This document shows, piece by piece, positions 1 to 64,000 of a DNA stretch of 64,000 nucleotides. How positions within the stretch are numbered: position 1 is the stretch's first letter; each line of letters opens with the position of its first letter. Source of the stretch: Parvularcula sp. BBD 1991-13 (GTDB taxonomy: Bacteria; Pseudomonadota; Alphaproteobacteria; Caulobacterales; Parvularculaceae). The DNA is taken from contig LYSZ01000003.1 in NCBI GenBank assembly GCA_001657385.1, forward strand, positions 485,341 through 549,340, given 5' to 3'. A program made the position numbers and the translations under genes. The notes beneath the pieces are model-generated. The model made no database searches and was not told where the DNA came from. It was given only the letters and a program-made list of their open reading frames with translations.

Positions 1-1282
1 CGCCCTTCCCGAATGGCGCCGGCGCACGGCGCAGGACCGCGCCGCGCACATGCTCCGGCTGCATGACGCGCTCATGGACCATCGGGACGCGCTGGCGGCC
101 ATCCTGACCGAAGAGATGGGCAAGCCGCTCGCCGAAGCCAGGGGCGAGATCGCCCACGGGGCGGGTTTTTTCAAATGGTTCGCCGAGGAAGGCCGGCGCA
201 TTTACGGCGACATCATCCCATCGCCCTGGGCGGATACGCGGATCGTGGTCTCCAAGCACCCGGTCGGCGTGGTCGGCGCGATCACGCCGTGGAACTTTCC
301 GAACTCGATGATCGCGCGCAAGCTTGCCGCCGCCCTCGGCGCGGGCTGTACGATGGTGATCAAACCGGCCTCGCAAACGCCCTATTCGGCCCTCGCCTTC
401 GGCGACATGGCCATGGAGGCGGACCTGCCCGCCGGGGTCGTCAATATCGTCACCGGCGCCGCGTCGGAGATCGCCGCGGAGATGTGCGAGAACCCGGCCT
501 TGCGCAAGATCACCTTCACCGGCTCCACGGCGACGGGCAAGAAACTCGCCGCGCAGGCGGGCGCGCATATGAAGCGCGTCTCCATGGAGCTTGGCGGCAA
601 CGCGCCGTTTATCGTCTTCGACGACGCCGATCTCGACAAGGCGGTCGAAGGGGCCATGATCTCGAAATTCCGCAATAGCGGCCAGACATGCGTGTGCGCG
701 AACCGGTTCCTGGTGCAGTCATCCGTATACGATGCGTTCAGCGAAAAATTCGCCGCCGCCATCGCCGAGCTGAAAGTGGGCGACGGCGCCGAGGACGGCG
801 TGACGCAGGGACCGCTGATCGACGAGGACGCCGTCGCCAAGGTCGAGGAACATGTCGCCGACGCGGCGCGCAAGGGCGGCGAGGTCATCGCGGGGGGCGC
901 CCGGCACGCGCTTGGCGGCGCCTTTTTCCAGCCGACGCTGATCGGCGGCGCTTCAAGCGACATGCAGATCTTCCGTGACGAAACCTTCGGCCCCGTCGCC
1001 GCCATGTTCCGGTTCGAGACCGAGGACGAAGCGATCCGGATGGCGAACGATACCGAATACGGCCTCGCCTGTTACGCCTATACGAACGATCTCGGCCGCG
1101 CCTGGCGCCTCAACGACGCGCTGGAATACGGCATGGTCGGGATCAACCAGGGCCTGATTTCCACCGAGGTCGCCCCGTTCGGCGGCGTGAAGGCGTCAGG
1201 GATCGGCAAGGAGGGCTCCAAATACGGCGTCGAGGATTACCTCGACGTCAGATACGCGTTGTTCGGGGGACTCGGCCGGTAG
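1..1282 (+). CDS. NAD(P)-dependent aldehyde dehydrogenase, succinate-semialdehyde type (5' truncated by window edge)
   Basis: This is an aldehyde dehydrogenase of the GabD/SSADH group, oxidising an aldehyde to an acid with NAD(P). The reading frame is open from base 2, and the residues before the first ATG (base 50) are typical SSADH N-terminal sequence, so the true start lies outside the window. Visible motifs are the NAD-binding TFTGSTATGK, the general-base segment MELGGNAP and the nucleophile segment NSGQTCVCANR. It is followed by a sugar kinase, aldolase, isomerase and glycosidase on the same strand. In that setting I infer that its substrate is the three-carbon aldehyde released by the aldolase, which is sulfolactaldehyde if the locus degrades sulfoquinovose. 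The family assignment is firm. The substrate is inference, and succinate semialdehyde itself cannot be excluded. Confidence 0.9.
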   Translation, partial: ALPEWRRRTAQDRAAHMLRLHDALMDHRDALAAILTEEMGKPLAEARGEIAHGAGFFKWFAEEGRRIYGDIIPSPWADTRIVVSKHPVGVVGAITPWNFPNSMIARKLAAALGAGCTMVIKPASQTPYSALAFGDMAMEADLPAGVVNIVTGAASEIAAEMCENPALRKITFTGSTATGKKLAAQAGAHMKRVSMELGGNAPFIVFDDADLDKAVEGAMISKFRNSGQTCVCANRFLVQSSVYDAFSEKFAAAIAELKVGDGAEDGVTQGPLIDEDAVAKVEEHVADAARKGGEVIAGGARHALGGAFFQPTLIGGASSDMQIFRDETFGPVAAMFRFETEDEAIRMANDTEYGLACYAYTNDLGRAWRLNDALEYGMVGINQGLISTEVAPFGGVKASGIGKEGSKYGVEDYLDVRYALFGGLGR

Positions 1283-1358
1283 CGCGACCATTGCCGTTCG
1301 GAAAGGACGGGCGCGCGCCCCGCATCCCCGCGCCCTGAAGGTTTCGCCGGAAGCGAGG

Positions 1359-2291
1359 ATGACCGAAATGGCGATGAATGAAATCCTGTGCGTCGGACAT
1401 GCGGTCGAGGATCATCTGTTTCGCGTCGCCGCCATGCCTGCGGCCGCCGCGAAGCATCAGGCCCGCGACGTGGAGATTGTCGGCGGCGGACCGGCGGCCA
1501 GCGCCGCGGTCGCCGTCTCGCGCCTCGGCGGCGCGGCGCGCCTGGCAGCGCGGGTCGGCGACGACGCCGTCGGCGCCTCGATCATCGCGGATCTGGAAGC
1601 CGAGGGCGTCGACTGCGCCTTGGTGCGGCGTTTTTCTGGCTGCAAATCTTCCCGGTCGGTCGTTCTGGTCGACGACAAGGGCGAACGGCTGATCGTCAAC
1701 TATCTTGATGCGGCCATGCCGGACGACCCGGCGTGGCTGGCGGCGGCAATCCCGGAAAGCCTGGGGGCGGTTCTCGCCGACATCCGCTGGCCGGCCGGCG
1801 CGCTGTGCGCCCTCGCCGCCGCGCGGCGGCTGGGCGCGCCCGGCGTTCTGGATGCGGATTATCCGGTTCCCGCGGACGGCGCGCTGGTGCGCGCGGCAAG
1901 CCATGTCGCCTTCTCGGCCCAGGGCCTGCGCGCCTATGCCGGCGATGACGACCTCGCCCGCGCCGTCACGCGCGTCGCCGAGGACGCCGGCGTCTGGTGC
2001 TGCGTCACCGACGGCGAGAACGGCGTCCTCGCGGCGGGCGTGGGCGCGCGCGCGGGGGCGTGCGAACACGCGCCCGCCGCGCGCGTCAACGTGGTCGACA
2101 CCCTCGGCGCGGGCGACGTCTGGCACGGGGCTTTTACCTTCGCCCTGGCGCGGGGCGACGGCGAAGGCCGCGCGGTGCGTTTCGCCAACGCCGCCGCCGC
2201 CGTCAAGGTTTCGCGCCCCGGCGGACGCAAGGGCGCGCCGCGCCTTGACGATGTGGAAACCTTCCTGGAACGGAGCGACGCTGCGGCATGA
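1359..2291 (+). CDS. PfkB-family sugar kinase resembling sulfofructose kinase YihV/SqiK
   Basis: A ribokinase/PfkB-fold kinase of 310 aa. It carries the N-terminal substrate-site VGGGPAAS (residues 41-48) and the ATP/catalytic motif DTLGAGD, with catalytic Asp253. The similarity to E. coli YihV (6-deoxy-6-sulfofructose kinase) as I remember it is unusually close: GGGPAA, KSSxS, KGERLIVNY and LADIRW are shared. The three YihV residues reported to hold the sulfonate (Lys27, Asn109, Arg138) align with Lys32, Asn114 and Arg143 here. Its stop overlaps the aldolase start by 4 bp (ATGA), so the two are probably translationally coupled. A start at 1374 is also possible. I infer phosphorylation of sulfofructose at C1. 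A generic ketohexose kinase is the alternative. Confidence 0.88.
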   Translation: MTEMAMNEILCVGHAVEDHLFRVAAMPAAAAKHQARDVEIVGGGPAASAAVAVSRLGGAARLAARVGDDAVGASIIADLEAEGVDCALVRRFSGCKSSRSVVLVDDKGERLIVNYLDAAMPDDPAWLAAAIPESLGAVLADIRWPAGALCALAAARRLGAPGVLDADYPVPADGALVRAASHVAFSAQGLRAYAGDDDLARAVTRVAEDAGVWCCVTDGENGVLAAGVGARAGACEHAPAARVNVVDTLGAGDVWHGAFTFALARGDGEGRAVRFANAAAAVKVSRPGGRKGAPRLDDVETFLERSDAAA

Positions 2292-3349
2292 CCGGCGCGG
2301 AAAGAAGCATGAGCGCGGGAAAGCTGTGGGGCATGCGCCGCATGGCGGACGCAAACGGCCTGTTCAAGATGACCGCGGTCGACCAGCGCCCGCCCATCAA
2401 GGGGCCCATCCGGGAAAAGCGCGGGACCCGCGAGGCGCCGTGGGAGGACGTCGCTGATTTCAAGAAAATGCTGATCGAGACGTTGCAGGCGGAATCCTCC
2501 GCCATGCTGCTGGACCCGCACTACGCCTATCCGCGCGGGATATCGGTCTTTGACCCGGCCAAGGGGCTTATCCTCACTCTTGAGGATTCCGCGTTCGAGG
2601 AAACGCCGCAGGGGCGCCTTTCCAGCGAAATCGACGATTGGTCGGTCGAGAAGATCAAGCGGGTCGGCGGCGACGCCGTGAAAGTGCTGGCCTGGTATCG
2701 TCCGGATGCGCCGGAACCGGTCCGCATGCGGCAGAAGGACTTTGTCGCCCGCATCGGGGCGGCGTGCGCAAGATACGACATTCCGTACGTCTTCGAGCTG
2801 CTGGTTTATCCGCTGGCGTCGGATTCGGAGCAAACGGGCGACTATGTCGAAATGAAAACGAAAAAGCCGGCGCTGGTGCTGGAAAGCGTCGAAACCTTCG
2901 CCGCGCCGGACTACGGCGTCGATCTCTTCAAGCTTGAAAGCCCTCTGCCCGCCGCAGCGGTTCCCGGCCTCGGCGCAGAGGGCTGGGAAGACGCGCAAGC
3001 CTGGTTCGACCGGCTGGGCGAAGCCGCGGGCCGCCCCTGGGTGATGCTGTCGGCGGGCGCGGGCAAGGCGGCGTTCCGCAATATCCTGACCCACGCCTTC
3101 AGGGCGGGCGCCTCCGGTTATCTCGCGGGCCGGGCCATCTGGCAGGAAGCGTTCGCCCATTTTCCCGACTGGGACGCCATCCGCCGCGACCTGAGATCGG
3201 AGGCGGCCGATTACATGCGCGCGCTGAACGCACTGACGGACGAATGCGCAACGCCATGGACGGCGCACCCGGCGATCCGCCGCGCCGGCGCGAACATCGC
3301 CCCGGCGGACGCAACGTTTCGTCGGCATTACGCCGGTTTTGGAGGGTGA
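2288..3349 (+). CDS. Class I aldolase, LacD/YihT family (putative sulfofructose-1-phosphate aldolase)
   Basis: A 353-aa TIM-barrel aldolase of the tagatose-bisphosphate/sulfofructose-phosphate aldolase group. Family signatures are the early AVDQR, the SSAMLLDPHYAYP strand, VKVLAWYR, and the Schiff-base segment DLFKLESPL with Lys215 as the predicted imine lysine. The late ASGYLAGRAIW segment matches YihT's ASGFLAGRAVW. In YihT the products are dihydroxyacetone phosphate and 3-sulfolactaldehyde. A second in-frame start at 2309 has a better ribosome-binding site (GGAAAGAAG) and would shorten the protein by 7 residues. The C terminus is about 50 residues longer than YihT. The coupling to a YihV-like kinase supports a sulfosugar substrate, but tagatose or another ketose bisphosphate is possible. 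Confidence 0.87.
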   Translation: MTGAERSMSAGKLWGMRRMADANGLFKMTAVDQRPPIKGPIREKRGTREAPWEDVADFKKMLIETLQAESSAMLLDPHYAYPRGISVFDPAKGLILTLEDSAFEETPQGRLSSEIDDWSVEKIKRVGGDAVKVLAWYRPDAPEPVRMRQKDFVARIGAACARYDIPYVFELLVYPLASDSEQTGDYVEMKTKKPALVLESVETFAAPDYGVDLFKLESPLPAAAVPGLGAEGWEDAQAWFDRLGEAAGRPWVMLSAGAGKAAFRNILTHAFRAGASGYLAGRAIWQEAFAHFPDWDAIRRDLRSEAADYMRALNALTDECATPWTAHPAIRRAGANIAPADATFRRHYAGFGG

Positions 3350-3351
3350 AG

Positions 3352-4746
3352 ATGATGCGCTATGGCGTCGCCGCGCTGGGTCGTCCGACCTTTGACGTTC
3401 CGTTCGCCGAGCAAAAGCTCGCCGACGCCTTCGACGCGCTGGAAAAAGCGGGCGTCGAGGCGGTCGGCCCGCGTGCGCTGCTCTATGACGCCGCCGCCGC
3501 GCGAGAGGCGCTCGGCGAAATCGAAAAGGCCGGCCGCATAGACGCCATGCTCATCCTTCAGGTCACGTTCACCGACGCGACGATGACGGTGGACATTGCG
3601 CGGCGGGCGACGGCTCCAGTGTCGATCTGGGCGCTTCCGGAGCCGCGCCTTGGCGGTCGGCTGCGGCTCAACGGGTTTTGCGGCCTCAACCTCGCCGCCC
3701 ACGCCCTCGGCAAGGCCGGCCTCGCCCACGGATCGCTTTACGCAGATCCCGGCGCGCCGGGCATCGCGGAAGACCTGCGCGCCCTCGCCCGTCCCCGCGC
3801 CGTCGAGCCGAGCAAGGCCGCCAGGGCGGCGCCGGCGCGGCATGACGACGCCGAGCGCGCCCTCGCCGCGCTCAGGGGCGCGCGCATCAGCGTCATTGGA
3901 ACGCATCCGGATGGTTTCGACACCTGCGCTTATGACGAAGGCGAGCTTGCCGCCCTGTCCGGCGTCGCCGTCAGCACGCACGGCCTCGACGCCTTGTTCG
4001 ACCGGGCGAGATCGGTGGACGAGGCCCGCGTCGCGACGGCGCGGCGGCGCAGCGCGGAACGCCTGGCCGGCCTTGACGACGTCGACCAGCAAGAGCTCGA
4101 CCGGTCGTTTCGGTTGTTCTGCGCCCTTGAGGACATTCAGGAGGAAACGGGCGCGCAGGGGCTCGCCGTGCGATGCTGGCCGGAAACCTTTACCGAGTAT
4201 GGCTGCGCCGCCTGCGGGCCCATGGCGATGATGAACCAGAAATGCGTGCCCAGCGCCTGCGAAGCGGATGTCTACGGATCGTTTTCGGCGCTGCTGCTGC
4301 AACACCTGGCGCGGGAGCCGGCCTGGATGGCCGATCTCGTCGATCTCGATTTTTCGGACGACACCGGGGTTTTCTGGCACTGCGGGCTGGCGCCCCTGTC
4401 CATGTGCGACCCGGAGGCGACGCCGGAAGCGACGATCCACACCAACCGCAGGATGCCCCTGCTGCACCAGTTTCCATTAAAGCCCGGGCGGTTCACTTTT
4501 GCGCGCCTGTCGCAGTCGCGCAACGAAACCAAGCTTGTCGTCGGCGCGGCGCGCTTCGTCCGGTCGCCGATGGCATTTACCGGCACGTCGGGCGTGGTAA
4601 AGTTCGACGCGGGAGCCGGGACGCTTTTCAACGCCATCGTCGCGGAAGGGCTGGAGCACCACTACGCAATCGCCTATGGCGACCACCGTCCCGCCCTGCG
4701 GGCCGTCGCCGCCGCTTTCGACATACCGCTGCTCGAGCTTTCCTGA
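3352..4746 (+). CDS. L-fucose/L-arabinose isomerase-fold sugar isomerase (putative sulfoquinovose isomerase, SqvD-like)
   Basis: A 464-aa protein of the FucI/AraA fold. The C-terminal half holds the family's metal-site segments: CEADVYG (with Glu304), DDTGVFWHCG and the ACGPMAM stretch. A good ribosome-binding site (GGAGGGTGAAG) lies just before the ATG at 3352, and a second ATG follows immediately. The preceding aldolase ends 2 bp upstream, and the stop overlaps the next ATG (TGATG), so this is a tight operon. FucI-like isomerases that are neither fucose nor arabinose isomerases are known in sulfoglycolysis (SqvD, sulfoquinovose to sulfofructose). I infer that role from the YihV-like kinase and the YihT-like aldolase beside it. 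The exact sugar is not proven by the sequence. Confidence 0.85.
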   Translation: MMRYGVAALGRPTFDVPFAEQKLADAFDALEKAGVEAVGPRALLYDAAAAREALGEIEKAGRIDAMLILQVTFTDATMTVDIARRATAPVSIWALPEPRLGGRLRLNGFCGLNLAAHALGKAGLAHGSLYADPGAPGIAEDLRALARPRAVEPSKAARAAPARHDDAERALAALRGARISVIGTHPDGFDTCAYDEGELAALSGVAVSTHGLDALFDRARSVDEARVATARRRSAERLAGLDDVDQQELDRSFRLFCALEDIQEETGAQGLAVRCWPETFTEYGCAACGPMAMMNQKCVPSACEADVYGSFSALLLQHLAREPAWMADLVDLDFSDDTGVFWHCGLAPLSMCDPEATPEATIHTNRRMPLLHQFPLKPGRFTFARLSQSRNETKLVVGAARFVRSPMAFTGTSGVVKFDAGAGTLFNAIVAEGLEHHYAIAYGDHRPALRAVAAAFDIPLLELS

Positions 4747-6857
4747 TGCTGTTTCGCGACTCAGCCGCCTTGTCCCGCCTGTGGGGAACGGTCTCGCCTC
4801 CGCGGATGCTGGGCGATCCGGTGCGCTTCGGCGTCGGGAAGGTTTCCATACCGACAAGCGCCGGCGATTTTACGGTCAGCCTTCACCATTTCGGTGCAAG
4901 AATGCGCCTTGGCGGGCCGCGCGCCGTCGATTACGGCCTTGTCCAGTCGCCGCCCGCGGAAGACGTCGTTTCCGTCGCCGACGCCGATGACCGCCTCGTC
5001 ATCGAAAGCGCGGCCCACAAGATCGTTCTCGACAAGGCGTCGCTTTCGTTTTCGTTCTTTCACCGCGGCCGGGAAATCCTGCGTTCGGCGACGGACGGGC
5101 ATTTCGTTCGCGCCCAGCGCCTGCCGCCTTTCGCCCGGGACCCGCAGGGCTGGTATGTCCACCTCAATCTGTCCTCGGATGAAAACATCTATGGGCTCGG
5201 GGAAAAATGGGGCAAGCTGAACAAGCGGGGCCAGCTTATCTCGTCATACAACCACGACGCCCTCGGCGTGAATGCGGAAGCCTCCTACAAGAACGCACCG
5301 TTCTGCTGGAGCACGAATGGCTGGGGCGCATTTGTCCACACCCCGGCGCCGGTCACCCACGGCGTCGGTTTCTCGCCATGGTCGCAGCGGTCCTACGGCG
5401 TTTTTGTCGAGGACCATTGCCTCGATCTGTTTGTGTTTTCCGGCGACGACGGCGCGACGATTATTCGCCACTATACAGAACTGACGGGCCGCGCGCCGAC
5501 GCCGCCGGACTGGTCGCTGGGCGTCATCATCTCCAAGGCTTTTTACCGCGACGCGGACGAGGTTCTCGAAACGGCGCGGGAAATCCGGCGCCGCGGCATG
5601 CCTTGCGACACCATCACGCTTGACGGGCGCGCCTGGCAGGACACGCAAACCCGCTTTTCCTTCGACTGGGACGCGACGCGATACCCCGATCCGAAGCGCG
5701 TCCTGGCGGCGCTGAAATCGATGGATTTCAAGATCTGCCTTTGGGAGTATCCGCTGATTTCCGTCAACAATCCGCTGTTCGATACTTTTTCGGAAAAAGG
5801 CTGGCTGCTTCGCGACGCGCGCACCGGCGGGACCTATGAATATGAATGGGACACCGAACCTTTCGGCGACGTGCTGACCCCGCTGCCCAATTCGGGCATT
5901 GTCGATTTTACCCATCCGGACGCCTACGCCTATTGGCGCGACCGGCATGCGGACCTGTTCTCCATCGGCGTCGACATGATCAAGGCGGATTTCGGCGAGC
6001 AGGTTACGGACGATACGCTCTCCCATAACGGCGAGACCGGCCGCCGTCTCCATAACGTTTACGCATTCCTTTATAACCGGTGCGTGTACGAAGCAGCGCG
6101 GAAATACGCGAAGAACGGCGCCTTTCTGTTCAGCCGGGCGTCCTGGACCGGATGCCAGCGCTTCCCGTCCCAGTGGGGCGGCGATCCGCAGGCGGACTGG
6201 GAAGGTCTGGCGGCAAGCCTGCGCGGCGGGCTCTCCTGGGGCATGACCGGCGCGCCGTTTTACGCAACAGATGTGGGCGGCTTTTACGGCGACCAGCGAG
6301 ATCCGAAACTCTATGTGCGCTGGCTCCAGGCCGCGGTGTTTTCCGCGCATATACGCCTTCACGGCATCGGCGACCGCGAACCGTGGTCATACGGACCGAC
6401 GGCGGAAGCGGCCGCGACGGAGGCGTTGCTGCTGCGTTATCAGCTCCTGCCCTATCTCAAGAAAGTTCTTCGCCAGTCCCATGAAACCGGCCTGCCGGCG
6501 CAGCGCGCCATGGCGCTCGCCTGTCCGGACGAACCGGAAGCCTGGTCGTTCGACGAACAGTTCTTCCTCGGCGACGACCTTCTGGTTGCGCCATGCGTGC
6601 GCAGCGACGACACCGTCCGGGTTTACCTGCCGGAAGGACGCTGGCGGCGCTTTCCGACCGGCGAGCCGGTCGAGGGCGGGCGCGTCCGCCGGCTGACGCT
6701 GGCCCTGAACGAGATGGCGCTGTTCGTGCGGGAAGGAAGCGAACTGCCGATGGGGCCGGCCCGGCGTTTCGTCGAGCATGACGCCGACCTCGACGCAACC
6801 GCGCATGTCTGGCGGGCGGACGATGTCAGGCTCGTTCACTTCGGCGAGGGACCGTAA
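4746..6857 (+). CDS. GH31 family alpha-glycosidase (YicI-like sequence; possible sulfoquinovosidase)
   Basis: A 703-aa glycoside hydrolase family 31 enzyme with no signal peptide, hence probably cytoplasmic. The nucleophile lies in KADFGEQ (Asp415) and the acid/base in WGGDPQADW (Asp480). An HIRLHG segment and the C-terminal beta domain are also present. The frame is open further upstream inside the isomerase gene, but the ATG at 4746 overlaps the isomerase stop and is the sensible start. The overall sequence resembles E. coli YicI (alpha-xylosidase) more than YihQ (sulfoquinovosidase). At the YihQ sulfonate-recognition pair Arg301/Trp304, this protein appears to have Arg303 and Phe306. It may release sulfoquinovose from its glycerol glycoside, or cleave another alpha-glycoside. 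The family is certain and the substrate is open. Confidence 0.88.
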   Translation: MLFRDSAALSRLWGTVSPPRMLGDPVRFGVGKVSIPTSAGDFTVSLHHFGARMRLGGPRAVDYGLVQSPPAEDVVSVADADDRLVIESAAHKIVLDKASLSFSFFHRGREILRSATDGHFVRAQRLPPFARDPQGWYVHLNLSSDENIYGLGEKWGKLNKRGQLISSYNHDALGVNAEASYKNAPFCWSTNGWGAFVHTPAPVTHGVGFSPWSQRSYGVFVEDHCLDLFVFSGDDGATIIRHYTELTGRAPTPPDWSLGVIISKAFYRDADEVLETAREIRRRGMPCDTITLDGRAWQDTQTRFSFDWDATRYPDPKRVLAALKSMDFKICLWEYPLISVNNPLFDTFSEKGWLLRDARTGGTYEYEWDTEPFGDVLTPLPNSGIVDFTHPDAYAYWRDRHADLFSIGVDMIKADFGEQVTDDTLSHNGETGRRLHNVYAFLYNRCVYEAARKYAKNGAFLFSRASWTGCQRFPSQWGGDPQADWEGLAASLRGGLSWGMTGAPFYATDVGGFYGDQRDPKLYVRWLQAAVFSAHIRLHGIGDREPWSYGPTAEAAATEALLLRYQLLPYLKKVLRQSHETGLPAQRAMALACPDEPEAWSFDEQFFLGDDLLVAPCVRSDDTVRVYLPEGRWRRFPTGEPVEGGRVRRLTLALNEMALFVREGSELPMGPARRFVEHDADLDATAHVWRADDVRLVHFGEGP

Positions 6858-6979
6858 ATCCGTTTACCCCCCGACATGGCGCGATAAACGCCGGCGCCCC
6901 GCAGCGGCGAGGCCGGTAATGCCGCGCGGGCGGATTCTGGAGCCAGGCGCCTTCAACGCGACTTACAATTGTCTCCGGT

Positions 6980-7006
6980 CACAATTGGCTCTGGCTTCTT
7001 AAGCGG
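6980..7006. repeat. Short intergenic element also found at 22696-22723
   Basis: Within the 200-bp gap between the convergent GH31 and glycerol kinase genes is a CACAAxTGGCTxxGG-xTTCTT-AAGCGG element. A close variant occurs in the gap after the phosphotransferase gene at 22696-22723. The rest of this gap shows no convincing gene or terminator. The function is unknown and chance similarity is possible. Confidence 0.3.
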
Positions 7007-7057
7007 CGCGTGCCCGCGAACCGCAACACCGGCAGTCCGCTTTTGCTGCAACGGGCT

Positions 7058-8545
7058 CTAAAACGACATGGCCGCGTCGATGGCCCGCTTCCAGCCGGCG
7101 AGCAGCGATCGGCGCTCCGCATCCGGCATGGCGGCGTCGAACCGGCGATCACGCCGCCATGAGGCCGCGATTTCATCCGGCGTTCCGTAGACGCCCGATT
7201 TCATTCCCGCCAGATAGGCCGCCCCCAGCGCCGTGGTTTCCATCACCTGCGGACGGTCGACCGGCAGGTTGAGAAGCCCCGCGAGAAACTCGCACATCCA
7301 GGTGTTCGCGACCATGCCGCCATCGACCCGCAGGGACGAAGGCGTCGCCCCGTCCTGAACCATGGCGTCGAAAAGATCGTGCGTCTGGTAACAAACCGCC
7401 TCCACCATGGCGCGGGCAAGCTCCGCCGGGCCGCTCGCCCGGGTCAGCCCGAAAATCGCGCCCCGCACATCCGCCCGCCAGTAGGGCGCGCCGAGGCCGG
7501 TGAAGGCGGGCACGACGTACACCCCGTTGTTGGAGGCGAGCCCGCGCGCGAGCCCTTCGGTTTCGGAAGCGGTCCTGATCACGCCGAGCCCGTCGCGCAG
7601 CCATTGCACGCCAGCCCCGGCGACGAAGATCGACCCTTCCAGCGCGTAGGTCGCCTTGCCGTCGAACTGATACGCGATGGTCGACAATAGCCGATTCCCC
7701 GACCGAAGAAGCGTCTCACCGGTATTCAACAGGACGAAACAGCCCGTACCGTAAGTGCTCTTGATGTCGCCCGGATGAAAACACGCCTGCCCCACGGTCG
7801 CCGCCTGCTGATCGCCGGCGACGCCGAGCAGCGCGATGGACTTGCCGAAAAGGGCCGGCGCCGTCGTTCCGTACTCGCCGTTACTGTCGCGAACCTCCGG
7901 CAGCATCGCCTCGGGAATCCGGAACAGGCGCAGCATTTCCTCGTCCCAGCGGTGCTCGGCGATGTTGTAAAGACTGGTGCGGCTGGCGTTGGTGGCGTCC
8001 GTGGCGTGCACCTTACCGCCGGTGAGGCGCCACAACAGGAAGGCGTCCACGGTGCCGAAGGCGAGCTTGCCGCACTCCGCCCTCGCCCGGGCGCCCTCCA
8101 CATGGTCGAGAATCCAGGCGATTTTCGTCGCCGAGAAGTAAGGGTCGAGCAAAAGCCCCGTACGCTGAGCGACATCGGCTTCCGCGCCCTCCCCGCGCAG
8201 GGCGTCGCACTGGGCGGCGGTGCGCCGGTCCTGCCAGACGATCGCGTTGTGCAGCGGCGCGCCGGTCTCGCGGTCCCAGACAAGGGTCGTCTCGCGCTGG
8301 TTGGTCAATCCGGCCGCGGCGACGGCCGCGCCTTTCGCCTCCGCCTCGGCGATGGCGCTGCGGCAGACATTAAGGGTCGACGTCCAGATCGCTTCCGGAT
8401 CATGCTCGACCCAGCCATTCGCCGGATAGCGCTGCGGGAACTCTTCCTGCGCCATGCTGACGATGCGCGCGTCGGCGTCGAACACAATGGCGCGGCTTGA
8501 CGTCGTACCCTGATCGATGGCGAGAATGGCGCTGCGGCCGGGCAT
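7058..8545 (-). CDS. glpK: Glycerol kinase
   Basis: A 495-aa FGGY-family kinase of the usual GlpK length. The N-terminal phosphate-binding [15 protein letters not shown] is the GlpK signature. Substrate-site and interdomain segments ([41 protein letters not shown]) are all in place. It phosphorylates glycerol with ATP, feeding glycerol-3-phosphate into glycolysis. It lies 97 bp downstream of a solute/Na+ symporter on the same strand and faces the GH31 operon. No glpF or glpD is adjacent, so this is not a standard glp operon. I infer that it takes the glycerol freed when the GH31 enzyme cleaves a glyceryl glycoside, such as sulfoquinovosyl glycerol. Confidence 0.95.
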
Positions 8546-8590
8546 AGGCGGACCTTTCCGTTGTCTCGTCCGTTGTCTCGGCCCGAACAG

Positions 8591-8640
8591 GCCGCCCGGC
8601 GCGCCGGCGCAAGGGGCGCCGTGCGGCCGGCCGGGCGGGC
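8591..8640 (-). terminator. GC-rich hairpin between symporter and glycerol kinase
   Basis: GCCGCCCGGC (8591-8600) can pair with the nearly complementary GCCGGGCGGG around 8629-8638, giving a long GC stem in the symporter-glpK gap. No T-tract follows, so it is more likely a message-stabilising or attenuating hairpin than a strong terminator. Confidence 0.3.
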
Positions 8641-8642
8641 CC

Positions 8643-10352
8643 TCAGGCGGGTTGCACCCTGCGGCGCTTCAGGGCCAGGGCCCACACGCCGATATTCGCC
8701 GCCGCCAGGAGCCCGGTGAGAAACCGGAACGCCATGCTGAACGTGTTTTCGACGACGCCGAGCGGAGAAAATAGCAGATAGAGCGCGACAACCAAGGACA
8801 AAAGCGTGAACGCGGTCGGACGCGCCAGCGCCCAGGGCGACAGGTCGACGACGTTCTTGCGCTCGTACCGCCAGGGCTCCCTGCGCGGCGCAAGCCGCCC
8901 GGCGACGAGCATGATCGCGATCTCGATGACGAAAAGGATGGCGTAGAGATGCAGGAAATGGATCGGCGCGACGTCGTACAGGACAAAGCGGAAAAGCCCG
9001 TAGGTCGCGACATGGAAAACGATGGCGATCTTGGCGCCGACCGCCGGAGTGCGGCGGGTGAACAGGCCGACGACGACGATGGCGACGATCGGTATGTTGT
9101 AAAAGCCGGTGAAGACGCGGATCACCTGCCACAGCCCTTCCGGCGCGAAATACAAAAGCGGGGCGATCGCGAACGAGAACAGCGCGATGACGACGCTGGC
9201 GATCTTCGCCGCCCGGACCAGTTCCGCGTCGCTGAGCGCGCCGCCGCGCCAAGGCGCGTAAACGTCAAGGCAGAACAGCGTCGCCGCGCTGTTCAGCAGG
9301 GAGTTGAACGAACTGAACACCGCACCGAGCAGCACCGCCAGGAAAAACCCCGTCATGTAAAACGGCAGCACGTCGCGGATGAGGCGCGGATACGCCTCGT
9401 CGATGGTCGCAAGGCCCGGCCCGTACAGGTGATAGGCGATGACGCCGGGGATCATCATCAGGAACGGGACCAGCACCTTGAAGAAACCGGACAAGAGAAC
9501 GCCCTTCTGCCCCTCGACAAGCGAGCGCGCGCCGAGCGTTCTCTGGATGACGTACTGATTGGCGCACCAGTAAAAGAGGTTGGCGAAAACCATGCCGGTG
9601 AACAGCGTCGCGAAGGGCGTCGGGTCCGACCGCCCGCCGATGGCGTTCAGCTTGTGCGTCTCGGTCGTCGCGACCGTCGCAATCCCGCGGGCGAGACTGC
9701 CCTCCCCCAGCGCGACAAGGCCCAGCGCCGGCACAATAACGCCGATGGCGAGAAGGCCGATCCCGTTCAGCGTGTCCGACACGGCGACGGCGCGCAGGCC
9801 GCCGAAAATGGCGTATACGGAGCCGATCACGCCGATGACGGCGACCGTTGCGACAAGGCCGGGGAAATAGCCCACATTCAACATGCCGGGCACGTTGAAC
9901 AGTTGCATCACCGCGACCGAACCGGAATAGAGGACGGAGGGAATGGTGACGAGCCCGTAACCCAGCATGAACAGGATCACCGTGTAGCGGCGCACATCCT
10001 CGTCGAACCGGGATTTCAGGAACTCCGGCAGGGTGGTGAACGCCCCGGCGAGGTAGCGCGGCAGGAAGACCAGCGCCATCAGCACCGTGGAGACGGCGGC
10101 CGTCACCTCCCACCCCATGCTGCTCATGTTGTATCCGTAGGCGGAGCCGTTAAGGCCGATCAGTTGCTCCGCCGACAGGTTGGTGAGGAGAAGCGAGCCG
10201 GCGATAAAGACGCCGCCAAGGCCCCGGCCCGCGAGGAAGTAGCCGTCTTTCGTGTCCGCCTCGCCGCGGGTCTTGAGGTAGGAAATCCACGCCACAAGCG
10301 CCATGAACGCAGCGCAGGATCCGAGGGTGAGAAGAAGATGCTGGTCCGTCAA
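8643..10352 (-). CDS. Sodium/solute symporter, SSS (SLC5, SGLT-like) family
   Basis: A 569-aa, very hydrophobic inner-membrane protein with about 13-14 predicted transmembrane segments and the SSS-family segment [20 protein letters not shown] near residue 60. The internal [18 protein letters not shown] segment is typical of SGLT-like sugar transporters (vSGLT, YidK). It probably imports a sugar or glycoside with Na+. It sits between a TonB receptor remnant and glpK on the minus strand. Together with the facing glycosidase operon this suggests uptake of the intact glycoside. The upstream 200 bp hold a 16-bp tandem repeat and a C10 run. Confidence 0.92.
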
Positions 10353-10386
10353 GGCGACGCTCTTGGTTGATGGCGGCGGTCATGCT

Positions 10387-10418
10387 CGATGGCGGTCTGG
10401 ATCGATGGCGGTCTGGAT
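10387..10418. repeat. Two-copy 16-bp tandem repeat in the symporter 5' region
   Basis: The unit CGATGGCGGTCTGGAT occurs twice in a row without mismatch (10387-10402 and 10403-10418), 35 bp upstream of the symporter start on its non-coding side. It could be a regulator half-site array or slipped-strand duplication. A run of ten C residues follows near 10484. Confidence 0.6.
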
Positions 10419-10553
10419 CGAAGAGCCGATCGCGGCGGCAATGCGGGCGATGCGTAACAAAACCGCCGGCCGCGGGCCAGCGCCCCCCCCCCCTCGAACA
10501 GCCCCTCGCGCGCAAACGCTCGCGCGGAGACCCTTTTTCGAAACGCACCGGCG

Positions 10554-10859
10554 CTAGAACTCGGCGCGGAAATTGACGCCCACATAACGGTCCGCCTCGC
10601 GCGGGATCTGATAGCGGAACGTATCGCCGGAATTGGTCGTCACGAAGCTTTCGTCGAGCAGGTTCTTGACGATGAAGGTCAGGCGGTAGGCCTCGTCGAC
10701 CTCGACGCCCGCGCTCAGGTCCCAGAGATTGTAGGACGGCAGAAGGCTCTGCGCCGGGATCGGAAAGGGGTTGATGTCGCCCTCGGCGAAGCCGCCGCCG
10801 AGCGCCGCGGCGGCGTCCGCATCGAGCACGGCGTCATTGACGCTCGGCAGCAGCGATTC
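10554..10859 (-). pseudogene. TonB-dependent receptor, C-terminal stump only
   Basis: About 100 codons of the end of a TonB-dependent outer-membrane receptor. It shows the typical final beta strands (YNLWDLSAGVEV, LTFIVKNLLDES, RYVGVNFRAEF) and the required terminal Phe. Reading upstream, recognisable receptor sequence (SLLPSVNDAVLDAD) runs to about 10855. It is then replaced, in the opposite direction, by coiled-coil coding sequence of a phage spanin. The plug and most of the barrel are missing, so this is a dead remnant cut by the foreign island. Its position directly upstream of the symporter suggests that it once supplied outer-membrane uptake for this sugar locus. Confidence 0.8.
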
Positions 10860-11169
10860 CTGCGCCGAGCAGGCGGCAGCCGTCGAAGCCGCGCGAGAAA
10901 GCGAGAGAGCCGCCGCAGCGAGTCGAATCGCCGAGGCGAGACAGAGCCGACTGGCGGCGGAATCTGCCGCCAGGGCGGCTGAGAACAGCCGCGACGAGGC
11001 GCTTCAGGCAAGGAGACAGTCACATGCAGATTTTCGGAAATGCGAGGCGATGGTGTGGCCCGATGATGTTCGCGCTTTCCCTCGCCGCGTGCGCGAACCC
11101 AACGAAACCGGCGGCGCCAGTGATCGCGCCGGTGGAGGTTCCGGCCATGGTGACGCCGGGGCTGCTTGA
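10855..11169 (+). pseudogene. Phage Rz-like inner-membrane spanin, 3' part
   Basis: An open frame encodes an Ala/Glu/Arg-rich coiled coil starting at CAEQAAAVEAARES and ending in FRKCEAMVWPDDVRAFPRRVREP, the usual layout of the C-terminal half of a phage Rz protein. The N-terminal membrane anchor is absent, because the frame runs back into the TonB receptor stump. The o-spanin gene begins inside its 3' end in another frame, which is the classic Rz/Rz1 arrangement. I infer a decayed prophage lysis cassette. Confidence 0.6.
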
Positions 11170-11287
11170 GCCGCGCCGTCCAGTTCCCGATAACGGGAGC
11201 GTTGGCGGTTACATTCGATCTCTGGAAGGAGCGCTTATCCGGTGCAATATGGACAAGAATGAAGTCGCTAAAGAGCTAGGGGGTTAG
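11024..11287 (+). CDS. Rz1-like outer-membrane lipoprotein (o-spanin)
   Basis: An 87-aa lipoprotein. It has a basic N terminus, a hydrophobic segment, a lipobox LSLAAC that gives a lipidated Cys, then a Pro-rich stretch and a C-terminal motif of the form GGYIRSLEGALIRCNMDK. The motif recurs in phage spanins and DUF2570-adjacent lysis proteins. It overlaps the Rz-like frame by 146 bp in a different phase. This is the outer-membrane half of a holin-endolysin-spanin system. No holin or endolysin is visible nearby, so the system is a remnant. Confidence 0.65.
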   Translation: MQIFGNARRWCGPMMFALSLAACANPTKPAAPVIAPVEVPAMVTPGLLEPRRPVPDNGSVGGYIRSLEGALIRCNMDKNEVAKELGG

Positions 11288-11318
11288 CGGCGTACTGGGT
11301 GATCGTCGATCAGAAAGA

Positions 11319-11723
11319 CTATCCCTTGCTTTTATCGCTTTCGTCATCGCTCGGGTAGGATCGGAGTATGTCGGCGGCGTCGTCTTCATACTGGGCAAAC
11401 GCCTCAACGACGCGCTTCAGCAGGCCGAGACGGTCAGAGGGTATGGTTTCGACGATGGTGACGATTTCATCAATCGTCAAATCTTCCGGCGTCGTTTCAT
11501 CAGGCAGAGGATGCCTTGGCAAAAGAAAGGCCGGTCCGATCTTATAGACTGTTGCATATGTGAAGAGCTTTGGAATGCTGATCCCATTCCGAGCGTTTTC
11601 CTCGTTTGAAATGATCTGCGTGCTGGAGCCTGTGATTTTTGCAACCTGCCCCTGTGTCAGCCCGGCGGCGTCGCGTGCTTTCTTCAGGCGCGGGCCAACG
11701 AACTTCATGTAGTCCGATGTCAT
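11319..11723 (-). CDS. XRE-family helix-turn-helix regulator (copy 1)
   Basis: A 134-aa protein with an N-terminal Cro/CI-type HTH at about residues 10-65 (LKKARDAAGLTQGQVAKITG, then SSTQIISNEE). It also has a C-terminal DLTIDEIVTIVETIPSDRLGLL segment that is not part of the DNA-binding fold. It is a near duplicate of the next gene upstream, and the duplication includes the intergenic DNA. It probably represses the phage remnant or acts as a controller for the nearby restriction enzyme. No target can be named from the sequence. Confidence 0.85.
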   Translation of the reverse strand: MTSDYMKFVGPRLKKARDAAGLTQGQVAKITGSSTQIISNEENARNGISIPKLFTYATVYKIGPAFLLPRHPLPDETTPEDLTIDEIVTIVETIPSDRLGLLKRVVEAFAQYEDDAADILRSYPSDDESDKSKG

Positions 11724-12357
11724 AGATCTGATCTCGTTTCGGCGGAAAGGGCGCAGAATCGTCTTCCAGTTACTTTGATAGCATGAGCGGGGGTTTTGAC
11801 CAAAAGGCGCTATCCCATTTTTTGAACCGCCGGGATTTTTGGCCGGTCAACTTGTGTCGCTTTCGTCATCGCTGGGGTAGGCGCGGGTTTTGTCGGCGTC
11901 GTCGTCTTCATACTGGGCAAACGCTTCAACGACGCGCTTCAGGAGGCCGAGACGGTCAGAGGGTATGGTTTCGATGATGGTGACGATTTCATCAATCGTC
12001 AAATCTTCCGCTGTCGGATCGTCAGATTGAGGGCGCCTTGGCAATAGATGGGCCGGTCCGACCTCGTATATGCGTGCATATGTAAACAGCTTTGGAATGC
12101 TGACCCCATTCCGAGCGTGTTCCTCGTTAGAAATGATCTGTGTGCTTGAGCCGGTCATTTTCGCAACTTGACCTTGCGTCAGCCCGGCAGCGTCTCGCGC
12201 TTTCTTCAGGCGCGGGCCAACGAACTTCATGTAGTCCGATGTCATAGATCTGATCTCAGTTAGGCGGAAAGGGCGCAGAATCGTCTGCAAGTTTCTTTGA
12301 ATAGCATGAGGGGTGGTTTTGACCACAGACGCTATCCCCTTTTCTTGGCCGCCAGGG
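11333..12357. repeat. Tandem direct duplication of about 500 bp carrying the two XRE genes
   Basis: The block at about 11333-11835 recurs with point differences at about 11858-12357. It includes the XRE gene and roughly 110 bp of upstream sequence (for example GGCGGAAAGGGCGCAGAATC at 11737 and again at 12261). The divergence shows the duplication is not recent. The upstream parts presumably carry duplicated promoters or operators. Confidence 0.8.
11847..12245 (-). CDS. XRE-family helix-turn-helix regulator (copy 2)
   Basis: A 132-aa paralogue of the gene at 11319-11723 with the same HTH (KKARDAAGLTQGQVAKMTGS) and the same C-terminal LTIDEIVTIIETIPSDR block. Substitutions are scattered, mainly between the two domains and at the C terminus. 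The frame is open upstream to 12413, but the conserved MTSDYMKFVG start shared with copy 1 places the start at 12245. Its 5' flank repeats that of copy 1. Whether both copies are expressed is unknown. Confidence 0.83.
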   Translation of the reverse strand: MTSDYMKFVGPRLKKARDAAGLTQGQVAKMTGSSTQIISNEEHARNGVSIPKLFTYARIYEVGPAHLLPRRPQSDDPTAEDLTIDEIVTIIETIPSDRLGLLKRVVEAFAQYEDDDADKTRAYPSDDESDTS

Positions 12358-12479
12358 GGCGCCGCTGAACATCTTTTTGGCGGCGCAAAACAATATTCAA
12401 AAAAATATTTCACTCATATATTGAGTTCTAAAATGTAATTTGATACAGAACTACATCTCATAAGTTTAACTCTGGGTGC

Positions 12480-12836
12480 GTGGGGATCGGCTTGGATATC
12501 AGTGGCGAAGACGCTCAGGAAAAAGCCATTGAGGAGGCGATTACATGGCTTCTTGGTGAGCATGGCGGCAAAGTCTCGCTGTCCGGCTTCGATGTTTGCC
12601 GTGGCTTTTTGTCCCTTTCCAAAAATCTAAACGTCGCGCCGACCGAGTTGGCGGCGACGCTGGATATGGCGATGAGGCAAGTTCCGATGCTTGTCTTCAC
12701 ATATGACCTGAATGTCAGTCGGCCGGAAAACGTGTTCGAAACAGCAAAGGCTGTAAGGGCCTTTCAGAATAAAGCGGGTACGGAAAAAATCATCCGTATG
12801 CTTTTGAAAAAAGATGCCGAAGATACTTTTGAGTAG
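12480..12836 (+). CDS. Hypothetical protein in lower-GC island
   Basis: A 118-aa acidic, mostly helical open frame starting with GTG. I recognise no domain. The 230 bp upstream are AT-rich (ATATTCAAAAAAATATTT near 12390), compatible with a promoter region divergent from the XRE genes. It precedes another unknown gene on the same strand. The codon use is less GC-biased than the flanking chromosome, which points to transfer. The start codon is uncertain. Confidence 0.5.
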   Translation: MGIGLDISGEDAQEKAIEEAITWLLGEHGGKVSLSGFDVCRGFLSLSKNLNVAPTELAATLDMAMRQVPMLVFTYDLNVSRPENVFETAKAVRAFQNKAGTEKIIRMLLKKDAEDTFE

Positions 12837-12932
12837 AATTTGACTCGGGGGCGGTGGCGTCGGGGCGCGGGAATGTCAGGGGAAATCTATTCCCGCGCCC
12901 CATCGCGGTCATCAACAAAGAGGAAAAGAGTA

Positions 12933-13721
12933 ATGTCGGAGGGGGCTGTGTTTAAGGCTGGCATTTTAGGTTATCGCGCATTTAACACAGGCGAAATCGT
13001 CAGTCTTCCGGTTGGCGGCGACGGGGCATCTGTTACTTACAGGTTGGCCGCTGAGGGCCGTTACTCGTTACTGCGTCCATCCGGCCGGCGAGACCATTGG
13101 CACAGTTGGGTTGCTATGCAGGACCATGATGCAGCGGCGCCCAAAACGGTTTGCCTTGCATTTTTGCCTGCTCTTGGATTGTGCGTCGCCCGTCATGTCG
13201 GCCAAGACGCCATGCCGTCTTACGCGGCGCCGTTCGATGCCTTAATTGGGCGTATCACCGCGTTGACGACCCATGACGGAGAATTGGCGGCTCTGTCTGA
13301 CAGCCCGAACGCCATCAGTGTGACCGAAGCAAAGGCATGGATCGATAATGGAGAAGACCAAAAGGGCGTAGCCGGCGTGTACCCGCATTCGACGGTCTAC
13401 ATCCATGAGACTTTCATCGAGGTGCCCGAAGAGATTCAAGCCACCTACCCGAAGGATCTGTTCTTCCGCGCCCAGCCGCTCAATGCGAGGCCGGAACAGT
13501 TGCGGCGTTCGGATCTCACTCGACCCATTTACGCCAACGATAACGGCAACCGCCTTTATAGCTTTTACATTCCATTGGGCTCAGCCTCGTCATGCGCCTG
13601 TGGGCATGTCTGGATTGGGCCTGCCTGCACTTTACGTGACGACGAGGGCTATTTTTCAAACTGCCCAGGTTGCAAGGCCGGCGCGCAGCAATCCCTCACC
13701 CATCTCCCCACGTCGCGTTAG
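12933..13721 (+). CDS. Hypothetical protein with C-terminal Cys-rich (zinc-ribbon-like) segment
   Basis: A 262-aa protein. The ATG at 12933 is preceded by an AG-rich ribosome-binding site (AGAGGAAAAGAG), which favours it over upstream starts at 12840 and 12873. The C terminus has CACGHVWIGPAC and CPGCKAG, together a plausible zinc-binding ribbon. The middle contains a conserved-looking VYIHETFIEVPEEI segment. I do not recognise the family. It lies between duplicated XRE regulators and a restriction enzyme, so a phage or defence role is possible but unproven. Confidence 0.55.
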   Translation: MSEGAVFKAGILGYRAFNTGEIVSLPVGGDGASVTYRLAAEGRYSLLRPSGRRDHWHSWVAMQDHDAAAPKTVCLAFLPALGLCVARHVGQDAMPSYAAPFDALIGRITALTTHDGELAALSDSPNAISVTEAKAWIDNGEDQKGVAGVYPHSTVYIHETFIEVPEEIQATYPKDLFFRAQPLNARPEQLRRSDLTRPIYANDNGNRLYSFYIPLGSASSCACGHVWIGPACTLRDDEGYFSNCPGCKAGAQQSLTHLPTSR

Positions 13722-13794
13722 GTGAGGCATTTGATAGCAAAATCAGGAAAATTCTAGGTTTCGTCGATAGCTGACAAAAGCGATGTTCCGGCTA

Positions 13795-13810
13795 GGTGGT
13801 GTCTCAGTTT
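13795..13810 (+). repeat. Left inverted repeat of the putative insertion
   Basis: GGTGGTGTCTCAGTTT, complementary at 14 of 16 bases to the copy at 17475-17490. Confidence 0.55.
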
Positions 13811-14004
13811 AAATACTTACATCATCCTGAAGGGCTTCTGGCGGAGTTTGGCCCTTATAATTTGTTCGCCATGCCTAGTGCGAGCGACTTACGACGCCCC
13901 AAGGCGGTCTCTGACGCCGATGACAGCTTCATCCTCGAAGGGGACTTTACAGGGCGAAATTCAAGCTGGCGATCTGGGAGAAAGCGGACATTACACGCGC
14001 TGGA

Positions 14005-17000
14005 TTACAGAGGCATTTCGATCGTATTCATGATGCGGTCGGTTTCGGACAGAATCTTAATGATCTTCTGATAATGGCGAATGTCCTCGAATGACAATTC
14101 TCGGCCCTTGCGGTCTTTCAGCCATTTTTGCGCCGGTTGGTAGCCACCGATGTAAAAGCCCCATGAGATTTCTGGGACGGTGTCGAAATATTGCGTTCTG
14201 TTGATGTAAACACGCCCCTTTTCGAACGTCGGTTGGTCGACAGTATTGTCTCCGTCCTCGCCCGGTTCGGTTTCGAACGGATATGGAGTCTCGCCAATCG
14301 CGGCGTCTTCCATCAAATGCAGACGGCGTAGTGCCTCGCCCTTTTCACGCACCGACCAGAACACTTCCGGCGACTTCGGCCACGGAATGCGCGGGAAGTC
14401 GATTTTCAGAAACTCCGCATAGGTCTCGCGATAGGCGGGGCAGTGTAATACGCCGTAGATATAGTCGAACACATCGAATTCGTTCGCTTCTTTGCCCGGC
14501 GCAGCGCCGGTGAGGCCTGCACCTCCGTAATTTTCGCCGTGCGCTTTTTCTGCCTCGCTTGCAGGGGAGAGTGGCCGCTTGCCCGCCAGTTTGCGCAGCT
14601 TCGCGTAAAGCTTTTGATCGAAATTCACCCGACGCTGTTCGTCCTTGTGGGCGTTTTCATCCGGGTAGAGATAGAGAGGGAAAATATTATTCGTATCATA
14701 GGCGCTATAAATCTTATGGCCAGCCATGTTCTTAACTGCCAATCCACCTAGACCGTCTCTTGTGATTTTTGGAATTGCAAAAGCTAACTGAGGCGTTCGC
14801 AAGAATTGGCGCATTACGTCAACGCGCCAACGCCAAATCAATTTGTTATCAAAATACGTCCACCGAGTATCAAATGGCCTATAACAAAAGGGAACAATTT
14901 TGCTTTCATCAAAACGTATCGAAGAGCGATTCTCTATCAGCCACTTTGCGTAATTCTTCCCCAATGAAAACTTTGTCTTCAATTCTGCTTCCGTTATTTC
15001 CGTTCCTAACAGAAGGCGAATATTTTCGCCAATCGAACGCCTTTTCTCCTGAACAATAAAACCATCGCCCATGGTTACAATGCCTGAAACGTTCGCCGTC
15101 ATGAGTTCATCTATGGAAAACCCATTCTCGTAATTTTCGCGCAGCTCCCAATTTCTTTCAGCAAACGGATACCGAGGGCCACGTAAATCGAGTCGATTCC
15201 AATCTGATTTTAACAGTGATGCATTCCGTAGAGATTCGTATTTTTCCTGCCTTTCTCCCCATATTTCAGAATGATAAACCTCCGCCAGCGGAGAACCTGA
15301 TTTTTTCTTTTTCGAAGACTTCTTCTTCACCGCGACAATTATCGCCACGCCCTGCTGGATATCGAAGACGTTCTTATCCGGCGATCCGTCCGGCGAGACT
15401 TCTTTTTTCTTGGCGTTGCCGTGCAGGTCCATGACGTAAATCTTGTCGAAGGTCGTTAAGAGATGCCAGCGCATGCCGCGAAATGTCGGATTGTCGAGAT
15501 AGCCATGATTGGTAACAAAACCGAGTACACCTTCGCCGTTCTTTTCGATCATATGCTCAGAGAAGCGAATGAATTTCACATAGTCGTCATGCAGCCAATG
15601 CTTACGTTCGCCAAAATGCTCGCCGTCCACATATTTATAATCTTCGATTAGACTGACGATCCATTCGCCCATATTCTGGGAAATGCCCGAATAAGGCGGG
15701 TTGCCGATCACGCACATGATTGGTTGGTCGCGCTTGACCTCATTGGCGCCCCGCGCCTCATTGGAGAGCCAGCGCGCCATCAACAAATCGCGCTGGTCGG
15801 GCTGGCCTTCCTCCAACGAATTGGTGAGATAGACAGACAGGCGAGGCGGGTTTGCCGACGGCTTATAACCAAGCTCCGTCAGCACCATGTCGAGCTTCAT
15901 GTGGCACATGGCGTAGGACGCCATCAAAAGCTCGAAGCCGTGCAGGCGCGGGATCAGGTCTTTCTCCACATAGAACGACCATGCGCCGGACCCGGCGGCT
16001 TTGACCCGCGGGGCGATCTGTTTGATTGCCTCGGCGAGGAACGTGCCCGTGCCGGTGGCCGGATCAAGGATCTGCACCCGGTGCACGTCGCGCTTTTCAA
16101 AATTCGATTTGGTTTTCTTGCCACCTTTAATTGCCGGGCCCGCTGCGCCAAGGTCCCAGTCGACGGTAACTTTCGAGGTATCGGCGAGGCCCTCCGAAAG
16201 CCCGAACTCTTTCTTCAGAACATCATCGACCGCGCGGACGATAAAATTGACCACCGGCTCCGGCGTGTACCAGACGCCGCGCGCTTTTCGCTTTTTGGGA
16301 TTATAGGCAGCGAGAAACGTCTCGTAGAAATGCAGGAAAGGGTCGTTGCGCTGGGTCGTGGACCCGTATTTCGACATGAGATCGGCGACATTGCAGGCCT
16401 GAAAAATCTCGGCCAGATCGTCGATCACCCATGAAATGCGCTCATCAAGATCTGGCCCGGCGATATAGCTGAACAAGCTGCGCAGGAACGGATTGGTTTT
16501 CGGCAATAGCTCCAGAGCTTCCTGGCGCGAAAAGTCCTGCGGCGTAGGGTCGTGAAGGCGCGCGGCGAACATACCGTAAGCAATGGTTTCCGCATAGAGG
16601 TCGGCGAATTCGCCGATGGAAATATCGTCGATCAGATTGTCCTTGAACGCCTGATATTGCGCATAAAGGTCAGTTTTTTCGGCGTCCTCATCTTCCAGCG
16701 TGTTGGCAAGCACATCCTTGATGAGGATCGCCTTGCCCGCCATGCGTTCGGCGAGGCGTCTCGGCGATTTAATGGTCTGCGGTTTTTCAAGCGTGAAGTC
16801 CCGCAGCATCTGTTCCAGCGCATTGAATTTGCGCGGGATCGGCTGGATGCCGCCATCGAAATCAGCAATTTTGATTTCTGAAACGATCTCGCCTTCGCGG
16901 TAAAAAATCCACTCAAGGCAATTCGTGTAGATCAGGTTGGAAAGGCCATCGACATAGCGCTTCTTTTGCGCTGCGTTGGTACCCTTCATTTTCTTCAGAT

Positions 17001-17250
17001 CGACATGCAGGTCTTTCGCCTCGCAATGGCCGATAACGATATCGCCCCGCCGAAACACAAAGTCTGGGGCGCCGACTTTCTCGCGCTTGGGTTCGTTTTG
17101 CGCCGTGACTTTCGTGTGAATATTGTCGAACAGCTTTTTCAGCGCCGGACGGTAAGAGTGCTCAGTGGCGTCCCCGGCTTGGTGTACGGCAATGACTTCG
17201 GTAAGAAAATCGCTCAACATTGAAGGGCCGTTTTCAACAAAAACCGACAC
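14005..17250 (-). CDS. Single-chain restriction-modification enzyme (type IIG/IIL or 'type ISP'-like, without helicase)
   Basis: A 1081-aa fused nuclease-methyltransferase. The N terminus has a PD-(D/E)xK-type pattern: Asp63 in GAPDFVF, and Glu77 and Lys79 in CEAKD. A helical linker follows, then an N6-adenine methyltransferase with SAM motif DPATGTGTF (from Asp396) and catalytic NPPY (517-520). The last roughly 450 residues would be the target-recognition region. There is no SF2 helicase, unlike full type ISP enzymes. It would methylate and cut at its own recognition sequence. The start is GTG at 17250, with an alternative ATG at 17220. Its lower GC and the flanking inverted repeats suggest horizontal arrival. 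Confidence 0.88.
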   Translation of the reverse strand: MSVFVENGPSMLSDFLTEVIAVHQAGDATEHSYRPALKKLFDNIHTKVTAQNEPKREKVGAPDFVFRRGDIVIGHCEAKDLHVDLKKMKGTNAAQKKRYVDGLSNLIYTNCLEWIFYREGEIVSEIKIADFDGGIQPIPRKFNALEQMLRDFTLEKPQTIKSPRRLAERMAGKAILIKDVLANTLEDEDAEKTDLYAQYQAFKDNLIDDISIGEFADLYAETIAYGMFAARLHDPTPQDFSRQEALELLPKTNPFLRSLFSYIAGPDLDERISWVIDDLAEIFQACNVADLMSKYGSTTQRNDPFLHFYETFLAAYNPKKRKARGVWYTPEPVVNFIVRAVDDVLKKEFGLSEGLADTSKVTVDWDLGAAGPAIKGGKKTKSNFEKRDVHRVQILDPATGTGTFLAEAIKQIAPRVKAAGSGAWSFYVEKDLIPRLHGFELLMASYAMCHMKLDMVLTELGYKPSANPPRLSVYLTNSLEEGQPDQRDLLMARWLSNEARGANEVKRDQPIMCVIGNPPYSGISQNMGEWIVSLIEDYKYVDGEHFGERKHWLHDDYVKFIRFSEHMIEKNGEGVLGFVTNHGYLDNPTFRGMRWHLLTTFDKIYVMDLHGNAKKKEVSPDGSPDKNVFDIQQGVAIIVAVKKKSSKKKKSGSPLAEVYHSEIWGERQEKYESLRNASLLKSDWNRLDLRGPRYPFAERNWELRENYENGFSIDELMTANVSGIVTMGDGFIVQEKRRSIGENIRLLLGTEITEAELKTKFSLGKNYAKWLIENRSSIRFDESKIVPFCYRPFDTRWTYFDNKLIWRWRVDVMRQFLRTPQLAFAIPKITRDGLGGLAVKNMAGHKIYSAYDTNNIFPLYLYPDENAHKDEQRRVNFDQKLYAKLRKLAGKRPLSPASEAEKAHGENYGGAGLTGAAPGKEANEFDVFDYIYGVLHCPAYRETYAEFLKIDFPRIPWPKSPEVFWSVREKGEALRRLHLMEDAAIGETPYPFETEPGEDGDNTVDQPTFEKGRVYINRTQYFDTVPEISWGFYIGGYQPAQKWLKDRKGRELSFEDIRHYQKIIKILSETDRIMNTIEMPL

Positions 17251-17474
17251 ATATCGTGATTTTGGAGAGAATCACTAGCTTTCTGAGATGCGAACCAAGT
17301 TCGCTTATGTCTGTTTTGGAAAAGCAATAGCCAAACGGACTGTTTCGATTATATCCCCTTCTGCGCGCATTGCAGCCGAAGCTCAGCGACCTAAACTCGC
17401 CCAAGCCGGACACTGGCCACATTGGCGCGGTTGGCGGGTTCCGGCGAACAACGTTGCCTGAAAACACCGATTTC

Positions 17475-17490
17475 GAACTGAGACACTACC
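17475..17490 (-). repeat. Right inverted repeat of the putative insertion
   Basis: GAACTGAGACACTACC, the inverted counterpart of 13795-13810. It lies 2 bp before the stop codon of the adjacent chromosomal gene. Confidence 0.55.
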
Positions 17491-17492
17491 CG

Positions 17493-19046
17493 CTACCGGT
17501 TGGCCTCGGCCTCTTCCAGCGCCTCGCGCAGTTCCTCGATTTCGGCGTCGGTCAGTTCGCCGTCATTGCGGTAGGTCCAGCCCGGCTCGAACGGGGCGGG
17601 CCCGATCGCGGGGCGGTTGCCCTCGACGCCGCGGCTGAGATTGTCGTCCCCGGCGTCGGGCAAGGCGTTGAGATCGCCCGCGCCGCGCGACGGGCTGCGC
17701 AGATCGCGGGCGCGCTGAAGGTCCTGGTATCGCCGCGCCGCGGACGTGCCGAGCACCTTGTCGAGATCCGGACCGGTGCGGCCCGTCGCCTGCTGCTGGC
17801 GCAACAGATCCGCGGCGCGGCTCCAATCCTCGCCGCTGTCGCCGGGACGCCAGCCGGAACGGATCTCCGGACGGCCGGCGCATTCCTCCGCCTTGTCGTC
17901 ATTGAGGAACTCTTCGGGACAATAGATCGCCACCACGCCCGAGGAGCCGATCTCGCCCTCGGGCGTCTCTCCCTCCGGCAGGGCGCCGTCAGGCATGGCG
18001 ACCTGGGGAAGCGCCACCTGCGGCATGATGAACGTGCGCCCGCCCAGGGTCGGCTCCCGGTCGAACATATCGTCGCCCTGAAGCGCAGACTCCCCGGACG
18101 TTTCAGCCTCGACGACGGCGTCGGTGTCTTCGGCGCTCCCGTCCAGCGGCGCTTCCTCGTCGAGCGCCCCCTCCTGAACCTCGCCCTCCTCGCCGGCGGC
18201 GTCCTCGCCCTCGCCCTCATCCGCGCCGATCAACTCCTCCAGCCCGGTTTCGCGCCGCGCCTCCGGCGCTGTGTCGATCAACGGCTCGGCGGCGTCCTGC
18301 TGCGGCGTCTGCTCAACCGGCTGCTCCGGCGGCGCCGGCAGGGACGACGCGTCCTCGGCCGTCGGCGCCGCATCGGGAATCAGCGGTTCGGGCGCCTCGG
18401 CGGGCGGCGCGAATTGCGGTTCGAGGTCGAGATTGAGCTGCTGCTCGGGCTCGGGCTCGGGCTCGGGATCTGGCTCGGGTTCAGGCTCGGGTTCAGGCTC
18501 GGGCTCGGGCTCGGGTTCTGGTTCAGGTTCAGGTTCAGGTTCGGGCTCTGGCTCAGCCGGGCTCTCCGGCTCCGGGACAGGGTCCGGCTCCGGCTCGGGC
18601 TCCGGTTCGAACTCCTCCACCACTTCAGGCTCGGGCTCGGGCTCGGGCTCGGGTTCGGGAACCAGATCGGGATCGCGCAGGAGCAGCGGTTCGGGACGCT
18701 GCATCTCAACAAGCGTAATGTTGATGGTCTCGCCAGGGGCGGCGGGAATCCAGATCCGGACCCGGGCGAAAACGCCCAGCGCGGTCAGCACCAGAATGTT
18801 GAAGGAGATGGCGAGCGCGATGGCCGCGGCGCCCCGGCGGCGGTCATCGGCGGCGAGCCGGTCGAGCAGCCTGGCGCTGGCCCGGTTCCAGGGCGCGAGC
18901 GGCTTCGCCAGCGACGCGCCGATCACGGCCAGGATCCCGCGCCCCGGCGGCCGCGACCGCCCTCGCGCGCGCGTTTCCTCCCGCGGCGGCTTTTCCTTGC
19001 GCGCCTTGCCGGATGGCCCTTTCGCTCCCGTCATGCGGCGGACCAT
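17493..19046 (-). CDS. Membrane-anchored protein with long Glu-Pro repeat (TonB-like architecture)
   Basis: A 517-aa protein. It has a basic N terminus, one hydrophobic segment at about residues 73-95 ([20 protein letters not shown]), then about 80 residues dominated by Glu-Pro dipeptides. A very acidic middle follows, and then a C-terminal region with [17 protein letters not shown] and a charged helical end. An N-terminal anchor followed by a periplasm-spanning Glu-Pro rod recalls TonB. The C-terminal beta domain of TonB is not recognisable, so I call only the architecture. It is divergent from purD. Its last codons lie beside the putative insertion, but the stop appears native. Confidence 0.75.
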
Positions 19047-19102
19047 TGATCGGCGGACCCAGTGCGCTTAAACGCGAGGCAGCGAACAAGGAGAAGGGCC
19101 AA

Positions 19103-20419
19103 GTGAAAGTCCTGTTGATCGGCGGCGGCGGTCGGGAACATGCACTGGGATGGAAGATTGCGCAAAGTCCGCTCCTGACCAACCTCTATCTGGCGCCGGG
19201 ATTGCCGGGGCTCAATTGCCTCGACAAAAAAAATACAGGCGAAACAATCCAAAGCGAAACCGTCGCGGCGCCGCCCGACGATCCCCAAGCGCTTAGCGCA
19301 TTCGCCGCGGAAAATGAAATCGATCTTGTGGTCGTGGGGCCCGAGGCGCCGCTGGCCGACGGCCTCGGCGACGCCCTGCGCGCGCGCGGCGTGCCCTGTT
19401 TCGGTCCGGACCGCGCCGCCGCCGCGCTGGAAACCTCCAAGCGCTTCATGAAGGAAGTCTGCGCCGCCGCCGGCGCGCCCACCGCCGCTTACGGACATTT
19501 CAAGACCGCCGCCGACGCCCGGGCCTTCCTGCGGACGCAGACCGCCCCCTACGTCGTCAAGGCCGACGGTCTCGCCGCCGGCAAGGGCGTCGTCATCGCG
19601 CAAACCCTCGACGAGGCGGACGCGGCCGTGGACGCCATGCTGGGCGGGCGCTTCGGCGCGGCGGGCGAGGAGATCGTCATCGAGGAATTCATGGACGGCG
19701 AGGAAGCGAGCTTTTTCGCCATCACCGACGGGACGGCCATCCTGCCCCTGATCGCCGCGCAGGATCACAAGCGCGCCCATGACGGCGACGCGGGTCCGAA
19801 CACCGGCGGCATGGGCGCCTATTCGCCGGCGCCGGTATTCACCGAAACCGTGCGTGAGCGGACGATGAAGACCATTGTCGAGCCTGTCGTCGCGGAGATG
19901 AAGGCCCGCGGGACGCCTTATGCGGGCGTTCTCTACGCCGGGCTGATGATCAAGGACGAGACCCCGAGGCTGGTTGAAATCAACGCCCGCTTCGGCGATC
20001 CTGAATGCCAGGTGTTGATGCGGCGACTGGACAGCGACCTCCTGCCGCTCCTGCATGCGGCGGCGACGGGAACCCTCGCCGGCAAGACCGCCCGCTGGCG
20101 CGACGAGGCGGCCGCCCTCGTCGTGATGGCTGCGAAGGGATATCCGGGCGCCTATGAAAAGGGCTCGGAGATCAGTGGCGTCGACGCGGCGAACGCCCTG
20201 CCCGGCGTTGTCGTTTTCCACGCCGGGACGAAGCTGGGCGACGACGGCGCGCTTCTCGCCAATGGCGGGCGGGTGCTGAACGTGACGGCGACCGGCGCGG
20301 ACATCGCCGAGGCGGTGGCGCGCGCCTATGCCGGCGTTGACGCGGTCGACTGGCCGGAGGGATTTTACCGGAAGGATATCGCATGGCGCGCCCTGGCGCG
20401 CGCCGAAGGGGAGCGCTAG
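19103..20419 (+). CDS. purD: Phosphoribosylamine-glycine ligase (GARS)
   Basis: A 438-aa ATP-grasp ligase for the second step of purine synthesis: phosphoribosylamine + glycine + ATP to GAR. The N-terminal [15 protein letters not shown], the ATP-grasp [13 protein letters not shown], the [14 protein letters not shown] segment and RFGDPECQ are all diagnostic. The frame is open upstream, but the GTG at 19103 follows AAGGAGAAGG and gives the standard N terminus. Four bp separate it from the next gene, suggesting co-transcription with the hydrolase and the two genes after it. Confidence 0.97.
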
Positions 20420-20422
20420 ACC

Positions 20423-21313
20423 ATGAAGCCCCTCAAGCAATGGCGGGACGACGCGCAGTATTTCACCGCCAACGGCGCGCGCATCGCCTACTGGACGAGC
20501 AAACGGCCGGACGACGAAAAGCCGTGGCTGCTGCTCATTCACGGCTACCCCACGTCCTCATGGGACTGGTCCGGGCTCTGGCCGGGTCTGAAAAACCGCT
20601 TCAACCTCGCCGCCCTCGACATGCTCGGCTTCGGGCTCTCCGACAAGCCGCGGGCGATCCGCTACGCCATCGCCGATCAGGCCGACCTGCAGGAAGCGCT
20701 GCTCGCGCAACTCGGCGTCGGCGAGGCGCATCTCTTCGCGCACGACTATGGCGACACCGTCGCCCAGGAACTGCTCGCCCGCGACCATGAGGGGATCTTG
20801 AGCTTTTCCATCAAGTCGGTCTGCTTCCTGAACGGCGGGCTGTTTCCCGAACAGCACCGGGCGCGGCCGATCCAAAAGCTGGGCCTGACGCCCCTTGGCG
20901 GGCTGATCGGCCTGCTGATGACGCGGGCGAAGTTCCGCGACACCTTCGACGGGATCTTCGGACCGAATACGAAGGCGCCCGATGCGGAGATCGACGCCCA
21001 CTGGGCGCTGATCAACGAAAACGGCGGGCGCGGCGTGCTTCACAAGCTCCTGCGCTACATCCCGGAACGGCGCGCCTTTCGCGAGCGCTGGGTCGGCGCC
21101 TTGAAGGACACGTCCGTTCCCCTGCGGCTGATCAATGGCGGGGCGGACCCCGTCTCCGGCCGGCATCTCTACGACTATTACCGGGACCAGGTTCCGAACG
21201 CCGACGCGGCGCTGTTCGACGACATCGGCCATTATCCGCATACGGAAGCGCCGGAACGCACCCTCTCCGCCTTCCTCGACTTCCACAAGAAACACTGGCC
21301 GGAGAGCGCGTAA
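20423..21313 (+). CDS. Alpha/beta hydrolase, MEST/haloalkane-dehalogenase-like
   Basis: A 296-aa alpha/beta-hydrolase. The oxyanion motif is HGYPTSSWDW. The nucleophile elbow is HDYGD, with Asp as the nucleophile, and the late catalytic His is in GHYPHTEAPE. The Asp nucleophile puts it with epoxide hydrolases and dehalogenases rather than esterases. HDYGDTVAQELLAR and CFLNGGLFPEQHRA closely resemble animal MEST proteins, whose substrate is unknown. The stop overlaps the ATG of the next gene (TAATG), so the two are coupled. Confidence 0.85.
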   Translation: MKPLKQWRDDAQYFTANGARIAYWTSKRPDDEKPWLLLIHGYPTSSWDWSGLWPGLKNRFNLAALDMLGFGLSDKPRAIRYAIADQADLQEALLAQLGVGEAHLFAHDYGDTVAQELLARDHEGILSFSIKSVCFLNGGLFPEQHRARPIQKLGLTPLGGLIGLLMTRAKFRDTFDGIFGPNTKAPDAEIDAHWALINENGGRGVLHKLLRYIPERRAFRERWVGALKDTSVPLRLINGGADPVSGRHLYDYYRDQVPNADAALFDDIGHYPHTEAPERTLSAFLDFHKKHWPESA

Positions 21314-21591
21314 TGGCTGTTTATTTCAGCATCTTCCTCACCATCTTCCTCGCCGAGCTTGGCGACAAGTCGCAGCTCGCCGCCGTGCTGCTCGCCAGCG
21401 ACGACGACCGCTCGCGGATCATGGTCTTCGCCGCGGCGTCGACGGCGCTGATCGCCGCCACCGGCCTGTCGGTTCTGCTCGGCGCGGCGGTGGAGCGCCA
21501 TTTCGGCGAGTTGCCGCTGAAACTGCTCGCCGGGCTCGGCTTTATCGCGATCGGCGTGGTAATGGTCGTCGACAATTTCAGCGCCGCTTGA
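21313..21591 (+). CDS. GDT1/TMEM165 (UPF0016) family small membrane protein
   Basis: A 92-aa protein of three transmembrane helices carrying the family signature ELGDKSQLA (E-x-G-D-K-[ST]). Full-length members have two such repeats. Bacteria also have half-length versions that probably act as dimers. The family moves Mn2+ or Ca2+ and maintains ion balance. Only one copy is present here, so it would need to homodimerise or to pair with a homologue elsewhere. It is coupled to the hydrolase upstream. Confidence 0.85.
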   Translation: MAVYFSIFLTIFLAELGDKSQLAAVLLASDDDRSRIMVFAAASTALIAATGLSVLLGAAVERHFGELPLKLLAGLGFIAIGVVMVVDNFSAA

Positions 21592-21604
21592 GGAGACCCG
21601 CCCC

Positions 21605-22672
21605 ATGTCGTCAGATCCCGCCGCAGATTTCACCGGCCTCAGCGAAACGCCGGCGCATCTGAAATTCGACGAAGACGCGCTTCTCGCCTATATGCGCGAG
21701 CATGTCGACGGCTTCGCCGGTCCGCTCGGCGTCAGGAAGTTCAAGGGCGGACAGTCGAACCCCACCTACCTCGTCACGACGCCGGAAAAGAAATACGTCC
21801 TGCGGCGCAAGCCGCCGGGCAAGCTCCTGCCGTCGGCCCATGCGGTGGATCGGGAATATCGCGTGATGACCGCCCTCGGCGCCAGTGGCTTTCCGGTCCC
21901 GAAAACCTACGCCCTGTGCGAGGACCCGGACGTGATCGGCACGGCTTTTTTCATCATGGATTTCGTTGAGGGACGGATCTTCTGGCGCTCGGACCTGCCG
22001 GAAGTCGCGCGCGAGGCGCGCGCGCCCCTTTACCATGCGCTGACCGACACGCTGGCGGACCTGCACATGATCGACTACGAGGCCGCCGGCCTCGGCGATT
22101 ACGGCAAGGCGGGGAACTATTTCGAGCGCCAGATCGGCCGCTGGTCGAAACAGTACAGGGGCGCCGAGACGGAAACCATCGAAGACATGGACATGCTGAT
22201 CGACTGGCTGCCCTCCGCCATTCCGCAGGACGACGCGGTGAGCATCGTTCACGGGGATTTCCGTTTCGACAACGCGATCGTTCACCCGACGCGGCCGGAG
22301 GTGCTCGCGGTGCTGGACTGGGAGCTGTCCACCCTCGGTCATCCGCTGGCGGACTTTACCTATTTTCTGATGGTCTGGAACTTTCCCAGGGACGTGCGCG
22401 GCGGGCTGATGGGCGCGGATCTCGACGCCCTCGGCATACCGACGATTGAGGAAACCGTGGAACGCTACGCCGCGCGCACCGGCCGCGGGCGGATCGACGG
22501 TCTCGATTTCTGCTTCGCGTACAACACGTTCCGTCTCGCCTCGATCATCCAGGGGGTCTACGCCCGCGCCCTGCAGGGGAACGCCTCCTCGCCGGAAGCG
22601 ATGAAAATGGGGCGGCAGATCCGCCCGCTTGCGGCCCTCGCGCGCCACTACGCCGTGAAAGCCGGCGCCTGA
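21605..22672 (+). CDS. Phosphotransferase of the APH / ACAD10-11 kinase-like family
   Basis: A 355-aa kinase-fold protein. Its motifs are FKGGQSNPTYLV and YVLRRKPPGKLLPSAHA (ATP site, catalytic Lys), the catalytic loop HGDFRFDN and the Mg-binding VLDWELSTLG. These sequences match the kinase-like domain of ACAD10/11 and of stand-alone proteobacterial homologues that phosphorylate 4-hydroxyacyl-CoAs. It probably belongs to the purD-led operon. No acyl-CoA dehydrogenase is adjacent, although one lies at 39 kb. Confidence 0.88.
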   Translation: MSSDPAADFTGLSETPAHLKFDEDALLAYMREHVDGFAGPLGVRKFKGGQSNPTYLVTTPEKKYVLRRKPPGKLLPSAHAVDREYRVMTALGASGFPVPKTYALCEDPDVIGTAFFIMDFVEGRIFWRSDLPEVAREARAPLYHALTDTLADLHMIDYEAAGLGDYGKAGNYFERQIGRWSKQYRGAETETIEDMDMLIDWLPSAIPQDDAVSIVHGDFRFDNAIVHPTRPEVLAVLDWELSTLGHPLADFTYFLMVWNFPRDVRGGLMGADLDALGIPTIEETVERYAARTGRGRIDGLDFCFAYNTFRLASIIQGVYARALQGNASSPEAMKMGRQIRPLAALARHYAVKAGA

Positions 22673-22695
22673 GAGCGAAGCGCCTTCCACTCAAT

Positions 22696-22723
22696 CACAA
22701 CTGGCTGCGGATTCTTGAAGCGG
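22696..22723. repeat. Second copy of the short intergenic element of 6980-7006
   Basis: CACAACTGGCTGCGGATTCTT followed by GAAGCGG, closely resembling the element at 6980-7006. Both lie after plus-strand genes and before convergent minus-strand genes. Confidence 0.3.
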
Positions 22724-22812
22724 AAGGTCTTGCGGACAGGCGAAACCGGTTCCCGGCCAATGTTTCCCGTCCTTCAACGGCGCCCGCAACGCGCTGAACC
22801 AGGAACGCGCCG

Positions 22813-23013
22813 TCAGGCGTTCGGCGCGCCTTCCCCCGGCGCCGCGTTCGCGCCGTCGCCGTCTTCACCGGGAAGATCGTCTTCCAGCAGGATGCGCTGC
22901 GCCGCGCCGTCGAGGTCTTCATATTGCCCGGATTTCAGGGTCCATAAAAATCCCGCCAGCGCGAGGCCGCCGAGAAACAGGGCGATCGGTATCAGGAACA
23001 ATATCGCCGTCAT
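22813..23013 (-). CDS. ccoS: cbb3-type cytochrome oxidase assembly protein CcoS
   Basis: A 66-aa protein with one N-terminal transmembrane helix, followed by WTLKSGQYEDLDGAAQRIL. The SGQYxDLxG..RIL pattern is the CcoS signature. CcoS is needed for heme and copper insertion into CcoN. It ends the ccoGHIS cluster, 13 bp after ccoI. The acidic Gly/Ala-rich tail is unconserved. Confidence 0.93.
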   Translation of the reverse strand: MTAILFLIPIALFLGGLALAGFLWTLKSGQYEDLDGAAQRILLEDDLPGEDGDGANAAPGEGAPNA

Positions 23014-23026
23014 TACACCCCCCGCC

Positions 23027-25369
23027 TCAGCGTTCTCGCCTCAGCACGCTCGCCTTAACGTCGCCGCTGCGGACTTGCGCCCTTCGCCCTTTGCCCGGCG
23101 CCCGGGAAAGCCGCAGCGCGTTTAAAATCACGATGACCGACGACCCCGACATGGCGAGGGCCGCGATCAACGGCGTCACCAGACCGAACACGGCGATCGG
23201 AATGGCGCAGACGTTATATAGAACGGAAAAGCCGAAATTCTCAACCATGCGGCGGCGCGCGTCGCGCGCCACGCCGTAGGCGGCGGCGACCGGGGCGAGG
23301 CCGTCGCCCTGGAACACGAAATCCGCCGACGCCTGCGCCGCGTCCGCCGCCGTCCCGGGCGACAGGGAGGCGTGGGCGGCGGCGAGCGCCGGCGCGTCGT
23401 TCAGCCCGTCGCCGACCATCGCCGTCCTGAGGCCAGCGCCGCGCAACGCGTCCAGCCGGGCGATTTTCTCCGCCGGCGACAGGTTGGCCTTCCAGTCGGC
23501 GATCCCCGCCGCCTCGGCGATGCGCCGCGCCGGCCCGTCATGATCGCCGGAGAGCATCTCCACCTTGAGCCCGCGCGCGGTGAGCGCCTTCACCGTTTCG
23601 CCGGCGTCGCGCCGCAATTCGTCGTCGAAAGCGAACCGCACCGCGCGCGCCTCGCCGAGGCGGAACCACGCTTCGCTGGTTCGTCCGGCGCCCGGCGCGC
23701 CCGCCTCTCCCGGCGCAACGCCGACCCAGTCGGCCTTGCCGAAGCGCGCCCGCTCGCCGTCGATCACGCCTTCCACGCCGCACCCGGACGTCTCGCTGAC
23801 ATCCGCCGCAAGCGGCCCCGGCCCCGCCGCGGCGACCACCGCCCGCGCCAGCGGGTGGCGGCTCGCCCGCGCCAGCATGGCGGCGCCGGCAAGCGCGCCC
23901 TCCGGGACGGCGTCGCGGTTGACGAGCCGGATGCGGCCGAGGGTCAGGGTGCCGGTTTTGTCGAACACGACGGCGTCGACTTCCGCGAGGCGCTCCAGCG
24001 CGTCGCCGGACTTCACCAGCACGCCCTCGCGGAACAGCCGGCCGGTCGCCACCACCTGCACCGCCGGGGCGGCGAGGCCCATGGCGCAGGGGCAGGTGAT
24101 GATCAGGACCGCAACCGCGTTCATGACCGAGGCGCGCAAGCCCCCGTCGGCGATGAAGAACCAGCCGAGAAAGGTCGCCAGGGCGAGCGTATGCACCACC
24201 GGCACGTAGAGACGCGCGGCGCGGTCGGCGATGCGCACATAGCGGCTCTTGTTCTGTTCGCCCGCCTCGATCAGGCGGGTCAGTTCCGCGATCAGGGAAT
24301 CGTCCGTGGTCGCCGAGGCGCGCATGACCATCCGCGCCGAGATGTTCAGCACCCCGGCGTAAAGCTTGTCGCCGACCCCGCGCCGGGCCGGGGCGCTCTC
24401 CCCGGTGACGAGGGAGACGTCGACTTCCGAGGCGCCCTCGACGATATCGCCGTCCACCGGCGCGCGGTCGCCCGGCGACAGGAGGATGCGGTCGCCGGGC
24501 GCGATATCGCGCGCCGCGACGGCCTCCACCGCGCCGTCATCGCTCAGCCGCCGCGCCGTCGTCGCCTGTAGCGCGAGGAGATCCTGCGCCGCGGCGCGAG
24601 CCCGCGCGCGCAACCGGTGGTCGAGGAACCGCCCCACCAGCAGAAAGAAAAGCAGCATAACCGCCGCGTCGAAATAGGCGTGGGCGCCATGGTTGAGGGT
24701 TTCGAAAATGCTGAGCGACAGGGCCAGGAGGACCGCCAGCGAAATCGGCACGTCCATGTTCGCGCCGCCCTTTTTCAACGCGTTGAAGGCGGAGCGAAAG
24801 AACGGACGCCCCGCATAGAGGGCGGCGGGAACGGCGATCATGCCGGAAATCCAGTGCATCAGGGTGCGCGTCGCTGCGCCCATTTCGCCCTCGTGACCGG
24901 CCCATACGGATACGGACAAAAGCATGACGTTCGCCATGGCGAACCCGGCGACCCCCATGCAGCGCAGGAGGAACCGCCCTTCCCGGTCCTCGTCGGACGC
25001 CGCCGCGCGCGGATCGAACGGCGCGGCGCGGTAGCCGAGGGCGGCGAGGGTTTTGACGATCTCGACGGGTTCGAGCGCGCCGTCCCGCCATGTCACCGCC
25101 AGCTTGCCGGTGGAAAGGTTCAACCGCGCGCGCGACACCCCCGGCAGGGCGGTCAGGCCGCCCTCGATTTTCGAAATGCACCCGCCGCACTTCGCGCCGT
25201 ATACGGAAAGGTCGAGGCTCGCCGCGCCGCCGGCGCGCCTGACGAAAGGAGACGGATCAACGATGTCCTCGCCGCCGGCGGCGGCCGTTTCGCCCCCGCC
25301 CGCCGACGCCGGCTCAAGATTGCCGGGGCAGCCGGGCGACGCCGGCGCGTATGCGCCGTCCGCGGTCAT
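23027..25369 (-). CDS. ccoI: Copper-exporting P1B-type ATPase CcoI/FixI
   Basis: A 780-aa inner-membrane ATPase that supplies Cu to the cbb3 oxidase. Features are an N-terminal HMA domain with CxxC (Cys61, Cys64), eight expected transmembrane helices, the translocation motif TCPCAMGLAAP, the phosphorylation site DKTGTLTLG, the actuator VTGESAPA and the hinge VGDGLNDAPAL. The first roughly 50 residues, rich in Gly/Ala/Pro, are an extension of doubtful function, and a later start is possible. The start overlaps the stop of ccoH by 4 bp (ATGA). Confidence 0.95.
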   Translation of the reverse strand: MTADGAYAPASPGCPGNLEPASAGGGETAAAGGEDIVDPSPFVRRAGGAASLDLSVYGAKCGGCISKIEGGLTALPGVSRARLNLSTGKLAVTWRDGALEPVEIVKTLAALGYRAAPFDPRAAASDEDREGRFLLRCMGVAGFAMANVMLLSVSVWAGHEGEMGAATRTLMHWISGMIAVPAALYAGRPFFRSAFNALKKGGANMDVPISLAVLLALSLSIFETLNHGAHAYFDAAVMLLFFLLVGRFLDHRLRARARAAAQDLLALQATTARRLSDDGAVEAVAARDIAPGDRILLSPGDRAPVDGDIVEGASEVDVSLVTGESAPARRGVGDKLYAGVLNISARMVMRASATTDDSLIAELTRLIEAGEQNKSRYVRIADRAARLYVPVVHTLALATFLGWFFIADGGLRASVMNAVAVLIITCPCAMGLAAPAVQVVATGRLFREGVLVKSGDALERLAEVDAVVFDKTGTLTLGRIRLVNRDAVPEGALAGAAMLARASRHPLARAVVAAAGPGPLAADVSETSGCGVEGVIDGERARFGKADWVGVAPGEAGAPGAGRTSEAWFRLGEARAVRFAFDDELRRDAGETVKALTARGLKVEMLSGDHDGPARRIAEAAGIADWKANLSPAEKIARLDALRGAGLRTAMVGDGLNDAPALAAAHASLSPGTAADAAQASADFVFQGDGLAPVAAAYGVARDARRRMVENFGFSVLYNVCAIPIAVFGLVTPLIAALAMSGSSVIVILNALRLSRAPGKGRRAQVRSGDVKASVLRRER

Positions 25370-25956
25370 CGCCGCCCGCCGCCCGGGGCGACGTTACTGG
25401 GAGCGGCGTCAATGGGAGCGGCGTCATCGGCGCTTTCCGCGCCGGGGATCTTAACGCCCGGGACCTCGATGCGCGCCGTGAAGTCGAACGTCTCTCCCGC
25501 CGGATTTTCGGCCCGCGCGGCGAGGCGCCACGCGCCCGGCGCCAGCGCTCCCGCTTCGGCGCGGTATCGCCCCTCGCCCATGGACATGAAGGAAAGCGCC
25601 CGGTCGTCGCGGTCATGCACGATGCGGCGCAATTGCCCCGCGACCGTCAGCCCCTTGAGCGGCGCGCCATCCGCATCGAGAAGCCGCACCTCGATCACCC
25701 CGTCCGCGCCGGTTCTGAGGATTTCCGCGCTCCAGCCGAGGGCCGCCTGTTCGGCCCGTTCGGCGAGCACCTCGTTATAGTTGAGGCCCTGAAGATAGGA
25801 CTTTTTCATCGATTCGCCGGGAAAGGTCCGCAGGGCGAAGGTCAGGAAGATGACGTTCACGATAATGATCACGCCGAAAAAGCCGAGGATGATAAGCAGC
25901 ACGTGGCGGCCGGTAAGGCCTTTTGCGACGGATGCGTTCAGGCGCATGGGACTCAT
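25366..25956 (-). CDS. ccoH: FixH/CcoH family oxidase assembly protein
   Basis: A 196-aa protein with an N-terminal transmembrane helix (HVLLIILGFFGVIIIVNVIFLT) and FPGESMKKSYLQGLNYNEVLAER. The Y-x-x-G-x-x-Y-N segment is characteristic of FixH. A periplasmic immunoglobulin-like domain follows. It assists cbb3 assembly with CcoI. The start at 25956 overlaps the ccoG stop (ATGA), and an internal ATG at 25947 is an alternative. Both ends are translationally coupled. Confidence 0.93.
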   Translation of the reverse strand: MSPMRLNASVAKGLTGRHVLLIILGFFGVIIIVNVIFLTFALRTFPGESMKKSYLQGLNYNEVLAERAEQAALGWSAEILRTGADGVIEVRLLDADGAPLKGLTVAGQLRRIVHDRDDRALSFMSMGEGRYRAEAGALAPGAWRLAARAENPAGETFDFTARIEVPGVKIPGAESADDAAPIDAAPSNVAPGGGRR

Positions 25957-27467
25957 CCTTTCGACAGGAAGACGGTCGGGTTGACCGCTTTTTCGCCGCT
26001 GTCGACGTCGGTGACGCTGATCGTGATCGGGATCGACGGTTCGGCGAGGGCGTCCGAGGGCATGGTGATGAACAGCCGCAGCGAGCGCACGGCGTCGCCG
26101 CCCGCCGTCACGATGCGCGAGCCGCCGTCGAACTCCTCGCCGACGGCGGTCAGCGTCATTTCCGCCGGGCCGTCCACGTCGAGCTGGAAGCTGCGCAAGG
26201 TGTTGTCGCGGTTGACGATCTTCACCGTATACGCGTTGCGCACCGAACCGTCCGATAACAGAACGTAAGGCGGGGTGCGGTCGCGCAGGACGTTGAGGTT
26301 GACCGTATCGCGGTTGACGAGGGTGTAGAGCATGATCGCCGAGACGAGAACGAGGACAACGCCGTAAAGCATCGTCCGCGCGCGCAGTAGGTTGGATTGC
26401 GGCTTCCGCCCGGCGGCGCGGCGGTCCATGTTGGCGTCGGTGTCGTAGCCGATCAGGCCGAGCGGGCGGCCGACCTTCGCCATGATCTCGTCGCAGGCGT
26501 CGATGCACAGGGCGCAGTTGATGCACTCAAGCTGTGCGCCGTCGCGAATGTCGATGCCCATGGGACAGGCCGCGACGCACGCCTTGCAGGAAACGCAGTC
26601 GCCGCGCCCTTCCCAGCTTTCGCCTTTTTTGTGCGGCCCGCGCGGCTCGCCCCGGTCGGCCTTGTAGGTGACCTGGAGCGTTTCCTCGTCGGTCAGCGCC
26701 GCCTGGATGCGCGGCCAGGGGCACATATAGGTGCACACCTGCTCGCGCATGGAGCCGGCGAAGATATAGGTGGTGAAGGTCAGAAGGCCGAAGAAAAAAT
26801 AGGCCGTGAACGGCGCCTCGCCCTTGAGGAACTGCGCGGCGATGGTGGGCGCGTCGTGGAAATAAAAGATCCACGCGCCGCCGGTGGCCATGCCGATGAA
26901 GATCCAGACCGCGTGCTTGGCGACTTTCTTGCCGATCTTGCCCGGGGTCCACGGCGACTTCGAAAGGCGGATCCGCTTGTTGCGGTCGCCCTCGATCAAC
27001 CGCTCCACCGCAATGAAAAGATCCGTCCACACCGTTTGCGGACAGGTATAACCGCACCACAGCCGCCCGAACAGGGCGGTGGCGAGGAACAGGCCGAGCG
27101 CGGCGATGATCAGAAGGCCGGTGACGTAGTACAATTCGTCTGGCCAGATCTCGATGAAGAAGAAATAGAAGCGGCGTCCTTCGAAGTCGACAAGGATCGC
27201 CTGGTTCGGCTCCGCCGGCCCGCGCTCCCACCGCACCCAGGGAAGGGCGTAATAGAGCCCGAGGGTGACGGCCATGACGGCCCATTTCAGGGCGCGGAAT
27301 TTTCCGTGCACCAGCTTCGGATAGATCGGAACCCGCGCCTTGTAGAGGCTGCGCCGCTCGGCGCTGTTGACGGCGTCCACGTCATAGGTGTGGACGCTGT
27401 GCGCGCCGACATCATCCGCAGGCGGCGGCGCGGTCGTCTCGGCGGTATCCCCGGCCATGGCGTCCAT
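25953..27467 (-). CDS. ccoG: Cytochrome c oxidase accessory protein CcoG (FixG/RdxA)
   Basis: A 504-aa membrane iron-sulfur protein. It has several transmembrane helices, the RLWCGYTCPQTVW motif, and two 4Fe-4S sites (CVSCKACVAACP and CINCALCIDAC). A C-terminal Ig-like domain (FixG_C) sits in the periplasm. CcoG is thought to reduce Cu(II) for oxidase assembly. It is 46 bp downstream of ccoP and overlaps ccoH. Confidence 0.96.
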   Translation of the reverse strand: MDAMAGDTAETTAPPPADDVGAHSVHTYDVDAVNSAERRSLYKARVPIYPKLVHGKFRALKWAVMAVTLGLYYALPWVRWERGPAEPNQAILVDFEGRRFYFFFIEIWPDELYYVTGLLIIAALGLFLATALFGRLWCGYTCPQTVWTDLFIAVERLIEGDRNKRIRLSKSPWTPGKIGKKVAKHAVWIFIGMATGGAWIFYFHDAPTIAAQFLKGEAPFTAYFFFGLLTFTTYIFAGSMREQVCTYMCPWPRIQAALTDEETLQVTYKADRGEPRGPHKKGESWEGRGDCVSCKACVAACPMGIDIRDGAQLECINCALCIDACDEIMAKVGRPLGLIGYDTDANMDRRAAGRKPQSNLLRARTMLYGVVLVLVSAIMLYTLVNRDTVNLNVLRDRTPPYVLLSDGSVRNAYTVKIVNRDNTLRSFQLDVDGPAEMTLTAVGEEFDGGSRIVTAGGDAVRSLRLFITMPSDALAEPSIPITISVTDVDSGEKAVNPTVFLSKG

Positions 27468-27513
27468 AGGGCGTCACCTCAAGCTTTGGCGACCGATAAT
27501 CGCCGAGTGTTTG

Positions 27514-28398
27514 TTACTCGCCGCCGCCAAGGGCGTGGACATAGACGGCCAGCGCGATGATCTGATCATCTCCCAGACGATCGGTCCAGGCGGGCATGAC
27601 GCCGCCCCGGCCTTCATAGATCGTCTCGTGAATGGTCTCGCGCTCGCCGCCATAAAGCCAGATAGCGTCGGTCAGGTTGGGCGCGCCCAGGGCCTGAACG
27701 CCGACGCCGTCCGCGCCGTGACAGCTCGCGCATTGCTGCTGAAAGACCGGCTCGGCCCGCTCGACCGCCGCGGCGTCCGCCTCGCGGCCGGACAGGGCGA
27801 CGACATATTCCGTCAGGTCCGAAATCTGTTCGCGCGGCAACAGGTTGTCGCGGCCATAAGCCATCATCATGTTGAAGCGGGTTTCGGGATGGCCCGAACG
27901 AATGCCGTAATGCAGCGTCTGCTGAATATCCTCCAGCTTGCCGCCCCACAGCCAGGCGTCGTCGACAAGGCTCGGATAACCGGCGAATCCCTGCCCGCCC
28001 GCGCCGTGACAGGTGGCGCAGTTGTCGCCGAACAGCGATTCCCCCGCCGCCATGGCGAACTGCAACAGGTTCGCGTCGTTCTCGATCGCCTGCAGCGACG
28101 GCGCCTCGATGAGCTGTTGCGTCGCCGCGGCCCGCTCCTCGTTGAGGGCGGCCATCTGCACGGCGACGTTTTCCCGCTCGGAGTGATTGCGCACGCCCTT
28201 GGTGTAGCCGGCGATCCCCGGCCAGGCGGGCATCAGCACCCAGTAGACCAGCGACCAGATCACCGTCGCGTAGAACACGATCAGCCACCACCGCGGCAAC
28301 GGATTGTTCAGTTCCTTGATGCCGTCCCATTCGTGGCCGGTGGTCTCCACACCGGTGAAATCGTCGACATCCTTCTGCGTGTTGTTATTCTCTGCCAC
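27514..28398 (-). CDS. ccoP: cbb3 cytochrome c oxidase subunit III (diheme)
   Basis: A 294-aa membrane-anchored diheme cytochrome c with CATCH and CASCH heme sites. The N-terminal TGHEWDGIKELNNPLPRWW and a transmembrane helix are the CcoP signature. I chose the GTG at 28398 because AGGAAGAAG precedes it at a good distance and the product then matches the usual N terminus. An upstream ATG at 28413 is also in frame. In either case it overlaps the 3' end of ccoQ. Confidence 0.95.
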   Translation of the reverse strand: MAENNNTQKDVDDFTGVETTGHEWDGIKELNNPLPRWWLIVFYATVIWSLVYWVLMPAWPGIAGYTKGVRNHSERENVAVQMAALNEERAAATQQLIEAPSLQAIENDANLLQFAMAAGESLFGDNCATCHGAGGQGFAGYPSLVDDAWLWGGKLEDIQQTLHYGIRSGHPETRFNMMMAYGRDNLLPREQISDLTEYVVALSGREADAAAVERAEPVFQQQCASCHGADGVGVQALGAPNLTDAIWLYGGERETIHETIYEGRGGVMPAWTDRLGDDQIIALAVYVHALGGGE

Positions 28399-28552
28399 GG
28401 TCTTCTTCCTCATCGTCAAGCGGTATCTGTCTTGCGCGGTCGAACTTTTTGCGGTTGCCCGGCGCGAGCGCATAGATCAGCACCAGAATGAAAGCGAACA
28501 CAAAGAGCAGGAGCCCGCCCGTCTGCGCAAAACTGGATAGAGTTTCATACAT
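28385..28552 (-). CDS. ccoQ: cbb3 oxidase small subunit CcoQ/FixQ
   Basis: A 55-aa protein encoded between ccoO and ccoP. It reads MYETLSSFAQTGGLLLFVFA and continues with an ALAPGNRKKFDRA segment, a single transmembrane helix followed by the conserved basic motif of CcoQ. It stabilises the oxidase core complex. The start at 28552 lies 6 bp after ccoO, and the stop overlaps the start of ccoP. Confidence 0.92.
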   Translation of the reverse strand: MYETLSSFAQTGGLLLFVFAFILVLIYALAPGNRKKFDRARQIPLDDEEEDRGRE

Positions 28553-28558
28553 CGCGGC

Positions 28559-29287
28559 TCACCGGTAGTTTTCCTCGGCCTCGTAAGTGGAGAAATCCAC
28601 CATCGAGCCGAGGATCTGAAGATAGGCGATCATCGCGTCCATCTCCGTGATGCGGCGAGGATCGCCGTCGAAATCGCGGATCTGCGCCTTCGGATAGCGG
28701 GCGATGAACGCATCGTAATTCTCCGAAAACGGATCGAGCTGGGTCTTCAGGTCGAGCGCGGCGTTTTCGATCATGTCGTCGGTATAGGGAACGCCGACGG
28801 CCCGGTTGGTCTTCAGCCACGCCTCGACCTGCGCGTAGTCAAGCTCGCGCTCGTTCAGGAACTTGTAGGGCGGCATGATCGATTCCGGCACCAGGCTGCG
28901 CGGATCGATAAGATGCTGGCGGTGCCATTCGTCGGAATACTTGCCGCCGACCCGCGCAAGGTCGGGCCCGGTGCGTTTCGATCCCCACTGGAACGGATGG
29001 TCGTACATGCTCTCCGCCGCCAGGGAGTAATGCCCGTAGCGTTCGACCTCGTCGCGCAGGGGGCGCACCTGCTGACTGTGGCAGACATAGCATCCCTCGC
29101 GAACATAAATGTTGCGGCCGGCCAACTCCAGCGGGGAGTACGGACGAACCCCCTCCACTTCCTCGATCGTGCTTTCCAAGTAGAACAATGGCGCGATCTC
29201 GATGATGCCGCCGATGGAGACCGTGACCAGAATGGCCAGGGACAGGATGAGGCCGTTCTTTTCGAGAAACTGATGTCGGTTCAGCAT
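28559..29287 (-). CDS. ccoO: cbb3 cytochrome c oxidase subunit II (monoheme)
   Basis: A 242-aa protein with an N-terminal transmembrane anchor and one heme site ([12 protein letters not shown]). [22 protein letters not shown] and the [15 protein letters not shown] region are typical of CcoO. The ATG at 29287, with AAGGAG 11 bp upstream, is preferred over a TTG at 29296. It carries electrons from CcoP to the CcoN active site. Confidence 0.96.
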
Positions 29288-29302
29288 GGGTCCCAAATCT
29301 CC

Positions 29303-30982
29303 TTATTCGGCCGGGACGGCGCTCGGCGCCGCAGCGGTTTTGAATTCCTTCTCGCGCACGTCGCCGCGCGCCGTCCGCCAGAGGTTGTAGGCCATGATGC
29401 CGGCGCCGATGGTGAACAGGAGCCCGCCCAGCGCGCGAATGATGTAGTAGGGATGCATCGCCTCGACGGTCTCGACGAACGAGAACTCAAGGAAGCCGAA
29501 TTCGTTATAGGCGCGCCACATCAGTCCCTGCATGATGCCCGACACCCACATGGCGGTGATGTAGAGCACGATGCCGATGGTCGAAATCCAGAAGTGCCAT
29601 TCGACAAGCTGCTTGGAGTAGAGCGACTTGCGCCGCCACAGCCACGGAGTCAGGCAGTAGAGCGCGCCGAAGCTGATATAGCCGACCCAGCCGAGGGCGC
29701 CGGAATGCACATGGCCGATCGTCCAGTCGGTATAATGCGACAGGGCGTTGACGGCGCGCACGGACATCAGCGGCCCCTCGAAGGTCGACATGCCGTAGAA
29801 CGCCACCGAGACCACCATCATGCGGATCACCGGATCGGTGCGCAGCTTGTCCCACGCGCCCGACAGGGTCATCAGGCCGTTGATCATGCCGCCCCAGGAC
29901 GGCATCCACAGCATGATCGAGAAGGTCATGCCAAGCGTCTGCGCCCATTCGGGAAGCGCCGTGTAGTGAAGGTGGTGCGGCCCGGCCCAGATGTAGATGA
30001 AGATCAGCGACCAGAAGTGCACGATCGACAGGCGGTAGGAATAGACCGGCCGTTCCGCCTGTTTCGGAATGAAATAGTACATGATGGCGAGGAAGCCGGC
30101 GGTGAGGAAGAAGCCCACCGCGTTATGCCCGTACCACCATTGCGTCAGCGCGTCCTGCACCCCGGCGAACAGCGAATAGCTTTTCGAGCCGGTGAGCGAG
30201 ATCGGCACGGAGAGATTGTTGACGATGTGCAGCATCGCGATGGTGACGATAAAGGCGAGGTAGAACCAGTTCGCCACGTAGATGTGCGGCTCCTTGCGCT
30301 TCCAGATCGTGCCGAGAAAGACCAGGAGGTAGGCCACCCAGACGATCGTCAGCCAGAGATCGGCGTACCATTCCGGCTCGGCGTATTCCCTGGACTGGGT
30401 GACGCCGATGAGATAGCCGGTCGCGGCGACGACGATGAAGAGATTGTAGCCCCAGAACACGAACCACGGCGCAAGCCCGCCGGCGAGCCGCGCCTTGCAG
30501 GTGCGCTGCACCACGTAGAACGACGTCGCGATCAGCACATTGCCGCCGAAGGCGAAAATCACCGCCGAGGTGTGGAGCGGCCGCAGGCGGCCGAAATTCG
30601 TAAACGGAAGGTTTTCAAAATAGAAAATGTTCGGAAAGGCGAGCTGGAGCGCGATGACGACGCCGGCGAGAAAGCCCGCCAGGCCCCAGAAGACCGAGGC
30701 GGCGACCCCGGCCTTGACGACGCCGAATTCGTAATCGGCCTTCTCGCGCGCGGCGCCGCCGGTGTAAACATGCGTACCCAGCGCAAACCCGCCGATGACG
30801 AACGCGGCGAGAAAGATGTAGGCGTGAAACTGCATCAGCGAGTCGCTCGCGCGCGCCCCGATGAACAGCGCAAGCAGGGCGGCGACCGCCAGGAAGGCGC
30901 CGAGGATCGCGACGTCTCCCCCGACGCCGCCTTTCGGCCCGCCGATATGGTGTTCGGTTGGATTTGTCATTTGCTGGCTCAT
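29303..30982 (-). CDS. ccoN: cbb3 cytochrome c oxidase catalytic subunit I
   Basis: A 559-aa, 12-helix heme-copper oxidase subunit. It has the heme b/b3 and CuB histidines (for example [20 protein letters not shown] and [15 protein letters not shown]) and the Tyr in the YRLS/HFW region typical of C-type oxidases. It reduces O2 to water with high affinity. It heads the minus-strand ccoNOQP-ccoGHIS series. An FNR-like box lies about 65 bp upstream of its start. Confidence 0.97.
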
Positions 30983-31046
30983 AGCCGATACACTCCGCCT
31001 TCAAGGATCATCCGTGGTGTTATTGAATAAACCGTTTTAAGGCATT

Positions 31047-31060
31047 TTGACCTGGATCAA
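31047..31060 (-). promoter_or_regulatory. FNR/FixK box upstream of ccoN
   Basis: TTGACCTGGATCAA matches the FNR consensus TTGAT-N4-ATCAA at 9 of 10 informative positions. It is 64 bp from the ccoN start and could also act on the divergent small gene at 31118. The neighbouring FNR-type regulator is the obvious candidate to bind it. Confidence 0.85.
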
Positions 31061-31117
31061 GCAGTCCTGTGAATCCTCCCGCAGGATGCGTTATGTCGCA
31101 GATGGCGACAAAGGCAG

Positions 31118-31465
31118 ATGGCGACAAAGACGGCGGCGGCGCGTTACGGCATGTCGAATTTTGATGAATATGTTGAAGCGAGGGGCCGCGTTTACGGTTT
31201 CTGGCGCAGGCGGATGGCTCGCCTCGCCCTCGCTTCCTGCATCGTCAGTTTTTCCGCCGTAACGACCTTGCCCATGCCGTCGGCGGCGGCCGCCGACGGC
31301 GTTCTTGTGCCGATTTGCGCCAATGGCGCGGTCCGCTACATCGTCATGTCCTTCGCCGGCAGCGACGAAACGCCGCTCCCGGACGAGCCGTCCAACGGCG
31401 CTCCCGCCGCCTGCCACGGCCCGTGTCTGCACGAGCGCAAACGGCCGGGCGGGCCATCCCGGTAA
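31118..31465 (+). CDS. Small exported protein of the type found beside FNR/cbb3 loci (DUF2946-like)
   Basis: A 115-aa protein. Its hydrophobic N-terminal segment (MARLALASCIVSFSAVTTLP) could be a signal sequence. ADGVLVPICANGAVRYIVM and a terminal CHGPCLHER follow. The 'VPICxxxGxRY ... CHxxC' layout resembles DUF2946-like proteins of alphaproteobacteria, possibly metal-handling. It is divergent from ccoN and shares the FNR box region. Its start may be 31151 rather than 31118. Confidence 0.55.
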   Translation: MATKTAAARYGMSNFDEYVEARGRVYGFWRRRMARLALASCIVSFSAVTTLPMPSAAAADGVLVPICANGAVRYIVMSFAGSDETPLPDEPSNGAPAACHGPCLHERKRPGGPSR

Positions 31466-31539
31466 GCATGGGGGCGGTAAGCATGGAGGCGATGAGCATG
31501 GGGGCGATAGGTCCGGGCTCGGTAATGGAGTCGCGGTAA

Positions 31540-32223
31540 TCAGAGTTCCAGCTTCAGGATCACGCTCTTGCGCGTCACGCTGTCGATGAACCCTTTCTTT
31601 TTCAGCGCGCTCAAGGTGCGGCTGAGGGTTTCCAGACGCAGGCCGAGATAATCGGCGATATCCTGACGCGACATGGAAAACGGCGCCTCGACAAAGCCGC
31701 CGCCCCGCTCCTCGCCCACCGCCTCGGCCAGGGTCTTCATGAACGAGGCGACCCGCTCCTCGGCGGTTTTCTTGCCGAGCAGGACGATGTGATCCTGCGC
31801 CTTATGGTACTCGGTCTGGCCCTTGGCGATGAGGCGGTCCTTCACGCCGGGCGATGTTTCCGCGGCCTCGTCGAGGAACTTGTGCGGGAAACAGCACACC
31901 AGGCTGTCCTCAAGGGCTTCGGCGGTGTAGGCGCTCTGGTCCGTCTGGCGCACGCCGAGGAAATCGCCCTCGAAGATGAAGCCCGTCACCTGGCGGCGCC
32001 CGTCCTCCAGCAGTTTGCTGAGGCGGAAGCTGCCGCGCAGGACGATGTAAAGGCTGTCGTTGGGCTCGCCCTCGCTGAGGATCGCGCGATGCTTCGCCAC
32101 CGTGCGGCGGGCCATGGTTTTTTCGACCTGCTGCATCGCGCGGGGATCGAGGTCCATGCAGATGGACCGCTCGCGCACGTCGCAGATGTCGCAGGAGCCG
32201 GCGCGCGCGTCCCCTGATTTCAC
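31540..32223 (-). CDS. FNR/CRP-family oxygen-responsive regulator (FnrL-type)
   Basis: A regulator of about 227 aa. Near the N terminus is a Cys cluster C-x2-C-x7-C (CDICDVRERSIC), and a further Cys lies in SLVCCFPH, together the four candidates for a [4Fe-4S] cluster. A cyclic-nucleotide-like beta barrel follows, then the C-terminal HTH MSRQDIADYLGLRLETLSR. The frame is open into the upstream hemN, but the plausible starts are GTGs at 32223/32226. I infer that it controls the cco, hemN and possibly OmpW promoters through the FNR boxes nearby. Confidence 0.9.
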   Translation of the reverse strand: MKSGDARAGSCDICDVRERSICMDLDPRAMQQVEKTMARRTVAKHRAILSEGEPNDSLYIVLRGSFRLSKLLEDGRRQVTGFIFEGDFLGVRQTDQSAYTAEALEDSLVCCFPHKFLDEAAETSPGVKDRLIAKGQTEYHKAQDHIVLLGKKTAEERVASFMKTLAEAVGEERGGGFVEAPFSMSRQDIADYLGLRLETLSRTLSALKKKGFIDSVTRKSVILKLEL

Positions 32224-32353
32224 TACGCATCCAACGGTTTCCGCGTCACCCGCCAAAGCTTTGCCCAATCCAACGAATGGCCAAACTTTACCGCGCGCCG
32301 TCGGCGCTTGCCAAGGGCCGGCGACCGCGCGGCGCTGCGGTTTTTCAGCGCCC

Positions 32354-33700
32354 TTAAACCGCCCTGGAAAGCACCGCGCCCGCGTCGATACGCGGATCGA
32401 TCGCCGCCGCCACGGTGCGGCACAGGCCGTAAGCCTCTGGGATGATTTGGATAATTTTATCACGTCGATTGAAGTTTATGACCTTGTCCGCCGCCAGCGC
32501 GTCGAGACGCGCCATCATGCGCCGGCGGTGTGTCTCCCCGACGCCAGCGAACACGCCGGACAGATCGGCGCGAAACCGGCACAACAGATCGGCGATCGCC
32601 GCCGCGCAGACGGTGTCCAGCCCGGTGCGGACGATGCCCTTCGCGCAAGGCAGGCGGCGCTCCGCCACCGCCCCCTGATAGGCTTTGACGGATTTTTCGT
32701 TCTGGGCGTACAGCCCGTTCACGAAACTGACAGACGAGGCGCCGAAACCGATAGTCGTGCGCGCGCGGTCGTCGGTGAACCCCTGGAAGTTGCGCCGCAG
32801 CCGCCCCTCCCGCAGGGCGACCGCGAGCGCGTTGTCGGGCTTGGCGTAGTGGTCGAACCCGATGCGCCGGTAGCCGGCCTCGATCAGCGTCCGGTCGGCC
32901 AGGGCCGTCAGGTCGGCGCGCACGCACGCGCCGGGCAGCGCCGCCTCCTCGATCAGCCGCTGGCGCGGCAGCGCCTGCGGCAGGTGCGCGTAGCCGAACA
33001 CCGCAAGCCGGTCCGGCGACAGCGAAATCGCCTTGGCGAGGGTGTCCGCGAAGGTCGCCTCGGTCTGACGGGGAAGCCCGTAAAGCAGGTCGAGCGAGAG
33101 ATCGTTGATCCCGGCCGCGCGGGCGAGGCCGACGCAATGCTCAATCATGTCAAAGCTCTGCACCCGGTTGATCGCCGCCTGCACCGCCGGATCGAAGTCC
33201 TGAACGCCGAGGCTGACGCGGGAGAACCCCATCCCCGCAAGCGCATCGAGGTCGCCTTCGCGCACCAGCCGCGGGTCCAGCTCGATGGACAGGCGCGCGT
33301 CGTCGGTCAGGCCCAACTCCATCTCGATGGCGTCGAGAATGCGCTCAAGATCCGCAGGCAGAAGAAAATTCGGCGTGCCGCCGCCGAAATGAAGGGAAAC
33401 CGGCCGGCCGCGGCCGCCGAGCAGGCCGCCGACCATGCGGATCTCGTCCTGCAGCGCGAGCACGTAAGGCATAACCCGTTCGTAACGGTTCTCCACCTTC
33501 ATGTTGCAGCCGCAATACCAGCATAGCTGCGCGCAGAACGGGATGTGAATGTAAATCGACAGCGCCTCGTAAAGGCCGATCGCCGACAGCGCCCGGCCGT
33601 AACGCTCCGGTCCGACGGAGTCGTTGAAATGAAGCGCCGAGGGGTAACTGGTGTAACGCGGCGCGAGGCCCGTTTGATACTTTTGCCATTCCTGTCTCAT
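32354..33700 (-). CDS. hemN: Oxygen-independent coproporphyrinogen III oxidase
   Basis: A 448-aa radical-SAM enzyme (HemN) that converts coproporphyrinogen III to protoporphyrinogen IX without O2. The cluster motif is CAQLCWYC (Cys56, 60, 63), and Cys65 of CGC is also conserved in HemN. LHFGGGTPNF and the N-terminal YQTGLAPRYTSYPSA are diagnostic. The longer frame to 33748 adds residues that overlap an FNR box, so the ATG at 33700 is preferred. Its placement with cbb3 genes fits heme supply under low oxygen. Confidence 0.95.
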   Translation of the reverse strand: MRQEWQKYQTGLAPRYTSYPSALHFNDSVGPERYGRALSAIGLYEALSIYIHIPFCAQLCWYCGCNMKVENRYERVMPYVLALQDEIRMVGGLLGGRGRPVSLHFGGGTPNFLLPADLERILDAIEMELGLTDDARLSIELDPRLVREGDLDALAGMGFSRVSLGVQDFDPAVQAAINRVQSFDMIEHCVGLARAAGINDLSLDLLYGLPRQTEATFADTLAKAISLSPDRLAVFGYAHLPQALPRQRLIEEAALPGACVRADLTALADRTLIEAGYRRIGFDHYAKPDNALAVALREGRLRRNFQGFTDDRARTTIGFGASSVSFVNGLYAQNEKSVKAYQGAVAERRLPCAKGIVRTGLDTVCAAAIADLLCRFRADLSGVFAGVGETHRRRMMARLDALAADKVINFNRRDKIIQIIPEAYGLCRTVAAAIDPRIDAGAVLSRAV

Positions 33701-33734
33701 GTCACGAAGCCTGACCGATCGCGCCGGCGTTTTT

Positions 33735-33748
33735 TTGACATGGATCAA
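33735..33748 (-). promoter_or_regulatory. FNR/FixK box upstream of hemN
   Basis: TTGACATGGATCAA lies 35 bp before the hemN start. It has the same half-sites as the ccoN box. Confidence 0.85.
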
Positions 33749-33806
33749 TCACCCCCCGCCTTGTCGCCGATTTCTTTTCTATCGGCGCTGCGAATCCGCG
33801 GCTTTC

Positions 33807-33820
33807 ATGATCTGGATCAA
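33807..33820 (+). promoter_or_regulatory. FNR-like box upstream of the OmpW-like gene
   Basis: ATGATCTGGATCAA differs from TTGAT-N4-ATCAA by one base. It is 147 bp upstream of the OmpW-like start and could also serve hemN from a distance. Confidence 0.65.
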
Positions 33821-33966
33821 ATTGCGGTCCCGCGGCCTGCCTATTCGTCAGTACAGAGGCGGTATGCAATGCAAGGAAAAACCGAAAAAGCGCGTCTTCA
33901 GGCTTCCTTCGGTCGGCGTCCTTGCATCACTGCGAAAACGAAAGCTCAGAAGGAAAGGAATGGGTT

Positions 33967-34632
33967 ATGATTCGCTCGCTTTTACTTGGAACGACCTTGC
34001 TGATGGCGGGAACCAACATGGCGATGGCCGCGCAAGGAGACTGGCTGGTGCGCCTTCGCGGCATCGTCGTCGCCCCGACGGAGGAAACCTCTGAAGTGAC
34101 CGGTCTTGCCGGCTCGTCGGTCGGCGTGGAGAACGCCGTGGTGCCGGAACTCGATTTCACTTATTTCCTTACGGACAATATCGCGGCGGAATTGATCCTG
34201 GCCACCAGCCCGCATGACCTGGTCGGCGAAGGCTCGATCAGCGGGCTCGGCGAAATCGCCGAAATCATGGTCCTGCCGCCGACCCTGACCCTGCAATACC
34301 ACTTCATGCCGAACAACCCGTCGTTCCGTCCCTATGCGGGCGTCGGCGTCAATTACAGCATCTTCTACAGCCAGGACGCGACGGCCTCCCTGGTCGGCGC
34401 GCTCGGCCCGACCGATGTGGATCTCGACAACAGCGTCGGCGTCGCCTTCCAGCTCGGCGCGGACTTCCCCATCGGCGAGCGCTGGTTCCTGAACGCCGAC
34501 GTGAAATACATCCAGATCGACACCGACGCGACGCTGACGTCGACGGTCGGCGGAGACGCCGCGGTCGTTCGCACGGTCGAGGTGGATCTCGATCCCATCG
34601 TCGCCGGCGTCGGCGTCGGCTTCCGTTTCTGA
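33967..34632 (+). CDS. OmpW family outer-membrane protein
   Basis: A 221-aa protein with a signal peptide ending at AMAAQG and a predicted 8-stranded barrel closing with GVGVGFRF. The segments LTLQYHF, FRPYAGVGVNYSIFY and WFLNADVKYIQIDT are OmpW hallmarks. OmpW proteins form narrow hydrophobic channels and are often induced by low oxygen through FNR, consistent with the box at 33807. AGAAGGAAAGGAA precedes the ATG. The 277 bp after it (34633-34909) contain only a GC-rich inverted repeat around CGGCCGGCCGGCAAGCCGG. Confidence 0.9.
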   Translation: MIRSLLLGTTLLMAGTNMAMAAQGDWLVRLRGIVVAPTEETSEVTGLAGSSVGVENAVVPELDFTYFLTDNIAAELILATSPHDLVGEGSISGLGEIAEIMVLPPTLTLQYHFMPNNPSFRPYAGVGVNYSIFYSQDATASLVGALGPTDVDLDNSVGVAFQLGADFPIGERWFLNADVKYIQIDTDATLTSTVGGDAAVVRTVEVDLDPIVAGVGVGFRF

Positions 34633-34909
34633 CGAGAGGCTCATCCCAAAACAGACCCGGCTGCGCGACTCGACCGCGCGGCCGGCCGGCAAGCCGGCGC
34701 ATCTTGTTTACCCCGTTCACGGATCAGGATGCGCCGGACCGGATATGAAAAGCGCAATCGTCGCGCGCCGCCATCCGCCGCAACGCGGATCAGGGCTCCC
34801 AGCCTGATCCCGTCCCGCCTTTTCCGGATGGCGCGCAGGCGGGCCGGGTCCGACACCCTCCTGCCCGTTTTCCGTTGTCTTTCGTTGTCGCGTTGCCTTT
34901 GAGGGCGTA

Positions 34910-36154
34910 TCAGCGACCTGAAATCAGCGATTTGAGATCGAATGAGGGATCGGCGACAGCCGCCGGCGTCGCCGCCGCGCCGGTCGCGATAATCTTCCGC
35001 GCGATCATGTGATCGGCCGGCCTGTTTACCGAATCCACCGCGAGCAGGGTCTCTCCCCTGAAGTAAAACACCGAGAACGCCTTGTCGTCGATGGCGCCGC
35101 GGACGATTTCACGGTCAGCGCGGCCGGGGCCGATCCCGACGGTCTGCAACTTGACGTCGTACTGATCCGACCAGAACCACGGCGCCTGGTCGTAGGGCGA
35201 CGGCGCGCCGCAAATCGCCGCGGCGGCGGTCTTGGCCTGTTCCAGCGCGTTGTGCACGGATTCGAGCCGCACCGGTTCGCCGAGATAGGCGCAGGGATGG
35301 CGCGTGCAGTCGCCGACGGCGTAAATCGCCGGGTCCTGCGTGCGGGTGCAGTCATCCACGACGACGCCGTCGTCGACGGCGAGGCCCGCCGCCTCGGCAA
35401 TCTCCGCATTCGGAACAACCCCGACCCCGATCACCGCCAGGTCGCAGGCCAGGCGCGATCCGTCGGCGAGGCGCGCCGCCTCGACCCGATCCTCGCCGTC
35501 GAAGCCCGCCAGCGCCGCGTGCAGGCGGATGTCCACGCCGTTGGCCCGGTGCAGGTCTTCGAAAAAGTGCGAAATCGTCTCGCCCGCGACCCGCGACATG
35601 ACCCGCCCGGCGGCCTCCAGCACCGTCACCCGCGCCCCCAGTTTCGCCGCGACCGCGGCGACCTCAAGGCCGATATAGCCGGCGCCGACAATGACGAGAT
35701 CGGCGCCCGCGCCGAGCCGCGGGCGCAGCGCGTCCACATCGGCGATGTCGCGAAGATAGCCGACGCCCGGAAGATCGGCGCCGGGAACCTTCAGCCGGCG
35801 CACCCGCGCGCCGGTGGCGATAACGAGGCAATCATAGTCGATTGCGGAACCGTCCTCGAACGCGACGGACTTTTCCGCCCGGTCGATCCGCGTTGCGCGC
35901 GCGCCGAGACGCAGGTCGATGCGTTCCTTGTCGTAGAAGGCGGCGGGTTTCAGGAACAGCCGCTCCGCCGCCAGCTCTCCGGCCAGGAACGCTTTCGACA
36001 GCGGCGGGCGCTGGTAAGGGGGATACGCCTCCTCGCCGGCGATGACGATGTCGCCGCGCCACCCCTTCTGGCGCAGGCTCGCGGCGCACTGGCCGGCCGC
36101 ATGACCGCCGCCAATGATCAGCACTTTCTCGGTCGCGTCCAATGTCTCGGCCAC
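34910..36154 (-). CDS. FAD-dependent ferredoxin/rubredoxin reductase of oxygenase systems
   Basis: A 414-aa flavoprotein with the FAD site IIGGGHAAGQCAASL, the NAD site VIVGAGYIGLEVAAVAAKLG and the second FAD motif YAVGDCTRHP. LESVHNALEQAKTAA is typical of reductases that serve Rieske oxygenases and P450s (BphA4/PdR type). It transfers electrons from NAD(P)H to a 2Fe-2S ferredoxin. A Rieske ferredoxin is encoded 2.4 kb away and three Rieske oxygenases follow, so I infer that it powers them. It is 37 bp downstream of an SDR gene on the same strand. Confidence 0.93.
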   Translation of the reverse strand: MAETLDATEKVLIIGGGHAAGQCAASLRQKGWRGDIVIAGEEAYPPYQRPPLSKAFLAGELAAERLFLKPAAFYDKERIDLRLGARATRIDRAEKSVAFEDGSAIDYDCLVIATGARVRRLKVPGADLPGVGYLRDIADVDALRPRLGAGADLVIVGAGYIGLEVAAVAAKLGARVTVLEAAGRVMSRVAGETISHFFEDLHRANGVDIRLHAALAGFDGEDRVEAARLADGSRLACDLAVIGVGVVPNAEIAEAAGLAVDDGVVVDDCTRTQDPAIYAVGDCTRHPCAYLGEPVRLESVHNALEQAKTAAAAICGAPSPYDQAPWFWSDQYDVKLQTVGIGPGRADREIVRGAIDDKAFSVFYFRGETLLAVDSVNRPADHMIARKIIATGAAATPAAVADPSFDLKSLISGR

Positions 36155-36191
36155 TCCACGCTCGCTTTCCGTTGCGGCGGCCGGTCGCCGC

Positions 36192-36941
36192 CTACTTCAC
36201 CTTCGCGAGAAACCCGCCGTCGATGGTCAGTCCGTGACCGGTAATAAAGGCGGCGTCGTCGGATGCAAGAAAAAGCGCGCCCTTGGCGATGTCTTCCGGC
36301 ATGCCCATCTGCGGCAGCACGGAAAAGCTTTCGAACAGGGCTTTGGTGTCGGGATCGTCCATCAGGGGGCGCGTCATGCCCGTCAGGATCGCGCCGGGAT
36401 TGATGTAGTTCGCGGTGATGTTGTCCGGCCCCAGTTCCACCGCAAGGGTCTTGGTCAGGCCGGCGACGCCGTGCTTGGAGGCCGCGTAAGCGGCGAGCCC
36501 GGGCGCGGTGACCACGGCGTTGATGGACGCGACGTTGATGATGCGCCCGCCGCCGCGCTTGCGCATTTCGGGGATCGCCCGCTGGCACAGGAAAAACATG
36601 GCGTTGAGGTTGACGTCCATGGTGCGCCGCCAGTTGTCCGCGCGCATGATGTCGGCCGTTTCGTAATCGACGACGCCGGCGTTGTTGGCGAGGATGTCGA
36701 GGCCGCCGAAGGCGCCGACCGCGGCGCCGACGATGCGCTCGGCGGCGCCCTCGCCGGTGATGTCGGCGGCGAGGGTCTTCACCTTGTCGCCAAGCCCGCC
36801 GCAGTCCGCCTCCAGCTTTTCCGCATTGATGTCGACCGCCAGGACGCTCGCCCCTTCGGCGGCGAACAGCTTGACCTCCGCCTCGCCCATGCCGTCGGCG
36901 GCCCCGGTGACGATGGCGATCTTGTTTTCCAGTCGCGCCAT
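36192..36941 (-). CDS. SDR-family oxidoreductase
   Basis: A 249-aa classical short-chain dehydrogenase. Motifs are TGAADGMGEA (cofactor), NNAG, and the catalytic YAASKHG with an upstream Ser (NVASIN). DIN after the second strand suggests NAD(H). The C terminus is GLTIDGGF. It probably oxidises an alcohol formed in the same catabolic region. It is in one run with the ThuA-like gene and the reductase. The substrate is unknown. Confidence 0.92.
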   Translation of the reverse strand: MARLENKIAIVTGAADGMGEAEVKLFAAEGASVLAVDINAEKLEADCGGLGDKVKTLAADITGEGAAERIVGAAVGAFGGLDILANNAGVVDYETADIMRADNWRRTMDVNLNAMFFLCQRAIPEMRKRGGGRIINVASINAVVTAPGLAAYAASKHGVAGLTKTLAVELGPDNITANYINPGAILTGMTRPLMDDPDTKALFESFSVLPQMGMPEDIAKGALFLASDDAAFITGHGLTIDGGFLAKVK

Positions 36942-36971
36942 GATTTCCTCCTGTTCTGTGTTGAAGCCTCG

Positions 36972-37721
36972 TTAAAGCTCGCCCTTTGCCCAGCGCAGAC
37001 CGCGCCGCAAAATCTCCATATACGGAGCGATCTCCCACGCGCCCTTTTCGACCTCGGGATAATAGTCGATCAGCGGCTCCATGTCGTAATGGCCGCGGCG
37101 ATGGCCGAGGGTGAAGTAAACGATCTCCCCGGCGCCGACCTTCTTGCGGTAGAGGACGGGGTGTCGTTCGCCTTCGGGCCAGTCCCGCTCGACAAAGCCG
37201 CGCGCGGCCCCTTGCGCCGGCGCGTCCATCAGAACGTCGACCTCGCCGAAGAGACGCATGTAATAAAGCTCGTCGCCCCCTTCGACAACGAAATCACCAA
37301 CGCCTTCCGTCAGCGGATCGTCCGGTTTGACAACGGATACCGTGTACGGCGCAATCGGCGGATGGGCCGCGAACTGGCTGCCGAGAAGCGCCATGAACCC
37401 GGTATCGTCCCGGGGCGCGTACCAGCGCCCTTTCTCGTTCTGCGCCAGGATGGAATTGGTGCCGTGAAGCGCCAGCCAGCGCCCTCCCCGCTCCAGAAAG
37501 GCGCGAAGCGCCGCGACCTCGCCCGGCGCCGGCGTCACGTTGCAGGTATAGGTGACGAGGAATTGCGCGCGGGCGAGATCGTCCAGCGCGGCGTAATCCG
37601 ACGCCGTCGTCGCGCGGACTTCCGGGTGCTCGGCCAGGAGCGTCAGGAGCGATGCGCGCGCATAATCGATGTCATGATACTGACCGCCTGAAATCAAATG
37701 CGCGCGAATCGCCTGTTTCAT
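36972..37721 (-). CDS. ThuA-like domain protein
   Basis: A 249-aa protein of the glutamine-amidotransferase-like ThuA fold. It shows LVTYTC, LRAFLERGGRWLALHGTN, and LGHRRGHYDMEPL near the C terminus. ThuA-like proteins occur in sugar and other catabolic operons and mostly lack a defined reaction. It lies 30 bp upstream of the SDR and 30 bp downstream of a small exported protein, all on the same strand. Confidence 0.85.
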   Translation of the reverse strand: MKQAIRAHLISGGQYHDIDYARASLLTLLAEHPEVRATTASDYAALDDLARAQFLVTYTCNVTPAPGEVAALRAFLERGGRWLALHGTNSILAQNEKGRWYAPRDDTGFMALLGSQFAAHPPIAPYTVSVVKPDDPLTEGVGDFVVEGGDELYYMRLFGEVDVLMDAPAQGAARGFVERDWPEGERHPVLYRKKVGAGEIVYFTLGHRRGHYDMEPLIDYYPEVEKGAWEIAPYMEILRRGLRWAKGEL

Positions 37722-37751
37722 GGATTTTTCTCTATTTCCGGCGCCGGGGCG

Positions 37752-38078
37752 CTATTGGATCGAAATGGTCACGTCGTTGCCGAAGGCGTCCTTGCCTTGC
37801 CAGCTGTCGCCGACGCCCTTGCCGTCCGCCAGCGTCGTGCAGCCCTCGTCGCCGGCCTCGGTCTTGATGCAGAGCCGGTCGCCGTCGATGGTCCAGGTCC
37901 CGCCCCCGGCGACATCGGTGGTATACGATCCGTCTTCGGCGTATGTCGCCTTCACCGCCGAACCGTCGGCGTAGGCGTAAGTGACCGTGGCGCCCACCAT
38001 GGCCTCCATGGTGTCGTTGGCCGAGGCGCCGCCGGCGGCGAGCGCGAGGGCGAAAATCAGAGAAACCGTCTTTTTCAT
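37752..38078 (-). CDS. Small periplasmic protein of unknown function
   Basis: A 108-aa protein with a clear signal peptide (MKKTVSLIFALALAAGGASA), followed by a beta-rich domain containing TWTIDGDRLCIKTEAGDEGC, with two Cys that could form a disulfide. An AGGAG ribosome-binding site precedes the ATG at 38078, ruling out the longer frame. It resembles small META/lipocalin-like exported domains. No specific family is claimed. Confidence 0.75.
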   Translation of the reverse strand: MKKTVSLIFALALAAGGASANDTMEAMVGATVTYAYADGSAVKATYAEDGSYTTDVAGGGTWTIDGDRLCIKTEAGDEGCTTLADGKGVGDSWQGKDAFGNDVTISIQ

Positions 38079-38132
38079 GATGCAAAGCTCCTGTAAGGAT
38101 GAAAACGAACGCAACTGAAACCGGCTGATGAG

Positions 38133-38603
38133 ATGAGACCGTACGAAGCGCTTGAAATCGGCGAGAAAGCCGCATCCGACCCGATGACCGTGGACCGGGA
38201 CGACATGCTCGACTTCGCCGCGAAATACGACCCGCAATGGTTCCATGCCGACCCGGACGCGGCCCGGCAATCGGTTTTCGGCGAGGTTGTCGCCAGCGGC
38301 GTCTATACCGCGGCGCTGTGGCGCAAGCTCGATCATACGATCAACGGCGACGTCGACTTCATCTGCGGGGTCGCCTGGGAGGACGTCCGCTGGCCGAAGG
38401 CCGTGCGCGCCGGAGACCGGCTGCGCGCGACGTCGGAAGTCGTGGAAAAACGCCCCTCCGGATCGGACCCGTCGCGGGGCGTCGTCGTTTATCTTTACAA
38501 GCTGATCAATCAGCATGGGGAATGCGTCTTTTCCTGCCGCAGCATCAACCTGGTGCGCCGGAGAGAGGCGGCGCCCGTCAGTCATTCGGATGCGGACGAA
38601 TGA
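38133..38603 (+). CDS. MaoC-like (R)-hydratase/dehydratase
   Basis: A 156-aa hotdog-fold protein. The hydratase-2 signature lies in DFAAKYDPQWFHADPDAA (Asp and His of the active site), followed by GEVVASGVYTAALWRK. It hydrates an enoyl-CoA or dehydrates a hydroxyacyl-CoA. It is the only plus-strand gene in a minus-strand stretch, and its 3' end overlaps the Rieske ferredoxin tail to tail by 26 bp. Confidence 0.9.
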   Translation: MRPYEALEIGEKAASDPMTVDRDDMLDFAAKYDPQWFHADPDAARQSVFGEVVASGVYTAALWRKLDHTINGDVDFICGVAWEDVRWPKAVRAGDRLRATSEVVEKRPSGSDPSRGVVVYLYKLINQHGECVFSCRSINLVRRREAAPVSHSDADE

Positions 38604-38901
38604 GAATGTCGTCTCCCTCGCGCCTGAGGGGAAAGGTTTTGACCGGCTTGTCCGTCAACTGCCCGATCGGCGCTCCGTCCTTGAGACTGAAACGCTGCCC
38701 GTGCAGCGGGCAGAAAATGTAACAGCCCCGGATCTTCCCCCCCTCCATCTCGGTCAGTTGATGCGTGCAAAGATTTTCAATGGCGAAAAACCCTTCCCGC
38801 GTATGACAGATCAGGACGTCGTAATCGCCGACCCTGAAAGCCCTGTTCGCGTTCTCGCCGATATCCGCCGCCGCGGCCACCCTGACAAAACCGTCCGACA
38901 T
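38578..38901 (-). CDS. Rieske-type [2Fe-2S] ferredoxin
   Basis: A 107-aa Rieske ferredoxin. Cluster ligands are Cys45 and His47 in CTH, and Cys64 and His67 in CPLH. It carries electrons from a flavoprotein reductase to an oxygenase. It lies 14 bp after the acyl-CoA dehydrogenase gene, presumably in the same operon and under the operator at 40150. No other ferredoxin is seen in the window, so it may serve all three oxygenases. Confidence 0.95.
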   Translation of the reverse strand: MSDGFVRVAAAADIGENANRAFRVGDYDVLICHTREGFFAIENLCTHQLTEMEGGKIRGCYIFCPLHGQRFSLKDGAPIGQLTDKPVKTFPLRREGDDILIRPHPND

Positions 38902-38915
38902 GAGGCTCTTCGCGC

Positions 38916-40076
38916 CTATTTCCGCTGGTCGAATCGCCGCCCGACCATGGCCGAGGCGATGTTGACTTTCTGGATGTCGATGGCGCCGCCGGCGATGCCC
39001 CAGCCCCAGGCGTCGCGCAACCGCCGCTCCATGCCGTATTCGCGCGAATAGCCGTATGCGCCCATGAGTTGCACGGCGGCGCCGGTCACTTCCCGCGCGA
39101 TCTCGTTGGCGTAACATTTGGCCACGGACGAATCGAGAATGCTGGGCAATCCGTGCTCGGCGTTGCAGGCGACGCGATGGATCAACAGCCGCGCGCCCTC
39201 AACCTTGATCTGCATCTCCGCGAGACGAAGCTGGACCGCCTGGAATTCAACGATCGGCTTGCCGAACTGCTGGCGCTCCTGCACGTAATCGAGCACCTGC
39301 TCCAGCGCGCCCGACGCCTGGCCCAGCGCCATGGTGGCGTTGCCGCAGCGTTCGAGGTCGAACGCTTCCATCAGTTTCTTGAACCCGCCGGCGGGCACGA
39401 CGATGTTCTCCGCCGGCACTTCCGCATCGTCGAAAAAGATGTCGCTAGACGGCACGCCGCGGAAGCCCATGAGGTTTTCCGGCGGGCCGAAGCTGACGCC
39501 GGGCGCGTCCTTCTCCACGTAAACCGCGCCGATGCCGCGCGCGCCGGGGTCATCGGACATTCGACAGTACACGACATACCCGTCCGCGTGCCCGCCGCCG
39601 GAACACCACCGCTTCATGCCGTTGATGACGACCGTGTCGCCGCGCTGCACGGCCCGGGTCTTCAAATCGGTGAGCGCGGACCCGGCGTCCGGCTCGGACA
39701 TGGCGATTGCGACCACCGCGTCGCCAGAACACACCGCCGGGATGACCCGCTGTTTCAACGCTTCCGCGCCGAAATGCTCGATGGCGCGCACCGGACCGAC
39801 GCAGGATTCGAAAATTGGAAAGGCGACCGCGGAGGAAATCTTGGCGAATTCCTCCAGGATCAGAAGCGCCTCGATATTGCCGAGCCCGAGCCCGCCATAT
39901 TCCTCCGGCACGTTGACGCCGAGAAAGCCAAGCGCCGCGTACTTCCTGATGAGATCGTGCGGCGGCGGCGCGGCGTTTTCCTCGCAACGCTGCGCGATTT
40001 CCGGCAGTTCCGCCTGCGCGAAAGCGCGCGCCGCGTCGCGCAATTCCACCTGTTGATCCGTCAGCCTGAAGTCCAT
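38916..40076 (-). CDS. Acyl-CoA dehydrogenase
   Basis: A 386-aa FAD-dependent acyl-CoA dehydrogenase with AIAMSEPDAGSALTDLKTRA, INGMKRWCSGGGHAD and the C-terminal GAYGYSREYGMERRLRDAWG. The usual catalytic base is Glu in the 'YGMERxxRDA' neighbourhood or at about residue 370. I did not fix which. The frame is open to 40157, but the ATG at 40076 begins the standard MDFRLTDQQ. It is divergent from a CoA-transferase, with a shared operator between them. Confidence 0.94.
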   Translation of the reverse strand: MDFRLTDQQVELRDAARAFAQAELPEIAQRCEENAAPPPHDLIRKYAALGFLGVNVPEEYGGLGLGNIEALLILEEFAKISSAVAFPIFESCVGPVRAIEHFGAEALKQRVIPAVCSGDAVVAIAMSEPDAGSALTDLKTRAVQRGDTVVINGMKRWCSGGGHADGYVVYCRMSDDPGARGIGAVYVEKDAPGVSFGPPENLMGFRGVPSSDIFFDDAEVPAENIVVPAGGFKKLMEAFDLERCGNATMALGQASGALEQVLDYVQERQQFGKPIVEFQAVQLRLAEMQIKVEGARLLIHRVACNAEHGLPSILDSSVAKCYANEIAREVTGAAVQLMGAYGYSREYGMERRLRDAWGWGIAGGAIDIQKVNIASAMVGRRFDQRK

Positions 40077-40149
40077 CGGCGTTCCGTCCTCATGCCCAGT
40101 TTTTTCCCGCCAGCCTATCGGGGACGGCGCGTCTTGCCAATACGAAAAA

Positions 40150-40163
40150 ACAGACATGATTGT
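40150..40163. promoter_or_regulatory. Operator A of the palindromic regulon motif
   Basis: ACAGACATGATTGT lies between the divergent acyl-CoA dehydrogenase/ferredoxin and CoA-transferase genes. It is a two-mismatch variant of the perfect palindrome ACAATCATGATTGT. A T-tract follows on the plus-strand side and an A-tract precedes it. Confidence 0.75.
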
Positions 40164-40254
40164 TTTTATTTTGCCGACGCGGTAAGCTCGGCGCCCGCCG
40201 AACAGGAAGCCCGAGAAGCCTGATCAGCGGGCTGAACGGCCAGGGAGCGCGAGC

Positions 40255-41454
40255 GTGAAAAGACTTCTCGAAGGGGTTCGGGTGCTGGATGTCGGCCGCT
40301 ATGTGGCCGGTCCCTATTGTGCGACGCTGCTCGGCTATCTGGGTGCGGAGGTGGTGCGGGTGGAGCGCCGCGAGGGCGGCGAGGACCGTTACATCGCCCC
40401 GCTGTTCGAGCGCGAGAACGGAGCGCCCGGCGAGGGCGGGCTGTTCATGCAGACCGGCTGCGGCAAGAAGTCCGTCGCCCTCGACCTGTCCCGGACCGAG
40501 GGCCGCGAGGCGCTCTCGCGCCTCGCCCGCAGCGCCGACATTGTCGTCGCCAACCTCCCCCCCAAGGCGCTCGCAAGGCTTGGCCTCGACTGGCCTTCCT
40601 TTTCAGCGGCCAACCCACGCGGCGTCCTCGTCACGCAGACCAGCTTCGGCGCGCGCGGACCCGACCGGGACAAGGGCGGCTTCGACGGCGTCGCCCAGGC
40701 CATGTCGGGCGCCATGCACCTGACCGGCGAGCCGGGGCGCCCGGTCAAGGCCGGCGCGCCTTACGTGGACTTTTCAACGGCGGTGTTTTCCGCGCTCGGC
40801 GCCCTCGCCGCCCTGATGCACCGGGAACGGACAGGTCGGGGGCAGCATGTGGAGACGAGCCTTCTCGGCACCGCGCTCGCGGTCATGAACGCACACCTCG
40901 CCGAACAGGCGGTGACGCAAAAAAACCGGCCGGGGACGGGCAACAGGGTGCAGACCTCCGCGCCGTCGGACGTCTTTCCCGTCAGGGACGGGCACATCCT
41001 TGTGCACACGGTGGGCGACGGCCTGTTCCGGCGGTGGGCGACCATGGTCGGCCGCCCGGATCTGGCGGACGATCCCCGCTACCAGGGCGACCAGGCGCGC
41101 GGCGACCATCGCGACGCGCTCTGCGCCGTGATGGCCGATTGGTGTGCGGACAAAACGCAAGGCGAGGCCCTGGCCGCCCTGGAGGCGGCCGGCGTTCCTT
41201 CCGGCCCGGTGCTGAGCATGCAGGAAGCCCTCGACAATCCGCAGACGGACGCCATGGCGTTTTTCAAGGAAGTACTGTTTCCGGGCGCCCCGGCGCCAGC
41301 GCCGGCGGCCGACCTGCCCATCGGTTTTTCCGACATCGACGCCGGACTGACGGGGCGCCCGCCCCTGCTCGGAGAGCACACCGAAGAGGTGCTGCGCGGG
41401 ATCGGCTATGGCGACGCGGAGATCGAGGCGCTGAAAAGGGACAAGGTGATTTGA
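40255..41454 (+). CDS. CaiB/BaiF (family III) CoA-transferase
   Basis: A 399-aa family III CoA-transferase starting at GTG. It shows GVRVLDVGRYVAGPYCATLLGYLGAEVVRVE, VANLPPKALARLGLD, FGARGPDRDKGGFDGVAQAMSG, and the VDFSTAVFSALGALAALMHRE helix that carries the catalytic Asp. It moves CoA from a donor thioester to a carboxylic acid. The divergent position next to an acyl-CoA dehydrogenase suggests activation of the pathway acid before dehydrogenation. Confidence 0.93.
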   Translation: MKRLLEGVRVLDVGRYVAGPYCATLLGYLGAEVVRVERREGGEDRYIAPLFERENGAPGEGGLFMQTGCGKKSVALDLSRTEGREALSRLARSADIVVANLPPKALARLGLDWPSFSAANPRGVLVTQTSFGARGPDRDKGGFDGVAQAMSGAMHLTGEPGRPVKAGAPYVDFSTAVFSALGALAALMHRERTGRGQHVETSLLGTALAVMNAHLAEQAVTQKNRPGTGNRVQTSAPSDVFPVRDGHILVHTVGDGLFRRWATMVGRPDLADDPRYQGDQARGDHRDALCAVMADWCADKTQGEALAALEAAGVPSGPVLSMQEALDNPQTDAMAFFKEVLFPGAPAPAPAADLPIGFSDIDAGLTGRPPLLGEHTEEVLRGIGYGDAEIEALKRDKVI

Positions 41455-41496
41455 TCCCCCCGCGGCCGCGCGCGGCGGGCGGCAATGGCGGTCCCG

Positions 41497-41577
41497 CCCA
41501 GACGTCGCCCCCAGACGCCGCCCCCAGACGCAGCCGATCGGACGCCGCCGATCGGACGCCGCCGACCAGACGCAGCC
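41497..41577. repeat. Six-unit 13/14-bp tandem repeat
   Basis: Three 13-bp units CCCAGACGxxGCC are followed by three 14-bp units GAxCxGACGCxGCC. The units share a CAGACGC/CGGACGC core. It sits just after the CoA-transferase stop. No hairpin terminator is evident. Confidence 0.8.
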
Positions 41578-41695
41578 CATGGTGGCTGAAGAGTTGACCC
41601 CGGTTATAGAAAATTTCTTATTTTCAAATACTTAACCGCCATCCCCTCAAGGCGCGGCCCGCCGCCGGGCGGCGCTGGCGGCGAACAAGTTAAAA

Positions 41696-41709
41696 ACAAT
41701 CATGTCTGT
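41696..41709 (+). promoter_or_regulatory. Operator B of the palindromic regulon motif
   Basis: ACAATCATGTCTGT, the exact reverse complement of operator A, lies just before the predicted -35 of the Rieske/KS-DUF35/thiolase operon. Confidence 0.78.
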
Positions 41710-41781
41710 TTTTCTTTTCAAGGCGGCGGGGGCGTGATAGATTCAACGTCATGCCAGAAATGCAACTGAGAGACGACGGTG

Positions 41782-43017
41782 ATGGACGCGCAGACTGTTG
41801 AGAAAATCAAAGCCGGCATGGATTACGAAAAAACGCGCAACGGGCCGCCGGACGGGTTTCCCGCCCTGCCCCCGATCCCGAGCGCACGCTATGTGGACGA
41901 GGATTTCAACACCCTGGAGCGCGACCGCCTGTGGAAGCGAAGCTGGGTCTACGCCTGTCACAGCGACGAGTTGCCCGAACCGGGCAGCTATGTCCTGTGG
42001 GACAAGCTCGGCTCGCCCATCCTGCTGATCCGCGGCAAGGACGGCGCGGTCCGCGCCTTCTACAACACCTGCCGTCACCGCGGCGCCCCGCTGGTGAAGG
42101 ACCGGTCGGGCCGGCGCAATCTGTTCGTATGCGGTTATCACGGCTGGAGCTACGATCACGAAGGCAATCTCATCGCCGTTCGCGACGAGCGCGATTTCCC
42201 GGATTTCGACAAGTCCTGCCTCGGCCTCATTCCGGTGCGGTGCGAGAATCTGGGGAACTGGCACTTTGTCAACTGCGACGACGACGCCGAGCCGCTGCTC
42301 GACTTTCTCGGCCCGGTCGCGGACGCCATGGCGGAATTCCAGCCCGACGCGATCAGGCTCGCCCACAAGGCCGAGTACGAGATCGAGTGCAATGTGAAGG
42401 TCTTGCTCGACGCCTTTCTGGAAACCTATCACCTGAAATCGATTCATCAGCAGACGGTGGATCGCTTCCTCGACCATCTCGGCACCACGATCGAACTTTG
42501 GCCGAACGGGCATTCGCGCATGGTGACGCCGAACCGCCATCCGGAATGGCAGGACCCGGGCGTCGCCGGCCTTCCCGAGACGGAAACCGTGGGCGAGATC
42601 GCCCGCGACAACAATGTCTCGCTCAACATCTATCCCAACATCGTCTGCCCGCCCTCGCCGACCGGCATGCCGTTCATCATCTTCTGGCCGAAGACGATCA
42701 ACACCATGCGGCTTGAGTGCATCTGGTTTTCGCCGGACTGGGGCGACGGTCCGCTCCCGGACATCTGGGAAACGCGGATCGCCAATTTCGAAAGAATTCT
42801 TGAAGAAGACACCCAGTTCGCGCCGCAGATTCAGCAATCCGTCGAATCGGACGGCTTCAAGGGCATTCCCCTTTCCTACCAGGAGCGAAGGATTTACCAC
42901 TGGCACGAGGAACTGGACCGGCGGATCGGCGAGGCCGGCCTTGACGACGCGGTGAAAGTCGAACCGGTGCTCGCTCCTTACGTGGAAACGCCAAACGCCC
43001 GCGACGCCGCGGAATAG
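41782..43017 (+). CDS. Rieske non-heme iron oxygenase, alpha subunit (1)
   Basis: A 411-aa ring-hydroxylating-type oxygenase. The Rieske ligands are Cys97/His99 in CRHRG and Cys117/His120 in CGYHGW. The mononuclear iron ligands are in ETYHLKSIH. There is no beta subunit gene nearby, so a homotrimer is likely. A GTG at 41779 directly precedes the ATG chosen. It heads an operon with the KS-DUF35 fusion, thiolase, SDR and CMD genes. I infer that it inserts oxygen early in breakdown of the regulon substrate. The substrate is unknown. Confidence 0.93.
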   Translation: MDAQTVEKIKAGMDYEKTRNGPPDGFPALPPIPSARYVDEDFNTLERDRLWKRSWVYACHSDELPEPGSYVLWDKLGSPILLIRGKDGAVRAFYNTCRHRGAPLVKDRSGRRNLFVCGYHGWSYDHEGNLIAVRDERDFPDFDKSCLGLIPVRCENLGNWHFVNCDDDAEPLLDFLGPVADAMAEFQPDAIRLAHKAEYEIECNVKVLLDAFLETYHLKSIHQQTVDRFLDHLGTTIELWPNGHSRMVTPNRHPEWQDPGVAGLPETETVGEIARDNNVSLNIYPNIVCPPSPTGMPFIIFWPKTINTMRLECIWFSPDWGDGPLPDIWETRIANFERILEEDTQFAPQIQQSVESDGFKGIPLSYQERRIYHWHEELDRRIGEAGLDDAVKVEPVLAPYVETPNARDAAE

Positions 43018-43032
43018 TCTGGACAGGGACGG

Positions 43033-44499
43033 ATGACCGCTTTCGGGATACTCAGCTACGGCGCCTATGTTCCGCGCAAGCGTTTGTCCCGCAAAGCGTT
43101 GTTCGAGGCCGTCGGGTGGGCGCAGCCGTCCCTCAAATCGCTGGCGAAAGGCGAGCGCGCCTTCGCCGGCTGGGACGAGGACGCCGTCACCATGGGCCTT
43201 GAAGCCGGGCGGCGCGCTGTGGAGGGGTCAGGCGCGCCGCCCGCAAGCTTGCTATTCGCATCGACGACGGCGCCGTTTCTCGACCGGCAGAACGCGGGCG
43301 TCGTCGCCGCCGCGCTTGACCTGCCGAAGCCGACCCATTGCGCCGATCTCGCCGGCTCGCAGCGCGCGGCGCTGTCCGCACTCGCGGCGGCGGCGCGCGA
43401 CCGGTCGGCGACCAGCCTCGTCGTGGCCGCGGACCGGCGCCCGACGAAACCCGCCAGCGTCATGGAGGCGCTTTCCGGCGACGGCGCGGGCGCCCTCCTA
43501 CTCGGTCCGGGCGCGCCCTGCGCCGAGCTTCTGGGGACCGGCGCCGCCTACAGCGATTTCGTCGACCATTACCGGACCGAAGCATCGCATACGGATTACG
43601 TGCTGGAGGAACGCTGGTTCCGGGAGATCGGCCTCGCCGACGCCGCGCCGGCGGCGATCGCGCCGCTGCTGGAGCGTTGCGGCGTCGCAGCGGAGGCGGT
43701 GGATCACCTCATCGCGCCCCTGCCGAACCCGGCCCTCGCGCGCGCCGTCGCCAACCTCCTAGACATCGACCCGGACAAGCTCGCCGACAGCCTGTTCGAC
43801 CGGCTCGGCCATGCCGGCGCGGCCCACCCCTTCGTGATGCTGGCGAATGTTCTCGACACGGCGGAACCGGGCGACATCGTCCTCATGACGGCGATCGGCC
43901 AGGGCTGCGAGGCGGCCCTCTTCCGCGTCGCCGACGCCATTGGGGAGCATCGCGCGGCGCGCCGGGCGGGCCGCAGCGTCGAAGCGCAGCTTGAAGACGG
44001 CGCGAGCGAGGAGAATTACGTCCGGTTTCTCGCCGCCCATGGCGGCGTCGACATCGACTGGGGTATGCGCGCCGAACGCGACAACCGCACCGCGCAGACG
44101 GTCGCCTTCAACAAGAGCCGCGATCTTTACGGCTTTGTCGGCGGGCTGTGCCGGGCCTGCGGAACCGCGCAGTTCCCGAAATCCCGGCGCTGCGTCAATC
44201 CGGACTGCGCCGCGCTCGACGCGCAGACGGATTACCGGTTCGCCGACCGCGGCGCCGCAATCAAGTCGTTCACGGAGGACTGGCTGGCGTTCACGCGCGA
44301 GCCGCCGCTGGTTTACGGCAACGTCTCCTTCGACGGCGGCGGCAACGTCTTCATGGAAATGACCGACTTCGCGCCGGGCGAGGCGTCGATCGGCGCAGAA
44401 GTGGAGATGCGCTTCCGCATCAAGGACATCGACGCGGCGCGCGGCTTTCACCGTTATTTCTGGAAAGCCGCGCCCGTCAGGGGAGGCGCCGATGGCTGA
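43033..44499 (+). CDS. HMG-CoA-synthase/KAS III-like protein fused to a DUF35 OB-fold domain, active-site Cys apparently lost
   Basis: A 488-aa fusion. Residues 1-330 have the thiolase-fold architecture of archaeal HMG-CoA synthase and KAS III. The C-terminal region (about 365-485) is a DUF35 zinc-ribbon/OB domain with CRACG and CVNPDC. At the usual nucleophile position (D-L-x-x-x-C) the sequence is DLAGSQ, giving Gln110 instead of Cys, and the expected PHxxN His position reads APLPN. The domain is therefore probably structural or of altered chemistry. It overlaps the downstream thiolase by 8 bp. The set resembles the PhlA-PhlB-PhlC and archaeal HMGCS-DUF35-thiolase complexes, with two of the parts fused. 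Confidence 0.85.
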   Translation: MTAFGILSYGAYVPRKRLSRKALFEAVGWAQPSLKSLAKGERAFAGWDEDAVTMGLEAGRRAVEGSGAPPASLLFASTTAPFLDRQNAGVVAAALDLPKPTHCADLAGSQRAALSALAAAARDRSATSLVVAADRRPTKPASVMEALSGDGAGALLLGPGAPCAELLGTGAAYSDFVDHYRTEASHTDYVLEERWFREIGLADAAPAAIAPLLERCGVAAEAVDHLIAPLPNPALARAVANLLDIDPDKLADSLFDRLGHAGAAHPFVMLANVLDTAEPGDIVLMTAIGQGCEAALFRVADAIGEHRAARRAGRSVEAQLEDGASEENYVRFLAAHGGVDIDWGMRAERDNRTAQTVAFNKSRDLYGFVGGLCRACGTAQFPKSRRCVNPDCAALDAQTDYRFADRGAAIKSFTEDWLAFTREPPLVYGNVSFDGGGNVFMEMTDFAPGEASIGAEVEMRFRIKDIDAARGFHRYFWKAAPVRGGADG

Positions 44500-45691
44500 G
44501 GGAATCCGCGACAAGGTCGCCATTATCGGCATGGGCTGTTCGAAGTTCGGCGAGCGCTGGGACGCCGGTCCCGAGGATCTCGTCAACGAAGCCTTCGAGG
44601 AGGCGCTTGCCGACGCCGGGATCGATATCGGCCAACTCGACGCCGGATGGTTCGGCGTCTTTTACGACGAACAGAATGTTGGCAAGTCCGCCTACCCCCT
44701 GTCGCAATATCTCCGCCTGCCGAACATTCCGGTGACGCGGGTGGAAAATCTGTGCGCCACCGGCACGGAAGCCCTGCGCGGCGCGGTCTACGCCGTCGCC
44801 GCCGGCGCCTGCGACATCGCCCTCGCCATGGGCTGCGAGAAGCTGAAGGACACCGGCTTCGCCGGCCTGCCCGAACGCACCAAGGGAACCTTCGAAGACC
44901 TTTACCAGCCGGGGTTCACGCCGCCCGGCGCCTTCGCCCAGCTCGGCGCGGCCTATGCGGCGAAACACCGGATCGACATGAGCGCGCTGAAGCGCGCCAT
45001 GGCGCATGTCTCCTGGAAAAGCCACGAGAACGCCCTGTCGAACCCCAAGGCGCATCTGCGCCGCCGCATCAGCATGGACCAGATCCTGAACGCGCCCATG
45101 GTCGCCTATCCGCTGGGCGTGTTCGATTGCTGCGGCGTTTCCGACGGCGCGGCCTGCGCCATCGTCGCGCGGCCGGAAATCGCGAAAGCGTTGGGCAAGG
45201 ACGATCATGTAACGGTCAAGGCGATGCAGCTTTCCCCGTCCAACGGCGTCGAGATGGGCCACCGGTCCTGGGACGGCGCGCACACGCTGACGACGCGCAA
45301 GGCGGCGGCGCGCGCCTATGAAGAGGCCGGCGTTTCCGACCCCCGCGCCGACATCGGCCTGACGGAGGTGCATGACTGCTTTTCCATCACCGAACTTGTG
45401 TTGATGGAGGACCTTCTGCTTTCGGACGACGGCGCGGCGCCGCGCGACATCCTGGACGGGCGTTACGATGCGGACGGCGCAACGCCGTGCCAGATCGACG
45501 GCGGGCTGAAATGCTTCGGCCACCCGATCGGCGCATCCGGCCTGCGCATGACTTATGAAATCTACCTGCAACTGCTTGGCCGCGCCGGCGAGCGCCAGCT
45601 CGCCGCGCCGAAATTCGGCCTGGCGCACAATCTCGGCGGAATCCCGAACAGGAACGTAGCCGCGGTGTCGATTTTCGGCATGAACGGTTAG
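44492..45691 (+). CDS. SCP-x/PhlC-type thiolase (acetyl-CoA acetyltransferase family)
   Basis: A 399-aa thiolase-fold enzyme of the non-degradative SCP-x group. The nucleophilic Cys is in VENLCATGTEAL, and the His/Cys motifs are in EVHDCFSITE and CFGHPIGASGLRM. Unlike the partner gene, it keeps a full catalytic set. The 8-bp overlap with the KS-DUF35 fusion implies complex formation. It could cleave a beta-ketoacyl-CoA or perform a retro-aldol or acyl-transfer step, as Ltp2 and PhlC relatives do. The direction cannot be told from the sequence. Confidence 0.9.
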   Translation: MAEGIRDKVAIIGMGCSKFGERWDAGPEDLVNEAFEEALADAGIDIGQLDAGWFGVFYDEQNVGKSAYPLSQYLRLPNIPVTRVENLCATGTEALRGAVYAVAAGACDIALAMGCEKLKDTGFAGLPERTKGTFEDLYQPGFTPPGAFAQLGAAYAAKHRIDMSALKRAMAHVSWKSHENALSNPKAHLRRRISMDQILNAPMVAYPLGVFDCCGVSDGAACAIVARPEIAKALGKDDHVTVKAMQLSPSNGVEMGHRSWDGAHTLTTRKAAARAYEEAGVSDPRADIGLTEVHDCFSITELVLMEDLLLSDDGAAPRDILDGRYDADGATPCQIDGGLKCFGHPIGASGLRMTYEIYLQLLGRAGERQLAAPKFGLAHNLGGIPNRNVAAVSIFGMNG

Positions 45692-45727
45692 AGAGTGAAA
45701 TACAGGAAAAAGGAGCGCCGACAGCGC

Positions 45728-46642
45728 ATGGATGGGGATATGAGAGACAAAAAGCTCCGCACCGCCGCAGGCGCAGACGACGCGCCGCCGGCGCCGCACT
45801 TCAGCGAAATGACGCCTGCGGAGCTTGCCGCCGCGCCGACGGTTTACCGCGACGGCCTGATGGAGGGCCAGACCGCCCTGATCTCCGGCGCCGGCAGCGG
45901 CATGGGCAGGGCCATGGCCTTCCTTTTCGCACGCCTCGGCGCCAATGTTGCGATCTGCGGGCGGCGCGAGGAGAAACTTGCGGAGACCCGCGACGGCATC
46001 AAGGCGCATATCGGCCGCGACATCGCCTATACGCCGATGTCGATCCGCGATCCGGCGCGGGTCGAGGCGTTCATGGAAGACGCCTTCGACCGGTTCGGCC
46101 CGATCAGCGTCCTGATCAACAGCGCCGGCGGACAGTATTCGCAAAACGCCATCGACTTCTCGAGAAAAGGCTGGGAAGCGGTAATCGACACCAATCTCAA
46201 CGGCACCTGGTGGATGATGCAGGAGGCCGCGAAACGCTGGCGCGACGCCCGCGCCCCCGGCAACATCATCAATATCGTCGCGCATGTGGAGCGCGGCATG
46301 CCGCAATCGGCGCATACTTGCGCCGCCCGCGCGGGCGTCATCTATCTGTCGAAAACCGTGTCGACGGAATGGGCCGAGCACGACATCCGCGTCAATTGCA
46401 TCGCCCCGGGCGCGATCAAGACCGAAGGCGTCAATCACTACCCGGAGGATGTTCTGAAGGATTTCCATCTCGCCAATCCGATGAAACGGTTCGGCGATGT
46501 GTGGGACATCGCGGAAACCGCCGTCTATCTCGCCGCCCCGTCCTCGAAGTTCGTCACCGGCGAGGTCATCACCGTCGACGGCGGCATGGCCCAGCACGGC
46601 TGGGTCTGGCCGGGCGGTAAACCGGATTACTTCAAGGAATGA
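45728..46642 (+). CDS. SDR of the PECR/DECR (enoyl-CoA reductase) type
   Basis: A 304-aa SDR with an N-terminal extension before the cofactor motif SGAGSGMGRA and NSAGG. The usual YxxxK catalytic pair is replaced: the site reads HTCAARAGV. The AARAGV pattern, and IRVNCIAPGAIKTEG after it, match peroxisomal trans-2-enoyl-CoA and 2,4-dienoyl-CoA reductases. I therefore infer reduction of an unsaturated acyl-CoA with NADPH. The frame is open from a GTG at 45695. The ATG at 45728 follows an AAAAAGGAG site and is preferred. Confidence 0.87.
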   Translation: MDGDMRDKKLRTAAGADDAPPAPHFSEMTPAELAAAPTVYRDGLMEGQTALISGAGSGMGRAMAFLFARLGANVAICGRREEKLAETRDGIKAHIGRDIAYTPMSIRDPARVEAFMEDAFDRFGPISVLINSAGGQYSQNAIDFSRKGWEAVIDTNLNGTWWMMQEAAKRWRDARAPGNIINIVAHVERGMPQSAHTCAARAGVIYLSKTVSTEWAEHDIRVNCIAPGAIKTEGVNHYPEDVLKDFHLANPMKRFGDVWDIAETAVYLAAPSSKFVTGEVITVDGGMAQHGWVWPGGKPDYFKE

Positions 46643-46667
46643 TCGCAGCATGAGGAAGGAGGCCGCC

Positions 46668-47246
46668 ATGGCGAACACGCCGATGTCGCGGATACCGCGT
46701 CAGGAACTCACCGGCAAGGCGGCCGAGGCCTGGGACGCGCTCGACAAACTGACGGGAGAACCGGCCTTCGTGGAAACCTTCGCCAACGCTCCGGAGCTTT
46801 TAAGCTTCGTCATGGACGACTTTTACGGCCGCGTCTTTTTCGACGGGCGCGTCGACAACCGGTACAAACAGATTGTGCGCCTCTATTTGTCGAAAACCCA
46901 TGGCTGCCTCACCTGCAACAAGCAGAACGTGCCGGGCAGTCTCGACGCCGGCCTTTCCGAAGCGCAGATCGACGCCATCACGCAGTTCGAAGACGGACCG
47001 TTCGACGACGCCGAAAAAGCCGTTCTGCGTTATGCGTCGCAAATGGCGCTGACCAACCCTGACGGCGCGATGGACGAAACGCTTTACAATGACCTTCGCG
47101 CCCATTTCAGCGATGCGCAAATCTGCGAGCTGGGCACGGTGATGGCCGTCATCGGCGGCATGGCCAAGCTTTCCTTCGTCCTCGACCTGGTCGAGAAGGA
47201 ACCCTATTGCGAATTCGCCGACGCCGCCGCGCGCGTTCCGTCCTGA
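46668..47246 (+). CDS. Carboxymuconolactone decarboxylase-like (AhpD-fold) protein
   Basis: A 192-aa AhpD-like helical protein. The redox motif CLTC (KTHGCLTCNKQNV) and a downstream helical pair match the CMD/alkylhydroperoxidase-like family. AGGAAGGAGG lies just before the ATG at 46668, making it the best start (46650 is also possible). It may protect the oxygenase operon against peroxides or act on a lactone intermediate. It ends the plus-strand operon and converges on a minus-strand SDR. Confidence 0.88.
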   Translation: MANTPMSRIPRQELTGKAAEAWDALDKLTGEPAFVETFANAPELLSFVMDDFYGRVFFDGRVDNRYKQIVRLYLSKTHGCLTCNKQNVPGSLDAGLSEAQIDAITQFEDGPFDDAEKAVLRYASQMALTNPDGAMDETLYNDLRAHFSDAQICELGTVMAVIGGMAKLSFVLDLVEKEPYCEFADAAARVPS

Positions 47247-47274
47247 CGCTGCAAACTTTCCGCAATGACCATCT

Positions 47275-48036
47275 TCAGAATTTGACGATGGCGCCGCCGT
47301 CGACGTTGAACCCGACGCCGGAGATGAATTGCGCCTCCGCCGACGCCAGGAACAGCGCCGCCGCGGCGCAATCCTCCGGCGCGCCGAGGCGGCCGACCGG
47401 AGCCTTTTCCTCCCAGTAGCGGCGGAAGTCGGCATCCTCGAAGAACGGCGCCGACAGCGCCGTGACGACAGCGCCGGGCTGGAGGTAGTTCGCCGTCACC
47501 CCGTACCGGCCGAGATCGACGGCGAGCGATTTCGTCATGCCCGCGACCGCATGCTTCGACGCGCCGTATGCGAACAGCCCCGGCCCGCCCATATCCGACA
47601 TGATGGAGCCGAGATTGATGATCCGCCCGCGTCCGCTTCTTTTCAGATAAGGAACCGCGGCGCGGGTCAGCCGGAACATGGCGTCGACATTCACGCTCAT
47701 GACCCGGCGCCAAAGGGCGTCGGTGGTTTCCTCGATCGTTCCCGGCAGGGCGACGCCGGCGTTGTTCACAAGAATGTCGATCCCGCCGAACACGTCCGCC
47801 GCCGCCTCGACGATCCGGTCCGGCGCGTCGTCGTCCGTGACATCGGCTTCGATCGGGCGCGCCGCGCCCCTTCCGACATCGGCCGTATAAGAATCGAACC
47901 CGGCCGCGCCCGGCAGGTCCGCGACGAGAACCTTCGCGCCGCAGTCCAGAAAGGCGCGGGCGATGGCGGCGCCGATTCCGCCGGCGGCGCCGGTTACGAC
48001 GGCGCGCGCGCCGTCCAGTTGCTGTGTCGAGGTCAC
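47275..48036 (-). CDS. SDR-family oxidoreductase
   Basis: A 253-aa classical SDR with TGAAGGIGAA, NNAG, LGSIMSD (catalytic Ser region) and YGASKHA. The C terminus is GVGFNVDGG. It lies downstream of the TonB receptor gene on the same strand but beyond a strong terminator hairpin, so it probably has its own promoter. The substrate is unknown. Confidence 0.91.
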   Translation of the reverse strand: MTSTQQLDGARAVVTGAAGGIGAAIARAFLDCGAKVLVADLPGAAGFDSYTADVGRGAARPIEADVTDDDAPDRIVEAAADVFGGIDILVNNAGVALPGTIEETTDALWRRVMSVNVDAMFRLTRAAVPYLKRSGRGRIINLGSIMSDMGGPGLFAYGASKHAVAGMTKSLAVDLGRYGVTANYLQPGAVVTALSAPFFEDADFRRYWEEKAPVGRLGAPEDCAAAALFLASAEAQFISGVGFNVDGGAIVKF

Positions 48037-48063
48037 GGCCCTGAAAAATCTCCCTGTACAAAA

Positions 48064-48092
48064 AAAGGCCGGCGGGAGGAATGCCGGCCTTT
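48064..48092 (-). terminator. Rho-independent terminator of the TonB receptor gene
   Basis: A perfect 10-bp stem, AAAGGCCGGC with GCCGGCCTTT, has a 9-nt loop. Read on the minus strand it is followed by a T7 run (48066-48060). It lies 25 bp after the receptor stop. It may also work weakly on the plus strand. Confidence 0.85.
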
Positions 48093-48117
48093 CAGTTAAC
48101 GGGACAAACGCCCCGCC

Positions 48118-50631
48118 CTAGTTGAACTTGTAGCCGATTTCGAACCCGTAGGCGCGGGGCTCTCCGTACTGGCTGAAGATCCAGAGATTGGCGACCGGCT
48201 GGGACGACACGCGATAGCGCTTGTCGAGCAGGTTGCGCGCGAAGAACCGGGCGAACCAGCGGTCGTCCGCGTCGGCGAGTTCGATATTCGCGGTGACGAG
48301 CGTGCGCTCGTTCAGCGTGGTGTCGAAGGCCGGTCCGAGGTCGGAATAGTTGTAGACCTGTTCGTCCTCATAGGCGGCCGTCGCGCCGAGGCGCAACATC
48401 ATGCTGTCGGCCACCGGCTGTTCGTAACGGCCGAACAGCGTCCAGGTGATTTCCGGCGTCCTGGTCAGCGGCCGGTCGGAGAAATCGACGTCGATATCGC
48501 CGTCGAAATCCGTATCCGCCTCGAAGCTGATGAATTCGCCGTCCTGCCAGGAGAAGTTCCCGCCGAGGGTCAGCCCGTCGACCGGCGTGATCCACTGACC
48601 TTCCAGTTCGACGCCGTAAATCTCCAATTCGGCGGCGTTGAAGAACCGCGTTTCCTGGAAATCGATGCCGGCGCTGTTGGTCAGCGTGGCGGCGATCTGC
48701 CGCTGCGCATCGTCATATTTGGCGAAGAAGAAGGTGGGATTGAACCGGACGGCGCCGTCCAGCCATTCGGTGCGCAGGCCCGCCTCGTAGGAGAGCACGG
48801 TCTCAGGCGCGGTCGCCGCGACGCCCGCGGGGGTCAACTCGTTGCCGGTCGTGCCCGACTGGTCGTTGAAGGCGCCGGAGCGGAAGCTTCGCGACACATT
48901 CGCATAGCCGAAGATATCGTCCGTAAACGCATAGGAGACGACCGCGCGCCAGCTCGGCTCCTCGAAACTCGCCGAGCTTTCGAGAACGCCGGTGGAGAAG
49001 CGGTCGAAATCCGCCCCGCCAAGCAGGCCGACGCTGTCGAATGTCAACGAGGGATCGAACCCGCCGCCGAGCGCCTGGTAGAATACCTGGTTGCGGCCGA
49101 TCCAGTCCTTTTCCTCCCAGGTGTAGCGCACGCCGCCGGCGATAGTGAGGCGGTCGGTCAGGTCGATCGTGGTGTCGGCGAACACCGCATAGGCGTCGGC
49201 GTCCTGCGCGTTGCAGAGCACCTGCGGGTTTTCGTTGAAGGCGCCGAAGTCGGGCACGGCGAGCGCCGGATCGAAGGTCGTGTTCGGCGCGATGCCGAAC
49301 AGGTCGCTGACGCCCAGGGTCTGCGTGACGCAGAAAGTGGTGTCGTTGGACTGGTAGAACCCGCCTGCGACGAGATCGATCCGATCCGTGACGTCGACAT
49401 TGACGCGCACCTCCTGCTGGAAGGTTTCGCGGTCGTCGGCGCGGTTGGCGTCGAAAATGGAGACCGGGCCGACTTCGCCCACATAGTTGTTCGCCAGCGC
49501 CGAGGTCTGGTTGCGGAGACCGGTCACGGAAACGAGGCTCACCCGGTCCGAAACGTCCCAGTTGAGGTTCAGATAATACCCGTTGACGTCGACTTCGTGG
49601 CCATTGGCGAGACCGATGTCCTGGCCGATGAACTCAGGCGAGGTGACGCCGGCGTTGTCCAGCGGGTCGCCCGGGTCTTCGGTGAAGCCGAATGCGCCGA
49701 GCACGAAACCGGAGGCCGGGTCCGTCGGCGTTTCGTTCACCGCGGGCACGGTGTCGGAATCGTCGCGCACCAGTTCGTACTGGAACAGCGCCTCGAAGGT
49801 TTCCGAGGGGCGCCACAACAGCTTGGTGCGGAAATTGACGACGTCCTCGCCGCCGAGGCGGCGGTCGTCGCCCTCGCCGGCGATCCCGCCCGGTCCGCCG
49901 ACAGGGCCGAACGCGGCGCCGTTGCGGTAATACCCGTCCGAGCGCTGATATTGGCCCGCGAAGCGCAGCGCGAACTGCTCGCCGAGGGGTACGTTGAGCG
50001 CAAGGCGTCCCTCGACCCGGCTGAAGGAGCCGACCTGGACACGGCCCTCGCCGGAAACGACGCCGAGTTCGGGCCGTTTCGTGCGCACATTGACGACGCC
50101 AGCGGTCGTGTTCTTGCCGAACAGCGTGCCCTGAGGCCCGCGCAGGACCTCGACCTGCTCGATGTCGAACAGATCGAGCAGTTGGGTCTGCACATGCGGC
50201 ACCACGAAATCGTCAAGCGTCACGCCGACCTGGGGTTCGGAATAAACGATGATGTCCGTCTGCGCCGCGCCGCGGATGGCGAAGGACGCCGCGTTGAACC
50301 CCGTCACCTTGGAGGCGGAAAAGTTCGGCACCAGGGCGGCGATGTCGCCAAGATCGCGCGGGATCAGCGCGTCCACGACCTCGTCGTTCAGGGCGGTCAC
50401 CGCAACCGGGGTTTCCTGCAGGTCGGTCTCGCGGCGCGTCGCCTGAACGAAGATTTCGTCCGACTGCGCATGAACCGCCGTCGGGGCGCCCGCCATGGCG
50501 ACGCCGACGGCCAGCGCCCCCAGCGAGACCGGCGCCGCCGCGCCGGCGCCCAGCGCGCCCAGGGCAAGCTGAAGCGGCGACAAGGCGGCGCCGCGCTTCA
50601 AGACAGATTTCGTTTGCATTTTTGCGGACAC
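48118..50631 (-). CDS. TonB-dependent outer-membrane receptor
   Basis: A receptor of about 837 aa. The signal peptide ends near PTAVHAQ, the TonB-box-like region is DEIFVQATRRETDLQETPVA, and the plug motifs are VEVLRGPQGTLFGKNTTAG. The barrel ends in YGFEIGYKFN. The chosen GTG at 50631 has GGAGG 7 bp upstream, and alternatives are at 50679 and 50619. Under divergent operators C and D together with the ligase operon, it is probably the importer for the regulon's substrate. The sequence groups with receptors for hydrophobic or aromatic compounds common in sphingomonad-like bacteria. Confidence 0.94.
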   Translation of the reverse strand: MSAKMQTKSVLKRGAALSPLQLALGALGAGAAAPVSLGALAVGVAMAGAPTAVHAQSDEIFVQATRRETDLQETPVAVTALNDEVVDALIPRDLGDIAALVPNFSASKVTGFNAASFAIRGAAQTDIIVYSEPQVGVTLDDFVVPHVQTQLLDLFDIEQVEVLRGPQGTLFGKNTTAGVVNVRTKRPELGVVSGEGRVQVGSFSRVEGRLALNVPLGEQFALRFAGQYQRSDGYYRNGAAFGPVGGPGGIAGEGDDRRLGGEDVVNFRTKLLWRPSETFEALFQYELVRDDSDTVPAVNETPTDPASGFVLGAFGFTEDPGDPLDNAGVTSPEFIGQDIGLANGHEVDVNGYYLNLNWDVSDRVSLVSVTGLRNQTSALANNYVGEVGPVSIFDANRADDRETFQQEVRVNVDVTDRIDLVAGGFYQSNDTTFCVTQTLGVSDLFGIAPNTTFDPALAVPDFGAFNENPQVLCNAQDADAYAVFADTTIDLTDRLTIAGGVRYTWEEKDWIGRNQVFYQALGGGFDPSLTFDSVGLLGGADFDRFSTGVLESSASFEEPSWRAVVSYAFTDDIFGYANVSRSFRSGAFNDQSGTTGNELTPAGVAATAPETVLSYEAGLRTEWLDGAVRFNPTFFFAKYDDAQRQIAATLTNSAGIDFQETRFFNAAELEIYGVELEGQWITPVDGLTLGGNFSWQDGEFISFEADTDFDGDIDVDFSDRPLTRTPEITWTLFGRYEQPVADSMMLRLGATAAYEDEQVYNYSDLGPAFDTTLNERTLVTANIELADADDRWFARFFARNLLDKRYRVSSQPVANLWIFSQYGEPRAYGFEIGYKFN

Positions 50632-50721
50632 TTCTGACCCTCCCATGTTACGGCGTCGTATCGCAACGCGGCCAGTCATCGCATTTGTTATCGATTCGCG
50701 ACGTTATGGCCGACAATACGA

Positions 50722-50735
50722 ACAATCATGATTGT
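50722..50735. promoter_or_regulatory. Operator C, perfect 14-bp palindrome
   Basis: ACAATCATGATTGT, an exact palindrome, identical to operator E at 60670. Confidence 0.85.
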
Positions 50736-50843
50736 TTTTTTCTCCGTGCGCAATAGCTCTCTTTATCAGCAAATAACGGACTTTCCCGGTCTTTGTCATT
50801 TATACAACAGATGGCGCGAATATATTGCATCGCACAAAAACAA

Positions 50844-50857
50844 TCCGTCATGTTTGT
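50844..50857 (+). promoter_or_regulatory. Operator D, degenerate
   Basis: TCCGTCATGTTTGT keeps the CATG centre and the right half (TTTGT followed by a T7 run) but has a poor left half. It lies ahead of a TTGATG / TGATAG promoter for the 50998 operon. Confidence 0.5.
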
Positions 50858-50997
50858 TTTTTTGATGAAACGCCGGCGCGTCTGTGATAGAGGCTGAAGG
50901 GGTAAGCTTTTCCGCGGCTTGACGCCGGCGCCAAGGGCCGCGCTGCAGCGCAGCAAGCAACGGCGGAAAGATAATACGGGAGTGAGGAAACGATCCG

Positions 50998-51288
50998 ATG
51001 GCGCACACATTTATCGCACGAATGAAGATTTTCCCCGACAAGCAGGCGCAGTTCATCGACGCCTGCGAACGCATGGAAAAGGCGGTCGCGGAGAATGAAC
51101 CGGATGCGTTGCTTTACAAGTTCTACCGCCTGCGCGAGGACAACGCCTTCGCCGTGATCGAAAGTTTCAGGACCGAAGCCGCGGATCAGGCCCACCAGGA
51201 ATCGTCGCATTTCAAGGAGATCGCGCCCGCCATGATCGAATGCATCGACGGCGGCTATGTGCGCGAATATCTCGACCCCCTGAAGTAG
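50998..51288 (+). CDS. Antibiotic-biosynthesis-monooxygenase (ABM) domain protein (1)
   Basis: A 96-aa dimeric ferredoxin-like-fold protein with HTFIARMKIFPDKQAQFIDA and ESSHFKEIAPAM, typical of YgiN/LsrG-type quinol monooxygenases and isomerases. It starts the plus-strand operon and lies 9 bp upstream of the acyl-CoA ligase. A second ABM gene follows the ligase. Substrates in this family are quinols or small keto compounds. The one here is unknown. Confidence 0.88.
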   Translation: MAHTFIARMKIFPDKQAQFIDACERMEKAVAENEPDALLYKFYRLREDNAFAVIESFRTEAADQAHQESSHFKEIAPAMIECIDGGYVREYLDPLK

Positions 51289-51297
51289 GGCCGGACC

Positions 51298-52962
51298 ATG
51301 ACCGAAGGGCATTCCGCACTCCCGCTGACGCTCAGCGCGCTTCTGGAAACCGCCGCGGCGGCGCGCCCCGGCGACGACGCGCTCGTCTTTCCCGACAGCC
51401 GCCAGAGCTATGCGACGCTTTACGCCAACGCCCGGCGCTGGGCGAAAACCTTCATCGCGCTCGGCGTTCAGTCCAAGGATCATGTGGGCCTCCTCATGAC
51501 GACCCAGCCGGAATTCGTCGAGGCGCTGTTCGGGGCCGCCCTCGCCGGCGCCGCGTGCGTTCCCATCAATGCCCGCTACGCCCCGGCGGAACTCGCCTAC
51601 CTGATCGAAAACGCCGATATCGCCACCCTCGTCACCACCGACAAGGTCGCGGACGCCGTCGACTTCATCGCGCGATTGAACGAAGCCTTTCCCGACCTTC
51701 CGTACCAGGACGATGCGCGCCGCCTGTCGGTCGTGGGCGCGCCCCGGCTCGCCAATATCGTCGTCACCGGCGACGGCGGCCATCGCGGCTGCATCGCGGA
51801 AAGCGCGCTCGACGGCCTGGCCGCGCAGATCGGCGACGAAGAGCTGGAGGCGCGGATCGCCGGCGTCAGACCCGACGATCTCGGGCTGATCCTGTACACG
51901 TCGGGCACGACCTCGAATCCCAAGGGATGCATGATCCCCCACCGCGCCATCGTCTCGAACAGCCGCGCGCTCGGCCGGGGGCGCTACGAGATGACGGCCG
52001 ACGACCGCTTCTGGTCGCCGCTGCCGATCTTTCACATCGCCGGCATCCTGCCCATGGTCGCGGTGTTCGACGTGGGCGGCGCTTATCTCACCATCCCGCA
52101 TTTCGAGGCGGGCCTCGCCCTCGACATGCTGGAGCGGGAAAAGGCGACGGCGACCTACCCGTCTTTCGTGACCATCATGCAGGACCTCATCAGCCATCCG
52201 AACTTTCCGTCGACGGATCTCTCCCGCGTGCGCCTGATGAACTCCAATCTCGGCGTTCAGCCCGCCGCCATCAAGGACGCCATCGTCAGGGCCATGCCGC
52301 ATACCAAGCAGGTCGGCACCTACGGCCTGACGGAAGCCTCCGGCACGGTGTGCACGAGCCGTCTCAGCGACGACGAGGAGACCCGTACCTCGCGCCTCGG
52401 CGTTCCCCTGGACGGATGGGATTTGAAAATCGTCAGCATCGAAACCGGCGAGGCGTGCGGGGCGGACGAACGCGGCGAAATCTGCATCCGCGGCCCCGGC
52501 ATGCTGACGGGCTATTACAAGGACCCGGAAAAAACCGCCGAGGCGATCGACGCCGACGGCTGGCTGCATACCGGCGATCTCGGCTCCCTCGACGCCGCCG
52601 GACAGATCATGTTCCACGGCCGCACCAAGGACATGCTGAAGGTGGGCGGGGAGAATGTCGCCGCGGCGGAGATCGAAAGCGTCCTCAACGCCCATCCGGC
52701 GGTCGAACTCGCCCAGATCGTCGGCGCGCCCGATGCGCGCTATGAAGAGGTCGCCGCCGCCTTCGTCAAGCTGAAACAGGGCGAGACCGCCTCGCCGGAC
52801 GCGCTCATCGAGCACTGCCGGGGCAAGCTCGCCCGCTTCAAGATCCCGCGTTACGTCCGCTTCGTCGACGCCTGGCCGATGTCGACCAGCAAGATCCAGA
52901 AGTTCAAACTGAAAGCGCAGATTGCGGAAGAACTGAACGCCGCATCGGAAGACGTCGCCTAA
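51298..52962 (+). CDS. AMP-forming acyl-CoA synthetase/ligase
   Basis: A 554-aa ANL-superfamily enzyme with ATP motif LYTSGTTSNPKGC, YGLTEASGTVC, TGDLGSLD, GRTKDMLKVGGENV and the C-terminal catalytic Lys in STSKIQKFKLK. It activates a carboxylic acid to its CoA thioester via an acyl-AMP. The closest look is to long-chain/aryl acid ligases of the FadD family. It complements the CaiB-type transferase as an entry point to CoA intermediates. Confidence 0.94.
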   Translation: MTEGHSALPLTLSALLETAAAARPGDDALVFPDSRQSYATLYANARRWAKTFIALGVQSKDHVGLLMTTQPEFVEALFGAALAGAACVPINARYAPAELAYLIENADIATLVTTDKVADAVDFIARLNEAFPDLPYQDDARRLSVVGAPRLANIVVTGDGGHRGCIAESALDGLAAQIGDEELEARIAGVRPDDLGLILYTSGTTSNPKGCMIPHRAIVSNSRALGRGRYEMTADDRFWSPLPIFHIAGILPMVAVFDVGGAYLTIPHFEAGLALDMLEREKATATYPSFVTIMQDLISHPNFPSTDLSRVRLMNSNLGVQPAAIKDAIVRAMPHTKQVGTYGLTEASGTVCTSRLSDDEETRTSRLGVPLDGWDLKIVSIETGEACGADERGEICIRGPGMLTGYYKDPEKTAEAIDADGWLHTGDLGSLDAAGQIMFHGRTKDMLKVGGENVAAAEIESVLNAHPAVELAQIVGAPDARYEEVAAAFVKLKQGETASPDALIEHCRGKLARFKIPRYVRFVDAWPMSTSKIQKFKLKAQIAEELNAASEDVA

Positions 52963-52986
52963 GCGGCGCACAGGGAGGATACGCTC

Positions 52987-53298
52987 ATGACCGCTTTCGT
53001 CGCCAAACTTGTCGTCAAACCGGAGAAACGCGCGGAGTTCGAACGGTTGCAAACCGAACTGCGCGAGCTGACCCACCGGCATGAGCCGGACACGCCCGTC
53101 TACGAGCTGATCCGCTCGCGGGACGACGAGAACGCCTATCTGTGCGTTGCGACCTTCACGGGCGAAGAGGCGTTTCAATACCATCAGACGACGGATTTCC
53201 ACGACCGGCTCGCGCCGGCGATCCTCGCCTGCCTCGCCGAGGAGATGGATCTCGGCTTTTACGATATCGTCGGCCCGGCGAAACGCGCGTCGGCCTGA
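52987..53298 (+). CDS. ABM domain protein (2)
   Basis: A 103-aa paralogue-like ABM protein with FVAKLVVKPEKRAEFERLQ and FQYHQTTDFHDRLAP. It follows the ligase by 24 bp and precedes an SDR by 6 bp. The two ABM proteins share the fold but little sequence, so they may act on different intermediates or form a heterodimer. Confidence 0.87.
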   Translation: MTAFVAKLVVKPEKRAEFERLQTELRELTHRHEPDTPVYELIRSRDDENAYLCVATFTGEEAFQYHQTTDFHDRLAPAILACLAEEMDLGFYDIVGPAKRASA

Positions 53299-53304
53299 TC
53301 GCAA

Positions 53305-54105
53305 ATGGGCCGGCTCGACGGAAAAAGCGCAATCGTGCTCGGCGCCGCGGGCGCCGGCAATATGGGCCAGGTCATCGCCCGCCGCTTCGCCGAGGAAGGC
53401 GCGCGCGTGCTGGTCGCCGGGCGCCATGAAGAGGAGTTGCGGCGCTTCGCCGACGAGATCGGCGGGGCCTGCGCGCTCTGCGACATCACGCGGCGCGCCG
53501 ACCTCGACGCCCTTGCCGAGGCCGCGAAAGCCGCCCATGGCGGCGTCGACATCGCCGTCAACGCGACCGGATGGGGCCTCGTCAAACGGTTCGAGAAAAC
53601 CACGGAAGAGGACCTCGACAAAATCACAGCGCTACAGTTCAAGGGGCCGTTCTTTTTCATGCAAGCGATGGTTGGCGCCATGAAGGAAACCGGCGGCGGC
53701 TCGATCATCCAGATTTCGTCGGCCACCGCCACGATCATGCTTGATCACCATGCGGCCTATATGGGCACCAAGGCGGGAATCGATCATGTGGTTCGCTGCG
53801 TCGCCTATGAAAACGGCCGTTACGGCGTGCGCGCGAATTCCATTTCTCCGGGTTTCACCAGGACGCCGATGACGGCGGAGGCCGCGGCCCTGCCCGGCCT
53901 GGAAGACGCGTTCGTCAGGGAATACCCGATGGGCCGCGTCGGCACGTCCGAGGACGTGGCCGCGGCGGCGGTCTTTCTGGCCTCGGACGAATGCTTCATG
54001 ACCGGCCAGAACCTCCAGGCCAATGGCGGCCTCACCCTGCGCCGCAATCCGACGCAGGCGGAAATAAACGCCGCCGTCGCGGCGGCGTCGGCGGACAGGA
54101 AGTAA
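53305..54105 (+). CDS. SDR-family oxidoreductase
   Basis: A 266-aa SDR. The cofactor motif LGAAGAGNMGQV is longer than the standard TGxxxGxG, followed by GRHEEEL, which suggests NADP. The catalytic region is ISSATA and YMGTKAG (Tyr and Lys kept). It ends the ABM-ligase-ABM-SDR operon and converges on the VOC genes. The role is probably oxidation or reduction of an alcohol or ketone intermediate. Confidence 0.91.
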   Translation: MGRLDGKSAIVLGAAGAGNMGQVIARRFAEEGARVLVAGRHEEELRRFADEIGGACALCDITRRADLDALAEAAKAAHGGVDIAVNATGWGLVKRFEKTTEEDLDKITALQFKGPFFFMQAMVGAMKETGGGSIIQISSATATIMLDHHAAYMGTKAGIDHVVRCVAYENGRYGVRANSISPGFTRTPMTAEAAALPGLEDAFVREYPMGRVGTSEDVAAAAVFLASDECFMTGQNLQANGGLTLRRNPTQAEINAAVAAASADRK

Positions 54106-54116
54106 CGCCCTGTCCG

Positions 54117-54683
54117 TCAAAGGCGGCGCAGATACGCCTCGCCGTCCCAGCCCTTCGATTTGCGCCGGATGAAATCGTAGAATTTCCGCAGATCGGGCGA
54201 CGGCTCGTAGAATTCCAGCATATGTCCGTGCGCCTTGCGCGCGTCGACCATGGCGAAGCGCATCCCGCCCTTGAGCCGGGCGTCGAGGGCGCAGGCCATG
54301 CCCTGCGCGGCGGCCCTGTCGAGCGCGGCCTGAACGTCGTCGACGAACACCGCCGCATGGTGCAGGCCCTCGCTGTGAGCGTCGTACATGTCGCGCACCG
54401 CCGAGGGCGCGTCGTCATGCTGATGGATCAGCTCGATCATGACGTCGCCCAGTTGACCGTAGGCGGAACTGTGATCGAACCGCGCGGGCGCGCCGCGATA
54501 GAACGCCGCTTCCAACGCGATATGCTCGATCAGGTAGAACGGCCCGGCGCTAAGTTGTTGCGACCAGTACCGCGCGGCGGCGTCGATATCGGGCGCGTGG
54601 TAGGCGAGTTGCACCACGGGGCCGAAGCCCTCGACGGTCTTCGCGGCGCTGGCGAACGAGCGCCATGCGCCCGGCGCGCTCAT
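54117..54683 (-). CDS. VOC superfamily (glyoxalase/dioxygenase fold) protein (1)
   Basis: A 188-aa VOC protein with paired beta-alpha-beta-beta-beta modules: QLAYHAPDIDAAARYWSQ at the N terminus, EGLHHAAVFVDDVQAALDRA in the middle and HMLEFYE at the end, giving His/Glu metal ligands. It could be an epimerase, a glyoxalase-like lyase or an extradiol-type dioxygenase. The start overlaps the stop of the VOC gene upstream (ATGA), so the two products may form a heterodimer. Confidence 0.88.
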   Translation of the reverse strand: MSAPGAWRSFASAAKTVEGFGPVVQLAYHAPDIDAAARYWSQQLSAGPFYLIEHIALEAAFYRGAPARFDHSSAYGQLGDVMIELIHQHDDAPSAVRDMYDAHSEGLHHAAVFVDDVQAALDRAAAQGMACALDARLKGGMRFAMVDARKAHGHMLEFYEPSPDLRKFYDFIRRKSKGWDGEAYLRRL

Positions 54684-55222
54684 GCGGTGAGATCGGCGGC
54701 GTCGCGCAAGGGGTCGGTCCCGTCCCAGTTTTCCGCCGCCTCGCGCACGCGCGCGAAATAGTTGTGGATGAACGGCAGGTCTTCGAGCACCTCGACCATG
54801 CACGCCATGGTCGCCGACGCATCCACATAACAGAACCTCAACGGTCCGAATTCGCCGCTCGCCGCCACGGGACAGCCGAGCGCCTCGTAGCGCGCGACGT
54901 CCTTTTCGTAATCCTCGACGATCACCGCTACGTGATGAAAACCTTCGCGGCCCTTCGGGATGAGGTCGCGGTAACAGGAGGGGGAATCGCAATGCTGCTC
55001 GATCAACTCGACATGCACGTCTCCCGCCTGCGCGAGCGCGGCGGAAAACGACACGTCGCCGGGCTTCCCGCGATATAGAGGGTTCGTCACCCGCGGTCGC
55101 TCCAGAAGGAAAAAGGGGCCTATGCCGAATGTCCGTGTCCAGCGGGCCGCCGCCTCGCGCACGTCGTTGACGACATAGGCGAGTTGCAGGATCTTGTGAT
55201 TCGTCGCCGGCAATAGCTGCAT
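54680..55222 (-). CDS. VOC superfamily protein (2)
   Basis: A 180-aa VOC protein with HKILQLAYVVNDVREAAARW, HVELIEQHCDSPSCYRD and EGFHHVAVIVEDYEKDVARY. It is paralogous in layout to the next gene, with which it overlaps by 4 bp. It lies 39 bp after the E2 gene on the same strand, so it probably belongs to the long minus-strand operon driven from operator E. Confidence 0.88.
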   Translation of the reverse strand: MQLLPATNHKILQLAYVVNDVREAAARWTRTFGIGPFFLLERPRVTNPLYRGKPGDVSFSAALAQAGDVHVELIEQHCDSPSCYRDLIPKGREGFHHVAVIVEDYEKDVARYEALGCPVAASGEFGPLRFCYVDASATMACMVEVLEDLPFIHNYFARVREAAENWDGTDPLRDAADLTA

Positions 55223-55261
55223 CGTCCTCGCCCTCTTCCCTTGTTGGCGTTCGTCGCGCGG

Positions 55262-56485
55262 CTAGAGCGCGTCAGGCCGCTCCAGCGCCGATTTCAGCGC
55301 ACGCAGGAATTGCCCGCCGACGGCGCCGTCGATCGCGCGGTGGTCGCATGACAGGGTGACGCTGACAGCGTTGACGAAGCCGATCCCGTCATCCGTTTCG
55401 ACGGGCGCGCGGTGGAGCGCGCCGATGGCGAGAATCGCGCCCATGGGCGGATTGAGCACCGCGTCGAAATTGTCAACGCCGTACATGCCGAGATTGGAGA
55501 CGCTGAACGTTCCCCCGGCATAATCGCGTTGCTCCAGTTTTTCCGCCCGCGCGCGCTCGGCGAGATCCTTCATCTCGGCGGCGATGACGGCGACGGATTT
55601 TTCGTCGGCGCGGCGAATCACCGGCGCGATCAGCCCGCCCGGCGTGGCGACGGCGACGGAAATGTCCGCATGCCGATAACGGTGGATGGCGTCGTCCGCC
55701 CAGCAGACATTCGCCTCGGGCGTTTCCATCAGCGCCGCGGCGCACGCCTTGATCAGATAATCGTTCACCGAGGGCGCCGCGCCGGTCTCGTCTTTCAGCC
55801 GGCTTCGAAGCGCCACGACGGCGTCCATGTTCATCGTCCTGCGCAGATAGAAATGCGGCGCGGTCTGCTTCGCCTCGGTCAGCCGCCGGGCGATGGTGCG
55901 GCGCATGGAAGAAAGCTTGACGACCTCATACGGATTGTCCGCCGCCGCGCTTTCCGCGCCGTCGCCCAGCCCTTGCGCTTTCGCGGCCTGCTCCACGTCC
56001 TGAAGGGAAATGCGCCCGTTGCGCCCGCTGCCCTCGACGCTGGCGAGATCGACCCCCAGCCGCTGCGCCAGTTCCGCCGCCTTGGGCGAAATCGACAGGC
56101 CCTCGGGAAGCGCCGTCGTTCCGGGGTCGGATTGCGCCGCGTTTGCCTCCGTCGCCGGCGCGTCGTCCGCGTCGCCGAAACCGGCGTCCGCGGGTTTGAA
56201 CGCCTCGATAAAGGCATCGATCTCGCTGTCGGGCACGTCGGGTTCGGCGAAGACCGCGATCAGGGCGCCGACCGGATAGGTCTCCTCCTCCAGGCCGATG
56301 CGCCGGCGCAGGGTCGCGGTGTATTCAAGCTCCACGTCATTGGCGATCTTGTCGGTTTCGATGACGGCGAAGAGATCGCCTTCCTTGACGGTCTGGCCCT
56401 CTTCCGCATGCCACTCGCGGATCACGCCCTCTTCCATCTCGATGCCCCATTTGGGCATGGTGAACGCTTGAATTCGATCGACCAT
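55262..56485 (-). CDS. Dihydrolipoamide acyltransferase (E2) of an acetoin/2-oxoacid dehydrogenase complex
   Basis: A 407-aa E2 with one N-terminal lipoyl domain (lipoyl-Lys46 in ETDKIAN), an E3-binding domain (ISPKAAELAQRLGVDLASV, GRNGRISLQDV) and a catalytic domain ending in SCDHRAIDGAVGG with the HxxxD pair. It transfers the acyl group made by E1 to CoA. No E3 (lipoamide dehydrogenase) gene is present, so it must borrow one from elsewhere. It is the third gene of the E1a-E1b-E2 set. Confidence 0.94.
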   Translation of the reverse strand: MVDRIQAFTMPKWGIEMEEGVIREWHAEEGQTVKEGDLFAVIETDKIANDVELEYTATLRRRIGLEEETYPVGALIAVFAEPDVPDSEIDAFIEAFKPADAGFGDADDAPATEANAAQSDPGTTALPEGLSISPKAAELAQRLGVDLASVEGSGRNGRISLQDVEQAAKAQGLGDGAESAAADNPYEVVKLSSMRRTIARRLTEAKQTAPHFYLRRTMNMDAVVALRSRLKDETGAAPSVNDYLIKACAAALMETPEANVCWADDAIHRYRHADISVAVATPGGLIAPVIRRADEKSVAVIAAEMKDLAERARAEKLEQRDYAGGTFSVSNLGMYGVDNFDAVLNPPMGAILAIGALHRAPVETDDGIGFVNAVSVTLSCDHRAIDGAVGGQFLRALKSALERPDAL

Positions 56486-56496
56486 CGCCGCCGCCT

Positions 56497-57510
56497 CTAT
56501 TTGTAGGAAATGACTTTACGCACCGCCGCCTCGATATGCGACGGACCCGGAACATAAGCGCGTTCCAGGTTCTTGGCGAACGGCACCGGCGCATGGGGCG
56601 CCGTTACCTGCTGCACCGGCGCCTTCAGCGAGGAGAACCCCTGACTGACGACAAAACCGGCGATATCGGCGGCGAGAGAACAGCGCGGCGGACATTCGTC
56701 CACAACCACGAGCCGGCCGGTCTTTTCAACGCTGTCGAGAATGGCGTCCTCGTCCATCGGGCTGGTGGTGCGCAGATCGATGAGATCGGCGTTCACCCCG
56801 TCATCGGCGAGCGCAGCCAGCGCCTTCTCGGCGAAGACCACCATGCGGCCCATGGCGACGATGGTGACGTCGTCGCCCTCGCTGAGAAGCGCGGCCTTGC
56901 CGAACGGCACGACATGCTCGCCGTCGGGCGTCTCGCCCTTTCGTCCGTACATCGCCTTGTGCTCGAAGAAGATTACCGGATCGTCGTCTCGGATCGCAGT
57001 CGTCAGGAGCCCCTTGGCGTCCGCCGGACTGGCCGGCATCGCCACCTTCACGCCTGGGATCGACGTCGCGATCTGGTACATGGCCTGGCTGTGCTGGGCG
57101 GCCATGTTCATGCCCGCGCCGTATGGCACGCGGATCACCACGGGGCATTTCGCCTTGCCGCCGGACATGTAGCGGAACTTCGCCGCCTGGTTCATCACCT
57201 GGTCGAGGGCGAGGCCGAGAAAGTCCGCGAACATGATTTCCGCGACGCCGCGCTTGCCGGCCAGGGACGCGCCGACCGCAAGACCGACGATGGTGTTCTC
57301 CGAGATCGGCGTATCGAGCACCCGGTCCTCGCCGAAGCGCGGCAGGAGCCCCGCGGTGACGCCGAAGATGCCGCCCGAGGCTTCGCGTTCGCCGGAGGTG
57401 CCGCCGGCGCCGCCGGAAACGTCTTCCCCGCAGACGAAGACGCGGTCGTCGCGCTCCATCTCCTGATGCATCGCCTCGTTCAAGGCTTCGCGATAGGTTT
57501 TTACCGGCAT
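56497..57510 (-). CDS. Acetoin/2-oxoacid dehydrogenase E1 component, beta subunit
   Basis: A 337-aa transketolase-like beta subunit with YREALNEAMHQEMERD, FVCGEDVSGGAGG, DTPISENTIVGLAVGASLAG and PYGAGMNMAAQHSQ. Acetoin dehydrogenase (AcoB) and pyruvate dehydrogenase beta chains are the nearest relatives. It lies 11 bp before E2 and 9 bp after E1 alpha. Confidence 0.94.
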   Translation of the reverse strand: MPVKTYREALNEAMHQEMERDDRVFVCGEDVSGGAGGTSGEREASGGIFGVTAGLLPRFGEDRVLDTPISENTIVGLAVGASLAGKRGVAEIMFADFLGLALDQVMNQAAKFRYMSGGKAKCPVVIRVPYGAGMNMAAQHSQAMYQIATSIPGVKVAMPASPADAKGLLTTAIRDDDPVIFFEHKAMYGRKGETPDGEHVVPFGKAALLSEGDDVTIVAMGRMVVFAEKALAALADDGVNADLIDLRTTSPMDEDAILDSVEKTGRLVVVDECPPRCSLAADIAGFVVSQGFSSLKAPVQQVTAPHAPVPFAKNLERAYVPGPSHIEAAVRKVISYK

Positions 57511-57519
57511 GATCGCCCC

Positions 57520-58491
57520 TTACGGATAAGAGATGTAAACATCGGTGGTGATTTCCTCCATCGCCGCGGGCTCGGCGGCGCGCGCTTCGGCGACCGCCTC
57601 GTCGATCAGGGCAAGGACGTCCTCGTCGATGGCGTCCAGCGCCGCGTCCAGCCCGTCGCCCGCGACGCTGTTGCGGAAATTCTTGAGGCAGTCCATTTCG
57701 GCGCGATGGCGCTTGACCTCGTCCTTGGCCCGGTATTTCTGCGGATCGCCCTCGAAATGGCCGAAAAAGCGGGTCGTCTGAAACTCCGCCGTACACGGCC
57801 CTTTTCCCGACCGGACGTGGTCGAGAATCTCGGCCATGGCGTCGTAGACCTCAAAGTAATCGCAGCCGTCGGCCTTGACCGCCTTCATGCCGAACGCCGC
57901 GGAGCGGGCCGCGATGTCTTTCGACCCGACGGCGTAATCGGCGCCCGTATGTTCCGAGTAGCCATTGTTCTCGATGACGAAAATCGCCGGCAGGTTGAGA
58001 ACGACCGCCATGTTCATGGCTTCGAGCACCGCGCCCTGGTTGACGGAACCGTCGCCGCCGAAGGAAATCGCGACGCGCCCCTCGCCGTCGAGCTTCGCCG
58101 ACAGGGCCGCGCCCACCGCGAGCGGGCCGCCGGCGCCGACAATGCCGTTGGCGCCGAGCATGCCCTTGTCGAAATCGGCGATATGCATGGAGCCGCCCTT
58201 GCCCTTGCCGAGGCCGGCGCCGCGGCCATAGATCTCCGCCATCATCCCTTTGACGTCGCAGCCCTTGGCGATGCAGTGGCCGTGCCCGCGATGGGTCGAG
58301 ACGATGAAGTCCTTTTCGTCGAGATGTTCGCACACGCCGACCGCCACGGCCTCCTGGCCGGAATAGAGATGGGTGAACCCGGCGATCTCGCCGGTCATGA
58401 TCTCCTTGTGCAGACGTTCCTCGAACTCGCGGATCGTTTTCATCTGGCGATAGGCGCGCAGCAATTGATCCCTGCTCTGTTGTAGGCCCAT
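57520..58491 (-). CDS. Acetoin/2-oxoacid dehydrogenase E1 component, alpha subunit (TPP-dependent)
   Basis: A 323-aa TPP-binding alpha subunit. The TPP/Mg motif is GGDGSVNQGAVLEAMNMAVVLNLPAIFVIENN (Gly-Asp-Gly to Asn-Asn), and HRGHGHCIAKGCD and GRGAGLGKGKGGSMH are typical of AcoA-like E1 chains. Acetoin-type E1s cleave a hydroxyketone or diketone between carbonyl carbons. Branched-chain or pyruvate substrates are alternatives. It starts 1 bp after the Rieske oxygenase stop, so an oxygenation product may be its substrate. Confidence 0.93.
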   Translation of the reverse strand: MGLQQSRDQLLRAYRQMKTIREFEERLHKEIMTGEIAGFTHLYSGQEAVAVGVCEHLDEKDFIVSTHRGHGHCIAKGCDVKGMMAEIYGRGAGLGKGKGGSMHIADFDKGMLGANGIVGAGGPLAVGAALSAKLDGEGRVAISFGGDGSVNQGAVLEAMNMAVVLNLPAIFVIENNGYSEHTGADYAVGSKDIAARSAAFGMKAVKADGCDYFEVYDAMAEILDHVRSGKGPCTAEFQTTRFFGHFEGDPQKYRAKDEVKRHRAEMDCLKNFRNSVAGDGLDAALDAIDEDVLALIDEAVAEARAAEPAAMEEITTDVYISYP

Positions 58492-58492
58492 G

Positions 58493-59845
58493 TTACTTTC
58501 CGCCCTTGCTGGAGGGGTTGTCGTACTTCCCGGCGAGATAATCCTCGATGGTTTTGTGAAAATGCCGGATGCGCAGCTCCTGTTCGCCCAGCCACAGCCC
58601 CGGATACCCTTCCGAGTTCATGCCCCGCTGGACGAAAGGGAGGTTGTACGCATCCTGATCGATGACGAGGCCGAGGGACGTCTCGCCGTATTTGAACTGG
58701 CGATGCGTGGGGCGCTCGTAGTTTTCCCAGTCGAAATCCTCGCCCGGCAGTTCGAACATCCAGTAGTCGAAGAACATCTTGTTCGGATCCGTCGGATGGG
58801 GGCGCTGGCGGAACATCATCAGATCGTCCGCATGAACGTTCATGGTGATATTGGGAAAGATCATGTAATGATAGTCGTCCGTTAGCTGATCGTCGTTCAG
58901 CTCGGAATAGTCCTTGCCCTGCTCGGCGCCGTGCTTGCGCTTGTGGGCCTGGACCGCTTCGCGCACGTCATAGACGGACCCCTCGTAGGAAGCCGGGTCC
59001 ATGCCGGCGCCGCGCATGACCACCTTGATCGGCGGCGGAATTTCCGAAGGCGACACGACCCTCGGGCTGAGCACGCCGAAGGCGATGAGATAGCGGTTAT
59101 GGCGTTCGTAACAGTCGATCTGGATGTCGAGATCGTCGAGATAATAGAGAAGCTGCGGGTGAATGCCCTGAACGTGATAGCTCTCGTTGAAGGCGTCCAC
59201 GGATGCTTTCCAGTTGCAGTCCCATTCCACCGTCACCCATCGGGTCGGCGTCATGCGCTCGAAATGATAGGGATCGAGATGTTTCGGGATCACGCCTAGA
59301 TAATCGCGCAAGGGTTCGACGTCCGGGTTGAGACTGAACCAGACGAACGAGCCCCAGGTGTCGCAGGCGACCTCGTTCAGCCCGCCGCAGGGCGGCGCGC
59401 CCTGCGGGAAGGTCTCCAGGTCCGGAATGTCGGAAAACGTTCCGTCCAGCTTGTAGCGCCAGTTGTGATAGCGGCAGCGGAAATCGCTCGCGCCTTCGAG
59501 CGGCTTGTGCGCGCCGTGCACCAACTGATTGCCGCGGTGCAGGCAGACATTGTAGAAGGCGCGCACGGACTTGTCCTGCTGGCGAACGAGCAGGATCGAC
59601 TCCCCGCCGATTTCCGTCACCATGTGGTCGCCGGGCTCGGGAATGTCGTCCTCGCGGCAGCCGAGCAGCCAGACCTTCTTCCACATCCCTTCCCATTCGC
59701 GCCTCGCATAGTCCGCGCTGGTGTAGCGCTCCGCCGGGATCAGATCCGAGCCGAGCTTCGGTTTCGGCTCGGCCTTGATCGGCGTCCCGTGCGGTCCGGC
59801 CGGGCGCGAGGTGCGTTTGATTTTCTGCTGTCGACGGACTTTCAT
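58493..59845 (-). CDS. Rieske non-heme iron oxygenase, alpha subunit (2)
   Basis: A 450-aa oxygenase. The Rieske ligands are Cys101/His103 in CLHRG and Cys124/His127 in CRYHNW. The catalytic iron motif is NESYHVQGIHPQ. It has an unusual basic N terminus (MKVRRQQKIKRTSR) and a long C-terminal half with FPNITMNVHADD. No beta subunit is nearby. It is wedged between an SDR and E1 alpha, with gaps of 4 and 1 bp, so it is co-translated with the dehydrogenase complex. Confidence 0.94.
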   Translation of the reverse strand: MKVRRQQKIKRTSRPAGPHGTPIKAEPKPKLGSDLIPAERYTSADYARREWEGMWKKVWLLGCREDDIPEPGDHMVTEIGGESILLVRQQDKSVRAFYNVCLHRGNQLVHGAHKPLEGASDFRCRYHNWRYKLDGTFSDIPDLETFPQGAPPCGGLNEVACDTWGSFVWFSLNPDVEPLRDYLGVIPKHLDPYHFERMTPTRWVTVEWDCNWKASVDAFNESYHVQGIHPQLLYYLDDLDIQIDCYERHNRYLIAFGVLSPRVVSPSEIPPPIKVVMRGAGMDPASYEGSVYDVREAVQAHKRKHGAEQGKDYSELNDDQLTDDYHYMIFPNITMNVHADDLMMFRQRPHPTDPNKMFFDYWMFELPGEDFDWENYERPTHRQFKYGETSLGLVIDQDAYNLPFVQRGMNSEGYPGLWLGEQELRIRHFHKTIEDYLAGKYDNPSSKGGK

Positions 59846-59849
59846 GGGA

Positions 59850-60614
59850 CTAGAACTGAACCCGCTTGGTGTAGCCGCCGTCGACCACGAGATTGACGCC
59901 CGTCACCCAGCTTGCCGCCTGGCTCGACAGAAAGACGATGCAGTTGGCGACTTCCTCCGGCGTGCCGAGACGGCCGAGCGCATGGGTCTTCTCCGTGCGG
60001 TCATAGAATTTCTCGTTCGAGATCTTGATCATGTCCCATGCGCCGCCGTCGAAATAGATCGGCCCCGGAGAAACGGAATTGATCCGTATGCCTTTATCCC
60101 CGTGGGCCTGGCTCAACTGCTTGGCGTAGGTGATGAGCGCGGCTTTCATGGCGTTATAAGCCTGGGGAACCATGAAAGTTTCCACCGCCGCCGTGGTCGA
60201 GATCATGGTGATCGCGCCGCCGCCGCGTTCTTCCATATGCGGAATGACCGCCTCGACGCCGCGTACGGTGCCAAGAACGTCGATCTCGAAGTTTTTCCAC
60301 CAGTTCTTTTCGCTGTCCGCGCCGCCGCCGGCGGAAACATTGGGAATGAAAACGTCGACGCCGCCCAGTTCCTCGCTCATCTTCTCGATCCAGGCTTCGT
60401 ACTCGTCCTTGTTCTTGATGTTGCAGGGCTCGCCGATGATGCGCCCGTCGGCGAGCAGGCCGATCTCCTTCACCGCCTTCGACACGCTTTCCGGCGAGCG
60501 CGAGCAGATGGCCACGTTCGCGCCTTCCTCCGCGAAGAGATTGGCGACGCGACGGCCGATCCCCTGCGTCGCGCCGGTGATGAGAACGTTCTTGCCGCGA
60601 AGACCCAGATCCAT
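59850..60614 (-). CDS. SDR-family oxidoreductase
   Basis: A 254-aa SDR with TGATQGIGRRVA and SRSPESV, then ISTTAAVETFM and the catalytic Tyr/Lys in AYNAMKAAL. The NNAG motif is changed to PNVSAGGG. It is the first gene of the minus-strand operon leading to Rieske (2), E1a, E1b, E2 and the VOC pair. Operator E is 56 bp upstream. It probably acts on a hydroxylated intermediate. Confidence 0.91.
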   Translation of the reverse strand: MDLGLRGKNVLITGATQGIGRRVANLFAEEGANVAICSRSPESVSKAVKEIGLLADGRIIGEPCNIKNKDEYEAWIEKMSEELGGVDVFIPNVSAGGGADSEKNWWKNFEIDVLGTVRGVEAVIPHMEERGGGAITMISTTAAVETFMVPQAYNAMKAALITYAKQLSQAHGDKGIRINSVSPGPIYFDGGAWDMIKISNEKFYDRTEKTHALGRLGTPEEVANCIVFLSSQAASWVTGVNLVVDGGYTKRVQF

Positions 60615-60669
60615 GTCCTATCCTTTTCGCTGTGCAGGCCTGCGGGGCGTGCGCCCCGTCAATTAAAAG

Positions 60670-60683
60670 ACAATCATGATTGT
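60670..60683. promoter_or_regulatory. Operator E, perfect 14-bp palindrome
   Basis: ACAATCATGATTGT, identical to operator C, lies between SDR 60727-61491 and the start of the minus-strand operon at 60614. A short GC hairpin (GGGGCGCACGCCCC on the minus strand) follows before the SDR start. Confidence 0.85.
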
Positions 60684-60726
60684 TTTTTTCTTTACGTCAA
60701 GCGCGGTCGGCGGCGCGGGCTGCGAT

Positions 60727-61491
60727 TTACCCGGCCGGGCGCGCGAGCAGGCCATTGTCGACCACGAATTCGGCGCCGGTGACGAACCGCGACTCGTCCG
60801 ATGCAAGATAGAGCACCATCGACGCCACGTCTTTCGGCGCGCCAAGGGAATCGGCCGGCAGGACGCCGGTTTCGGGGATCGCCTGGGCCTCGCCGGCCCG
60901 GCCCTGCGCGAACTGCACCATGGGCGTTTCGATGGCGCCGGCGTGGATCGAGTTGCAGCGCACCGGATAGCCCGCCGCCTGGCAGTGCATGGCGATCGAT
61001 TTCGACATCGAGCGCACCGCGCCTTTGGCCGCCGTATAAGCGAAAAAGATCGGATAACCCACATGCGACGCGGTCGAGGACATGTTGACGATCGAGCCGC
61101 CGTCACCCTGACGCAACAGGGGCAGCGCGGCCTTGCAGCCGAGAAACACCCCCTCCGACATCACCGCCTGGGCGAGCCTGAACTCCTTCAGCGTGCAGTC
61201 CTCCGGCGACGACAAGATCACGACGCCCGCATTGTTGACGAGAATGTCGAGCCGGCCATGGGCTTTTTCCACGGCGTCCATCGCCGCGCGCCAGTCTTCC
61301 TCGCTGCTGACGTCGTGCTGCAGGAACATGGCGCCCTCGCCGATCTCCTCGGCCGCCGCCGCCCCTTTCGCCGCGTCGATATCGGTCAGGACGACCCTGG
61401 CGCCCTCCGCGGCGAGCCGTTTTGCATCGGCCAGCCCTAGCCCTGACGCCGCGCCTGTGATTAAAGCAACCTTCCCGTCGACCCGTCCCAT
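60727..61491 (-). CDS. SDR-family oxidoreductase
   Basis: A 254-aa classical SDR with TGAASGLGLA, an Asp after beta-2 (LTDIDAA, suggesting NAD), NNAG, MSSTASH and the catalytic YTAAKGA. The ATG at 61491 follows AGGAGGCGACGCT. Upstream in-frame codons to 61548 are discounted. It lies between the TetR gene (divergent) and operator E. It could be the first gene of the same minus-strand transcript. Confidence 0.91.
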   Translation of the reverse strand: MGRVDGKVALITGAASGLGLADAKRLAAEGARVVLTDIDAAKGAAAAEEIGEGAMFLQHDVSSEEDWRAAMDAVEKAHGRLDILVNNAGVVILSSPEDCTLKEFRLAQAVMSEGVFLGCKAALPLLRQGDGGSIVNMSSTASHVGYPIFFAYTAAKGAVRSMSKSIAMHCQAAGYPVRCNSIHAGAIETPMVQFAQGRAGEAQAIPETGVLPADSLGAPKDVASMVLYLASDESRFVTGAEFVVDNGLLARPAG

Positions 61492-61620
61492 AGCGTCGCC
61501 TCCTTCCTTGCGTAGTGCGGCGTCCGTTGCAATTTTGCGCCGCAGCATTTTTTGACGTGCTTTTCTTCAGGAATAGCGTAAAATAAAGTCAGGCGTGAAT
61601 GTTTTTTTTCGGTGTGTGCC
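61492..61620. promoter_or_regulatory. Divergent SDR/TetR intergenic region with weak motif copy
   Basis: GGCGTGAATGTTTTTTTTC (61592-61610) recalls the right half of operator F (CGTGATTGTTTGTTTC). It may be a low-affinity autoregulatory site 10 bp before the TetR start. Confidence 0.35.
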
Positions 61621-62334
61621 ATGAGCGAGAAAATTACTCCCCTGTCCGCCCGGCGGCGGCTTCATAAAGCGGCCAACGGTCGCGCGGGCGGCGAGATCGG
61701 TCGTCAGGCGCAGAAAAGCGCGTCGACGCGCAAGCTCATTGTCGAGGCGGCGCTGCAATGCCTCTTGAAATACGGCTACGCCCAGACCACGACGCCGCGC
61801 ATCGCCGAGGAAGCGGGCCTGTCGCGCGGGGCGATGATGCACCATTTCTCGAACCGGCTGACGGTGATCCAGGCGGCGATCGAACATCTGCATGCGAAGC
61901 GGTTGCGCGCGTTCCGCCGCGCGGTGTCGTCGCTGCCGGAAGACCAGCCGCATCTGCATGACGCGCTCGAAGCCTACTGGCGCCATGTCACGCACCCGCT
62001 TTTCGTTGCCTTTCACGAGCTGTCGGTCGCTGCGCGCACCGACAAGGACCTCGACAAGATCCTGCGCCCCGCCAAGGAAGCGTTCTACCGCGAATGGTAC
62101 CGTCTCGCCGTTGATCTGTTTCCAGAATGGCAGAGCGACAAGGAAAGTTTCGATCTGGCGCTCAATCTCGTGCAATCGACGCTGGAGGGACTTGCGCTCA
62201 GCCGCCTGTCGGCGACCCCTGATCCGGATGCGGAGAAAAAACTCTTCGCGTATCTGGAGGAATGCCTGCGCTCGCTGATGCCGACCAGCATGTCGGAATC
62301 GACGCGGCCGGTCCTCGCCGAGGCGGCGCGGTAG
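61621..62334 (+). CDS. TetR/AcrR-family transcriptional regulator
   Basis: A 237-aa regulator with a basic 35-40 residue N-terminal extension. The TetR HTH then spans about residues 38-85 (RKLIVEAALQCLLKYGYAQT, RIAEEAGLSRGAMMHHF). The C-terminal helical domain would bind the effector. It is the only regulator gene in the 30-kb catabolic region and its family binds palindromes, so I infer that it controls the ACAATCATGATTGT sites, probably as a repressor relieved by a pathway acyl-CoA or substrate. Confidence 0.92.
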   Translation: MSEKITPLSARRRLHKAANGRAGGEIGRQAQKSASTRKLIVEAALQCLLKYGYAQTTTPRIAEEAGLSRGAMMHHFSNRLTVIQAAIEHLHAKRLRAFRRAVSSLPEDQPHLHDALEAYWRHVTHPLFVAFHELSVAARTDKDLDKILRPAKEAFYREWYRLAVDLFPEWQSDKESFDLALNLVQSTLEGLALSRLSATPDPDAEKKLFAYLEECLRSLMPTSMSESTRPVLAEAAR

Positions 62335-62384
62335 ACGCCGCCGTTTCCCCGCCGAGACGCCGTCCCCAATGTCCTAGGTCGTCC

Positions 62385-63302
62385 ATGTCCGAGATCATCC
62401 TTCACCACTTCGACGCCTCGCCCTTTGCGGAAAAAATCCGCAAGATATTCGGCATCAAGAATATCCGTTGGCGGTCGGTCGAGATTCCCATGGTGATGCC
62501 CAAACCTGATCTGACGGCGCTCACCGGCGGCTACCGGAAAACGCCGGTGATGCAGATCGGCGCCGACATATACTGCGACACCGCGCTGATCGCGAGAACC
62601 ATCGAGGGGCTTCATCCGTACCCGCCGCTGTTCGCCGCCGGCCCGCTCGTCGAAACCGGTCTCCAGCGCTGGAGCGACGCGGCGTTCTTTCCGCCGGGCG
62701 CGGGGCTGTCGCTGTACGAGAACGCCGAGCATATCCCGCAAGCCGTTTCAAAGGACCGGGAGGCGTATTTCACCTTTCTCGACTTCGGGCGGTTCGACGA
62801 GGACGCGCCGCATTTCCGCAGCCAGTTCCGCGCCCACGCCAGGCTGATCGACGATCAGCTTGCGGACGGACGCGGCTTTCTGCACGGGGCGGCGCCGGCC
62901 TGGAGCGATATCGGCGCCTATTTCAATCTCTGGATGGCGCGCGGCAACATCCCCAGCGCGGCGCGCATGCTGGCGGGGCTGGACCGCCTCGCCGCCTGGG
63001 CCGGGCGGATGGACGCTTTCGGCGAGGGCGAGCGCGCGGCAATGTCGTCTGCGCAGGCGCTTGAGATCGCCCGCGCCGCCGCGCCCGCCGAACCGGCGAC
63101 GCCGTCCGCGCCCGACGAAAGCGGCGCCGCGCCGGGGGATGCGGTGACGGCGTGCGCTGACGATCACGGCAAGGACCCGGTGGCCGGCGTCCTGTTGGCG
63201 GTCGACGACAGCGAAATCGTCATTCTCCGCAAGGACCCGCGCGCCGGCGAGGTCGCCGTGCATTTCCCGCGCATCGGCTACCGCCTCGAAAAACGCGGCT
63301 GA
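62385..63302 (+). CDS. Glutathione S-transferase-like protein with C-terminal extension
   Basis: A 305-aa protein. The N-terminal thioredoxin fold is HHFDASPFAEKIRKIFGIK, then YRKTPVMQIGADIYCDTALIA, with the cis-Pro motif TPVMQ. The all-helical GST domain includes DDQLADGRGFLHGAAPAWSDIG. The last roughly 80 residues include an Ala/Pro-rich linker, then PVAGVLLAVDDSEIVILRKDP, a small extra beta domain seen in some alphaproteobacterial GST-like proteins. The ATG at 62385 is the standard start. Its role may be glutathione-dependent isomerisation or detoxification in the pathway. Confidence 0.87.
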   Translation: MSEIILHHFDASPFAEKIRKIFGIKNIRWRSVEIPMVMPKPDLTALTGGYRKTPVMQIGADIYCDTALIARTIEGLHPYPPLFAAGPLVETGLQRWSDAAFFPPGAGLSLYENAEHIPQAVSKDREAYFTFLDFGRFDEDAPHFRSQFRAHARLIDDQLADGRGFLHGAAPAWSDIGAYFNLWMARGNIPSAARMLAGLDRLAAWAGRMDAFGEGERAAMSSAQALEIARAAAPAEPATPSAPDESGAAPGDAVTACADDHGKDPVAGVLLAVDDSEIVILRKDPRAGEVAVHFPRIGYRLEKRG

Positions 63303-63425
63303 CCCGTCTTGGCGCGATGCGGCCCCGCCCGATGCGGTCCCGGCCAATGCAGCAAAGCCTGGCGCAGCAAAGCCCGGGGCGGCCAAGCCCCGCGTCGAAA
63401 CCGCCTCGACGGGCGCAAAAAAGAA

Positions 63426-63439
63426 ACAAACGTGATTGT
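63426..63439 (+). promoter_or_regulatory. Operator F of the regulon motif
   Basis: ACAAACGTGATTGT lies upstream of the Rieske (3) gene. The right half matches the consensus exactly. TTGACC (63447) and TGTGATAGG (63457-63465) follow. The 120 bp before it (63313-63400) are an imperfect GC-rich repeat built on GCAGCAAAGCC and CGATGCGG units. Confidence 0.7.
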
Positions 63440-63570
63440 TTGTTTCTTGACCTCCCTGTGATAGGCTGCGCGTGAAAAAAAGGCTCCGGACGGGGGCGCC
63501 GAAAGAGGACGGGGCGACGCGCCCCTCGCCCGCGACCGACAAGACCTTGGTTTAAAAAAGGGAGACAACC

Positions 63571-64000
63571 ATGGCGGATGGGTTCAAGGCCGAATGGCCG
63601 ATGGATTTGAAAGCGCCCGAAGGCTCGCTCGAAGCAAAACAGCCGCGTCCGGACCTCGGCGCGGACGTCGTCGATCCCTCGCGGTATTATTCGCGCGCCT
63701 TCATGGAAAAGGAATGGGCGCAGCTGTGGCCGCGCGTCTGGCTCCTCGCCGGCGTGACGCCGGACATCAGGGAGCCCGGCGACTTCACCGTTTTCAAACA
63801 CGGCCACGAGGAGTTCATCATCGCGCGGCAGGACGACGGCGGGATCAGGGCGTTCTACAATGTCTGTCCGCACCGCGGCAATCGCGTGTGCCTGACCGAA
63901 CAAGGCAGCGTGCCGGCCTTCACCTGCCCGTTCCATAGCTGGCGCTTCAACTGCGACGGGTCGCTGGCGCAGATCACGGACGAGGAAACCTACGATCCCG
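63571..64000 (+). CDS. Rieske non-heme iron oxygenase, alpha subunit (3), 3' truncated by window edge
   Basis: The first 143 residues of a Rieske oxygenase. The cluster ligands are Cys99/His101 in CPHRG and Cys119/His122 in CPFHSW. The ATG at 63571 follows AAAAAAGGGAGACAACC. The frame is open to the end of the window. It is the third such oxygenase under the same operator motif. The N terminus differs from those of the other two, so they are not recent duplicates. Confidence 0.93.
   Translation, partial: MADGFKAEWPMDLKAPEGSLEAKQPRPDLGADVVDPSRYYSRAFMEKEWAQLWPRVWLLAGVTPDIREPGDFTVFKHGHEEFIIARQDDGGIRAFYNVCPHRGNRVCLTEQGSVPAFTCPFHSWRFNCDGSLAQITDEETYDP

Follow-up and report, generated by a model that had tools for sequence, protein, structure and literature searches.

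Sulfoquinovose (SQ) is a sulfonated sugar found in the membranes of plants and algae, and its breakdown to sulfite or sulfate is usually thought to be divided between two bacteria. Does the sugar locus that opens the 64,000-nucleotide stretch of Parvularcula sp. BBD 1991-13 analyzed here (the window) serve one part of this process, or could it serve all of it inside a single cell?

Gene content and extent of the locus

The original prediction named seven genes in this region, and all seven are open frames of the families assigned to them. They are listed here with a receptor remnant that adjoins them:

1..1282, plus strand: aldehyde dehydrogenase (ALDH; PF00171), 482 aa in total, with its start 167 bases upstream of the window (C4:485174; L002:19175)
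1374..2291, plus strand: PfkB kinase, predicted 6-deoxy-6-sulfofructose kinase (YihV type); best PDB match 7ag6
2309..3349, plus strand: DeoC/LacD-family class I aldolase (PF01791, PRK12858), predicted sulfofructose-1-phosphate aldolase
about 3352..4746, plus strand: FucI-fold isomerase (PF02952, Fucose_iso_C; NF048012), predicted sulfoquinovose isomerase of the SqvD/SftI-like subfamily
4746..6857, plus strand: GH31 glycosidase (Pfam GH31 domains), predicted sulfoquinovosidase on a YicI-like scaffold
7058..8545, minus strand: glycerol kinase GlpK (TIGR01311, above cut-off)
8643..10352, minus strand: SSS-family sodium:solute symporter (PF00474; PRK10484, above cut-off)
10554..10772, minus strand: C-terminal remnant of a TonB-dependent receptor (63% identity over 73 aa to the receptor of relative G040)

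From the kinase to the GH31 gene, consecutive genes are about 20 bases apart or less. The order ALDH-kinase-aldolase-isomerase-GH31 is conserved in two congeneric genomes, with protein identities of 56-78%, and this conservation argues that the arrangement is not due to chance. The locus extends beyond its original description: just outside the window lies a divergent, probable desulfonation arm with homologues of SuyA, SuyB, ComC, a YeiH-type exporter, SlcC and GlpD. The divergent linkage of both arms with suyA/gntR recurs across Parvularculaceae and in numerous MAGs of Gammaproteobacteria, and one named strain that carries an intact locus is Exilibacterium tricleocarpae R142 (locus L029). 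Counts for related loci given below cover the best 80 of 160 confirmed loci, with gene presence scored by tblastn.

Predicted enzymes of the upper pathway

The kinase belongs to PF00294, as does the YihV-type sulfofructose kinase, and its best match in the PDB is the E. coli sulfofructose kinase (7ag6, E 5e-61; ribokinases score 3.5e-24 or weaker), in agreement with the role first proposed for it. The YihV residues K27, N109 and R138, whose roles in sulfofructose kinase we take as given, are present in the window kinase and mostly conserved among its aligned relatives. The proposed kinship of the aldolase to YihT, a class I aldolase that has a Schiff-base lysine, stands at the level of Pfam family (PF01791) and of the key YihT residues K193, S226 and R253, which are identical in the window protein and 61 aligned relatives. 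YihT is not its closest match, as 8tnf scores best in the PDB and LacD next, both far above YihT, and tagatose-bisphosphate aldolase models score highest among the models. For the isomerase, the sole NCBIfam match is indeed the sulfoquinovose isomerase model NF048012, but at 245 bits it falls far under the cut-off of 700, and 2 of 14 control genomes likewise give matches to this model that stay under the cut-off. In the PDB, neither sequence nor profile searches found a relative of the isomerase. Searches by tblastn for the YihS isomerase gave matches in none of the best 80 of 160 loci, the locus isomerase being of PF02952, and no mutarotase of family PF01263 was found in the Parvularcula genome. 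The ALDH matches SSADH/GabD models and structures, including 8c54, and is predicted to be a sulfolactaldehyde dehydrogenase of the GabD/SlaB type.

The locus had been labelled sulfo-EMP2, a pathway defined by the kinase SqiK (PF00365) and the class II aldolase SqiA (PF01116) (PMC9594981). This label is ruled out by the families of the kinase (PF00294) and the aldolase (PF01791) found here, and the locus is thus, as judged by protein family, a hybrid that joins an SqvD-like isomerase to a YihV-type kinase, a LacD/YihT-type class I aldolase and a GabD/SlaB-type dehydrogenase. Its isomerase, predicted to be SqvD-like, would be shared with sulfo-EMP2 of Bacillus urumqiensis and with the Yersiniaceae hybrid (PMC9594981, PMC13372026), but the locus differs from these systems in having no SqiK or SqiA and a class I LacD/YihT-type aldolase in place of the latter. 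Mixing of EMP and EMP2 enzymes has already been described in hybrid clusters of Yersiniaceae and Vibrio mediterranei (PMC9594981, PMC13372026). With sulfo-EMP, as in the E. coli yih genes and the Arthrobacter variant that ends in sulfolactate (PMC12890257), the locus would share its intermediates, a YihV-like kinase and an aldolase of YihT's Pfam family with key residues kept; with the Arthrobacter variant it also shares an oxidative end by an aldehyde dehydrogenase. Unlike the yih type, it has a FucI-fold isomerase rather than YihS and a GH31 that is not of the YihQ type, and it is predicted to desulfonate sulfolactate itself.

The glycosidase slot and the likely substrate

By sequence and by the fold of its structural model, the nearest PDB neighbours of the GH31 protein are the alpha-xylosidase YicI and BT_0339. 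Its catalytic aspartates, nucleophile D415 and acid/base D480, align with D405 and D472 of YihQ, and YihQ Q288 is conserved as Q298. YihQ residues R301, W304 and Y508, which we take to form the sulfonate site, are missing from the GH31 protein in this alignment, where Q301, F304 and F513 are found instead. R295 and R303 are candidate sulfonate-binding residues.

GH188 enzymes are NAD+-dependent sulfoquinovosidases (SqgA), and their genes have already been reported in sulfo-EMP clusters (PMC10755693). Many relatives of the locus carry a GH188 gene in the slot that the window fills with GH31. Among the best 80 of 160 loci, a GH188 SQ-glycosidase (at least 45% identity) was present in 42 and a GH31 in 21, never together, and the distance to the end of the isomerase gene is at most 110 bases for all 42 GH188 genes and for 19 of the 21 GH31 genes. 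The EHRxxxLxK sulfonate motif is kept in 41 of the 42 GH188 proteins. The GH188 count leaves out Gfo/Idh matches of 27-34% in seven Woeseiaceae-type loci, five of which keep the motif; the GH31 count includes locus L042, though its protein is divergent (38-41%) and has no R295/R303 stretch. Given that GH31 and GH188 are mutually exclusive in one slot, we predict that the window GH31 represents a second sulfoquinovosidase lineage, YicI-like and without the YihQ sulfonate residues. The slot, together with the best PDB match of the kinase and the sole, below cut-off NCBIfam match of the isomerase, bears out the initial reading of an isomerase-kinase-aldolase sulfosugar locus.

Two other substrates were considered. 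The first is sulfofucose (6-deoxy-6-sulfo-D-galactose) or another sulfohexose. In that case the isomerase product would be sulfotagatose, and sulfotagatose-1-phosphate would be the substrate of the LacD-like (tagatose-1,6-bisphosphate) aldolase. The high scores of the window aldolase with tagatose-bisphosphate aldolase models fit this route, as does the presence of a PF00294/PF01791 pair within the sulfofucose-induced SuyAB cluster of Paracoccus wurundjeri, although induction of the pair itself was not significant and a sulfofucose isomerase activity was not detected in P. wurundjeri (PMC12421959). The families of the sulfofucolytic ED enzymes SfcH/D/F/E (dehydrogenase, lactonase, dehydratase PF13378/PF02746, aldolase PF03328) are absent among the locus proteins scanned, the nearest match of the kinase is a sulfofructose kinase, and the GH188 enzymes in 42 of the best 80 of 160 loci belong to a family characterized on SQ glycosides. 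LacD-type aldolases are also loose about C4, and we regard sulfofucose or another sulfohexose as quite unlikely. The second is a non-sulfonated sugar, in an operon of xyloside, fucose or tagatose type that adjoins a sulfolactate cluster by chance; this would account for YicI as the nearest neighbour of the GH31 and for the Fucose_iso_C match of the isomerase. It is highly improbable in view of the best scores of the kinase and isomerase, which are to sulfosugar enzymes, the replacement of GH31 by GH188 in relatives, and an operator, described below, that the locus shares with the Suy genes.

Probable desulfonation and sulfite handling

A Cupriavidus pinatubonensis protein adjoining hpsN/hpsO shares 67.5% identity with SuyB, and of 316 plasmid records that match SuyB, 13 exceed 60% identity; SuyA was identified at 45% identity. 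Their sole NCBIfam match is galactarate dehydratase, far under its cut-off (SuyB 144 of 731 bits, SuyA 39). ComC and SlcC, both of which adjoin SuyAB, are identified at family level only, with best models of L-sulfolactate dehydrogenase (NF040650, 176 of 500 bits) and phosphoglycerate dehydrogenase (263 of 454 bits), respectively. Sulfolactate had been expected to be the end product; with homologues of SuyAB, ComC and SlcC next door, outside the window, it is instead probably desulfonated within the same cell.

Of the desulfonation genes, SuyB was present in 24 of the best 80 of 160 loci and ComD/ComE in 10, never both. Within this set, SuyB occurs in 12 of the 14 GH31 loci of at least 19 kb, and SuyB and ComDE are both absent from 19 of all 48 loci of at least 19 kb. 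The sulfite dehydrogenase gene sorA adjoins locus genes in relatives G031 and G003 and lies elsewhere in the Parvularcula genome. A search for a SoeABC-type sulfite dehydrogenase gave no match to the DmsC family PF04976.

The coexistence of sulfosugar cleavage and a sulfolactate sulfolyase has been called unusual (PMC12421959). P. wurundjeri likewise combines sulfosugar cleavage with SlcC/ComC/SuyAB in one alphaproteobacterium, but its upper pathway is ED on sulfofucose, with no identified sulfolactaldehyde dehydrogenase or glycosidase (PMC12421959), whereas the window locus is of EMP type, offers a candidate for each of these two enzymes and has an operator common to its two arms. For Ensifer sp. 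HO-A22, too, a single genome is predicted to take SQ to sulfite (complete SQ biomineralisation), using sulfo-ED and DHPS clusters (PMC10599462) where the present genome has one divergent sulfo-EMP-type locus.

A palindrome shared by both arms

The palindrome TCTTATRTAAGA lies ahead of both divergent arms and, with one mismatch, ahead of sorA. In the Parvularcula genome, an exact TCTTATGTAAGA copy starts 36 bases before the ALDH ATG (C4:485138-485149, outside the window), and copies with one mismatch each precede gntR/suyA and sorA. Among the best 80 of 160 loci there are 40 exact sites in 27 loci, with the palindrome in 26 of the 30 loci that have a GntR gene versus 1 of the 50 that do not; the reversed pattern gave 0 sites and 29 other same-letter palindromes at most one each. 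For 35 of the exact sites, a matched locus gene follows at a distance of no more than 420 bases, and importer or receptor genes are preceded by the palindrome in some relatives. Genome-wide, with up to one mismatch, the own genome holds 11 strand hits versus 12 for the reversed control, which is no excess, and the claim is therefore limited to the positions of the sites: three of six distinct sites stand before regulon genes. The remaining sites (C17:143871, C32:348682 and C32:460827) have no obvious regulon link. No operator was found on the contig that carries sorA in G040, and a placement of the palindrome before mutarotase genes was not borne out by a check of strand and distance. A literature search for a GntR operator associated with sulfolactate or sulfoglycolysis listed a single review, on glycolysis. 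From these positions, a single GntR regulon running from SQ glycoside to sulfate is predicted.

The two arms could instead work separately, with sulfolactate from SQ being excreted and the neighbouring Suy genes serving sulfolactate from outside. The arms are separate transcription units, and two reports describe excretion of C2/C3 sulfonates as usual in sulfoglycolytic bacteria (PMC12421959, PMC12890257). Such a division is unlikely, as the divergent linkage of the arms is kept across Parvularculaceae and gammaproteobacterial MAGs, the same palindrome stands ahead of both, SuyB accompanies most of the longer GH31 loci, and the six annotated Suy-arm genes include no importer.

Glycerol kinase and candidate uptake genes

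The glycerol genes of the locus fit the glyceryl glycoside of SQ, as was first suggested. In the best 80 of 160 loci, glpK occurs in five at 53-59% identity, with three further weak matches (24-26%). The SSS symporter is a candidate for the import of SQ or of the corresponding glyceryl glycoside; it has a 77% identical counterpart in the same locus of G040 and occurs in 2 of the best 80 of 160 loci. The TonB receptor initially placed at the locus proved to be a C-terminal remnant, whose 73 aligned residues (window 10557-10772) correspond to residues 728-800 of 801 in the G040 receptor that adjoins the SSS gene. Relatives have a full receptor at the locus, while the remnant in the own genome adjoins a low-GC restriction island. 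In the region before the SSS gene (10341-10700), the best match to the palindrome has 4 mismatches. This match and the receptor remnant point to a possible uptake defect in this strain. A second TonB receptor (48118-50679) was rejected as a locus member: it lies ~38 kb off, is 23-33% identical to locus-type receptors, and no link to the locus was found.

Proposed pathway and implications

From gene content, synteny, operator positions and residue conservation, we infer the following enzymatic and regulatory functions. Sulfoquinovosylglycerol would be imported by the SSS symporter and cleaved by the GH31 enzyme to SQ and glycerol, the latter passing to GlpK and GlpD. The SqvD-like isomerase would convert SQ to sulfofructose, the YihV-like kinase would form sulfofructose-1-phosphate, the LacD/YihT-like aldolase would split this to DHAP and sulfolactaldehyde, and the GabD/SlaB-like dehydrogenase would yield (S)-sulfolactate. 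SlcC and ComC would then invert (S)-sulfolactate through sulfopyruvate to (R)-sulfolactate, which SuyAB would cleave to pyruvate and sulfite, and the sulfite would be exported by the YeiH-type protein or oxidized to sulfate by SorAB. The two divergent arms and sorA would be under the common control of a GntR/UTRA regulator that binds TCTTATRTAAGA.

We consider it likely that a single regulon provides for complete breakdown of SQ glycosides inside one cell. We lean slightly toward the fuller proposal of a one-operator regulon in Parvularculaceae and several gammaproteobacterial lineages that converts SQ glycosides to sulfate within one cell, with an independently evolved YicI-type GH31 sulfoquinovosidase (candidate residues R295/R303) that swaps with GH188 in one slot. 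If this is true, part of the C3-sulfonate flux would stay inside the cell, and exchange between bacteria would be overestimated where such organisms are common. The predicted GH31 sulfoquinovosidase clade could be missed by YihQ-based surveys, and the regulon could be traced in genomes by its palindrome.

The locus and its Suy arm

The original prediction read the start of the window as a locus of seven genes, with an aldehyde dehydrogenase (ALDH), kinase, aldolase, isomerase and GH31 glycosidase on the plus strand and an SSS symporter and glycerol kinase (GlpK) on the minus strand. All seven were recovered by Pfam and NCBIfam scans in the families it had stated. The ALDH gene starts 167 bases upstream of the window, and the stretch upstream of and overlapping the window start (L002, C4:466000-485900 of this 4.24 Mb genome, in which the window spans C4:485341-549340) contains the following genes.

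L002:16749-17486, plus strand, GntR/UTRA regulator, between SuyA and ALDH
L002:16095-16385, minus strand, SuyA-like, upstream of the window and the nearest of the Suy arm
L002:14912-16084, minus strand, SuyB-like, after SuyA-like, reading away from the window
L002:13797-14894, minus strand, ComC-like dehydrogenase, top NCBIfam model L-sulfolactate dehydrogenase, below cut-off
L002:12766-13800, minus strand, YeiH-family exporter, below cut-off
L002:11785-12711, minus strand, SlcC-like 2-hydroxyacid dehydrogenase
L002:9805-11616, minus strand, glycerol-3-phosphate dehydrogenase GlpD, over cut-off

Between gntR and ALDH lie two adjacent minus-strand genes (L002:17606-18837, GC 0.51-0.52) that had no match in Pfam, NCBIfam or PADLOC and are absent from both congeneric loci. 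SuyB matches in PLSDB fell in 316 plasmid records, 13 of them at 60-80% identity and the next listed at 38%. Among these 13 is a Cupriavidus pinatubonensis record whose match adjoins genes annotated hpsN and hpsO; this is the species named in the available text of PMC12890257 as the one where SuyAB was identified.

Enzymes of the upper pathway

A scan of named genomes for related loci gave 160 confirmed, of which the best 80 were counted, many of them truncated by contig ends. The kinase placed E. coli sulfofructose kinase on top in the PDB (E 5e-61, the best of 50 sequences), followed by an Agrobacterium kinase (8.5e-46) and then by ribokinases from 3.5e-24. In an alignment to YihV of 71 kinases, one from the window and the others from 70 of the 72 kinase-matched loci, K27, N109 and R138, which we take to be the sulfonate-binding residues, were conserved in 69/69 (kinases having the column), 64/70 and 70/70, respectively. 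The aldolase belongs to the LacD/PRK12858 family, and its PDB matches rank as 8tnf (6.6e-94), LacD (5e-41 and weaker) and YihT (about 2e-18). The key YihT residues K193, S226 and R253 are identical in all 62 aligned sequences, which come from the window and from 61 of the 62 aldolase-matched loci.

The isomerase matched Fucose_iso_C in Pfam and a single NCBIfam model, sulfoquinovose isomerase SftI, at 245 bits vs a cut-off of 700; this model is not fully specific, with sub-cut-off matches also in 2/14 control genomes. Sequence and profile searches of the PDB found no relatives of the isomerase. The nearest PDB entries to the ALDH are succinate-semialdehyde dehydrogenases (SSADH), with 8c54 ranking third. 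Two arginines have been proposed as sulfonate binders in the Rhizobium sulfolactaldehyde dehydrogenase, and the same positions bind carboxylate in human SSADH (PMC10599462, available text). An arginine match in the ALDH would therefore be non-discriminating and was left uncounted.

The glycosidase position

GH31 and GH188, the known sulfoquinovosidase family of SqgA, were never found in one locus (0/80). GH188 is present at >=45% identity in 42/80 loci, while 17/80 have neither family. The glycosidase starts no more than about 110 bases from the end of the isomerase gene in 42/42 GH188 and 19/21 GH31 cases, and mapping the GH31/GH188 label onto a quick isomerase tree requires three changes. 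The top PDB matches of GH188 are 8zn9, 8qc3 and 8qc2, which we take to be SqgA enzymes and which the PDB listing labels oxidoreductases; their E values run from 1e-125 to 3e-119, and the match after them has 4e-20. The sulfonate is bound in SqgA by R/L/K residues, as the available text of PMC10755693 describes. This motif, EHRxxxLxK, is retained in 41/42 GH188 proteins and, with the PDB matches, identifies the locus proteins as GH188.

A candidate operator shared by both arms

An inverted-repeat search between the two arms found TCTTATRTAAGA, which occurs exactly 40 times in 27/80 loci (1.38 Mb), in 26/30 loci with a GntR gene vs 1/50 without. No exact copies appeared in five Markov shuffles, the reversed motif had none in the 80 loci, and 29 other same-letter palindromes had at most one copy each. 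Matched locus genes lie <=420 bases downstream of 35/40 sites, the other five having no such gene: gntR (21), suyA (17, mostly the same divergent sites), kinase (8), ALDH (2), TonB receptor (2) and TRAP binding protein (2). By its co-occurrence with the palindrome, the GntR protein is the predicted regulator acting there.

In the present genome, measured from the first base of each site, the ALDH start has an exact copy 36 bases ahead of it, and one-mismatch copies lie 64 bases before gntR and, on a different contig, 30 bases before the predicted sulfite dehydrogenase gene sorA. L002 holds four strand matches vs 0.01 expected. Sites in the congeneric genome G040 precede the receptor, the SSS-containing gene group, suyA/gntR and ALDH. 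Two further one-mismatch copies, one at C32:348682 (37 bases ahead of a lipoprotein-like gene) and one at C32:460827 (24 bases ahead of a gene for a small membrane protein), are probably due to chance; both genes were called by eye.

The sorA gene is the only PF00174 gene of this genome; its nearest model is SorA (231 bits, cut-off 600), and its SorB-like partner scores 22 bits where the cut-off is 93. A homologous sorA/sorB-type pair lies directly 3' of the GH31 gene in the second congeneric genome, G031, with 68% identity between the SorA-like catalytic subunits, and in a same-family genome (G003) the GlpD gene that closes the Suy operon has a sorA homologue as its neighbour. G040 carries its PF00174 gene on a separate contig, with no operator there. 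The G031 locus is also flanked by a sulfotransferase-domain gene (L009:4697-5338) and a GH116 glycosidase gene (L010:7854-10223).

Content and spread of related loci

By tblastn, the 80 loci include 72 with the kinase, 62 with the aldolase, 21 with GH31, 46 with SlcC, 20 with ComC, 24 with SuyB and none with YihS. SuyB and the sulfopyruvate decarboxylase subunits ComD/ComE (10/80) are mutually exclusive; one or the other is present in 29/48 loci of >=19 kb, and SuyB in 12/14 GH31 loci of that length. The isomerase is carried by 4/62 genomes of the family and 3/299 sampled from the order, the present genome included in both, and this patchy distribution makes horizontal spread of the locus probable.

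Several loci depart from this layout. In Woeseiaceae-type loci (L031-L034, L036, L037, L040 and L092) the kinase adjoins the isomerase and tblastn matched no LacD-type aldolase; the aldolase must be either elsewhere or of another kind. Boseongicola/Silicimonas loci (L047, L050, L055, L058 and L069) have kinase, isomerase, ALDH and SlcC, with the aldolase and both glycosidases unmatched. A MauG-like di-heme protein of ~590 aa occurs, mostly upstream of the kinase, in 21/80 loci (L044, L048, L051 and 18 others). Zymomonas mobilis ZM4 plasmid pZZM402 (L099, 128-9451) likely carries a sulfosugar cluster, a name its record does not give, with a class II aldolase, an aldose epimerase, MFS transporters, a TonB receptor, an SqvD-like isomerase (35% to that of the window) and a GH188-like Gfo/Idh protein (47%).

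Comparison with known systems

Sulfo-EMP, sulfo-EMP2 and hybrid pathways have been described (PMC12890257, PMC9594981, PMC13372026), as has GH188 within sulfo-EMP clusters, with a Jannaschia cluster among the examples (PMC10755693). Jannaschia is also among the GH188-type loci here (L095); the pathway of the published example is not evident in the available text. Sulfofucose provides a known case of tandem sulfosugar and SuyAB breakdown within a single bacterium, where it was termed unusual (PMC12421959), and complete sulfoquinovose mineralisation has been predicted for Ensifer HO-A22 (PMC10599462). Among the matches listed in literature searches on Suy with sulfoquinovose, and on sulfoquinovose or organosulfonates in Parvularcula or Marinicaulis, no title concerned this locus type. 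What looks new is the EMP-type locus joined with SuyAB under one predicted operator, the breadth of the locus and a GH31 that is not YihQ.

Uptake in the present strain

Only the last ~73 residues of the TonB receptor remain at the locus. The remnant directly adjoins a low-GC island (window 10554-17450, GC ~0.43-0.60 vs 0.64-0.73 outside) that encodes a type IIG-like restriction-methyltransferase and an XRE-type regulator and has a further XRE-like frame, called by eye. Both SSS and GlpK are still present, and the best palindrome match upstream of them has four mismatches. Given the receptor remnant and the lack of a good palindrome before these genes, sulfoquinovose use in this strain may be impaired, or else may depend on porins and another promoter.
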